The notes under the pieces are model-generated. The model was not told where the DNA came from. It searched no databases and saw nothing but the letters and a program-made list of their open reading frames with translations. Below are positions 1 through 36,125 of a DNA stretch of 36,125 bases, piece by piece; within the stretch, counting starts at the first letter, position 1, and every line of letters begins with the position of its first letter. The translations under genes were made by a program, and so were the position numbers. The DNA is from Lachnospiraceae bacterium (GTDB lineage Bacteria; Bacillota; Clostridia; Lachnospirales; Lachnospiraceae): positions 1-36,125 of the forward strand of contig JAFXGR010000029.1 in assembly GCA_017520155.1 (NCBI GenBank), given 5' to 3'.

Positions 1-101
1 AGGAAAACCACATTTTGTCTGTATTTTTTTAATTCTGCATACCACAGTTTCCCAATGGTCGTTTTGCCGGCTCCGGACAGACCTGTAATCCAATAAACCA
101 A
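1..101 (-). CDS. APS-kinase-like protein, probable cytidine diphosphoramidate kinase (5' end only)
   Basis: Only the first 33 codons are inside the window; the gene runs off the left edge. The residues include a P-loop GLSGAGKTT preceded by VYWIT, the start typical of adenylylsulfate kinase (CysC) folds. The best start is TTG at 101, six bases after an AGGTGA ribosome-binding site, because an in-frame stop (TAA) lies just upstream. A plain CysC would make PAPS, but no ATP sulfurylase is nearby. The gene is last in a run matching Campylobacter Cj1418-1417-1416-1415, where the CysC-like Cj1415 phosphorylates the 3'-hydroxyl of CDP-amidate to make a PAPS-like donor. I infer that role here. Family assignment is good for so short a piece; the substrate rests on context. 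Confidence 0.72.
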   Translation of the reverse strand, partial: MVYWITGLSGAGKTTIGKLWYAELKKYRQNVVF

Positions 102-136
102 TTTTTATCACCTGTTTCCTTATTATTAATATACAA

Positions 137-1834
137 TTAATTTTCAAGCGGCCATATGATATCTGTAATTAACTCATGCTTTTCTGTCCTCACATATTCA
201 AGAAAAAGTTTAATAATAGGGTCATGTGAAGGAGCTAAACTAGCAACGTACTTATTACTTTTTGTGGATAAATTTAGTGCAATACTATCTAATGTACTTT
301 CAAACTTAAAAGGATATTGAAAAAGTTCCTTTAAACATTCAAAAGAAAATTTAGTGTAATTTGGTATATCATTTCTATAACCATAGGATTCCTTAAAATT
401 ATGGAAAATCAAACTCAGTCTAAATAAATCAAAACTACTAAATAAAGAAGAAAAATCTTTTCGCTCTACAGAAGTAGTATCATTACTTGCAATCACTGTT
501 CCCTTCTTTTCTCCTGATGCCGAAGCTGGAAAATAAACTTCTATTCCATTAATTGTAGTATTAAGCATACATTGATCGAAAGGAATCTGCATCCACTCAC
601 AAACTGCTTTCATAGTCTGTAAAGTTTTTAATTTTGCATCTTCAAAACGTACTACCTTAATGATTTTATTCTCTGTGTACTTATTTTTTTCTAACATTAA
701 TCCCAAATCTGAGGAAATCCAATCCAAATAATTACTCGGATTATTCCATACAGAAAGAAAACCTGCATCAGCCTCTAGGATATGGCGTCTCAATATAGAA
801 AATAAATGTTGAATTGGTTCCCGAATGATGAACCAATATTCCAGCCGCTCAAAATCATTTTGGTTTAAAAGTGTATCCATTTCACTTATATCATAATTGG
901 CCTTATGGCAGTCATAAAAAATCCAAAGTTTTCCATCAGAAGCTGCTAACTTTCCAATGGCGTTTGCATAAGCTGCATAAATGGCTTTTATAAAAACAGC
1001 AAAGGAAATTTTACCTCGTTCCAACAATAGATTCTTTAAAGATTTTATAAATTTTGAAGTATCGATATAAATCCTTGTTTCACGTTCTCCATCCTTATTT
1101 TTAAACCAGTGATATGCAATTCTTGTACTATTCCCCCCATTCATATATTTTTCTTCAGGAAACTGTGATTCAAAATAGTGAAACATTTGGCTTGCAATTT
1201 CTACGACTAACTCTTTTCCTTCAAGATATTTTATACGATTTTCATAAAGCCATTTTAAGCGAACCCTAGCTCCAAGTTCCGGAATATTAAGAATATTCGG
1301 ATGTCCATTTAATAGAGAATCAAAATAAACAGCCCCACTATTGCTCATATGGTTTAAAACAATCATATTATGTATATCTTCTATATGAATTTCTGATTGT
1401 GCAGAAACCTGAGTTTCTTGTAAGGCTTCCCAACCTTTTTCTAATAGAAATATATAACGAAAGGGATGAAAACCTGAGCTTTCAGTATATAATCCTCGTT
1501 CCTTTAATCGATGGTTCATTATAGATCTGAAGCCAACTTTTTCATGACCAGACACCGCAGAAATATAAACCGCCTCTGGATATAAATGTGCTGCCTGGTC
1601 TAAAGAAAGAACAGGAATGGAAATCTCCTTATCCTGAAAACTTTTCCTCTGCTTTTCAGGTGCATCATCACAAAAGCATAGAGGAACCAGTTCAAAAAGG
1701 GAAAATATTCGATAGGTAATCTTTCCCCAAAATCCTGCCCCATAAATCACCAGACCGTGCTGGCGTATGTCTTCCACAATTGTATAAATACTTCTATATA
1801 CACCTGTTGCCTGTTTTTCTTTTTCCACTATCAT
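137..1834 (-). CDS. two-domain sulfotransferase-fold protein, candidate phosphoramidoyl transferase
   Basis: The 565-residue protein has an N-terminal Rossmann-like segment (about residues 27-110, glycine motif VIYGAGFWGK), as seen in several polysaccharide-locus proteins. A sulfotransferase-like domain starts near residue 156, where MSNSGAVYFDSLLNGHPNIL resembles the PAPS 5'-phosphosulfate loop (RSGTTLLxxLLxxHP) without its usual arginine. The ATG at 1834 follows GGAGAAA. It lies between the cytidylyltransferase and CDP-amidate kinase genes, 30 bases after the former. Sulfotransferases use a 3'-phosphorylated nucleotide donor; the final donor of the phosphoramidate pathway, 3'-phospho-CDP-amidate, has the same feature. 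I therefore infer transfer of phosphoramidate to a capsular sugar. Sulfation remains the alternative, but no PAPS-forming ATP sulfurylase is seen. No signal peptide; it probably acts in the cytoplasm. Confidence 0.6.
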   Translation of the reverse strand: MIVEKEKQATGVYRSIYTIVEDIRQHGLVIYGAGFWGKITYRIFSLFELVPLCFCDDAPEKQRKSFQDKEISIPVLSLDQAAHLYPEAVYISAVSGHEKVGFRSIMNHRLKERGLYTESSGFHPFRYIFLLEKGWEALQETQVSAQSEIHIEDIHNMIVLNHMSNSGAVYFDSLLNGHPNILNIPELGARVRLKWLYENRIKYLEGKELVVEIASQMFHYFESQFPEEKYMNGGNSTRIAYHWFKNKDGERETRIYIDTSKFIKSLKNLLLERGKISFAVFIKAIYAAYANAIGKLAASDGKLWIFYDCHKANYDISEMDTLLNQNDFERLEYWFIIREPIQHLFSILRRHILEADAGFLSVWNNPSNYLDWISSDLGLMLEKNKYTENKIIKVVRFEDAKLKTLQTMKAVCEWMQIPFDQCMLNTTINGIEVYFPASASGEKKGTVIASNDTTSVERKDFSSLFSSFDLFRLSLIFHNFKESYGYRNDIPNYTKFSFECLKELFQYPFKFESTLDSIALNLSTKSNKYVASLAPSHDPIIKLFLEYVRTEKHELITDIIWPLEN

Positions 1835-1864
1835 TTTCTCCTTTCTCCTTTTTATCTATGGTTA

Positions 1865-2647
1865 CTACAGATGAAGCAAATCCTCTATGCTTCCATCCTC
1901 CACCCATCCACAGGCCTTCTCGTAGTCCTCATTCGTATCAAATTCTATCCATCCGTGTTGGAAACGGACTGCCTTCACTTTCTGTCCCGATTCAATGATA
2001 GCGTTTAACAAATCCGTCATATATGCCTGTTTTACACTTTTTCCAGATTGCTGCCAGGGCTTATCTCCATACTCTACACAGGCTTTGCAAAACAGTTGTT
2101 CCAGATAGGCTAAGCCTTTTGGGGAAAACTTGAGTAAACCAATGTATCTTGCGTCAATTTTTTCCAAATCAGGATTTTCCAGACCCAGTTCAGTTATATT
2201 GTCATAAGCATCAATGGAAAGGCTTTCCGTATCAAACTCGATTTTCCCATACCTTTTTTGCCAATAAGTTTTCCATCCATCATCTACCGCCACAGAAAAA
2301 TCAAAAGGAACCTTAAGCATGCTTCTAAGCATAGCCTCTTCAACTAAAATATCTGAATAGCTCACAATAATCTCTTCATCAAATTCTTCTTTTGCCTTCA
2401 TAAAAGATGTCACCATATTGGTTTGTGCATAGTCCTCATTATGATAAAATACAATATCTGGATAATTAATTGTGTGTGCTGCAAAACCAGTCACAACAAT
2501 AATCTTTGTAATCCCACACTTTCGATAAAGTTCAATCTGCCGTTCAATAATCGTTTTTCCCATAAAGGACAACATTCCTTTTGGCAGATTCTTTGTATAC
2601 TTTTTTAATCTTGTTCCCTGTCCTGCTGCTAAGATAATTGCTTTCAT
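1865..2647 (-). CDS. nucleotidyltransferase, probable CTP:phosphoglutamine cytidylyltransferase
   Basis: This 260-residue protein starts with the NTP-transferase signature MKAIILAAGQGTRLKKYTKN, carries the lysine of LPKGML near residue 23, and has the metal-binding aspartate in VSYSDIL near residue 118. The NMVTSFMKAKE stretch is typical of the LicC/Cj1416 branch. In Campylobacter, Cj1416 joins CTP and L-glutamine phosphate to give gamma-glutamyl-CDP-amidate. It begins one base after the hydrolase gene, with AGGAG before the ATG, so the two are co-transcribed. LicC-type phosphocholine cytidylyltransferase is the main alternative, and a LicD-like gene is present at 6866, but the neighbouring glutamine-kinase and amidate-hydrolase genes favour the phosphoramidate role. 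Confidence 0.72.
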   Translation of the reverse strand: MKAIILAAGQGTRLKKYTKNLPKGMLSFMGKTIIERQIELYRKCGITKIIVVTGFAAHTINYPDIVFYHNEDYAQTNMVTSFMKAKEEFDEEIIVSYSDILVEEAMLRSMLKVPFDFSVAVDDGWKTYWQKRYGKIEFDTESLSIDAYDNITELGLENPDLEKIDARYIGLLKFSPKGLAYLEQLFCKACVEYGDKPWQQSGKSVKQAYMTDLLNAIIESGQKVKAVRFQHGWIEFDTNEDYEKACGWVEDGSIEDLLHL

Positions 2648-2648
2648 T

Positions 2649-3263
2649 TTAGACTCTCCTGCTTTTCATTATCCTTTTAAGATTCTCCATATCACGCTTA
2701 TGAAAAGGATCTTCTCTTTCGGGATGCCACATATTTCCCCAAAGAGGATATTGTTTATGTTTAACAGCTTCAATCACCCCATCTTCTGATTCTGCAACAG
2801 AAATTAAGCCGCTAGTATCCTTTAGCCTTATACAGGCCTGCTGATGATAGCTGTTTACTTCATCGATTTTTCCATCTCTAATGATTTGGTGGCGTTTTGC
2901 CACATGTCCTTGTACATCCACTAAGTCATTTCCAAAGTAGTCCAAAATAGATTGCATTCCTCTGCAAAATCCATACAAAGGTATTTGCTTTTGAATGCTG
3001 ATTTCAATCAGCTTTTTATCCATAGCATCTCTTTCTGGTGCATTTCCTCCATATTTAACAATACTATTTCCACCAGTAAGAATAATACCTATGGGCTGGA
3101 TATGAGAAAGAAAGCCTTCTACCAGTTGAGGTTTATTGGGCAAAGGAATGGGAAGATAGCCGCAGGCAGAAATAAAATCAACAATTCTTTGATCCGCAGC
3201 ATCCCTTTTTTCCTGATAACTGGTAACAGAATCCACTCTTTGTGTATAAATAATACTCTCCAT
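2649..3263 (-). CDS. class-I glutamine amidotransferase-like hydrolase, probable gamma-glutamyl-CDP-amidate hydrolase
   Basis: The protein belongs to the peptidase C26/class-I amidotransferase family. Counting from the GTG at 3269, the nucleophile is Cys102 in YGFCRGMQ, and the His and Glu of the triad lie in WHPERE (about 182 and 184); LTGGNS is the oxyanion segment. I prefer the ATG at 3263, seven bases after GGAG (204 residues). Cj1417 has the same size and fold and removes glutamate from gamma-glutamyl-CDP-amidate, releasing CDP-amidate. The position between a PEP-synthase-like glutamine kinase and a cytidylyltransferase makes that function likely. A general gamma-glutamyl hydrolase of the PuuD type is the alternative. 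Confidence 0.75.
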   Translation of the reverse strand: MESIIYTQRVDSVTSYQEKRDAADQRIVDFISACGYLPIPLPNKPQLVEGFLSHIQPIGIILTGGNSIVKYGGNAPERDAMDKKLIEISIQKQIPLYGFCRGMQSILDYFGNDLVDVQGHVAKRHQIIRDGKIDEVNSYHQQACIRLKDTSGLISVAESEDGVIEAVKHKQYPLWGNMWHPEREDPFHKRDMENLKRIMKSRRV

Positions 3264-3302
3264 AAGCACTCTCCATCTTTTGAAGGGATTTAATCATTTC
3301 CA

Positions 3303-5639
3303 CTACTGAATAACAATAACCTGTTTTTTTTCACAGTCTATGGTTAATCTTGTACATTTACTCCACCCCATAAAATTTTTTTCTCCCACACCAATAATGG
3401 CCGGTATTCCAAGCTCCGCACAACGAATTGCCATGTGTGAATTTACTCCTCCAAACTGGGTAATAAGCCCACCTATATTTTGGGAGAATAAAAAATCATA
3501 GCCTGGATCTGCTGACTGAATACAGACAATTTTACCCCTGATATCTGCTTTTTTACTGCTTAGGGTAATTACCTCTGAGGTAACTGTTTTTTGTGTAATA
3601 AAATTAGGTTCTTCTCCCAATAAAGAAAAAGAATAGATATCCTTTGGATTCACTATGATGCTTGGCAACTTTATTTGAAGTGCTGTATGGTATTGGAGTT
3701 TATTTTGCCGGATATTTTCTCTAAAGCTGGTTTCAATATCACCAACATACAAATCCGTATATAATTGCATCACAACGGAAATATCAAGATAAGCCATATC
3801 TTCAACAGCAATACCCACATGGTTGCCCAATTCTTCAATAAGCTTTAAAATCTGGCTTACCAGACGGGTAAAGGCAAACTTGGAATACTCTCTGCCTTCA
3901 ATGGCCTCTTTAATAAAGCTGATTAACTCTTTTGCTGATATAGAAAGTCCATTTTGTTCCAGCTCCAGATTAATTTTATCCATGACATCTTCTGAGAATT
4001 CAAAGACAGTTTCCTTCTCATCAATGGTCAAAAAGATATTTTCACCAAAATATTCGTTAAATGCCTCATCATACCTTTTTGATAAAATATCATAGGTCCC
4101 CGGACGGATATGCCCATATTGTGACAAAAAGTCTTCATAAGCCAGATTCCCTTGGTAGTATGCCTTTAAATCGCCATTCATCTTTTTATTAATGGTATCT
4201 AATGAATTCATAAAGGCATGATAATCTTCTTGACTAATAATATCCATCTCCACAAAAGATTTTAAGAATTGGATGGCAATAAATCCTGCTCTTGCAACCC
4301 CAGCAAAGGGAAGGGTTCCATATTCTTTGCACTCCATAATCAACCAGTAAATTTTATCAATCAGCGAAATATCAGAATCCATTATCTTTTTAAAATTTTG
4401 ATTCAAGATGCTGATCTTATGAATATCTTGCTTACACAACCCATTTTGTGGATTAATAATATTATTGGTTAAATTCAGAAGTGAAAATTCAATTCTTTTT
4501 AGTTCATTTTCATTAAATCCATAATCCAATAACTCTGTTAATTTATGAGGGAGTCCAAAGTAATAACAGGAGTATACTATTTCAAACTCTATTTTGTCGT
4601 GATATTTTGGATATTTTTCCAGTTTAGTCAGATAAAAATTTACCAGTTTTTCTGCAATTCTTACGTTCAAATCGGCCGGAATAAAGGAATTAAAGGTAAT
4701 TCTTGTATCAATGTAGGGAATCCCACAAAAAGAAACCATTAAAGGATGCATGGTCACATCCCTGTAGCCATAGTTTTTTCTTTGGTGAGCCCAGATGTAG
4801 TCAGTGATTAATTCTTTGTACAAGGATATAGCCATCTTTTTGGGACGGACACCTAAGATTTCTGCTGGATTCCAATCCGGCATAACACCAAAGCATGTAG
4901 TATCCCCCAATAAAAAAGGGTGCTTTTTTGACAATTTCATTACTTTCTTATAAATCCTCTCCAAAGAAAGGGATAAGTCTATGTGGGGAATTTCACATTT
5001 TTTTCCCTTGGCAATAGGCCTGACCTGTAAAATACAGACCTGATTATTACTGGTAATGGCAAACTCAATATCTAGGGCGGAAACTGCCAGAAACCTTTCA
5101 ATCTTTTTACAGATATCCACTACGGATTCTATATCACTATCCGCAATCTTATCAGAACTAAATTTATAGTGAATATAGGTTTTTAAATGACCGGAGCTAC
5201 CACTGGTGACAGCAGAGGTATCCTCACCTTCATGATAATTAATGATATAATAATCCGCATATGTATCCATGTCCGCAGTAAATACCACCCCCGATTTTTT
5301 TATCCCGGATAACATGGGCTGGATTAAAATTTCTTCATTTTGGCTTGTCTGGTAGGACTGATATACCTTCTGAACAGCTTCTTTGATTTCTTTTTCTTCT
5401 GGTTTTACATACAGAATACTTACAAATTTTCCTGCATTGGACGTAACGTCAGTATCTTCTGCCTTAGAGGAAGAACGGACAATCAAATTTTTCCCTTCCG
5501 CAAAACAAAGGATTTTTCTTATAAGACTATCCGGATTCGCAAGAAATTCCTGACTTTGAATAACCAGAAGAGGCAGGATATTCAAAGTAGGGATATTTTC
5601 TTTTAGATTTAGTAACATTCCTGCTTTTGTATAATTCAT
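3303..5639 (-). CDS. PEP-synthase-like phosphotransferase, probable L-glutamine kinase
   Basis: The 778-residue protein has an N-terminal ATP-grasp domain of the PEP synthase/PPDK type (IVRSSSKAEDTDVTSNAG, residues 53-70), a long middle region, and a C-terminal phosphohistidine domain with GGVNSHMAIRCAELGIPA, whose His735 fits the phosphorylated residue. The PEP/pyruvate TIM-barrel of true PEP synthases is missing, as in Campylobacter Cj1418. That enzyme uses ATP to phosphorylate the amide nitrogen of L-glutamine, the first step of phosphoramidate biosynthesis. This is the first gene of the five-gene cassette. An AAGGA site precedes the ATG, and the 96-base gap upstream (5640-5735) has a TATAAT-like sequence, so the cassette may have its own promoter. 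Rifampin phosphotransferases share the fold, but the context argues against that. Confidence 0.78.
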   Translation of the reverse strand: MNYTKAGMLLNLKENIPTLNILPLLVIQSQEFLANPDSLIRKILCFAEGKNLIVRSSSKAEDTDVTSNAGKFVSILYVKPEEKEIKEAVQKVYQSYQTSQNEEILIQPMLSGIKKSGVVFTADMDTYADYYIINYHEGEDTSAVTSGSSGHLKTYIHYKFSSDKIADSDIESVVDICKKIERFLAVSALDIEFAITSNNQVCILQVRPIAKGKKCEIPHIDLSLSLERIYKKVMKLSKKHPFLLGDTTCFGVMPDWNPAEILGVRPKKMAISLYKELITDYIWAHQRKNYGYRDVTMHPLMVSFCGIPYIDTRITFNSFIPADLNVRIAEKLVNFYLTKLEKYPKYHDKIEFEIVYSCYYFGLPHKLTELLDYGFNENELKRIEFSLLNLTNNIINPQNGLCKQDIHKISILNQNFKKIMDSDISLIDKIYWLIMECKEYGTLPFAGVARAGFIAIQFLKSFVEMDIISQEDYHAFMNSLDTINKKMNGDLKAYYQGNLAYEDFLSQYGHIRPGTYDILSKRYDEAFNEYFGENIFLTIDEKETVFEFSEDVMDKINLELEQNGLSISAKELISFIKEAIEGREYSKFAFTRLVSQILKLIEELGNHVGIAVEDMAYLDISVVMQLYTDLYVGDIETSFRENIRQNKLQYHTALQIKLPSIIVNPKDIYSFSLLGEEPNFITQKTVTSEVITLSSKKADIRGKIVCIQSADPGYDFLFSQNIGGLITQFGGVNSHMAIRCAELGIPAIIGVGEKNFMGWSKCTRLTIDCEKKQVIVIQ

Positions 5640-5735
5640 ATGTATTTTTCCTTAACTATTATTATAATCTTAGATTACTTGGAAAATATTTTCTTATAAC
5701 TTTTCATTATAGATGTTATAAAGAAAATATATATT

Positions 5736-6842
5736 TTAAATATTGTTCAAGTATAGGTGTTTTAAAATTTTATTGTCTGTTTCTATTTTTTTCTTCATAT
5801 CAATTTTCAGTGTATCTAGATATTTTTCTGTCCAATTTTGATCCAAAATATCAAACAGTAAAACCAATTCCTGCTTTGTAGCCATAATTACATTTTTTCT
5901 ATATTGGCAAAATTGGCTGCAAATTGTAGACTTCATAAGCATAAGTATTTCATAGGGTATAGGATCATATTGTAATAAAAATTTCCAAAATGTTTTTAGT
6001 AAATAAGTACGAAAATAAATATACTCTATAAACTCAGGATTATTTTTTAATGTTCCCCGTCTCTTACATTCTTGTAAATAAACATTTGCCACCTTACATC
6101 TTTCTAATTGAACTTTACTATTTACTGCTGTATCGTGAGAATAACTTCCCTTATATATTCTGTAGTTATAAAATGCTTCATCTAGCTTGCCAAATTTTGT
6201 ACAGTGAGTAACAAGGAGACCAGAAAAAAAGTTATCTGAAAATCCTGTATATTGACTCAGTTCATTATGATGAATATTATTTTTTATCAAAAAATTTCTA
6301 TTATATATTTTATTCCACGCAAATGTTGCACCTGGCAGAATATCCTCTAACGCCAAATCAATGCGGTCAGTCTCGTTTTTAATTTCATAAATATGAAAAT
6401 CTTCAACTCTTCCTCGCTTGACTTCTTTCACACCAGTTGCTTCATAATTATTGATATAATTATATTCTATGTAATCTATATCAGGACACTGATCAATATA
6501 GCTTTCAAGTCTTTCTAATGTATTTTCTTCATACCAATCATCCTGATCACAAAAAAGAATATATTTACCTTTTGCAGATAATACCCCTTTATTTCTATTG
6601 GATTTTTTAGTGTCTCTTGACCATTCATCGTTAAGAATCAATCTTATAATTTTAGGATATTTTTTTTGGTAATTCTTTATTATCTCTATAGAAGAATCTT
6701 TTGAAGTATCATCAATAATTAGTATCTCCACATCAGATATATCTCTAGTTTGATTAATTAGTGAATCTATACACTGATGCAAAAACATTTCACCATTATA
6801 GGAAAATACAATAATAGTAAATTTTATTTCCTTTAATTCCAC
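5736..6842 (-). CDS. family 2 glycosyltransferase
   Basis: A GT-A fold glycosyltransferase of family 2 (368 residues). The N-terminal strand KFTIIVFSYNGEMFLHQCID is followed by the nucleotide-binding IIDD (about residues 42-45) and the metal-binding DQDDW near residue 99. There are no clear membrane spans, so it should transfer a sugar from an NDP-sugar to a lipid-linked repeat unit at the cytoplasmic face. The C-terminal 150 residues are helix-rich and not recognisable. Donor and acceptor cannot be read from the sequence. It is very AT-rich, like its upstream neighbours, and lies 23 bases after the LicD-like gene. Confidence 0.9.
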   Translation of the reverse strand: MELKEIKFTIIVFSYNGEMFLHQCIDSLINQTRDISDVEILIIDDTSKDSSIEIIKNYQKKYPKIIRLILNDEWSRDTKKSNRNKGVLSAKGKYILFCDQDDWYEENTLERLESYIDQCPDIDYIEYNYINNYEATGVKEVKRGRVEDFHIYEIKNETDRIDLALEDILPGATFAWNKIYNRNFLIKNNIHHNELSQYTGFSDNFFSGLLVTHCTKFGKLDEAFYNYRIYKGSYSHDTAVNSKVQLERCKVANVYLQECKRRGTLKNNPEFIEYIYFRTYLLKTFWKFLLQYDPIPYEILMLMKSTICSQFCQYRKNVIMATKQELVLLFDILDQNWTEKYLDTLKIDMKKKIETDNKILKHLYLNNI

Positions 6843-6865
6843 TGTTCTACCTCATTCCATTCTTA

Positions 6866-7771
6866 TTATTTTAAAAGTACATAATCTTTATATGAAATAT
6901 CTGCATCCATATAAATTCCCTTATGCCAGATTCCCCTTTCTTCTAATGGAGGAAATTCCTCATATGTACCATAGAGCTTTGTTAAGACTTTTTCATATTC
7001 TTTAGGCACAGGAAACAACAATCCTTCAAACTCCATCTCTATCAATTCTTTTAATTCTTGATACAGAAAAACCTGTTTTTTCCAATTATAAATCGTAGAG
7101 ACGGCACATATCACATATTCTGTCGGTTTCTTATATTTTGTTGCAATTGAAGACATTTTTTCCCATTGCTTTAGAGGATCAATATCTCGTACCTTGTCAA
7201 CTCTTCTAGCCTCCTCACCACATAGATGAGGATTAGCTTTTCTCATATATGATGAATTATCAATATTTATTTCTTTAATAATGTTAAAATTTTTTTCAAT
7301 TTCGTTCAAATCACAGTTATCAAAAGGAAATATATCTAATGTCAGTCCTTGATTAAATTCTGCATAGCGAAAACTATCATGTACACAGCAAGTATTACTA
7401 TTCCTCAATTTTGCCATAGAATAATAAGTACCTTTATCTGTATAAGGAGTCTGAAAAAAATAGGGAAAATTAAATTCCTTTTCTCCAATTTTAAATAGCT
7501 TTTCATAGTCTTCCCTTAACATTCCTACATCTAGGTCATCATCCCAAGGAATAAATCCCTTATGTCTTACTGCACCTAAAAGACTGCCATACATCAAAAA
7601 ATATTTAAGTCCATTTTTTTTACATACTTCATCAAATTTTATTAACAAGTCTATTAAAACAGCCCATATTTTTTTTTGCCTGCTACTTATCGTAAAATCA
7701 CACCTAATCTCCTCGTTTAAAAATTGTGAAGGCAAAAACCTCTTCTCCATTATTCTATCATATTCTGCCAT
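6866..7771 (-). CDS. LicD family phosphotransferase
   Basis: The core LicD motif is clear at residues 61-84: YGSLLGAVRHKG followed by the acidic FIPWDDDLDVGM, a nucleotidyltransferase-fold metal site. LicD proteins transfer phosphocholine or other phosphorylated groups from CDP-linked or lipid donors to surface glycans. The window has no choline kinase or choline transporter, so phosphocholine is not assured. Because the same operon probably makes CDP-linked intermediates, a role in attaching a phospho-substituent is reasonable but unproven. The ATG follows AAGGGG at nine bases. Confidence 0.85.
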   Translation of the reverse strand: MAEYDRIMEKRFLPSQFLNEEIRCDFTISSRQKKIWAVLIDLLIKFDEVCKKNGLKYFLMYGSLLGAVRHKGFIPWDDDLDVGMLREDYEKLFKIGEKEFNFPYFFQTPYTDKGTYYSMAKLRNSNTCCVHDSFRYAEFNQGLTLDIFPFDNCDLNEIEKNFNIIKEINIDNSSYMRKANPHLCGEEARRVDKVRDIDPLKQWEKMSSIATKYKKPTEYVICAVSTIYNWKKQVFLYQELKELIEMEFEGLLFPVPKEYEKVLTKLYGTYEEFPPLEERGIWHKGIYMDADISYKDYVLLK

Positions 7772-7816
7772 AATACTTTTAATCCCCTTATAATCCTGTG
7801 CAATATCAAGATTAAT

Positions 7817-8824
7817 CTATAGTCTGTTACTTTTCCAATCCAAATCACATATCATATAAAAACTTTCATTAGACGCTTCTTCTAGCATGCTGAATCCATT
7901 ATTCTCATAAAATTTAATTGCTTTTTTATTATCTTTTCTTACTTCTAATTTTACCTTTTCAAACGAATGATATCTTGCAAACTCAAAACATTTTTGAAGC
8001 AAAGTCTTACCAACATGTTTATTTTGATACTTTTTCCTCACAACTATCAAAGAAATATATGCCTCTTTGGTTGACAAATCATTGGCATACATAGCAACAT
8101 AACCCAATACTTCATAATTGTAAGCAATAATAAAATAGGCATAGTTATCTATTTTCTCTAAAAGTTGATTAAAATCTGATCTAATACAAATTGGATACAT
8201 AAATGCACTGTCACAGGTTTCCATAATATGTTTTTTCACCATATTGGATATTTCTGTGCAGATGCAGTAATCAGGAAGATATTTTACCTCTCCCCCCCCC
8301 CCGAACATTTTGTACTTATATTCATCCTTTAAAATAGAATACAAATACATATCCATATATTCATTATTTTTAAATATTACTTTACGCTTTATTCCTTCTC
8401 TCACAAATCCTACTTTTTCATATAGATGCTGAGCAGCTAAATTATTCTCCAAAACTAAAAGTTCAACACGTTGTAAATTCATATTATTAAATGCATGTTG
8501 TAGCATTGTATTAACTGCAAATGTACCAGCACCTTTCCTACGTTTTTCATATTCTCCAATCATAATATGAAACTCTGCTGACCGATTTATGTAATCAATA
8601 GAAAGCAAACTAACTAATCCTATAATCTCACCACTATTTTTTTCTACAATTGTACATCTTATAGAATTTCCTCTATTTGACATATAAGCTTCAAACCATT
8701 GTTCGTCTACAGTAAGGTTAACATACCGAAAAGGAGCTCCTAACAGCTTAATTAATTCAGGATTATTGCGCCACTTATTGATTAAACATAAATCGCTCTT
8801 TTGCAATTCTCTTAAATAAAACAT
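7817..8824 (-). CDS. double GNAT acetyltransferase, two domains joined across a G11 tract
   Basis: Two N-acetyltransferase domains lie in one reading frame. Residues 1-168 form a RimJ/RimL-like GNAT domain (YEKRRKGAG acetyl-CoA loop near 93-101, then NNLAAQHLYEKVGF). Residues 181-335 form a second GNAT domain (VRKKYQNKHVGKTLLQKC, then NKKAIKFYENNGF). The linker FGGGGE is encoded by a run of 11 G on the coding strand. In a sugar-amine operon the likely job is N-acylation of a nucleotide-linked amino sugar made by the neighbouring aminotransferases; which domain does it is unknown. Loss or gain of one G stops translation within a few codons after domain 1, so the fusion may switch on and off. 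Confidence 0.85.
   Translation of the reverse strand: MFYLRELQKSDLCLINKWRNNPELIKLLGAPFRYVNLTVDEQWFEAYMSNRGNSIRCTIVEKNSGEIIGLVSLLSIDYINRSAEFHIMIGEYEKRRKGAGTFAVNTMLQHAFNNMNLQRVELLVLENNLAAQHLYEKVGFVREGIKRKVIFKNNEYMDMYLYSILKDEYKYKMFGGGGEVKYLPDYCICTEISNMVKKHIMETCDSAFMYPICIRSDFNQLLEKIDNYAYFIIAYNYEVLGYVAMYANDLSTKEAYISLIVVRKKYQNKHVGKTLLQKCFEFARYHSFEKVKLEVRKDNKKAIKFYENNGFSMLEEASNESFYMICDLDWKSNRL
8292..8302 (-). repeat. mononucleotide tract of 11 G (coding strand) inside the double GNAT gene
   Basis: Eleven uninterrupted C on the plus strand encode the Gly-Gly-Gly-Gly linker between two acetyltransferase domains. With 10 G the next codons read GAG AGG TAA; with 12 G a TGA follows after eight codons. 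Such tracts in otherwise AT-rich DNA are typical slipped-strand contingency sites. Confidence 0.85.
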
Positions 8825-8857
8825 CTATATCATTCCTTCACAAAATTTTATAGCTTA

Positions 8858-9829
8858 TCATACACTATTATCTACTAACTTTAAAATTTCTTGTGCCATG
8901 TACTGCATATCTGATTCAGCATATCTTTGGTCAATGGGTAATGGTAAAATATTATTGGCTAACTCATATTCCACCTCCTGGCTCTGACACACTTCTAAAA
9001 CATTAGGCCATAAAACAGGAATATATATTTTTTTCTCAATAAGCCTTCTACGTATTTTACTTCCGTTTTTTATCCAAAAGGGATACATAAAACCGCCCTT
9101 AATATTCTTTAATTTTAGCCTGTTCTTTTTCCCTAACCTCTCTTGTAAGATTAAAAAATTATTGGTTCTTTTTTTCTTTATTTTATCATAATCAATTGCC
9201 CGAAGTATATTCTCAGTCAACTTTGACATTCTCATAGGAGGCAATTGAGAAAACGCTTCTTCATTCTTCAAAAAATCCTTATAAAACATAGAGGTCTCCT
9301 TTTCAAATGCCCCCAAGATATGAGACATTCTATGAGCAGACAAATCAAAAATCAATCGATTATCCATGTCTAATTTGGAACTAAGTAATCCTCCATCCGA
9401 TACTCCAAAAAATTTACGACATGAATATATCGTGTCAATATTTTCAAGAGGTTTTTGAAAAAAAGCATGTGTTGAATCAACAATTACTCTTTCATATTTA
9501 TTGACTATCTTTTTTATGTCAGCATTAGAAAATTGACCATAATAATTTATAAAATATAACCAATCATTCTCATCTAATTCTATCTTTTCAGGAATAAAAC
9601 TTTCATTTATTCTATAAAACTTTAAATCTACTTTTTCCTTTTGGCATGCATCAATCACAGTGTCACATAAAAAATAGGGCATCCATATACACTTTATATT
9701 TCTTTTTTGAATTAAATATCTCAAACATCCTCTTCCAGTATTTAACAACAATACATCTTTGTGATATAAATCACCTGTATATATATCTAAATTTAAATAA
9801 CCTCCAATTTCTTTGTTATTCTTTAGCAT
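8858..9829 (-). CDS. DegT-like PLP-dependent aminotransferase-fold protein
   Basis: A divergent, compact member of the fold-type I aminotransferase group (323 residues). The PLP-ring aspartate is likely in VIVDSTHAFF (Asp118), and the Schiff-base lysine in YSCRKFFGVSDGG (Lys139). It is shorter than standard DegT/EryC1 enzymes (about 370). A good GGAGG precedes the ATG. It shares the operon with a full-length sugar aminotransferase, a WbqC-like protein and acetyltransferases, which points to amino-sugar synthesis. I cannot tell whether it is active on its own or works with the partner aminotransferase. Confidence 0.7.
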   Translation of the reverse strand: MLKNNKEIGGYLNLDIYTGDLYHKDVLLLNTGRGCLRYLIQKRNIKCIWMPYFLCDTVIDACQKEKVDLKFYRINESFIPEKIELDENDWLYFINYYGQFSNADIKKIVNKYERVIVDSTHAFFQKPLENIDTIYSCRKFFGVSDGGLLSSKLDMDNRLIFDLSAHRMSHILGAFEKETSMFYKDFLKNEEAFSQLPPMRMSKLTENILRAIDYDKIKKKRTNNFLILQERLGKKNRLKLKNIKGGFMYPFWIKNGSKIRRRLIEKKIYIPVLWPNVLEVCQSQEVEYELANNILPLPIDQRYAESDMQYMAQEILKLVDNSV

Positions 9830-9858
9830 GATTAATATACCTCCAACCAGTAAAGCCT

Positions 9859-10557
9859 CTATTTTAATTGATAGTTTCTCAACATTTCTTTAACAGATTG
9901 AGGAGAATTAAACATAAGTGTATCCAGAATAGATAATGCTGGAATAAATTCTTTCCCAAATTGTAAATATGTAATATTAGGATTCATCATAATGAATTTT
10001 AAAATAATATTATTTTGATGAAATCTCTCTTTACAATATAAATTCTGTCCTCCTATAGGATTGATATATTCATCTGCTCCTATTTCCTTACATATTGCTA
10101 AAACCTTTTCTTCTCCTTTTAGATTATGATTTATATTCAAAGAGGAAGAAATAATTATTTCCGTGTCAATCTCCAAATAATTTGTTATTTGCTTAATCGA
10201 ATTAAAGATATAATTGAATAAATTATAATCTTCAAAATCAATACAATCACAAAATATAGGAAAAATCTCATCATAAAAAGGAGCTTTTCTATAAGCAATA
10301 TTTATTTGATTTTTTATTTTTTCCTTATTGAAATTCTGTGATACTTTTCGCTCATATACATCAAGAAAATCTGAGTCTTTTTCAATAGGTATTGTAAAAA
10401 ATCTATCTTCATTATTTAGCAAATATCTATTACGATTAAACCAACCTTTTTTTGTATATTGGATATTATCATATATCACCATTTTATTCACAGCGTAAAT
10501 TAATTGAAAATACCCTAAATATGGGAAAAAATATGGTTGCATTATTCCTATTTTCAT
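9859..10557 (-). CDS. WbqC-like family protein
   Basis: The N-terminus MKIGIMQPYFFPYLGYFQLI and the following VIYDNIQYTKKGWFNRNR are hallmarks of the WbqC family, which occurs in O-antigen and capsule loci, often beside DegT aminotransferases. Biochemical function is poorly defined in the family; I infer a part in amino-sugar synthesis or modification. The 232-residue length is normal. The start ATG has only a weak ribosome-binding site, and a perfect 24-base palindrome lies just upstream. Confidence 0.85.
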   Translation of the reverse strand: MKIGIMQPYFFPYLGYFQLIYAVNKMVIYDNIQYTKKGWFNRNRYLLNNEDRFFTIPIEKDSDFLDVYERKVSQNFNKEKIKNQINIAYRKAPFYDEIFPIFCDCIDFEDYNLFNYIFNSIKQITNYLEIDTEIIISSSLNINHNLKGEEKVLAICKEIGADEYINPIGGQNLYCKERFHQNNIILKFIMMNPNITYLQFGKEFIPALSILDTLMFNSPQSVKEMLRNYQLK

Positions 10558-10570
10558 TTTTTTATACCAT

Positions 10571-10594
10571 TAAGAATATTAATTAATATTCTTA
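10571..10594. promoter_or_regulatory. perfect 24-base AT-rich palindrome upstream of the WbqC-like gene
   Basis: Two 12-base arms (TAAGAATATTAA and its reverse complement) meet without a loop, ending 14 bases before the ATG at 10557. It could be an operator or a 5' hairpin limiting translation. The rest of the 281-base gap 10558-10838 is AT-rich, and I see no gene in it. Confidence 0.4.
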
Positions 10595-10838
10595 CCTATT
10601 TTTATGATATACTTTATGTAAAAAAACCAATTTTTTAATAAACAAATTCTATAGTTCTTTAATAATCCCAAAATTATTTGGTTTTAATAGCATCTATACC
10701 TTTGGTATTATATCTCTGCTTTACTAATAAAGTCAATATATTTTATAATAATTTATATTTTACTATATTTTTCCAACACCCTATTCAATGCAAAAGAATA
10801 ATCTAAATCTTCCTAAAGAGTAATCCTATTGCATTAAA

Positions 10839-11945
10839 TCAACCCTTCGCTAAAATATCACACACTTTATCAATTACTTCAAATGGTAAATCAGCATATA
10901 AAGGAAGCACTAAAACCTCTCTGCTTAGCTGTCTGGCATTATCCAACTGCATATAGCGGTATTTATTTTTAAAACATGCCTGGTCAGATGTTAAAGGATA
11001 GAAATACTTTCTTGCATAAATACCCTCATTTCGTAATTTTTCATACAAAGTATCCCTATCAAATTGACAGCTCTCTGTAACCAATATAGGAAAATAAGCA
11101 TAATTTTTTTCTGTTTCAGAGCTTTCTTCAAACCGTCGGATTCCTTCGATTTGCTGAATTCTTTCCACATAAGCCTCATATCGCTTTTTTCTTTCCATAA
11201 AAACTTCATCTATATAATTTAAATTACATAGTCCCATGATGGCTGCCAATTCATTCATTTTTGCATTGGCTCCTACTTCTGTTACTAATTCTTCACCACG
11301 TATTCCAAAGTTTTTCAGATTATATAATTTGTCATAAAGCTTTCGGTCTTTGAATGTTACTCCTCCACCTTCTACAGTATTGAATACCTTTGTTGCATGA
11401 AAACTGAAAATAGAGGCATCACCAAAAGCACCAATTCCTTCGCCACGATAGGTTACCCCAAATGCATGAGCTGCATCATAAATTACTTTCAGACCATATG
11501 CATCTGCAAGTTCTTGTATCTTCTCTATATTACAAATATTTCCATACACATGTACGGGTACAATAGCAACTGTATTTTCTGTAATCAGAGCTTCAATTTT
11601 TGATTCATCTATGGTGCCATCACTAAACTTGACATCGCAAAATACTGGTTTTAAACGGTTTCTGACAATGGCATGGGTTGTAGAAATAAAGGTAAAGGGG
11701 GTAGTAATTACCTCTGCATTTTCCGGGAATCCCATAGCCTGAATGGCTAGCTCCAATGCCAAATGTCCATTTACCATCAATGACAGCTCAGGTACCTTCA
11801 GATATTCTTTTAGCCGCTGTTCCAATTCCCTGTGATACTGCCCCATATTGGTTAACCAATGTGTATCCCACAACGGCTTAATCGCTTGAATATATTCTTC
11901 ATAAGGCGGCATAGAAGAACGCGTAACAAGTATTTTTTCCTTCAT
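10839..11945 (-). CDS. DegT/DnrJ/EryC1/StrS sugar aminotransferase
   Basis: A full-length (368 residues) PLP-dependent nucleotide-sugar aminotransferase. Asp157 in IYDAAHAFG contacts the PLP nitrogen, and Lys186 in SFHATKVFNTVEGGG is the Schiff-base lysine. It most resembles enzymes that aminate dTDP-4-keto-6-deoxy or dTDP-3-keto-6-deoxy hexoses (VioA/FdtB/QdtB type); exact sugar and position cannot be read. The ATG follows AAGGAG at about eight bases. It is the first minus-strand gene of the polysaccharide block in this window, preceded by 486 bases without an intact gene, so the operon promoter may lie there; I do not see a convincing one. Confidence 0.9.
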   Translation of the reverse strand: MKEKILVTRSSMPPYEEYIQAIKPLWDTHWLTNMGQYHRELEQRLKEYLKVPELSLMVNGHLALELAIQAMGFPENAEVITTPFTFISTTHAIVRNRLKPVFCDVKFSDGTIDESKIEALITENTVAIVPVHVYGNICNIEKIQELADAYGLKVIYDAAHAFGVTYRGEGIGAFGDASIFSFHATKVFNTVEGGGVTFKDRKLYDKLYNLKNFGIRGEELVTEVGANAKMNELAAIMGLCNLNYIDEVFMERKKRYEAYVERIQQIEGIRRFEESSETEKNYAYFPILVTESCQFDRDTLYEKLRNEGIYARKYFYPLTSDQACFKNKYRYMQLDNARQLSREVLVLPLYADLPFEVIDKVCDILAKG

Positions 11946-12184
11946 ACTAAATTCTCCTTACTACTGTTTTATATATATCGGATTAAAATGACAAAATATT
12001 TACATTAAGTATAAGATTCAAACAAATTTTAATGGTATTTTTTATCATTTTAACCAAATAAATCAAATTTTCCTCTTTAAGTGTACCTGGTACAAACACA
12101 GTATGTAGTAATCAGTGAACAGGTAAAAAGAGATTTCCAATATCCGATTTGATAGAAATTTGTTATCCATTAGTGGTTTGCAAT

Positions 12185-12319
12185 AGCTTTCAGATAAAAG
12201 CGTTCGAATTAAAGGTAAGTACTCAAAATATTCCTGCTGTTTCTTTTTACAGAAAACAAGGATTTATCGATACAGATATTCAACCACCTTGGATTATAAT
12301 GAAGTGCATTTTATCATAG
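12185..12319 (+). pseudogene. C-terminal remnant of a GNAT acetyltransferase
   Basis: These 45 codons up to a TAG read as the end of a GNAT domain: VSTQNIPAVSFYRKQGFIDTD matches the usual strand-loop-helix near the C-terminus (NxxAxxFYxxxGF). The frame stays open back to 12119 but shows no GNAT core and no start with a ribosome-binding site. I read it as debris of an older gene between the polysaccharide operon and the recombinase. The rest of 11946-12431 has no other recognisable gene; an imperfect inverted repeat (ATAGTATA...TATACTAT, 12333-12374) precedes the recombinase. Confidence 0.55.
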
Positions 12320-12431
12320 CATAAGTTTTTGAATAGTATAATATCGCATAAAAAGAAAATATATGCTATACTATCGACATGGAAATACATCCGTACCCAT
12401 TGATTTTGATTCCACGGAAAGGATGATATAC

Positions 12432-13496
12432 ATGCCCAGAGGAAAAGCGTTAAAAAATCCTAATGGTTATGGTTCTGTCGTCAAATTATCTGGTCGCAGA
12501 AGAAAGCCTTATGAAGTTAGAGTGAATACTCGGATGGATGAAAGGTATTACCCAGTTTATGATGTACTTAACCGTTTTGAAACCCGGGAAGCTGCCATGA
12601 TTGCATTAGCAGAATACAATAAGAAGCCTTATAATATAAAAGACCGTAATATTACTTTTAAGCAATTGTATAAGCAGTTTTACGAAGAAAAATTTGAACG
12701 TGGCGGTAAAAGATTTTCGGATAGTACCATATACTGTACAACAGCAGCCTATAGACATTGCAGTCCTTTATATAATCTTCCCTATCGAAAACTCCGTACC
12801 AATGACTTTATGAGTATTCTCAATAAAAGAAACCATAAAGGAGCTATGTTGTCACACGCCATGCAAGAGCATATTAAGAATCTTTTTAATCAAATGGATA
12901 GACATGCATTACAAAATGACATTATTGAAAAAGGATATGCTGCTTTTGTTAAAATTACAGTAAAGGAAGACGATCAGCCCGGGATTCCATTTACTGCGGA
13001 AGAACTGGATATATTGTGGAAACATCAGGATACCCCTTGGGTAGATAGTATTTTAATTTATATTTATTCCGGCTGGAGAGTCTCAGAATTAATTCGAATG
13101 CCTACTAAAGACATCAATTTGAAAGAGTGGACATTTAAAGGAGGTCTGAAAACTACTGCTGGAAAAAATCGGATTGTTCCAATCCATTCTAAAATACGAA
13201 AATTTGTAAAAAGAAGATTAAAAGAAAATAATGGTATCCTATTTATCTACGATGGACACCCTATTACTACTGGAAAGTATATTAAATTATTTAAAGCCAC
13301 TTTAGAATCTATCGGAATTACAGCCTATCATACTCCTCATGACTGTCGTCATACCTTTACTTCCCTTTTAGATAGCGCGGGAGCTAATCAGGTATGTATT
13401 GACCGTCTGATAGGGCATGCTTCCAAGTCACTGACCAAACGAACCTATACACATAAGGATATTGAGGAATTACGCCAAGCGATAGAATTAATTTAA
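12432..13496 (+). CDS. tyrosine recombinase/integrase
   Basis: A site-specific recombinase (354 residues from the ATG at 12432, preceded by AAAGGA; an earlier in-frame ATG at 12363 lacks a ribosome-binding site). Catalytic residues are in place: Arg216 in SGWRVSELI, His303 and Arg306 in HTPHDCRHTF, His329 in LIGHAS and the nucleophile Tyr339 in RTYTH. An Arm/SAM-like DNA-binding region precedes the catalytic domain. It stands alone on the plus strand facing away from the capsule operon, with no excisionase, phage or conjugation genes. It could be the remnant of an integrated element or a locus-specific recombinase that rearranges the glycan locus; no matched inverted repeats around a promoter were found to support the latter. 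Confidence 0.93.
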   Translation: MPRGKALKNPNGYGSVVKLSGRRRKPYEVRVNTRMDERYYPVYDVLNRFETREAAMIALAEYNKKPYNIKDRNITFKQLYKQFYEEKFERGGKRFSDSTIYCTTAAYRHCSPLYNLPYRKLRTNDFMSILNKRNHKGAMLSHAMQEHIKNLFNQMDRHALQNDIIEKGYAAFVKITVKEDDQPGIPFTAEELDILWKHQDTPWVDSILIYIYSGWRVSELIRMPTKDINLKEWTFKGGLKTTAGKNRIVPIHSKIRKFVKRRLKENNGILFIYDGHPITTGKYIKLFKATLESIGITAYHTPHDCRHTFTSLLDSAGANQVCIDRLIGHASKSLTKRTYTHKDIEELRQAIELI

Positions 13497-13536
13497 GGAG
13501 GAATCAGCTAATACCGATTCCTCCTTAAATTAATTC
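13485..13536. terminator. perfect 21-bp inverted repeat over the recombinase stop codon
   Basis: Arms 13485-13505 and 13516-13536 are exact reverse complements around a 10-base loop. The stop codon (13494-13496) lies in the left arm. No T-run follows, so it is an unusual terminator; it might instead be a recombination or mRNA-stabilising structure. Confidence 0.6.
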
Positions 13537-13742
13537 ACAGATTCTCTTTGCCTATTACATACCAGTCATTCTGATTCAAAAATAGAGAAGAATCAGCACA
13601 AACGTCATCAATCATAATTATCTTCATACAAAATCTATACATTACCTGATATATTTTTTCTATTAACGGTCTCCGGGCATCATTTCCTTCATCTATATCA
13701 TTATCTATCCGGCATTGAAAAACCAAAAAAATCCCAATCCCT

Positions 13743-14138
13743 CTACCCTTTCTTCTCCTCAATCACTTCACGTCTCTCCGTCTTATGGGTAAACCGATCC
13801 TCCCTCACCCGGATATTTACTCCCTGCTTCGTTACATAAGCATCTGCATCCCTTTGTTCTACTGCGGTTCTCATCTGTTTTACAAAGCCCATACAAATCA
13901 TACCGGAAATAAGACAGGGAACACCAATCACCATCAGCAAGGATACCAAATCACTTTCTTCACCTGCTGACATTCCATCAGAAGCCAGAATCAGAAAATC
14001 CTGACTGACTTCCTGAGTATTTTCCCATACATTTTCACCTGCTGCCTTCTCCAACTCCTGTGCTTCTGTCTTTATAGGAAAAGTTAGCCCCAGAATTAAG
14101 AACAGCATTATTCCAATTTGTCTTAGTTGATTCTTCAT
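13743..14138 (-). CDS. TPM-family membrane protein that lacks the TPM domain
   Basis: About 131 residues: a signal peptide (MKNQLRQIGIMLFLILG, cleavage likely after TEA), a short linker, one membrane helix (LVSLLMVIGVPCLISGMICM) and a basic tail with DAYVTKQGVNIRVREDRFTH. The tail resembles the C-terminus of membrane-anchored TPM (TLP18.3/Psb32) proteins often next to zinc-ribbon proteins in Lachnospiraceae, but the ~120-residue TPM domain expected between signal peptide and helix is absent. I chose the ATG at 14138, eight bases after AAAGGA, over one at 14162. It follows the zinc-ribbon gene by about 105 bases. I infer an internal deletion; function unknown. Confidence 0.6.
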   Translation of the reverse strand: MKNQLRQIGIMLFLILGLTFPIKTEAQELEKAAGENVWENTQEVSQDFLILASDGMSAGEESDLVSLLMVIGVPCLISGMICMGFVKQMRTAVEQRDADAYVTKQGVNIRVREDRFTHKTERREVIEEKKG

Positions 14139-14207
14139 AAATGAAATCCTTTCGTTTATCATAAGTCCCCTGTCACTATGAAGTAGTGTTTCATACTTAA
14201 CACATCT

Positions 14208-14229
14208 TATGATGTTGGGGTCAAAAGCA
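14208..14229 (+). repeat. solo copy of a dispersed repeat end
   Basis: This 22-base string (contains GATGTTGGGGTCAAAAG) is identical to 35987-36008 and resembles the inverted end of the element upstream of the ABC-F gene (17547-17565). It looks like a terminal repeat left by, or shared with, a small non-coding element. Confidence 0.6.
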
Positions 14230-14243
14230 ATGGAATGAAAAGT

Positions 14244-15368
14244 TTATAAAACCAGCCAGGCAGTAATCGCTGCCACCGGAGCAGCAATACCAATAAACCA
14301 AGCCCAGAATTTCCCCCAGGCTATAGGCAGGTTTCCGATTAGTCTGCCGGTCTGTCCATTCATGGCAAACAGATAGTCTTCTCCGTTCCATTTTGTATTC
14401 AGCATATAGACAGGAAGCAAAGCATATTTCACCTGCCCCCGTTCCAGATTAATATACTTTTGCGTAGCACTACAGGTTTCGTAGCCTGTTACGCTATTCC
14501 TCATGGCATCATAGGCACTTTGAGTAGCACGCTTATCCGCACGCTTAGCACAGTCCTCTACAGAGACATCATATTTATTTGCCAGATATCCCGGCAGATA
14601 GGCATTAGAAAAAGGCTTTAATTCATCATAATTAAAAGGCTCTATTGCATCCATATGTGTGTCAGGCATCTTACTGGAAGCATCCACCGGTATCTTTTCA
14701 AAATCTACCGTTCCGGCTCGTCTTACTTTATAATGCTCTGTAATAGTAATTCTTTCATTCCCGCTTCTATGGCTGTGAGAACGAGTGGCATCAAATGTAA
14801 TATCTGCATCCGCTTTCCCGTCGAAAAGCCAGAAAGGCACGTAGACACCCTGTATCTCCTCAATATGGTTTTCGGAGATAAAACGCTTTGGCAGCAGTAC
14901 CTTCCCCTCATAATGCTTCTTTAACGCAGCAATCGCTGCTTTCTTATCCAGCTTAAAAGGAATCACATAATCCGGCTTCAATGCCCCATCAAACTTTCCA
15001 GGAACAATAGTTGGATTATTACAATAAGGGCAGGAAGTAGCTGCTGTACTCTCATCACAAATCAGTTCTGCACTACAGGAGGGACAGCTATATGCCTTCA
15101 TTCCTTCTCCATCGGCTCCCCAGTCATCATTTAAACCGGACATATCCCATTCTTCCCCGGAATTTTCACCGGTTCTTGCTTCTTCTCTTTTTTCTGCTTC
15201 CTTAGCTGCCTCTGCAGCAGCCTTATCTTTATCTGCATAGAGAGCTTCTATTTCCTCTACCTGATAGTGAGTTCCACAATAATCACACTCCAGCTTACCA
15301 GAAGCTCCTACAAAATGAAGTGGTCCAGTACAAGCTGGACACTGATAATTAGTTATTTGTGCAGCCAT
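14244..15368 (-). CDS. zinc-ribbon membrane-anchored protein
   Basis: A 374-residue protein with two zinc ribbons: CPAC...CDYC (residues 9-33) and CPSC...CPYC (about 95-117), separated by an acidic, alanine-rich linker likely to be helical. A conserved middle domain follows (VIPFKLDKKAAIAALKKHY onward), and one C-terminal membrane helix (WFIGIAAPVAAITAWLVL). Such proteins are common in Clostridia, often mis-annotated as helicase PriA, and their function is unknown. The gene starts after AAAGGAGG. It is followed by the short TPM-like gene, with which it probably works. Confidence 0.8.
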   Translation of the reverse strand: MAAQITNYQCPACTGPLHFVGASGKLECDYCGTHYQVEEIEALYADKDKAAAEAAKEAEKREEARTGENSGEEWDMSGLNDDWGADGEGMKAYSCPSCSAELICDESTAATSCPYCNNPTIVPGKFDGALKPDYVIPFKLDKKAAIAALKKHYEGKVLLPKRFISENHIEEIQGVYVPFWLFDGKADADITFDATRSHSHRSGNERITITEHYKVRRAGTVDFEKIPVDASSKMPDTHMDAIEPFNYDELKPFSNAYLPGYLANKYDVSVEDCAKRADKRATQSAYDAMRNSVTGYETCSATQKYINLERGQVKYALLPVYMLNTKWNGEDYLFAMNGQTGRLIGNLPIAWGKFWAWFIGIAAPVAAITAWLVL

Positions 15369-15567
15369 GTTGATTATATCCTCCTTTGTACATGATATGT
15401 ATCAAGAATATTCTTTTTAGCAAACTATTGCCTTATCATTTATCATCACCAATCCACTGCTACACCGAAATTTGATGTACCAGTCAGCTTCTTATTGCTG
15501 AATCAGTATATCTGTTTTTCTATTATACCGTTTTTAACGCTTTATTGCAAATCTAAAAATACAATTT

Positions 15568-17223
15568 CTACTTTATCAGTTCCTCTGCTCTGGCGATGGC
15601 TGCATCAATATGAGTACAGAAATTCTCCCTTCCTGCCCGTTCCACAAATCCTGCCTTCTGCATCACTCTCATGGGCTGTTCATTCACATGGGAGAGAATT
15701 AGTGTAATATCTTTTTTCTTACATTTTTCCTGTAAAATCACCAGTGCATTCATGGCCGTACTGTCCAAAGAGGGAACTCCTCGCATACGCAAAATCAAAC
15801 ATTTCGTCATCTCTTTAACTATAATCTGGTCAATCAGTCCTGCTGCCCCAAAGAAAAGAGGTCCTGTCAGCTCATACACCCGAATCGCGGGAGAAAGACT
15901 TCTCAGCTGCTCTGCCTCTGCAGCCTGCTCCTCCTGTGTCAGCTGCTCAGTATACTTCCATCCCCTCAGTTCTGTCTCATCGCTCATCCGCTTCATAAAC
16001 AGCAGACAAGCCAATAGCATACCAATTTCTATCGCCACTACCAAGTCAAACATAATGGTCAGAATAAAGGTAATCACAAGTACGACAATATCACTCTTTG
16101 GTGCCGTCTTCAGCAGGCGGAGAAAGGTTCTCCACTGACACATATTATAAGCCACCATAAAGAGAATAGCTGCAATAGTCGGCATAGGAATCAGACTGGC
16201 ATAGGGCATCAGAATCACCAAAATCAGTAAGAGTACCAATCCATGAATCATTCCTGCTACCGGAGTACGTCCCCCATTTTTTACATTGGCTGCCGTTCGG
16301 GCAATAGCACCGGTAGCCGGGATTCCTCCAAACAATGCTGAAGCAATATTACCCACTCCCTGAGCCGCCAGCTCCATATTGGAACGGTGTTTTTTTCCAA
16401 TCATACCATCTGCCACCACACAGGAAAGCAAAGATTCAATTGCTGCCAATATAGCAATAGTAAATGCGTCCGGCAAAGCCTGCCTTATCATGTCCAGACT
16501 AAACTCCGGTATCTGTAAGGAAGGAAGACGATTGCTGATTACATAAAGATCTCCAATAGTATTGACCTCCAAAGGCAGCAGCTTTACCATTAAAATACCT
16601 GCCACCACTGCAAATAAGGAGCCAGGAATCTTTTCGGTAATCCGGGGAGTCAGAATAAGAATAGCCAAACACACCAGACCAACTATCACTGCATCCCTGT
16701 TCAGGCTTCCAATACCTGTCAAAAAAGCTTCCAGCTTCTCTGTCGTCTCTATGGTGGGCATTCCTTCTGGATAGGTAACTCCACAAAAATCCTTGAGCTG
16801 TCCTATCGCAATGGTTATGGCAATACCCGCAGTAAAACCTGTCGTAATAGTAAATGGAATAAATCTAATCAAAGCACCGAAACGGAATACTCCCATAATA
16901 ATTAGAATAATTCCTGCCAGAATCGTAGCTACTGCCAATCCTCCCATTCCACTTTCTGCCACAATTCCTGCCACGATTGTAGCAAAAGCTGCGGTAGGAC
17001 CTGCAATCTGAACATGGCTGCCACCCAGCATGGAAATCACAAAGCCTGCTACAATTGCGGTATAGATTCCCTGCTCCGGTCCCACTCCCGAAGCCAGGGC
17101 CAGGGCAATAGAAAGTGGCAGGGCAATAATCGCTACAATAATTCCTGCTGTCACATCCTTCAACAGCTGCTTTCTGGTATAGTCTTTCCATGTGGTAAAC
17201 AACATTGGCTTCATCTCATTCAT
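15568..17223 (-). CDS. SulP family anion transporter with STAS domain
   Basis: The 551-residue protein has the SulP membrane core (LPLSIALALASGVGPEQGIY and AGPTAAFATIVAGI near the N-terminus, then about a dozen hydrophobic helices) and a C-terminal STAS domain (about residues 440-551, with MRGVPSLDSTAMNAL). SulP carriers move sulfate, bicarbonate or other anions into the cell; the substrate cannot be fixed here. It is monocistronic, with its own promoter. There is no sulfate-activation gene beside it, so a link to the sulfotransferase-like protein at 137 is not supported. Confidence 0.93.
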   Translation of the reverse strand: MNEMKPMLFTTWKDYTRKQLLKDVTAGIIVAIIALPLSIALALASGVGPEQGIYTAIVAGFVISMLGGSHVQIAGPTAAFATIVAGIVAESGMGGLAVATILAGIILIIMGVFRFGALIRFIPFTITTGFTAGIAITIAIGQLKDFCGVTYPEGMPTIETTEKLEAFLTGIGSLNRDAVIVGLVCLAILILTPRITEKIPGSLFAVVAGILMVKLLPLEVNTIGDLYVISNRLPSLQIPEFSLDMIRQALPDAFTIAILAAIESLLSCVVADGMIGKKHRSNMELAAQGVGNIASALFGGIPATGAIARTAANVKNGGRTPVAGMIHGLVLLLILVILMPYASLIPMPTIAAILFMVAYNMCQWRTFLRLLKTAPKSDIVVLVITFILTIMFDLVVAIEIGMLLACLLFMKRMSDETELRGWKYTEQLTQEEQAAEAEQLRSLSPAIRVYELTGPLFFGAAGLIDQIIVKEMTKCLILRMRGVPSLDSTAMNALVILQEKCKKKDITLILSHVNEQPMRVMQKAGFVERAGRENFCTHIDAAIARAEELIK

Positions 17224-17301
17224 CTTCTTTTTACTCCTTTCCTTCCCTGTTCCGGAAGACTCTTTCCTCTATATATTCAGAACAATGCAAAACCGTTATC
17301 C

Positions 17302-17331
17302 ATTATATAGCCCCTGAGGAAAAGCTGTCTA
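17302..17331 (-). promoter_or_regulatory. sigma-A promoter of the SulP gene
   Basis: On the minus strand TAGACA (17331-17326) and TATAAT (17307-17302) are 18 bases apart, upstream of the SulP start at 17223. Confidence 0.6.
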
Positions 17332-17362
17332 TTTCCAAAATGACAAATAATTCTATTTTTTA

Positions 17363-17390
17363 TTGATATCTATCATAAAAATAGTATAAT
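17363..17390 (+). promoter_or_regulatory. sigma-A promoter of the ABC-F gene
   Basis: TTGATA (17363-17368) and TATAAT (17385-17390) are 16 bases apart. Transcription would begin near 17397 and give a leader of about 190 bases that consists almost entirely of the structured repeat element. Confidence 0.65.
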
Positions 17391-17397
17391 ATGAAGA

Positions 17398-17565
17398 TGT
17401 TGCTTACGGATTTCTTCGCGTTTCACGCTCACGAAATCCTAAAAATATTTGAAATCCGCAGACTTTTCTGCGAAAAAGGGCTACTTTCTCATGTTTTGTG
17501 GGTTCCAAAGTCATCTATTTTCATGTAAGCAAGAAAATAGATGACCTTTTGACCCTAGTATCATA
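17398..17565 (+). repeat. structured dispersed element forming the ABC-F 5' leader
   Basis: About 165 bases holding several hairpins: GGATTTC...GAAATCC enclosing GCGT/ACGC, CGCAGA...TCTGCG, and an 11-bp perfect stem CATCTATTTTC/GAAAATAGATG near 17511-17542. A near-identical copy of its first ~110 bases is at 36022-36125. Its end (TTTTGACCCTAGTATCATA) is a reverse-complement match, with three mismatches, to the start of that second copy, suggesting terminal inverted repeats of a MITE-like element. Confidence 0.7.
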
Positions 17566-17588
17566 GGAATGATTGGGAGAATAAAACG

Positions 17589-19145
17589 ATGAGTATATTA
17601 AATGTGGAAAACCTGTCCCATGGATTTGGAGACAGAGCAATCTTTCATCAGGTATCCTTCCGTCTGCTCAAGGGTGAGCATATTGGGCTGATTGGGGCCA
17701 ATGGAGAAGGAAAATCTACCTTTATGAACATTATTACCGGCAAGCTGCAGCCAGATGAAGGGCGGATAGAATGGGCAAAAAAAGTACGGGTAGGCTATCT
17801 GGACCAGCATACCGTTCTGGAACAGGGAAAAAGCATCCGTCAGGTTCTTACCTCCGCCTTCGATTTTCTGCTGGAAATGGAACAGGAACTGAATGATATC
17901 TACGACCAGATGGGAGAGGCTGACGAAGCTGCTTTACCGCAGATGCTGGAGGAAGCCGGTACTCTGCAGGATTTGCTAACTATGCATGATTTTTATATGA
18001 TAGATGCCAAGGTAGATGAGGTAGGACGTGCTTTAGGTCTATCCGACCTTGGACTGGACAGGGATGTCACTGAGCTGTCCGGTGGTCAGCGTACCAAGGT
18101 TTTGTTGGGCAGGCTTCTGCTGCAAAAACCGGATATCCTGCTGCTGGATGAGCCTACCAACTATCTGGATCAGGAGCATATTGAATGGCTGAAACGCTAT
18201 TTACAGGAATATGAAAATGCTTTTATTCTGATTTCTCACGATATTCCCTTCTTAAATAGTGTGATTAATCTCATTTATCATATGGACAATCAGGAACTGA
18301 ATCGCTATGTGGGAGACTATCATAAGTTCCAGGAGGTCTATGCCATGAAAAAATCACAGCTGGAGGCAGCCTATCATAAGCAGCAAAAGGAAATTGCCGA
18401 TTTAAAAGATTTTGTGGCCAGAAACAAGGCTCGGGTAGCCACACGGAATATGGCTATGTCCCGCCAGAAAAAGCTGGATAAGATGGAGGTAATTGAACTT
18501 ACAGCAGAAAGACCAAAGCCAGAATTTCATTTTAAAGAGGCTCGTACACCCAGCCGTTATATTTTCCAAACCAGGGAATTAGTCATTGGATACGAGGAAG
18601 CCCTATCCTCCTCTTTACATTTACAGATGGAAAGAAATCAAAAAATTGTACTGACAGGAGCCAATGGAATCGGCAAGACTACCCTGCTCAAAAGTATTCT
18701 GGGTCTGACAGCCCCCCTTTCCGGCTCCGTAGAACAGGGTGACTATCTGGAAATCGGGTATTTTGAACAGGAGACTCCCTCCGGTATTACCACTACCTGC
18801 ATAGAAGAAATCTGGGCAGAATTTCCCTCCTACACCCAATATGAGGTACGCTCTGCTCTTGCCAAATGCGGACTTACCACCCGACATATCGAAAGTCTGG
18901 TAAAGGTATTATCCGGTGGGGAACAGGCCAAGGTAAGACTCTGTAAGCTGATCAACAAGCCCTCCAATCTGCTGGTTCTGGATGAGCCTACCAATCACCT
19001 GGACGTAGAGGCTAAGGCAGAATTGAAGCGTGCCTTACAAGCCTATAAGGGCAGTATTTTGATGGTCTGTCATGAGCCGGAGTTCTATGAAGGGCTGGCC
19101 ACCGATGTATGGGACTGCACCCAATGGACAACCCGGATGGTATAA
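17589..19145 (+). CDS. ABC-F family ATPase
   Basis: A soluble protein (518 residues) with two ABC domains and no membrane spans. Domain 1 has Walker A GANGEGKST (36-44), signature LSGGQ and Walker B LLLDEPTNYLD; domain 2 has GANGIGKTT, LSGGE and LVLDEPTNHLD. A charged linker (about residues 240-310, rich in Lys, Arg and Gln) lies between them. ABC-F proteins bind the ribosomal E site and either assist translation or protect from antibiotics; the branch cannot be told here. It has its own promoter and a long structured leader, which would suit attenuation control as known for some resistance-type ABC-F genes. The start ATG is preceded by GGGAG. Confidence 0.93.
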   Translation: MSILNVENLSHGFGDRAIFHQVSFRLLKGEHIGLIGANGEGKSTFMNIITGKLQPDEGRIEWAKKVRVGYLDQHTVLEQGKSIRQVLTSAFDFLLEMEQELNDIYDQMGEADEAALPQMLEEAGTLQDLLTMHDFYMIDAKVDEVGRALGLSDLGLDRDVTELSGGQRTKVLLGRLLLQKPDILLLDEPTNYLDQEHIEWLKRYLQEYENAFILISHDIPFLNSVINLIYHMDNQELNRYVGDYHKFQEVYAMKKSQLEAAYHKQQKEIADLKDFVARNKARVATRNMAMSRQKKLDKMEVIELTAERPKPEFHFKEARTPSRYIFQTRELVIGYEEALSSSLHLQMERNQKIVLTGANGIGKTTLLKSILGLTAPLSGSVEQGDYLEIGYFEQETPSGITTTCIEEIWAEFPSYTQYEVRSALAKCGLTTRHIESLVKVLSGGEQAKVRLCKLINKPSNLLVLDEPTNHLDVEAKAELKRALQAYKGSILMVCHEPEFYEGLATDVWDCTQWTTRMV

Positions 19146-19206
19146 CCTAAAAGCACCGGATTTTCTTCACCCAGCAGAAGCTTCCCTTAAAAATCCGTGT
19201 ACATCC

Positions 19207-21333
19207 TTAGATAAATTCTAAAAACTTCTTTCCCCCTCTTTTGTAGTGTTTTAATACGATGGCTGACTTAGCCGGCAGAGTAAGCTTTACCCTGCCATGG
19301 TCGATAGGATATACCTCTTCCTCTGTGGTATATCCTTCTGCCGTAGTCAGAATCAATCGAATCATCTCCCCCTCCATAGGGGTTCCCAGATACCATACAG
19401 AAATTTCTTTGGTTATCTCAAAATCATTATTATTAATCATCACTAACGACTGTTCCTTTCGGGTAAATCGTCCGTAGCCAATTACATTGTGTTCTCCTTC
19501 CACATACTTTAGGGAGCCTGTCAGAAACTCCCTATTTTCCTTGTGAATCGCAATCATCTTCTTATGGAAGTCAATCAGCTCCTTATCCTCTCTTCCCCAT
19601 GGATAGGTACGCCTGTTATCCGGGTCGGTGAAGCCTGTTACTCCGGCTTCATCCCCATAATAAATCGTGGGGGCTCCCGGCCATGTCATCTGAATGACTA
19701 CTGCCTCCCTCATGACTGCCTTATTTACATTTCGGTCGGCAGCCTCAGGACCATGAGAATTGGTTCTTCCTACAAAATGATTGGTTCTCGTTAAAAATCG
19801 AGAATGGTCATGGTTGGACAGCTGATTCATAGACATATACAGGGAAGGCATGGTAAGATTGGCTCCATTGTATGTCATGGCTCCCCAAAAGCTTTCTGCA
19901 TTTCCCAGCATATCCTGTCTGTAGTCGTCACTATGCTTCTGCATTCCTGTTAAAAACCAGGTTACCGGCTCCATAAATGCATCATAATTCATAATAGTAT
20001 CCCACTCATCCCCATGAAGCCAGCTTCTGGGGTCTCCATAATGCTCTGCCAGCACCACTGCATTAGGATTGGCCTGCTTTACCGTCTGGTAAAACTGCTT
20101 CCAGAAATAATGGTTATACTCCGGTGAGTGTCCCAAATCGGCAGCCACATCCAGCCGCCATCCATCGGCATGGTAAGGGGGAGACACCCATTTAGCTGCA
20201 ATACGCATAATATAGTCGAACAGTTCTCTGGAGCCTTCATAGTTGAGCTTGGGTAGGGTATCATGCCCCCACCATCCATCATAGCTGGTATTGTAAGGCC
20301 ACTCCTCCTGATGACGGAAGGAAAAAAAGCTACGGTATGGACTGTCTCTATCCACAAAGGCACCTTTCTCATAGCCTTCTGCATTTTCATAGATTCTTTC
20401 CCTGTCCATCCATTTATTAAAGGAACCGCAGTGGTTAAATACCCCGTCCAGAATCACCTTCATTCCCCTTCTGTGGGCTTCCTCCACCAGCTGAATAAAC
20501 AGCTTATTACTGGCCTCCAGATTGGCTTTATCTGTAACTCTGTTAATATATCTTTGGGCAAAACGGTTCTCCTGCCCGGGCTGCAGTAATTCCCCCTCAT
20601 CCTTTACAATCTTTCCAAAATGAGGATCAATATAGTCATAATCCTGGATATCATATTTATGGTTGGAAGGGGACACAAACAGGGGATTAAAATAGATAAC
20701 ATCTACTCCCAAATCCTGCAGATAATCCATTTTATCCAACACTCCCTGCAAATCTCCTCCATAAAACTCTCTTACTCCCATGGCAGCAGGATATTTATTC
20801 CAGTCCTTTACCTGCACTGTATTTTCTCCAATATAACAGTATTCATCCGTCAGCACATCATTCGTCGGATCCCCATTATAAAAGCGATCCACATAAATCT
20901 GATACATCACAGCTCCCTTCGCCCAATCCGGTGTTTTATATCCGGGAATCAGCCGAAATTCATAATGCTTGTCCAACTGTCTTACCGATCCTCGAAAATC
21001 ATAAAAGCACATCATCCGACCGGAATGAATCTCAAAATAATAGCTGATTTCCTCTCCCTCCAACTGAACAGTATGAATATAATAATCAAAACAGTCATCT
21101 GAACGGAATTTCATCATCAGATGTTTTTCATTGTTACAGTTCCAGAATACCTTGTCCACATTGTCTTTCTCTGTCCGAAACTTAATCGTAATCTCACTGT
21201 AGGCACTAGGCTCCGGAGGGTAGACATAGTCCTCCGTCATATCACTGAATAAAGCCTTTTTATTTAAAATAGGACGCATTCTGGTAATATACTGCTGATC
21301 CTGTTCCAACTTAATAAATCTGTTAATGTCCAT
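19207..21333 (-). CDS. GH13 alpha-glucan hydrolase (neopullulanase/cyclomaltodextrinase type)
   Basis: A 708-residue cytoplasmic enzyme (no signal peptide). Residues 1-130 form an N-terminal beta domain, then comes the catalytic barrel: MYQIYVDRF, a conserved region with VILDGVFNHCG (295-303), nucleophile Asp395 in GWRLDVAADL, acid/base Glu430 in VVLAEHYGD and transition-state Asp509 in LSNHDHSRF. A C-terminal beta domain ends the protein. The N-terminal domain and cytoplasmic location suggest hydrolysis of maltodextrins, cyclodextrins or pullulan fragments to maltose and glucose. It converges with the ABC-F gene; a weak inverted repeat in the 61-base gap may terminate both. Confidence 0.92.
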   Translation of the reverse strand: MDINRFIKLEQDQQYITRMRPILNKKALFSDMTEDYVYPPEPSAYSEITIKFRTEKDNVDKVFWNCNNEKHLMMKFRSDDCFDYYIHTVQLEGEEISYYFEIHSGRMMCFYDFRGSVRQLDKHYEFRLIPGYKTPDWAKGAVMYQIYVDRFYNGDPTNDVLTDEYCYIGENTVQVKDWNKYPAAMGVREFYGGDLQGVLDKMDYLQDLGVDVIYFNPLFVSPSNHKYDIQDYDYIDPHFGKIVKDEGELLQPGQENRFAQRYINRVTDKANLEASNKLFIQLVEEAHRRGMKVILDGVFNHCGSFNKWMDRERIYENAEGYEKGAFVDRDSPYRSFFSFRHQEEWPYNTSYDGWWGHDTLPKLNYEGSRELFDYIMRIAAKWVSPPYHADGWRLDVAADLGHSPEYNHYFWKQFYQTVKQANPNAVVLAEHYGDPRSWLHGDEWDTIMNYDAFMEPVTWFLTGMQKHSDDYRQDMLGNAESFWGAMTYNGANLTMPSLYMSMNQLSNHDHSRFLTRTNHFVGRTNSHGPEAADRNVNKAVMREAVVIQMTWPGAPTIYYGDEAGVTGFTDPDNRRTYPWGREDKELIDFHKKMIAIHKENREFLTGSLKYVEGEHNVIGYGRFTRKEQSLVMINNNDFEITKEISVWYLGTPMEGEMIRLILTTAEGYTTEEEVYPIDHGRVKLTLPAKSAIVLKHYKRGGKKFLEFI

Positions 21334-21434
21334 ATACTGTTCTCCTTATCAACCAAATGGATATTTGCCATCTGCAAGTTCCACCACTTAGTATAGAATA
21401 ACTTGCACTATTTCTGTTATCTGTCTTTTCCCAT

Positions 21435-21461
21435 TTTATAATATGCATTCCTTAATTTCAA
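21435..21461 (-). promoter_or_regulatory. possible promoter of the GH13 gene
   Basis: On the minus strand TTGAAA (21461-21456) and TATAAA (21440-21435) are 15 bases apart, about 100 bases before the ATG at 21333. Confidence 0.4.
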
Positions 21462-21502
21462 TTGCCTCTTTATCCTATTCTTATCCTCTGCCCAAAGGCA
21501 AT

Positions 21503-21536
21503 AAAAAAGGCAGCCGTTTGAACTGCTGCCTTTTTT
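21503..21536. terminator. intrinsic terminator between divergent genes
   Basis: A 12-bp stem (AAAAAAGGCAGC and GCTGCCTTTTTT) with a 10-base loop works in both directions. No annotated gene ends here, so it needs an upstream transcript: the small RNA from the minus-strand promoter at 21605-21633 fits. Confidence 0.85.
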
Positions 21537-21598
21537 AGAGAAGGTATTTCTTTCTTATGGGGTATAGCAAAAACTATATAATGTATTGGGGGGTTACA
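21503..21598 (-). ncRNA. candidate ~95-nt small RNA or attenuated GH13 leader
   Basis: A good minus-strand promoter and an intrinsic terminator bracket about 95 bases that contain no ATG and no ribosome-binding site. The predicted RNA has a short hairpin (TATAG/CTATA) and the terminator stem. It either ends as an independent RNA or, with readthrough, forms a leader of the GH13 gene 170 bases downstream. It does not match a riboswitch class that I recognise. Confidence 0.45.
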
Positions 21599-21604
21599 AG
21601 TAGT

Positions 21605-21633
21605 ATCATAGCATAACCTTCTTTTTAGGTAAA
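21605..21633 (-). promoter_or_regulatory. sigma-A promoter for the candidate small RNA
   Basis: On the minus strand TTTACC (21633-21628) and TATGAT (21610-21605) are 17 bases apart, and TGC precedes the -10 box (extended -10). Confidence 0.55.
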
Positions 21634-21730
21634 TACCAAGTATTCACAAATATTACAAAAACCAGCACTTATTTTTATGTATTGTGCATAAAACTTTTTG
21701 TATATCCTGTCTTTTCCTGATAAGCAGACG

Positions 21731-21759
21731 TTTACATCTTCCTAGGCTTATGCTATAAT
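21731..21759 (+). promoter_or_regulatory. strong sigma-A promoter of the NADAR-like gene
   Basis: TTTACA (21731-21736) and TATAAT (21754-21759) are 17 bases apart with an extended TGC -10. Transcription should start near 21766, giving an ~80-base leader to the ATG at 21846. Confidence 0.75.
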
Positions 21760-21845
21760 ATTCCAACATTGACACTCCCCTTAACTAAAGAAAGGGGATT
21801 TACGACACATTGGATAAAATCGCTGGTAGACAAGGAGGTAAAGAG

Positions 21846-23249
21846 ATGGTATTCCGACCTGTATTTGTTTCCGATGATGTGACTTATGTGAAAACGGTAA
21901 ATACAAAATTTGATTATTATCGTGGAGTATCAAAAGCTCAGAGGCAACGAAGCTCAGAAAGCTTGCATGATGCGTTTAAAAAAAACTACCCTGATGTAAA
22001 GGTATTGGAAATTTCCAATTTTTCCCAAGATACACTCGGCATCCAACTGAGTGCTTTTAATCTGCTGATTAGCCTAAAGAATGGAAAAAAGGTACCTGTC
22101 GAAGTCGCCTTCCAGTCAGGGAAAGTTTTTGAACATGGTGGACCATACAAAGACTTGCTAAATGTATCTCCTAAGATGGCAAAAACAGACCCCAGATTAT
22201 CTGAGAGTGGTAAAATTATCGCCTTTGATTTTGAAGACCGTTCCCTTCCAGCCGAACCCGTAACACTTTTTTATACTTGGCTATATGTGAAAGCTCTCAA
22301 CGAGAATAAGGAACTTGCAGAGCAGCTATGTGAGTTTCACGCATTTACAGATATTGCTTTTAATCCCAAAAAATCAATCAATTGTCAGGCATTTGCATGT
22401 GCAGTATATGTTTCTTTACGAAGAAAAAGACAGCTTGAACAAGCATTAGAGAATATCGACTTTTTTTCAAATATTCTTAGAAGACTATCTCCAAATTCAG
22501 GCAATCCCAGTAAGAATGAAATGCCTAAAAGAAAAATAGTACATAATCAACCGACAGAGGGTACCCCTGCAAAAAAAGTGGGTAATCATAAATTTTCTTT
22601 TAAAAAATATGATTCTGTCATCCACCCAAAATATGGTGAAGGTATCATAAAATGTATAAAAAAAAGTGAGACGGGTTACAGAACATTAGTCATAGAATTT
22701 AAGAATCCATGCATCGAAAAAATATTATCTGAAGACTGGGTAAGAGACAACTGTAATTATGGTACGGACTTTGAAACTTTTTATGAGCGAATTGAAATAG
22801 ATAATGAATCAAAGCAAACAACCGATTTTGAATACTATCAAAGCAAACTTCATCCGTTCACTGACCAAATGAAGCTGAGTATTCGATTAGCTGAGCAGGG
22901 TTTCGATAACCAGGTCATCTTCGTTGTACTTGGAGATAATGTTATGATGGTTTTTTCCTCTGAAGATTCTATTTCTCTTTCTCTTAATGAAATAAAAAGA
23001 AATGTAAACAGAAAATGTAGCGTAATACTTCGCAATCATCCAGATTTTAAAACCATTGCCATTGATGACAAAATGTTTCTTGTTATCATGTGGAATGCAG
23101 TCTGCATTGTTCCCAATAACAAGAAGGTAGAAAAGCTTAATTTAGGGGAAGCGATTAATCACAGACAGGAAATTCTTGATGCCTGCGAAAACCCAACCAT
23201 ATATGGAATTGTAGTTGGAAAAGAATTTCGTCAGCATTCTCCAAGCTGA
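21846..23249 (+). CDS. NADAR-domain protein of the DarT1-antitoxin type, without adjacent toxin
   Basis: I chose the ATG at 21846, seven bases after a perfect AAGGAGG (467 residues), over one at 21810. Residues 1-200 resemble the NADAR family associated with DarT1 toxins: FVSDDVTYVKTVNTKFDYY, PVEVAFQSGKVFEHGGPY, DPRLSESGKI and FNPKKSINCQAFACAVYVSL. NADAR antitoxins of this kind remove ADP-ribose put on guanosine in DNA by DarT1. After a linker comes a small beta domain (VIHPKYGEGIIKCI, about residues 260-305) like the Tudor-like fold at UvrD/PcrA C-termini, then about 150 residues I do not recognise. No DarT-like toxin gene is next to it: the downstream neighbour is ftsH. It may be an orphan antitoxin or defence protein. 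Confidence 0.6.
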   Translation: MVFRPVFVSDDVTYVKTVNTKFDYYRGVSKAQRQRSSESLHDAFKKNYPDVKVLEISNFSQDTLGIQLSAFNLLISLKNGKKVPVEVAFQSGKVFEHGGPYKDLLNVSPKMAKTDPRLSESGKIIAFDFEDRSLPAEPVTLFYTWLYVKALNENKELAEQLCEFHAFTDIAFNPKKSINCQAFACAVYVSLRRKRQLEQALENIDFFSNILRRLSPNSGNPSKNEMPKRKIVHNQPTEGTPAKKVGNHKFSFKKYDSVIHPKYGEGIIKCIKKSETGYRTLVIEFKNPCIEKILSEDWVRDNCNYGTDFETFYERIEIDNESKQTTDFEYYQSKLHPFTDQMKLSIRLAEQGFDNQVIFVVLGDNVMMVFSSEDSISLSLNEIKRNVNRKCSVILRNHPDFKTIAIDDKMFLVIMWNAVCIVPNNKKVEKLNLGEAINHRQEILDACENPTIYGIVVGKEFRQHSPS

Positions 23250-23305
23250 ATTTAAACAGAAGGTTGTTTATTTAAGATGGTATGCCGGTCAAAGCAGATA
23301 TTCGC

Positions 23306-23351
23306 AAGGAAGTCCCCCCACTTAGCGTACTTGAAGTGGGGGGACTTCCTT
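23306..23351. terminator. perfect 18-bp GC-rich hairpin between convergent genes
   Basis: Arms AAGGAAGTCCCCCCACTT (23306-23323) and its exact reverse complement (23334-23351) flank a 10-base loop. It lies between the ends of the NADAR-like gene and ftsH. It lacks a clear T-run, so it may be a bidirectional terminator or the remnant end of an IS200/IS605-like or REP-type element. Confidence 0.6.
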
Positions 23352-23366
23352 TAGAATATGGCTAAT

Positions 23367-25196
23367 TCACTCTGATGCCTGCCCAAATGTGGAAGGAAAT
23401 AAAGCTTCAAATTCTTCTCTGCCTATCTTCTCCTTCTCTAACAACAGCTTTGCACAGCTGTGAAGTACTCCCTCATACTCTGTAATAATTGCTTTTGCCT
23501 TTGCATAGCAGTCACTGATAATTCCCTTCACTTCTCTGTCAATCTCACCAGCAACCAACTCACTATGGCCTTTGGTATGTGCCAAATCTCTGCCAATGAA
23601 TACCTCATCATCGTCGTCATCATAGTTAATTACACCGATTTTTTCAGACATACCATATCGGGTCACCATTCTTCTGGCTACCTTCGTCGCTTTCTTAATA
23701 TCGCTGGAGGCTCCGGTGGTAATATCATCAAAAATAATTTCCTCTGCAATCCGTCCACCCAGAGATACCATAATATCCTGAAGCATCCTGCCTTTAGTCA
23801 GGAACATTTCATCCTTTTCCGGCAATGGCATAGTATAGCCTGCTGCCCCCAATCCTGTTGGAATAATAGAAACTGTATAGACTGGACCTACATCCGGCAG
23901 CACATGGAAAAGAATCGCATGACCTGCTTCATGGTAAGCAGTAATCCTCTTTTCCTTATCCGAAATAATCCGGCTCTTTTTCTCTGCACCGATACCTACC
24001 TTGATAAAAGACTGACGGATATCCTCCTGCTTCACAAAAGCTCGGTTATCCATAGCTGCTCTGATGGCAGCTTCATTCATTAGATTTTCCAGGTCTGCTC
24101 CTGTAAATCCTGCAGTAGTCTGTGCAATCTGTTTTAAATCCACATCCTCTGCCAGTGGCTTATTTTGTGCATGGACACCCAGAATCTCTTCTCTGCCTCT
24201 TACATCCGGTGGACTAACGGTAATCTTTCTGTCAAATCGTCCGGGACGAAGAATTGCCGGATCCAGAATGTCCACACGGTTGGTTGCTGCCATAACGATA
24301 ATTCCTTCATTCACACCAAAACCGTCCATTTCCACCAGAAGCTGATTTAACGTCTGCTCCCTTTCATCATGTCCGCCACCCATTCCGGTTCCACGCCTTC
24401 TTGCCACTGCATCAATCTCATCAATAAATACAATACAGGGAGCATGCTTTTTGGCATCGGAAAAAAGGTCCCTTACTCTGGAAGCACCTACACCTACAAA
24501 CATTTCCACAAAATCTGATCCGGAAATACTGAAAAATGGTACATTAGCTTCACCGGAAATTGCTTTTGCCAACAAAGTCTTACCTGTACCCGGCGCTCCC
24601 TCTAATAAAATTCCCTTTGGTATCCTGGCTCCCACCTTGGTAAACTTTCCCGGATCCTTAAGGAAATTAATAATCTCCTCCAGGTCTTCCTTTTCCTCCT
24701 GTAATCCGGCCACATCCTTTAATGTTACCTTATTGTCCAGAGAAAGCCTTGCCCTGCTCTTTCCAAAATTCATCATTTTATTACTGTTACCGCCACCGGA
24801 ATTTTGGGCATTCATCATTACAAAGAAAAAGACACCTACCACCAATACCAGCAGAATCGGAAAGGCACTGGTCATAAACCAGCTTTCTCTTGGAATATCC
24901 CTGATTTCTGGGTCTAAGCCAAAGCCTCTTAGCTCTGCCTCTATTTCCTGTACATCTGTTACATAGAGTATCTTTTCCTCTCCTGTACTTAAGGCAATCC
25001 GTACAATACCTGTAGGAGTCTCCTTATTGGGCTGTATCTGTACCTCTGCTACCATGCCTGTTTCCAAAGCCTGTCTTAATTCCCCTCTTGTATAGTCTGT
25101 TTCCTGACCGTCCAACCCTCTGAACATCCATGCAGCCAGCAAAAGAAGTCCCAGAATCACTATAAAATATGTGTTATAATTCTTTTTACCGTTCAA
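23367..25196 (-). CDS. ftsH: ATP-dependent zinc metalloprotease FtsH
   Basis: Membrane-bound AAA+ protease that degrades misfolded membrane and regulatory proteins. The TTG at 25196 follows AGGAGG by six bases and gives the usual FtsH N-terminus (609 residues); an ATG at 25220 has no ribosome-binding site. Two membrane helices (about residues 11-28 and 112-134) flank a periplasm-type external domain. Walker A GAPGTGKT (200-207), Walker B IVFIDEID, the second-region-of-homology (RPGRFD) and zinc site HEAGH (422-426) are intact. It ends the tilS-hpt-ftsH operon, 88 bases after hpt; an 8-bp inverted repeat (GTCTGCAT...ATGCAGAC) just upstream of the ribosome-binding site might modulate translation. 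Confidence 0.97.
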
Positions 25197-25284
25197 TTTA
25201 TACCTCCTGTCTGCATCCACATATTGTCATCTTATGCAGACATCCTTTCTCCTCATTCTTACCACCGTCTTCTGACTCCGAAAA

Positions 25285-25824
25285 CTATTCTTCCTTCTCT
25301 TTATCCACCTCTACTACACCAATATAGGGAAGATTTCTGTACTTCTGGGCATAATCCAGTCCGTAGCCTACCACAAACTTATCAGGTATCTGAAATCCAG
25401 TATAATCTACTTTCACCTCTACCAGTCTCCGCTCCGGCTTGTCTAACAGCGTACATAACCGCAGACTTCTGGGCGCTCTGTCACGAAGCATCTCCATCAG
25501 ATAACTTAATGTCCTTCCGGAATCTACAATATCCTCCACTATGATGACATCCTTATCCTTTAGCGAATCATCTAAATCCTTGACGATTCTGACTATGCCG
25601 CTGGATTTGGTATCCATCCCATAGCTGGACACCGACATAAAATCCAGGGAAACCGGTACAGTAATCCTCTTTGCCAGCTCACACATAAAAAAGCTGCCTC
25701 CCTTTAGCACACACACCAGGTGAACCTGCCTGCCCTCATAATCCCTGCTAATCTGTTCTCCGATTTCCTGAATTCTTCTGTCCACCTCTGCTTCAGAAAG
25801 CAGCACACTTATTCTCTCTGACAT
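25285..25824 (-). CDS. hpt: hypoxanthine phosphoribosyltransferase
   Basis: Purine salvage enzyme making IMP or GMP from hypoxanthine or guanine and PRPP. The 179-residue protein has the PRPP motif VIIVEDIVDSGRTL, the LKGGSFF loop and the C-terminal FVVGYGLDYAQKYRNLPYIG. It starts two bases after tilS ends, as in many Firmicutes where tilS, hpt and ftsH form one operon. Confidence 0.97.
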   Translation of the reverse strand: MSERISVLLSEAEVDRRIQEIGEQISRDYEGRQVHLVCVLKGGSFFMCELAKRITVPVSLDFMSVSSYGMDTKSSGIVRIVKDLDDSLKDKDVIIVEDIVDSGRTLSYLMEMLRDRAPRSLRLCTLLDKPERRLVEVKVDYTGFQIPDKFVVGYGLDYAQKYRNLPYIGVVEVDKEKEE

Positions 25825-25826
25825 TT

Positions 25827-27299
25827 TTATTTTCCTCCTATCTGTATTTGCAATATATGCCTGGTTTCTTCTGTTACCTTATAATACTCACTGATACGAT
25901 AGCCGGGTATCCAGAGTATATTCGCCCCATCTGCCAGGACATATATGCTTCCTCTTCGGCTTTTCGGAATCTTCTTTTCTATCATATATTTTTTGAGAGA
26001 TTTCCTGGAAAGCTCTGCATTAATGATCAGATAGTCTCCAGTTTCTCTTGTCCGGAATACTAAAGACCTAGTTATTTTATCATAATCAAACCATTTCGTA
26101 CATGATTTTACGGAAATAAATTCAGACTTTCTGCACCATTCCTCTATGCCCAATCCTTCCGTATCCACATCAGCCCGCTCTATGAGCTTCGTTTCTACTG
26201 CTCCAACCCCCGATATCTGCTGTATACCGGGTATAAGCAGTGGAACATTCGTTCCCGACATCAAAAGCGAAACATTGGGGGAAACAGCCTCCTGATTCTC
26301 TTCTTTTTTTCCACGCAATATCAGACGATTGTACTCTTTGTATACGGTTAATCCATGAGGCAGGCTGAATTGACTGCTGCCCGACTTTTCCAAAAGCTTC
26401 TCTATTCCTCTCAGATGAACAGAAGCAACATCCTTCCTTCCTTCTACCAGCTGCTCCAATGCCAACAAGAGTATCCGACCTTGCAAAAAAGGTTCTTCCT
26501 CTAACAGTCTATCCACTGCCAATACAATTTCCCGGTCTTCCTCCCAAATACAGCATCTTTTATAAGCTTTCCCTGTCTGTCCACGGATATACAGCTCCGT
26601 TTCCCCTAACAAATCTGCCGTGTTGCACATATGGAGAACGGCTCCTGTACAGACCTCCTTTTCTGCAAAAGGAATCATATGTCTGCGTATCCGGTTTCTG
26701 GTATAGGTATCCTCCTCATTGGTTTTATCCTTACAATAGGCTCTGCCTTCTTCTTCCAGATAAGCCTCTATCTCTGTTCTTTGCAAACCAAGCAGTGGGC
26801 GGATAATTCCATCCCTTACCGGCCGGATACTGCCCAAACCCGTCAATCCGGTTCCTCTAAACAGATGAAACAGCATAGTCTCTGCCCTATCATTGGCGTT
26901 ATGAGCAACGGCTATCTTCACTGCTCCCCTGCCATTCAGCTTCTTTGCTGCCTCTCTGAATGCCTGATACCTTATCTGCCTTCCGGCTTCCTCCAGCGAA
27001 AGATGTCTTGCAGCAGCATATCTTGGCACATCCTTTTTTACCAGAAAAAAAGGGACCTTCATCTCCTCACACAGCTGCCTGACATAAGCTGCATCCTCTA
27101 CTGCCTCCTGCCGGATTCCATGGTCTACATGAACCACTGCCAGCTGTAAATCCAGCTTTCTGGAAAGACTACACAAAATCAGCAGCAGACAGACGGAATC
27201 TGCCCCACCTGATACCCCTGCTACGATACTGTCTCCAGCCTCTGCCATTTTGTGCTTCTCCATATATGCTTCTACTCTGGTCAAAATTTCTTTGTTCAT
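25827..27299 (-). CDS. tilS: tRNA(Ile)-lysidine synthase
   Basis: Modifies cytidine-34 of the tRNA-Ile with CAU anticodon to lysidine, so that it reads AUA. The ATP-pyrophosphatase loop SGGADS is at residues 30-35 and AHNANDRAETMLFHLFRGTGLTGL matches the conserved TilS segment. The C-terminal domain ends with IPKSRRGSIYVLADGANILW. Length (490) is normal. It opens the tilS-hpt-ftsH operon; the 163-base gap upstream of it may hold the promoter, but I see no clear one. Confidence 0.95.
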   Translation of the reverse strand: MNKEILTRVEAYMEKHKMAEAGDSIVAGVSGGADSVCLLLILCSLSRKLDLQLAVVHVDHGIRQEAVEDAAYVRQLCEEMKVPFFLVKKDVPRYAAARHLSLEEAGRQIRYQAFREAAKKLNGRGAVKIAVAHNANDRAETMLFHLFRGTGLTGLGSIRPVRDGIIRPLLGLQRTEIEAYLEEEGRAYCKDKTNEEDTYTRNRIRRHMIPFAEKEVCTGAVLHMCNTADLLGETELYIRGQTGKAYKRCCIWEEDREIVLAVDRLLEEEPFLQGRILLLALEQLVEGRKDVASVHLRGIEKLLEKSGSSQFSLPHGLTVYKEYNRLILRGKKEENQEAVSPNVSLLMSGTNVPLLIPGIQQISGVGAVETKLIERADVDTEGLGIEEWCRKSEFISVKSCTKWFDYDKITRSLVFRTRETGDYLIINAELSRKSLKKYMIEKKIPKSRRGSIYVLADGANILWIPGYRISEYYKVTEETRHILQIQIGGK

Positions 27300-27462
27300 C
27301 CTAATCTGCCCTTATCTGTCTGCATTGGCTTCCCGGTGTACTGCATGTCGTGGCACTCCATCACCCATTTCCACATCTGCCAATAACTTGTCCTCTTATC
27401 TTATCCAATTTTATCATAAAAATCAATCATAACCGTTTGTATCTTCTCTGCGATTTATCACT

Positions 27463-28659
27463 TCAAAGATTCTCCCACACACCAATAACCAGTACCGTCA
27501 TATCGTCTCTTATCTTTCCTCTGCTTTGGTGAATACAGAAATTCAAGATATGATTTGCTATCTCAGCAGGGTTTCGCATATTGATTTTTCCCAGCATTTC
27601 CGGCAGCATTTCTTCTCCTATTCCCTGAGAAAGAGCATCCAGAATACCATCCGACAGTAAAATAATATAGTCTCCATCCACCAGTCTGCGCCTTGTTACC
27701 TCCATATCCATCTCATAAAAGACCCCTAGAGGCAGGTTTCTGGCGGAAATCTGCTCCATAAGATTATCCCTTTTAATGTAGGATGGAGCAGAGCCGATTT
27801 TAATAAACTCGCAATTCCCCGAATACAAATCAATCTGACACAAATCCAGAGTAGACATATTTTGCTGCTCCCCTCCTGCAAGCAGAGAACCGTTAATCAT
27901 CTGTACTGCTGTTTCCTTGCTAAATCCTGCCTCCAGAAATTTTTCCACCAGATCAATCACCAGTTCACTATCCTTGCAGGCTTTTTCCCCTGAACCCATA
28001 CCATCTGAAAGTACAGCAGTCAGACTTCCCTCCTTGATATCCATAAAAGAATAATTATCTCCTGAGATAGTCTCTGTTTCTTTCACCGCCTTTGCAGCCC
28101 CTGTCAGCACATGAAAACGGGGTTCCTCCAGATATTGATAGCAGGTCCACTCCCTTGCCACAAATATGGGCGACAGACAGGAGGGCATAAGATGCAGTCC
28201 TACAATAGCCGATAGAAGATTTCCCACAGCCTCTACCGTAAAGCCAGCCCCCTTCACTGCCCGCATTTCCACATTGATTTCCTTATGCCCATCCTCTTTT
28301 TCCAAAAGAAAAATCTCTCTTAACAGGATTTTTTGCTCTCTCAAATCATGGACAAGCTGCTTTATCTTCCTTTCGCTAAGGGGCAGAGGGCGATAGGATT
28401 CCTCTGCCACCTGAGTCATAATCTGTGCCATTTCATTGAGATGGTCTGCCATCAAGTCACGATTTTCCACCAGCCTTTTCTTCCACAGATACTCCTGCCT
28501 GTCCTCCATTTGGTTTTCTATCATATCTCTATTTCTAATATCTGTAAATGTACTAGCCAAGTCCCTGAACGAATCTGCATACATCAATAGCTTTTTCCTT
28601 CCATATTCCGGTAAAACACTATCAAAAGGTAGTTCTGTATTCATCAGCTGCTTTTTCAC
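27463..28659 (-). CDS. spoIIE: SpoIIE-type serine phosphatase without the membrane domain
   Basis: A PP2C/SpoIIE phosphatase: SGDNYSF, VLSDGMGSGEKA (about residues 219-224), LLSDGILDAL and RDDMTVLVIG. SpoIIE dephosphorylates SpoIIAA to activate sigma-F in the forespore. Position between divIC and tilS matches spoIIE in Bacillus. The GTG at 28659 follows GGAGGG at seven bases (398 residues); an ATG at 28683 would be eight bases from the predicted transcription start without a ribosome-binding site. The protein covers only the central regulatory region and phosphatase domain. The ten-helix membrane domain of B. subtilis SpoIIE (827 residues) is absent, and the promoter sits directly upstream, so nothing is missing by frameshift. 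Confidence 0.85.
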   Translation of the reverse strand: MKKQLMNTELPFDSVLPEYGRKKLLMYADSFRDLASTFTDIRNRDMIENQMEDRQEYLWKKRLVENRDLMADHLNEMAQIMTQVAEESYRPLPLSERKIKQLVHDLREQKILLREIFLLEKEDGHKEINVEMRAVKGAGFTVEAVGNLLSAIVGLHLMPSCLSPIFVAREWTCYQYLEEPRFHVLTGAAKAVKETETISGDNYSFMDIKEGSLTAVLSDGMGSGEKACKDSELVIDLVEKFLEAGFSKETAVQMINGSLLAGGEQQNMSTLDLCQIDLYSGNCEFIKIGSAPSYIKRDNLMEQISARNLPLGVFYEMDMEVTRRRLVDGDYIILLSDGILDALSQGIGEEMLPEMLGKINMRNPAEIANHILNFCIHQSRGKIRDDMTVLVIGVWENL

Positions 28660-28697
28660 TGCCCATCCCTCCATCTTTTTCATTCCTTTAAAGAAAA

Positions 28698-28730
28698 ATT
28701 ATACAGGAATTCAGGCATCCAATATGTCAA
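28698..28730 (-). promoter_or_regulatory. spoIIE promoter with 21-bp spacing (Spo0A-type)
   Basis: On the minus strand a perfect TTGACA (28730-28725) and a perfect TATAAT (28703-28698) are separated by 21 bases. This spacing is too long for unaided sigma-A but is the known arrangement of Spo0A-activated spoIIE and spoIIG promoters in Bacillus. Confidence 0.8.
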
Positions 28731-28756
28731 AACAGAGGCAGGAAACTCTATTTTTC

Positions 28757-28764
28757 AACGACAA
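28757..28764 (-). promoter_or_regulatory. candidate Spo0A box
   Basis: The minus strand reads TTGTCGTT, six of eight matches to TTGTCGAA, about 27 bases upstream of the spoIIE -35 box. It overlaps the T-run of the divIC terminator. Confidence 0.45.
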
Positions 28765-28792
28765 AAAATGCAGATACTCACCGTATCTGCAT
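28763..28792 (-). terminator. intrinsic terminator after divIC
   Basis: A perfect 10-bp stem (ATGCAGATAC/GTATCTGCAT, five-base loop) followed by T5-6 on the minus strand, 11 bases after the divIC stop. It insulates spoIIE from the upstream operon. Confidence 0.85.
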
Positions 28793-28802
28793 CTATTCGC
28801 AA

Positions 28803-29111
28803 CTATTCTTCCTTAAAAATAATTTCATCCTTATTCACCAGACCCAGCTTATCCTTGGCTACCTCTTCCACATATTTTTTGGTCTGTGTATATTTTTCAT
28901 ACTCGGTAATTTCTTCGCCACGCTTTTCCTCTGCTGCTATCTTTTCTTTCAATACCTGTTCCTCTGCCAGATAGAGCTTCTGTATCTGCCACAGTTCCAC
29001 ACTTCTAACTGCCAGAGTCACTAACAGAAGAAAAATCACCACCATTGCCAGGAACAGGGTAAATTTGCGCTGTACCAGCTTACGATATGACCTCCGTCTT
29101 GGCATAATCAC
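28803..29111 (-). CDS. divIC: septum formation initiator, DivIC family
   Basis: A 102-residue bitopic protein: basic cytoplasmic N-terminus (RRRSYRKLVQRK), one membrane helix (LFLAMVVIFLLLVTLAV), then an extracellular coiled coil rich in Glu, Lys and Leu ending KDKLGLVNKDEIIF, typical of DivIC/FtsB. It takes part in the divisome with FtsL and DivIB. Location between yabQ and spoIIE is the Bacillus order. Confidence 0.9.
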   Translation of the reverse strand: MIMPRRRSYRKLVQRKFTLFLAMVVIFLLLVTLAVRSVELWQIQKLYLAEEQVLKEKIAAEEKRGEEITEYEKYTQTKKYVEEVAKDKLGLVNKDEIIFKEE

Positions 29112-29148
29112 GACCTGCTCCTTTCTTTATTTGCCTTTTTCATTTATG

Positions 29149-29637
29149 TCAGTGCTTTGTTAGAGATATTTTAAGGACTTTTTTCAACTTCGTCAACTGA
29201 TTTCGCCAAAATTTTTCCCATTTCTTCTTTTTTCTCCCACCAATTTTTAATTGGGTTTTGATTCCTTTTCCTATCCATCGGAAAGGCTTTAAAAGAAATC
29301 CCACTATTTTTCCTATCAGCTGCAGCTCCTTTTGAATCACAGCAGCCATCAGGTTGACAAAACGAAGACCAATAATCCGCTTATACAACAACATTCCAAA
29401 GGCTGCTCCCAACACGGCAAACCATCGTAATATTCCATTATTTTCTTTATAAAGCATATAAAATACGACAATGGAACAGGTAACCCAGAACAACAAATCC
29501 TCTACCGATATTCCCCATAGGCTATGCTTAACAATTCGTCTGCTAATCAACAGAAAATCATAGCTAAAGGTAATGGCTATCCCCATCAGAACAGAACCGG
29601 CAAAAAAATAGGCTTCTTTTACTACATCCTGACTCAT
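29149..29637 (-). CDS. yabQ: spore cortex biosynthesis protein YabQ
   Basis: A membrane protein needed for spore cortex formation. The ATG at 29637 (MSQDVVKEAYFF) has GGTGG close upstream and gives the family's usual start; an earlier ATG at 29688 overlaps yabP. Four hydrophobic segments occupy residues 10-95, and the C-terminal part is strongly basic (FRWIGKGIKTQLKIGGRKKKKW). It starts seven bases after yabP. Confidence 0.9.
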   Translation of the reverse strand: MSQDVVKEAYFFAGSVLMGIAITFSYDFLLISRRIVKHSLWGISVEDLLFWVTCSIVVFYMLYKENNGILRWFAVLGAAFGMLLYKRIIGLRFVNLMAAVIQKELQLIGKIVGFLLKPFRWIGKGIKTQLKIGGRKKKKWEKFWRNQLTKLKKVLKISLTKH

Positions 29638-29644
29638 CAGCCAC

Positions 29645-29935
29645 CTATTTAAACAGGCGGGACAGCAAAGATTCTCCCTTGTTGCCATAGCCTGTCACCT
29701 CTGAATATGTAAAGCTATCCATTTTACCATCAATATCCACCTCTCCTTTATCCAGCATCAGACGGCTGACATGCAAATCCTCTCCTCTAATCATCAGCAT
29801 CCCCTGGTCTGTCTCTAAAAGTACCTCCTTTACATCGAAGGAAAGCACGTCGCAGACTCCACTGATAGTACATGTCCTTCTGTTGGTAAGCATCAATTTA
29901 TGCATTCGCTGCTTGGCCGCATTTAAATCTTCCAT
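29645..29935 (-). CDS. yabP: sporulation protein YabP
   Basis: A 96-residue YabP/YqfC family protein, with the characteristic VLSFDVKEVLLETDQGMLMI and GEDLHVSRLMLDKGEVDIDG. Needed in the mother cell for normal sporulation, with expression driven by sigma-E in Bacillus. Its ribosome-binding site GAGGGGG (seven bases before the ATG) lies in the 3' arm of a terminator-like hairpin. The hairpin loop and upstream arm carry a sigma-E-type promoter. Confidence 0.92.
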   Translation of the reverse strand: MEDLNAAKQRMHKLMLTNRRTCTISGVCDVLSFDVKEVLLETDQGMLMIRGEDLHVSRLMLDKGEVDIDGKMDSFTYSEVTGYGNKGESLLSRLFK

Positions 29936-29936
29936 T

Positions 29937-29979
29937 AAAAAACCCCCTCAAATAATCTCTTATAGATTATATGAGGGGG
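29937..29979 (-). terminator. terminator-like hairpin that contains the yabP ribosome-binding site
   Basis: On the minus strand CCCCCTCA-t-ATAATC (29979-29965) pairs with GATTAT-t-TGAGGGGG (29957-29943) around a seven-base loop, and T6 follows (29942-29937). It can stop transcription coming from hup-rqcP and would also hide the GAGGGGG ribosome-binding site of yabP. Confidence 0.8.
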
Positions 29980-29994
29980 AAAGTTTTAATATGC
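29966..29994 (-). promoter_or_regulatory. sigma-E-type promoter of yabPQ inside the hairpin
   Basis: GCATATT (29994-29988) fits the -35 consensus KMATATT; 14 bases later CATATAAT (29973-29966) differs from CATACAAT at one base. Transcription would start near 29960-29958, in the hairpin loop. Confidence 0.7.
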
Positions 29995-30016
29995 AGAAAA
30001 CTACAGTGAATCAAGA

Positions 30017-30256
30017 CTAAAGATAACGAAACAGCTCTTTTGCTTCTTCTTTCTTCACTGTTTCCTGTACATCCAGTACTTCAACCTTGACTTCCTTATT
30101 ACCAAACTGTATCGCAATAATGTCACCTGCCTTTATATTGGCCGAAGCCTTAGCCGGATTTCCATTAACCGATACTCTGCCGGCATCACAGGCTTTATTT
30201 GCTACCGTCCTTCTCTTAATCAACCTGGATACCTTTAAATATTTATCTAATCTCAT
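30017..30256 (-). CDS. rqcP: S4-domain protein RqcP (YabO/HslR-like)
   Basis: An S4 RNA-binding protein of 79 residues (MRLDKYLKVSRLIKRRTVAN, then AGRVSVNGNPAKASANIKAGD). RqcP works with RqcH on stalled 50S subunits to add alanine tails. It follows hup by 26 bases in the same operon and precedes yabP as in Bacillus (yabO). Confidence 0.92.
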   Translation of the reverse strand: MRLDKYLKVSRLIKRRTVANKACDAGRVSVNGNPAKASANIKAGDIIAIQFGNKEVKVEVLDVQETVKKEEAKELFRYL

Positions 30257-30282
30257 AAATGCTTCACCGAATTAAGCAATGC

Positions 30283-30558
30283 TTAAGCATTAATCATATC
30301 CTTTAAAGCCTTTCCTGCCTTAAACTTAGGTGCCTTTGATGCAGGAATCTTCATCACCTCACCACTCTGAGGATTTCTTCCATCTCTTGCTGCCCTGTTG
30401 GAAACTTCAAATGTACCGAATCCTACCAGCTGTACTTTACCGTCTTTCTTTAATTCCTCAGCCACAACGTCTGTAAATGCCTTTAAAGCCTTCTCTGCAT
30501 CTTTTTTAGATAATCCGGCCTGTTCAGCCATAGCTGCAATCAATTCATTTTTGTTCAT
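30283..30558 (-). CDS. hup: HU DNA-binding protein
   Basis: A 91-residue HU/IHF protein: MNKNELIAAMAEQAGLSKKD, GFGTFEVSNRAARDGRNPQSGE and the KIPASKAPKFKAGKALK C-terminus. It bends and compacts DNA. GGAGG precedes the ATG. A strong promoter and a palindrome over its -10 box lie upstream, the palindrome suggesting repression or autoregulation. Confidence 0.97.
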   Translation of the reverse strand: MNKNELIAAMAEQAGLSKKDAEKALKAFTDVVAEELKKDGKVQLVGFGTFEVSNRAARDGRNPQSGEVMKIPASKAPKFKAGKALKDMINA

Positions 30559-30620
30559 ATCGAACTCCTCCTGTCATAATGAGCTTTCCTATTATTGTAT
30601 TAGAAGTTTCTCTCTTGAAA

Positions 30621-30642
30621 CGTCTATACATATTTATAGACG
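30621..30642. promoter_or_regulatory. 8-bp-arm palindrome over the hup -10 box
   Basis: CGTCTATA and TATAGACG flank a six-base centre; the -10 TATAAA (30638-30633) lies inside. Location fits an operator, or a 5'-end hairpin if transcription starts within it. Confidence 0.55.
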
Positions 30643-30661
30643 CTTTACCTATGTTTGTCAA
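30633..30661 (-). promoter_or_regulatory. sigma-A promoter of hup-rqcP
   Basis: On the minus strand TTGACA (30661-30656) and TATAAA (30638-30633) are 17 bases apart, about 75 bases before the ATG. Confidence 0.75.
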
Positions 30662-30725
30662 GGAAAATCTGCCTTTTTTTGCCCATTTTTCAAGCTTCCT
30701 GTTCGTTTATTCTATCTGCAGGCTT

Positions 30726-31454
30726 CTACTCATCCAAGGGTTCACAAACAGCAATCATATCCTCTATCTTATCTATCAGCAGTTGTTCCTGCGGCACACT
30801 ATATCGACCTGCAATAGTACATAATTTCATCAGCATTTCACTCATCAGCTCTCCCAACGCAGAATCTGCCTCCGGCAACTTAATCTCCTTTAGCTTTTCC
30901 ACCAGGATTTCCAGACTTTGAACCTCCTTATCATAAGAAATTCCGGTTCCATAAAGCTTGTCTGCCTTTTTTATTACCTTGGCAGCCCTGGTCAATCCGG
31001 GCAGTTCCGTAGGAATCTCCCGCAGTGGGGACACAATCCATTCCTTTCCTTCCTTCTCCTTGCGTTTGATTTCCTCCCATTCCTCCCGAATCTGTTCCTC
31101 TCCTGTATTAGCTCTGCCAAATACATGGGGATGTCGCCTTACCATTTTAGCACTGATTCCATCTATCACTTCTTCCAGGGTAAATAAACCTTCCTCTCCG
31201 GCAATCTGCGCATGCATCACCACCTGCAGCAAAATATCCCCCAGTTCCTCCTTTAAATTTTCTGCATTGCCTGTCCTGTTATAAATACGGATGGAGGAAA
31301 CCAGCTCTGCTGCCTCCTCCATGATATAAGGTCTAAGACTGTCATGGGTCTGCTTTTTATCCCATGGACAACCATTTTCTCCTCTTAAGGTTTCTACAAT
31401 TTCTATTAAATCCTTAAAGGAATATTGAATTTCCTTTTCATTATTTTCCATCAC
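30726..31454 (-). CDS. mazG: nucleoside triphosphate pyrophosphohydrolase MazG
   Basis: A 242-residue MazG with its double helical-bundle domain: IVETLRGENGCPWDKKQTHD, the EEAAEL and EELGDILLQVVMH metal-binding helices, and a second copy in the C-terminal half. It hydrolyses (d)NTPs to NMPs as a house-cleaning enzyme. Translation probably starts at GTG 31454 or ATG 31451, overlapping the PEGA gene by up to 14 bases, so the two are translationally coupled. Bacillus has mazG (yabN) in the same neighbourhood. Confidence 0.93.
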   Translation of the reverse strand: MMENNEKEIQYSFKDLIEIVETLRGENGCPWDKKQTHDSLRPYIMEEAAELVSSIRIYNRTGNAENLKEELGDILLQVVMHAQIAGEEGLFTLEEVIDGISAKMVRRHPHVFGRANTGEEQIREEWEEIKRKEKEGKEWIVSPLREIPTELPGLTRAAKVIKKADKLYGTGISYDKEVQSLEILVEKLKEIKLPEADSALGELMSEMLMKLCTIAGRYSVPQEQLLIDKIEDMIAVCEPLDE

Positions 31455-33249
31455 TGACGATTCCTCCCCCTTTAATTTCTTCTTGAGTACCTATAATGCC
31501 GCCACCAGAAACCTGAGTTTTATCTGAGGAACTATTGTTGCCTGACACTGTTCCAGAGGAACTGTTGTTGGAAGAACTACTGTTGTTGGAAGAGCTGCTT
31601 CCGGAAGAACTGCTGTTACTGTTAGAAGAACTGCTTCCGGAAGAATTGTTGTTGCTGTTAGAAGAGCTGCTTCCGGAAGAACAGCTGTTACTGTTAGAAG
31701 AGCTGCTTCCGGAAGAACTGCTGTTACTGTTGGATGAGCTGCTTCCGGAAGAACTGCTGTTACTGTTGGATGAGCTGCTTCCGGAAGAACTGCTGTTACT
31801 GTTGGATGAGCTGCTTCCGGAAGAACTGCTGTTACTGTTAGAAGAGCTGCTTCCGGAAGAACTGCTGTTACTATTAGATGAGCTGTTATTGGTAGCTGTG
31901 CTGGCACTGTTTGCCTCCTTAACCAAGGCACTAAAGGAATAGGTTACATCCTTTTTAGCATCATCTACCTGAACCGTATAGCTTTTTGTTACATAACCAT
32001 TTTTACGCAGAGTAATCGTATGGGTTCCTTCCTCCTTTTTGAAGCTTACCGGGGATACACCCACATAGATATTATCCAGATATACCTCCACATCGGAAGG
32101 GCTGTCTATATACACCTTATAATCACTGGATACCTCGTTAGCACTGACGGTAGTGGTGGTTTCTTCCGGCTTCTGGGTAGGTGTAGGTACTACTACCTCA
32201 TCCATCGTTATATTAACGTTGGCCATTGCTTCTCCCACCTTAATAAACTGAGTCACCGTTTCATAGCCCTCTGCCTCAGCTACCAGCTGGTGCAGACCAT
32301 ATTCCAATTCTACTGGCTTACTGATATCCACTTCCTCACCATCAATAAAAATTTTTGCATTGCTTGGCTTTATGGTAAAGATAATTCTGCCTGCTTTAGG
32401 TTCCTCCGGTTTTATATCACTTACGTCCAGTGTTACCTCCTGATTCCTCTGTATGGTTACTGGCTTTGTTACATCAATTCCACCTGCCGTAATATGCACG
32501 TTATAGCTTCCTTCGGGCACTACCAGCATCATATCCTCTGTGATTTCCTGAATCACAGCCTGCCCCACCTCTATCCAGCCCCCTTTTAGATATTCATCAT
32601 TACTCAACCGCAGATATCCATGTCCTGACTCTACAATCACACTATAAACACTGTTGCCCAATCCTCTGATGGATACCACGTCTCCCTGCACAATATCCTC
32701 AAGTGTTGCCTGTCTTCCTTCTGAAATCACCACCGGATTATTCTGCAGACTATAAACTGCACTGCCTACCTCTGCTCCCTTGCTCAGTGTATTAAAATTA
32801 TACTTTTCTACATGTTCAAAGGACCACGCACTATTAGAAAGCTGCATACTTGTCAGACTCTTTTTATTCTTTAGAAAGGTCACGTCCACAATATCACCGC
32901 CGGCAGCCTGGGACATAGCCATCAGATTGCCATATTTATCTTTCACCATACTGGTTCCGTCATAAGTTAGGGTATAGTACTTTCCTGTCTCAATATTCAT
33001 CAGGGTAATTGTACCTGCCACCTGGTCGATTTCCTTAATCACTGCTGTATCCTCCGAATCATAGGTGCCCGGCTCATCAATCACAAAGCCTGACTGATAT
33101 TCTTCTTCCACTACTTCTCCAATTACCTCCTGACTCTGTTTCCCTGACATCAATCCGGCTACTGCCAGTCCTGCCGTCAGTACAAACAGTATGGCTACTA
33201 CTAATAATACAGGCTTCATTATCGCTGACCTTTTCCTCTTTTCGTCCAT
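31441..33249 (-). CDS. membrane-anchored PEGA-domain protein with Ser/Asn/Gly tandem repeat
   Basis: A 602-residue extracytoplasmic protein. An N-terminal membrane anchor (residues 12-33), beta-rich domains to about 260, then two PEGA domains (about 270-340, with AKIFIDGEEVD and AEAEGYETVTQF; and 367-433, with VEVYLDNIYVGVSP). The last third (445-570) is a low-complexity Ser-Asn-Gly region made of a 12-residue repeat. PEGA domains occur in surface and envelope proteins; the tail may be a flexible wall-spanning spacer. It has GGAGG before the ATG and overlaps mazG. No LPxTG sorting motif is seen. Function unknown. Confidence 0.85.
   Translation of the reverse strand: MDEKRKRSAIMKPVLLVVAILFVLTAGLAVAGLMSGKQSQEVIGEVVEEEYQSGFVIDEPGTYDSEDTAVIKEIDQVAGTITLMNIETGKYYTLTYDGTSMVKDKYGNLMAMSQAAGGDIVDVTFLKNKKSLTSMQLSNSAWSFEHVEKYNFNTLSKGAEVGSAVYSLQNNPVVISEGRQATLEDIVQGDVVSIRGLGNSVYSVIVESGHGYLRLSNDEYLKGGWIEVGQAVIQEITEDMMLVVPEGSYNVHITAGGIDVTKPVTIQRNQEVTLDVSDIKPEEPKAGRIIFTIKPSNAKIFIDGEEVDISKPVELEYGLHQLVAEAEGYETVTQFIKVGEAMANVNITMDEVVVPTPTQKPEETTTTVSANEVSSDYKVYIDSPSDVEVYLDNIYVGVSPVSFKKEEGTHTITLRKNGYVTKSYTVQVDDAKKDVTYSFSALVKEANSASTATNNSSSNSNSSSSGSSSSNSNSSSSGSSSSNSNSSSSGSSSSNSNSSSSGSSSSNSNSSSSGSSSSNSNSCSSGSSSSNSNNNSSGSSSSNSNSSSSGSSSSNNSSSSNNSSSGTVSGNNSSSDKTQVSGGGIIGTQEEIKGGGIVSDGK
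31577..31885 (-). repeat. 36-bp tandem repeat in the PEGA gene
   Basis: The palindromic core CTTCCGGAAG recurs at exactly 36-base steps from 31598 to 31850 (eight copies), encoding SSSSNSNSSSSG-like units with few changes (one Cys and one NNNSSG unit). Because 36 is a multiple of three, copy changes keep the reading frame. Confidence 0.9.
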
Positions 33250-33314
33250 TACCCGCCTCCTCTTCTGAATGGCTGTGTCAATCCTATCTATATCTCTGTC
33301 ATTATATACTAAAG

Positions 33315-34334
33315 TCAGCCAAAAGGAAAGCTTCCATATGTACTTTTATAATTTTCCAAAAACCTGGTTTTATCCTGTTCCTGCCCCAAAAGCTTCTCCA
33401 GCTTCTCCATATTTCTTCCCGGTATCCATGCCTTCCCGGAATTATAATAAAAATTCACTATTTTCCAGAATTTTTCAGGATATACAAATCGGTAATACAG
33501 CTGGGCATAATCCCTGTCCTGTAACGTTCTTTCCTCCTGATACGCATTCAACAAAAGCATTCCCAGTTCCTGAGACCAGCTGTTTTTTTCTAACAGCTTC
33601 CTCATAAAAAGATAGAGGTCTCTTACCGGATTATCCTGAATACACTTTTCAAAGTTGACGATTGCCATCTTTTCTGCATCTCCCTGCAGCACCAGAACAT
33701 TATGGTGTTGATAGTCTCCATGACAGATAAAGCAAAACGGATTGCTCTCCTCTTTATCCTCCTTTAGATAGCAGGAGGCTTCCTGCTCTACCCCTAATGC
33801 TTTTTCAAAAAAGTAGTCATAGTGGGCTGACAGAAAGATTTCAAAATCATTCTTCTGTCCCTTTCCCTTTAGATACTTTCTTACCCGCCTTAGCTCCCGG
33901 TTATGCTTTTCATATTCCCAATCCATTCTGCATCGGGACTCCCCCAGCAATCCTTCCATGTCCGTTTTCTTCAGACAAGCTGCCTTATGCAGCCTTGCCA
34001 GATTTTGTACTGCTCGCACACATTCCCTGCGATCACGAAGATTACATTCTCTTCCCTGAAAGCAGGTCTTTAACAGATATGGTGTTCTGTCCTGGTCATA
34101 AACAATAAACTCGCCTTCCTTTGTCTTCAGGATACTTTCTACTTCTTCAAAACCCTGCTCTTTCACCCGGCCAAGCAGTGCGTCCTGAAAAACAATCCTG
34201 TCTTTTCTCCCATTGTACTCCTTCAGGATCAGCAATCCCCTGTCGGACTCACACATAATAGTTCCCCGTCCCTTCCAGGTACGAATCACCTCTATTTCAT
34301 AATTTCCAAGTACGCTGACTGCTCTGTCATTCAC
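33315..34334 (-). CDS. CotS-like spore coat kinase
   Basis: A protein of the CotS/aminoglycoside-phosphotransferase kinase fold, with ICHGDYQHHNVLV as catalytic loop and IVNFEKC in place of the DFG-like segment. The GTG at 34334, seven bases after GGAGG, is a much better start than an ATG at 34361 and gives 339 residues. CotS-family proteins are spore coat components in Bacillus and Clostridia. The aspartate of the metal-binding D-x-D/DFE segment reads as Asn in VNFEK, so activity as a kinase is uncertain. Confidence 0.8.
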   Translation of the reverse strand: MNDRAVSVLGNYEIEVIRTWKGRGTIMCESDRGLLILKEYNGRKDRIVFQDALLGRVKEQGFEEVESILKTKEGEFIVYDQDRTPYLLKTCFQGRECNLRDRRECVRAVQNLARLHKAACLKKTDMEGLLGESRCRMDWEYEKHNRELRRVRKYLKGKGQKNDFEIFLSAHYDYFFEKALGVEQEASCYLKEDKEESNPFCFICHGDYQHHNVLVLQGDAEKMAIVNFEKCIQDNPVRDLYLFMRKLLEKNSWSQELGMLLLNAYQEERTLQDRDYAQLYYRFVYPEKFWKIVNFYYNSGKAWIPGRNMEKLEKLLGQEQDKTRFLENYKSTYGSFPFG

Positions 34335-34417
34335 ATAAATACCTCCGTTCCGGTTCCTCAAGGCTTTTTGCCTATCCTATCTTATGAACCGGTACTCTAA
34401 AGTATTCATCCATATTG

Positions 34418-34487
34418 GTAACTGTTCAGTATGCTACAGTTACTATGCAACCACGTTTTCCTACGGTCAGCACAACAAGTGTGCAGA
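34418..34487 (+). repeat. intergenic repeat, copy 1 (left of cca)
   Basis: About 70 bases starting GTAACTGTTCAGTATG and ending GTGCAG match 35882-35953 closely. It has two small stems: GTAACTG/CAGTTAC and GCACA/TGTGC. It lies in the 171-base gap between the CotS-like gene and cca. Confidence 0.75.
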
Positions 34488-34505
34488 CCTACTGAATAGT
34501 TCCCC

Positions 34506-35849
34506 CTATTTTTCAACTTTTATCATCAGCTTCTCTGCCTGCTCCAGCAACCTTTCCCTGGTATTCTCTTCCGGATTTTCCAATACCAACTCCAGTAACT
34601 GTTCCAATACCTTACCCAGCTTTGGTCCTGACTCCATTCCCAAACCGATTAAATCCTTTCCCTTTACCGCCAAAGTACGCAGGGATACACAATCCTGTTT
34701 TTGCAAAATTTCTTTATAAACTGCCTCTGACTCTGCCAGCAGCCTACTTTTTTCCTCTCTTTGAAATAGACTTTGTGCCAGCATATCCGCCCTTTTTACT
34801 TCAAACAGCTGGGGAAAAAAGGGATTTCCTATCTTATGAATAGCTCTGCGCAGACTTCTAGCCTCAGGCTGAAAGGGATAATCATGATAAAGCACCAGCT
34901 GACAGACCTGATTTATCGTTTCATTGTCAAACTTTAGTCGTTTCAACACCTGTCTGGCTATTTCTTCCCCCCTCCGGACATGACCATAAAAATGGTCTAT
35001 CCCCTCTTCATCCGTACTTTTCATCACTGGCTTGCCCATATCATGAAACAGCATCGTCAACCTTAATACCTTATCCGCTCTTACCTGCTTCATAGACTTT
35101 AAAATATGCTCTCCTACAGTATAACAATGGTGAGGATTATTCTGCTCTGTTTCCATACAGATATCGAACTCCGGCAGGATAATCTTTGTTATCCCCATTT
35201 CCCAACCGTCTCTCAGATAATCCGGATGAGGAGAGACTACCAGCTTTACCAGCTCCGTCTGGATTCGCTCTGCACTAATGTTGACCAAATTACCGGCCAT
35301 CTGCTGAATTGCCTGTCTAGTCTCCTGATCAATAGTATATCCCAACTGGGCAGAAAACCGCAATGCCCTCATCATACGCAAGGCATCTTCTCCAAATCTT
35401 TCCTGCGGTACTCCTACACACCGCAGGATTCCCTGTCGGATATCCTCCATTCCTCCAAACAAGTCAACCAATCCTTGTCTGTCGTTATAGGCCATAGCAT
35501 TTACCGTAAAATCTCTCCTTGCCAAATCCTCCCCGATTTCAGAGGTAAAGGTAACATCCTTGGGATGTCTGCTATCCTCATACTCTCCGTCAATACGATA
35601 GGTAGTTACTTCAAAGCCCTCCTTTCCCAACATTACCGTTACTGTTCCATGCTGGATACCCGTGTCAATCGTACGGGGAAACAGTTCCTTTATCTGGCAG
35701 GGTACTGCCGATGTGGCAATATCCCAGTCGTCAGGCTGTCTTCCCAAAATAGAATCCCGTACACAGCCTCCTACCGCATAGGCTTCATACCCGGCCTCCT
35801 GGATTACCGATATAATTCTTTTCACCTTTTTTGGTAATTCTATATCCAT
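34506..35849 (-). CDS. cca: CCA tRNA nucleotidyltransferase with HD domain
   Basis: Adds or repairs the 3' CCA end of tRNAs. The poly(A) polymerase/CCA head domain has AVGGCVRDSILGRQPDDWDIAT, GIQHGTVTV and the RRDFTVNAMAY motif; the RNA-binding segment has RFGEDALRMMRALRF. A central HD-type domain (RLTMLFHDMGKP, near residue 265) is present. Length (447) fits the HD-containing class. It is flanked by two near-identical intergenic repeats, 1.46 kb apart. Confidence 0.95.
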   Translation of the reverse strand: MDIELPKKVKRIISVIQEAGYEAYAVGGCVRDSILGRQPDDWDIATSAVPCQIKELFPRTIDTGIQHGTVTVMLGKEGFEVTTYRIDGEYEDSRHPKDVTFTSEIGEDLARRDFTVNAMAYNDRQGLVDLFGGMEDIRQGILRCVGVPQERFGEDALRMMRALRFSAQLGYTIDQETRQAIQQMAGNLVNISAERIQTELVKLVVSPHPDYLRDGWEMGITKIILPEFDICMETEQNNPHHCYTVGEHILKSMKQVRADKVLRLTMLFHDMGKPVMKSTDEEGIDHFYGHVRRGEEIARQVLKRLKFDNETINQVCQLVLYHDYPFQPEARSLRRAIHKIGNPFFPQLFEVKRADMLAQSLFQREEKSRLLAESEAVYKEILQKQDCVSLRTLAVKGKDLIGLGMESGPKLGKVLEQLLELVLENPEENTRERLLEQAEKLMIKVEK

Positions 35850-35881
35850 TTTTATTTTCCCTCCTTCATCTCATTTTTACC

Positions 35882-35953
35882 GTAACTGTTCAGTATGTCA
35901 CAGTTACCTCGTTACCACTATGTTTTCCTACATTCAGCACAACAAGTATGCAG
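35882..35953 (+). repeat. intergenic repeat, copy 2 (right of cca)
   Basis: Same order of motifs as 34418-34487: GTAACTGTTCAGTATG, CAGTTAC, GTTTTCCTAC, CAGCACAACAAGT. Both copies have the same orientation, so they are direct repeats around cca. Confidence 0.75.
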
Positions 35954-35986
35954 CTCCTGCTAAATTCTTACTTTTTATCAATAGGA

Positions 35987-36125
35987 TATGATGTTGGGGT
36001 CAAAAGCATTTGACCCCTTGATGCTTACGGATTTCTTCGCGTTTCACGCTCACGAAATCCTAAAAGATTCGAAATCCGCACATTTTTCTACGAAAAATGG
36101 CTACTTTCTCATGTTTTGTGGGTCC
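35987..36125 (+). repeat. second copy of the structured dispersed element, cut by the window edge
   Basis: Starts with the 22-base end also seen at 14208, followed by a self-complementary GGGGTCAAA/TTTGACCCC hairpin. From 36022 it matches the ABC-F leader almost base for base (TGCTTACGGATTTCTTCGCG onward). It is in the same orientation as the ABC-F copy and may precede another plus-strand gene beyond the window. Confidence 0.75.

What the first reader, a model, noticed from the sequence alone, without database searches (positions are those of the whole stretch)
1..5639. Campylobacter-type phosphoramidate biosynthesis cassette in a Gram-positive capsule locus
Four gene families (PEP-synthase-like kinase with phosphohistidine domain but no PEP barrel, small class-I amidotransferase, LicC-like cytidylyltransferase, APS-kinase-like protein) occur in the same order as C. 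jejuni Cj1418-1417-1416-1415, where they convert L-glutamine, ATP and CTP to 3'-phospho-CDP-amidate for O-methyl phosphoramidate capsule modification. Gene sizes and catalytic residues agree (Cys/His/Glu triad, His735). It predicts a P-N bond containing surface decoration on a gut Clostridium, which might affect phage and immune recognition. No Cj1419/Cj1420-like methyltransferase is seen, so the group could be unmethylated, or the methyltransferase could lie beyond the window.
Basis: partly seen in the sequence, partly recalled or inferred. Interest (0 to 1): 0.88.

Follow-up and report, generated by a model that had tools for sequence, protein, structure and literature searches.

The report
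Phosphoramidate glycan-decoration genes in a Firmicute
A gut-type Firmicute, probably of the Lachnospiraceae, carries the gene set that Campylobacter uses to build a rare phosphorus-nitrogen group for its sugar coat, here with a sulfotransferase-like enzyme that may attach it, and related gene sets turn up in many other bacterial phyla.

Summary
On the minus strand lie a glutamine-kinase-type protein (5639-3303), a class-I amidotransferase (3269-2649), a LicC-like cytidylyltransferase (2647-1865) and the first 33 residues of an APS-kinase-like protein (101-3), cut by the contig end. The finding does not mention a 565-aa gene between the last two (1834-137); its family profile matches sulfotransferases. 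The three complete enzymes resemble the C. jejuni set (48, 33 and 34% identity) and keep the catalytic residues. Of 85 kinase-selected loci, 75 hold all three core genes, in at least 12 phyla; CysC-like, methyltransferase, sulfotransferase-like and CysQ genes recur beside them, and four fused genes join the parts. Best reading: a phosphoramidate-donor pathway with sulfation-like logic, ending in a sulfotransferase-like transferase. The chemistry is inferred from homology; the transferase role is a prediction. Against: the six closest kinase relatives lack this transferase type, the amidotransferase is below its curated cut-off, CysC is a stub, and no capsule export genes are seen. Methylation stays open. 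New variant of a known kind.

The parts
3303..5639 (-). Glutamine-kinase-type PEP-synthase-like protein, 778 aa (ATP-binding + phosphohistidine domain, H735)
   Evidence: NF004508 985 bits, cut-off 501; 47.6% identity to a C. jejuni homologue, L023; tree places it with Lachnospiraceae cassette kinases
2649..3269 (-). Class-I amidotransferase, candidate gamma-glutamyl-CDP-amidate hydrolase, 206 aa (C102, H182, E184)
   Evidence: Best NCBIfam match NF045546, 113 bits, BELOW cut-off 250, next family 43 bits; 33% to the C. jejuni homologue; triad in 76 of 76 members
1865..2647 (-). LicC-like cytidylyltransferase, candidate CTP:phosphoglutamine cytidylyltransferase, 260 aa
   Evidence: PF12804/PF00483; PDB 1jyk E 2.4e-13; 34% to the C. 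jejuni homologue; 296 bits to the cassette-specific profile
137..1834 (-). 565-aa protein: N-terminal Rossmann-like part (my reading; only a weak NeuD match) + sulfotransferase-like domain with loop MSNSG (163-167) and R338-E339-P340; candidate phosphoramidate transferase
   Evidence: No Pfam match alone and no meaningful PDB match alone; family profile A4 matches 10 PDB sequences, the best CurM sulfotransferase, E 2.4e-8; of 8 relatives scanned 5 pass PF13469 and one more PF00685; relatives lie beside other cassettes
1..101 (-). First 33 residues of an APS-kinase-like (CysC) protein, candidate CDP-amidate kinase, cut by the contig end
   Evidence: PF01583 22.9 bits, cut-off 21.1; only CysC match in the genome at E <= 0.001; 72% identity over 32 residues to the CysC of L013
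5736..6842 (-). Context: GT2 glycosyltransferase
   Evidence: PF00535
6866..7771 (-). Context: LicD-family protein
   Evidence: PF04991; LicD found within 6 kb of the kinase in only 2 of 85 loci, window included
7817..8824 (-). Context: double GNAT acetyltransferase, PseH-like
   Evidence: TIGR03585 114.6 bits, cut-off 93.1
8858..9829 (-). Context: unassigned 323-aa gene
   Evidence: No Pfam family
9859..10557 (-). Context: WbqC-like protein
   Evidence: PF08889
10839..11945 (-). Context: DegT/DnrJ sugar aminotransferase
   Evidence: PF01041
12363..13496 (+). Context: phage-type integrase at the border of the low-GC glycan region
   Evidence: PF00589; GC 0.30-0.35 over 1-12 kb, 0.42-0.45 in six of the seven 3-kb steps from 15 kb on (0.376 at 21-24 kb)

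Best explanation
An operon that makes an activated phosphoramidate group and puts it on a surface glycan. Steps 1-4 are inferred from homology to the C. [quoted passage not shown] (2) the cytidylyltransferase 2647-1865 joins the product to CTP, giving CDP-L-glutamine; (3) the amidotransferase 3269-2649 cleaves off glutamate, leaving CDP-amidate; (4) the CysC-like kinase (101-<1) adds a 3'-phosphate, giving 3'-phospho-CDP-amidate, an analogue of PAPS. Step 5 is my prediction: the sulfotransferase-like protein 1834-137 transfers the phosphoramidate to a sugar made by the neighbouring glycan genes, leaving 3'-phospho-CMP, which a CysQ-type nucleotidase (found near the kinase in 16 of 85 loci, not in the window) would recycle. 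Whether the group is O-methylated cannot be decided, because the contig ends just inside CysC.
For: From sequence: four families in order; identity to C. jejuni homologues 47.6/33.3/34.1% with conserved catalytic residues; kinase in the cassette clade, apart from six non-cassette paralogues. Of 85 kinase-selected loci (window included): amidotransferase in 76, cytidylyltransferase in 78, CysC in 64 (the window's stub not counted), Cj1419/1420-type methyltransferase in 59 within 6 kb; complete trio in 75. Fusions CysC-kinase (L059), cytidylyltransferase-kinase (L003, L005) and CysC-methyltransferase (L025) tie the parts to one pathway. The family profile of 1834-137 matches PAPS sulfotransferases, E 2.4e-8. 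A sulfotransferase-like gene lies within 8 kb of the kinase in 30 of 85 loci, window included (28 by profile; L072 and L078 by Pfam); it is directly upstream of cysC, as in the window, in 13 of the 58 loci listed (L072). Its own family is rare: 2 of 299 family genomes (own included; E <= 1e-10), both next to the kinase, and 1 of 391 class genomes, the own one (E <= 1e-20). CysQ-like genes within 6 kb in 16 of 85; of 4 scanned, all have TIGR01331 as best match and 2 pass its cut-off. No Sat or CysD in this genome nor in G104, G273 and G251.
Against: The amidotransferase is below its curated cut-off (113 of 250), as are those of L050 (107) and L009 (141). NF004508 is also passed by paralogues without a cassette (699 and 777 bits), so passing it is not specific. 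CysC is 33 residues: its substrate cannot be judged. The six closest kinase relatives (L006, L007, L008, L081, L098, L099) have neither the 1834-137 type nor a DUF2972 transferase in their loci. No transferase of either type was found in 38 of 85 loci, some of them cut by contig ends. In the PDB alignments the N-terminal loop is placed but not significant alone (2.6-3.0 bits). The C. jejuni transferases (DUF2972) are linked to sulfotransferases only weakly (hhalign probability 11%; A4 against A5 2%). L081's genome does have CysD. No structure prediction was possible and no chemistry was measured.
Confidence: 0.7

Rival explanations
1. Sulfation: the CysC-like protein is a true APS kinase and 1834-137 a true PAPS sulfotransferase; the trio is a separate system beside them.
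For: CysC families are annotated adenylyl-sulfate kinase and the transferase domain matches PAPS sulfotransferases; a sulfate permease gene lies at 15568-17223; L081's genome has CysD, and cysD/cysN lie beside the kinase in L003.
Against: Across eight cassette-type genomes Sat was found in 0 of 8 and CysD in 1 of 8; CysC is fused to the kinase (L059) and to the methyltransferase (L025); CysC within 6 kb of the kinase in 64 of 85 loci. The own MAG is 81% complete, so absence in it alone is weak.
Confidence: 0.1
2. Phosphocholine (or another CDP-linked group) decoration: the LicC-like cytidylyltransferase and LicD at 6866-7771 form a LicC/LicD pair, unrelated to phosphoramidate.
For: LicD lies in the same gene row, three genes between; LicC is the best PDB match; members of this enzyme family use phosphocholine, phosphoglutamine, phosphoglycerate and, by hypothesis, phosphothreonine (passages of PMC12275187, and PMC10714395).
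Against: The gene lies one base from the amidotransferase gene and belongs to the cassette-specific subfamily present in 78 of 85 loci, whereas LicD was found within 6 kb in only 2 of 85. It does not explain kinase, amidotransferase or CysC. LicD may still act on the same glycan.
Confidence: 0.08
3. Same donor pathway, but transfer is by another protein (for example LicD, or a transferase beyond the contig end), and 1834-137 does something else.
For: The six closest relatives have no detected sulfotransferase-like or DUF2972 gene; PF00884 sulfatase-fold proteins lie within 8 kb of the kinase in L018 (over the cut-off) and, below the cut-off, in L007 and L099.
Against: 1834-137 sits inside the operon; its family was found in none of the other 297 of 299 family genomes, only in the own one and G251, both beside the kinase.
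Confidence: 0.25

Closest known systems
Campylobacter jejuni O-methyl phosphoramidate (MeOPN) pathway, Cj1415-Cj1418 with Cj1419/1420 and Cj1421/1422
   Same: Kinase, amidotransferase and cytidylyltransferase homologous in the same order, with a CysC-like gene downstream; catalytic residues conserved
   Different: A sulfotransferase-like gene instead of DUF2972 transferases, placed between cytidylyltransferase and CysC; no methyltransferase visible; low-GC region beside an integrase in a Firmicute
Anaerotruncus colihominis DSM 17241 locus (L050)
   Same: CysC, two 1834-137 homologues (38% identical), methyltransferase, kinase, amidotransferase and cytidylyltransferase, all of full length by ORF
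   Different: Methyltransferase present; different gene order; kinase in another clade
PAPS-dependent sulfation (CysC, sulfotransferase, CysQ)
   Same: Same enzyme families for the late steps: 3'-kinase, sulfotransferase-like domain, bisphosphate nucleotidase
   Different: ATP sulfurylase not found in 7 of 8 genomes tested; the activated group is predicted to be an amidate on CDP, not sulfate on AMP
Clostridioides difficile type A flagellar glycan (CD0241-0244)
   Same: LicC-like cytidylyltransferase proposed to activate an amino-acid phosphate for a glycan in a Firmicute (hypothesis in PMC10714395, passages)
   Different: No glutamine kinase, amidotransferase or CysC in that model as described in the passages

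Membership tests
Phosphoramidate-donor (MeOPN-type) pathway | Glutamine kinase homologous to Cj1418 | tested here: met
   47.6% identity to L023; NF004508 985 bits (also passed by paralogues); cassette clade in tree
Phosphoramidate-donor (MeOPN-type) pathway | Gamma-glutamyl-CDP-amidate hydrolase by curated model NF045546 | tested here: not met
   Best family but 113 bits, cut-off 250; C. jejuni homologue 331; cassette members of other phyla also below it: L050 107, L009 141
Phosphoramidate-donor (MeOPN-type) pathway | CTP:phosphoglutamine cytidylyltransferase | tested here: inconclusive
   Belongs to the cassette subfamily, 34% to L023; no specific curated model among the 25 of 42 families shown; substrate untested
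Phosphoramidate-donor (MeOPN-type) pathway | CysC-like CDP-amidate kinase | tested here: inconclusive
   Only 33 N-terminal residues present
Phosphoramidate-donor (MeOPN-type) pathway | Methyltransferase of Cj1419/1420 type | tested here: not met
   None in the window or the held genome, but the contig ends inside CysC and the MAG is 81% complete. Not essential: the group is also seen without methyl in C. jejuni (PMC9561416, passage)
Phosphoramidate-donor (MeOPN-type) pathway | DUF2972 transferase (Cj1421/1422 type) | tested here: not met
   No match to the DUF2972 profile in the window
Phosphoramidate-donor (MeOPN-type) pathway | Formation of P-N products | not testable with these tools
   Needs enzymology or 31P NMR
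PAPS sulfotransferase superfamily | Homology of the family profile to known sulfotransferases | tested here: met
   10 PDB sequences, best 2.4e-8; G167, R338 and P340 invariant in 10 of 10 rows. Single-sequence searches found nothing
PAPS sulfotransferase superfamily | Use of PAPS | not testable with these tools
   No assay; no ATP sulfurylase found in the own genome
Sulfate-assimilation APS kinase | ATP sulfurylase in the same genome | tested here: not met
   PF01747 and TIGR02039: 0 matches in G000, G104, G273, G251; CysN matches all below the cut-off
LicC/LicD phosphocholine system | Recurrent association of this cytidylyltransferase with LicD | tested here: not met
   LicD near 2 of 85 loci, the window and L006

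The most novel reading that the evidence does not exclude
Phosphoramidation is a widespread second 'sulfation-like' glycan decoration system. A common donor, 3'-phospho-CDP-amidate, is made by one cassette found in at least 12 phyla. It is used by exchangeable transferases, many of sulfotransferase descent (as at 1834-137), with CysQ removing the 3',5'-bisphosphate, and capped by methyl or, in some lineages, perhaps formyl groups or nothing. The 3'-phosphate added by the CysC-like kinase would then be the handle for a PAPS-type binding site.
Probability: 0.5. Interest if true: 0.82.

Novelty: new variant of a known kind. Interest (0 to 1): 0.64.

Why it matters
P-N bonds are rare in biology. 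A 2019 review says these modified sugars were so far identified only in Campylobacter (PMC6429109, passage), and a 2022 review calls the glutamine kinase C. jejuni-specific (PMC9561416, passage). If the reading holds, many gut and environmental bacteria can make this group, which in C. jejuni plays a role in phage recognition (same review). It would also explain why the pathway adds a 3'-phosphate: to suit a sulfotransferase-type transferase. A version with all parts lies in the complete genome of a named strain (Anaerotruncus colihominis DSM 17241, L050), so it is directly testable.

Tried and rejected
Rifampin phosphotransferase or PEP synthase: rejected (36 bits, or partial matches of 68 bits or less, against 985). 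The LicC/LicD and sulfation readings were weighed and set lower (see rivals). A direct link between the C. jejuni DUF2972 transferases and sulfotransferases was tried by profile comparison and remains unproven: the sulfotransferase-like profile was the best of 11 partner profiles but at probability 11%, and the PDB hits, all sulfotransferases, had E 2.6. A survey of 299 family genomes gave 10 kinase hits, but 6 are paralogues without a cassette; NF004508 alone must not be used to count carriers. The other 455 of the 535 relatives were not looked at; the 80 kept are the best matches to a profile headed by this window, so percentages are not a census. The tree is a quick one, SH-aLRT only; L003 and L004 are flagged long branches and L004 may be drawn falsely towards the paralogues. 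The cytidylyltransferase profile was rebuilt after a fused kinase contaminated it; counts were rechecked. CysN search: 4 of 4 genomes match below the cut-off, best 116 bits of 336, which I read as other GTPases. No tRNA in the window. Repeat search gave nothing useful. Paper searches whose listings showed no report of this pathway in Firmicutes: phosphoramidate + sulfotransferase + Campylobacter (2 of 2 listed), Gram-positive/Lachnospiraceae terms (15 of 714 listed), CDP-amidate/phosphoglutamine (12 of 12), glutamine kinase + phosphoramidate (10 of 10). Related reports seen: Helicobacter homologues of cj1419-1422 (PMC6247508, passage) and Borg elements with O-methyl-phosphoramidate-type genes (PMC12660748, passage). 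Two primary Raushel papers asked for were not held; step chemistry beyond the quoted passages is recalled.
Full report
WHAT IS THERE. The window is bases 1-36125 of contig C7 of an 81% complete genome. Sporulation genes, Clostridiales-1 RNAs and the nearest kinase relatives point to a clostridial host, probably Lachnospiraceae; the genome itself is unnamed. Reading along the minus strand from 5639: a 778-aa kinase (5639-3303), a 206-aa amidotransferase (3269-2649), a 260-aa nucleotidyltransferase (2647-1865), a 565-aa protein (1834-137), and a TTG-started open frame of 33 residues (101-3) that runs off the contig. Gaps are 33, 1, 30 and 35 bases, so one operon is likely (inference). The last frame reads MVYWITGLSGAGKTT... 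and matches PF01583 APS kinase at 22.9 bits, cut-off 21.1. It is the only such match in the genome.

FAMILY ASSIGNMENT. The kinase matches the ATP-binding and phosphohistidine domains only. It matches NF004508 nearly end to end at 985 bits (cut-off 501), the next family at 68 bits and rifamycin phosphotransferase at 36. A record named C. jejuni GP013 (L023) carries, in order, two methyltransferases, kinase, amidotransferase, cytidylyltransferase and CysC; I take these as the Cj1420-Cj1415 set (numbering recalled). Against it the window proteins show 47.6, 33.3 and 34.1% identity. The L023 kinase scores 1173 bits with NF004508, and its amidotransferase passes NF045546 gamma-glutamyl-CDP-amidate hydrolase (331 bits, cut-off 250); the window's amidotransferase has that family as its best match but at 113 bits, below the cut-off. 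H735 is present in 85 of 85 kinases, C102/H182/E184 in 76 of 76 amidotransferases, and G9, R13, K23 and D99 in 78 of 78 cytidylyltransferases.

NEIGHBOURHOODS. Within 6 kb of the kinase: amidotransferase 76, cytidylyltransferase 78, CysC 64 (the window's stub not counted), methyltransferase 59, window-type sulfotransferase-like 17 (window included), DUF2972 17. All three core genes: 75 of 85. By record titles, complete trios occur in Bacillota, Campylobacterota, Bacteroidota, Spirochaetota, Pseudomonadota, Nitrospirota, Nitrospinota, Verrucomicrobiota, Myxococcota, Omnitrophota, Cloacimonadota and Ignavibacteriota (titles; trios); many records are MAGs, so single phyla may be misbinned. Four fused genes join CysC-kinase, cytidylyltransferase-kinase (twice) and CysC-methyltransferase.

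PHYLOGENY AND DISTRIBUTION. The window kinase falls with L006, L007, L008, L081 and L098 (SH-aLRT 95) and, with L099 added, 100. In 299 genomes of its family 10 have a kinase hit. Six are paralogues without the other cassette genes and form their own clade (100). Four lie in glycan-type regions: the own genome; G104 and G273 with CysC, amidotransferase and cytidylyltransferase; and G251, where the contig ends in the kinase and only the 1834-137 homologue is seen beside it. The distribution is sporadic. The window's glycan region has GC 0.30-0.35 against mostly 0.42-0.45 beyond 15 kb, with an integrase at its edge: probably a mobile island (inference).

THE 565-AA PROTEIN. Alone it has no Pfam match and no meaningful PDB match. 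A profile of ten relatives matches ten PDB sequences, nine named sulfotransferases and one a polyketide synthase entry, best E 2.4e-8; the significant stretch holds the R-[DE]-P region, and the N-terminal loop is placed but not significant alone. Of eight relatives scanned, five pass PF13469, L012 passes PF00685 only, L077 is below the cut-off and L080 has no match. Sulfotransferase-like genes lie within 8 kb of 30 of 85 kinases (28 by profile; L072 and L078 by Pfam; two other candidates scanned there, L015 and L004, had no match), and in none of the 17 loci with a DUF2972 transferase. All 17 are Campylobacter or Helicobacter relatives, so this split follows taxonomy. In 13 of 58 loci the sulfotransferase-like gene sits directly upstream of CysC, as here (L072). 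The window's own family was found in 2 of 299 family genomes, both beside the kinase, and in none of 391 class genomes except its own.

SULFATION-LIKE LOGIC. A figure legend quoted gives 3'-phospho-5'-cytidine diphosphoramidate as an intermediate of the C. jejuni pathway; that the CysC-like Cj1415 makes it is recalled. That molecule resembles PAPS. CysQ-type 3'(2'),5'-bisphosphate nucleotidases lie within 6 kb of 16 of 85 kinases; four were scanned, TIGR01331 is the best match of all four and two pass its cut-off. Across eight cassette-type genomes Sat was found in none and CysD in one, that of L081. The recurrence of CysC, a sulfotransferase-like protein and CysQ, mostly without ATP sulfurylase, suggests that the transfer step works like sulfation with an amidate in place of sulfate. 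This is an inference; no passage seen here states it.

METHYLATION. No methyltransferase of the Cj1419/1420 type is in the window or the held genome. Two lines disagree: where a sulfotransferase-like gene directly precedes CysC, a methyltransferase follows CysC (once fused to it) in 12 of 13 loci; but the six closest kinase relatives lack one in their loci, five of their six genomes gave no match at E <= 1e-8, and the sixth holds two in a second, separate cassette. In L007, L008 and L098 a formyltransferase-family gene lies close to CysC.

WHAT IS NOT SHOWN. No chemistry; no full CysC; no capsule export genes, so the acceptor could be capsule, wall glycan or flagellin. Flagellar genes lie near the cassette in L099 and L009.

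VERDICT. It is a new variant of the Campylobacter pathway with a different candidate transferase, and it points to a widespread system.

Noticed in passing
L100 3198-6233, L101 7788-10835, L102 7313-10387: Glutamine-kinase-like proteins of 1011-1024 aa; in L101, the one scanned, the C-terminus matches NF045546 (72 bits, cut-off 250), a kinase-amidotransferase fusion, with no cytidylyltransferase or CysC nearby; a paralogue clade of unknown use.
   Followed up: partly
L007 13416, L008 13402, L062 7887, L063 7127, L069 8649, L073 7063, L098 9982; by eye also L099 6399: A formyltransferase-family gene (PF00551 in L008 and L098, the two scanned) near CysC, in four loci with a ~190-aa unassigned partner; the six strong profile hits among 85 loci all lack the methyltransferase, while five weaker ones (L009, L014, L031, L036, L078) have it. 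Possible alternative cap on the amidate.
   Followed up: partly
   Followed up: partly
L099 3-1414; L009 21692-22312: Flagellar genes (FliF, FliE; FliD) near the cassette, pointing to flagellin glycan as a possible target.
   Followed up: no
window 12363-13496 and 1-12000: Integrase at the border of a low-GC glycan region: likely mobile island.
   Followed up: no
window 21810-23249: NADAR-DarT1-type antitoxin domain protein in a lower-GC patch.
   Followed up: no
window 15568-17223: SulP sulfate permease with STAS domain, although no ATP sulfurylase was found in the held genome.
   Followed up: partly
window 17398-17563 and 36019-36125: Two Clostridiales-1 RNA genes, the second cut by the window end.
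   Followed up: no
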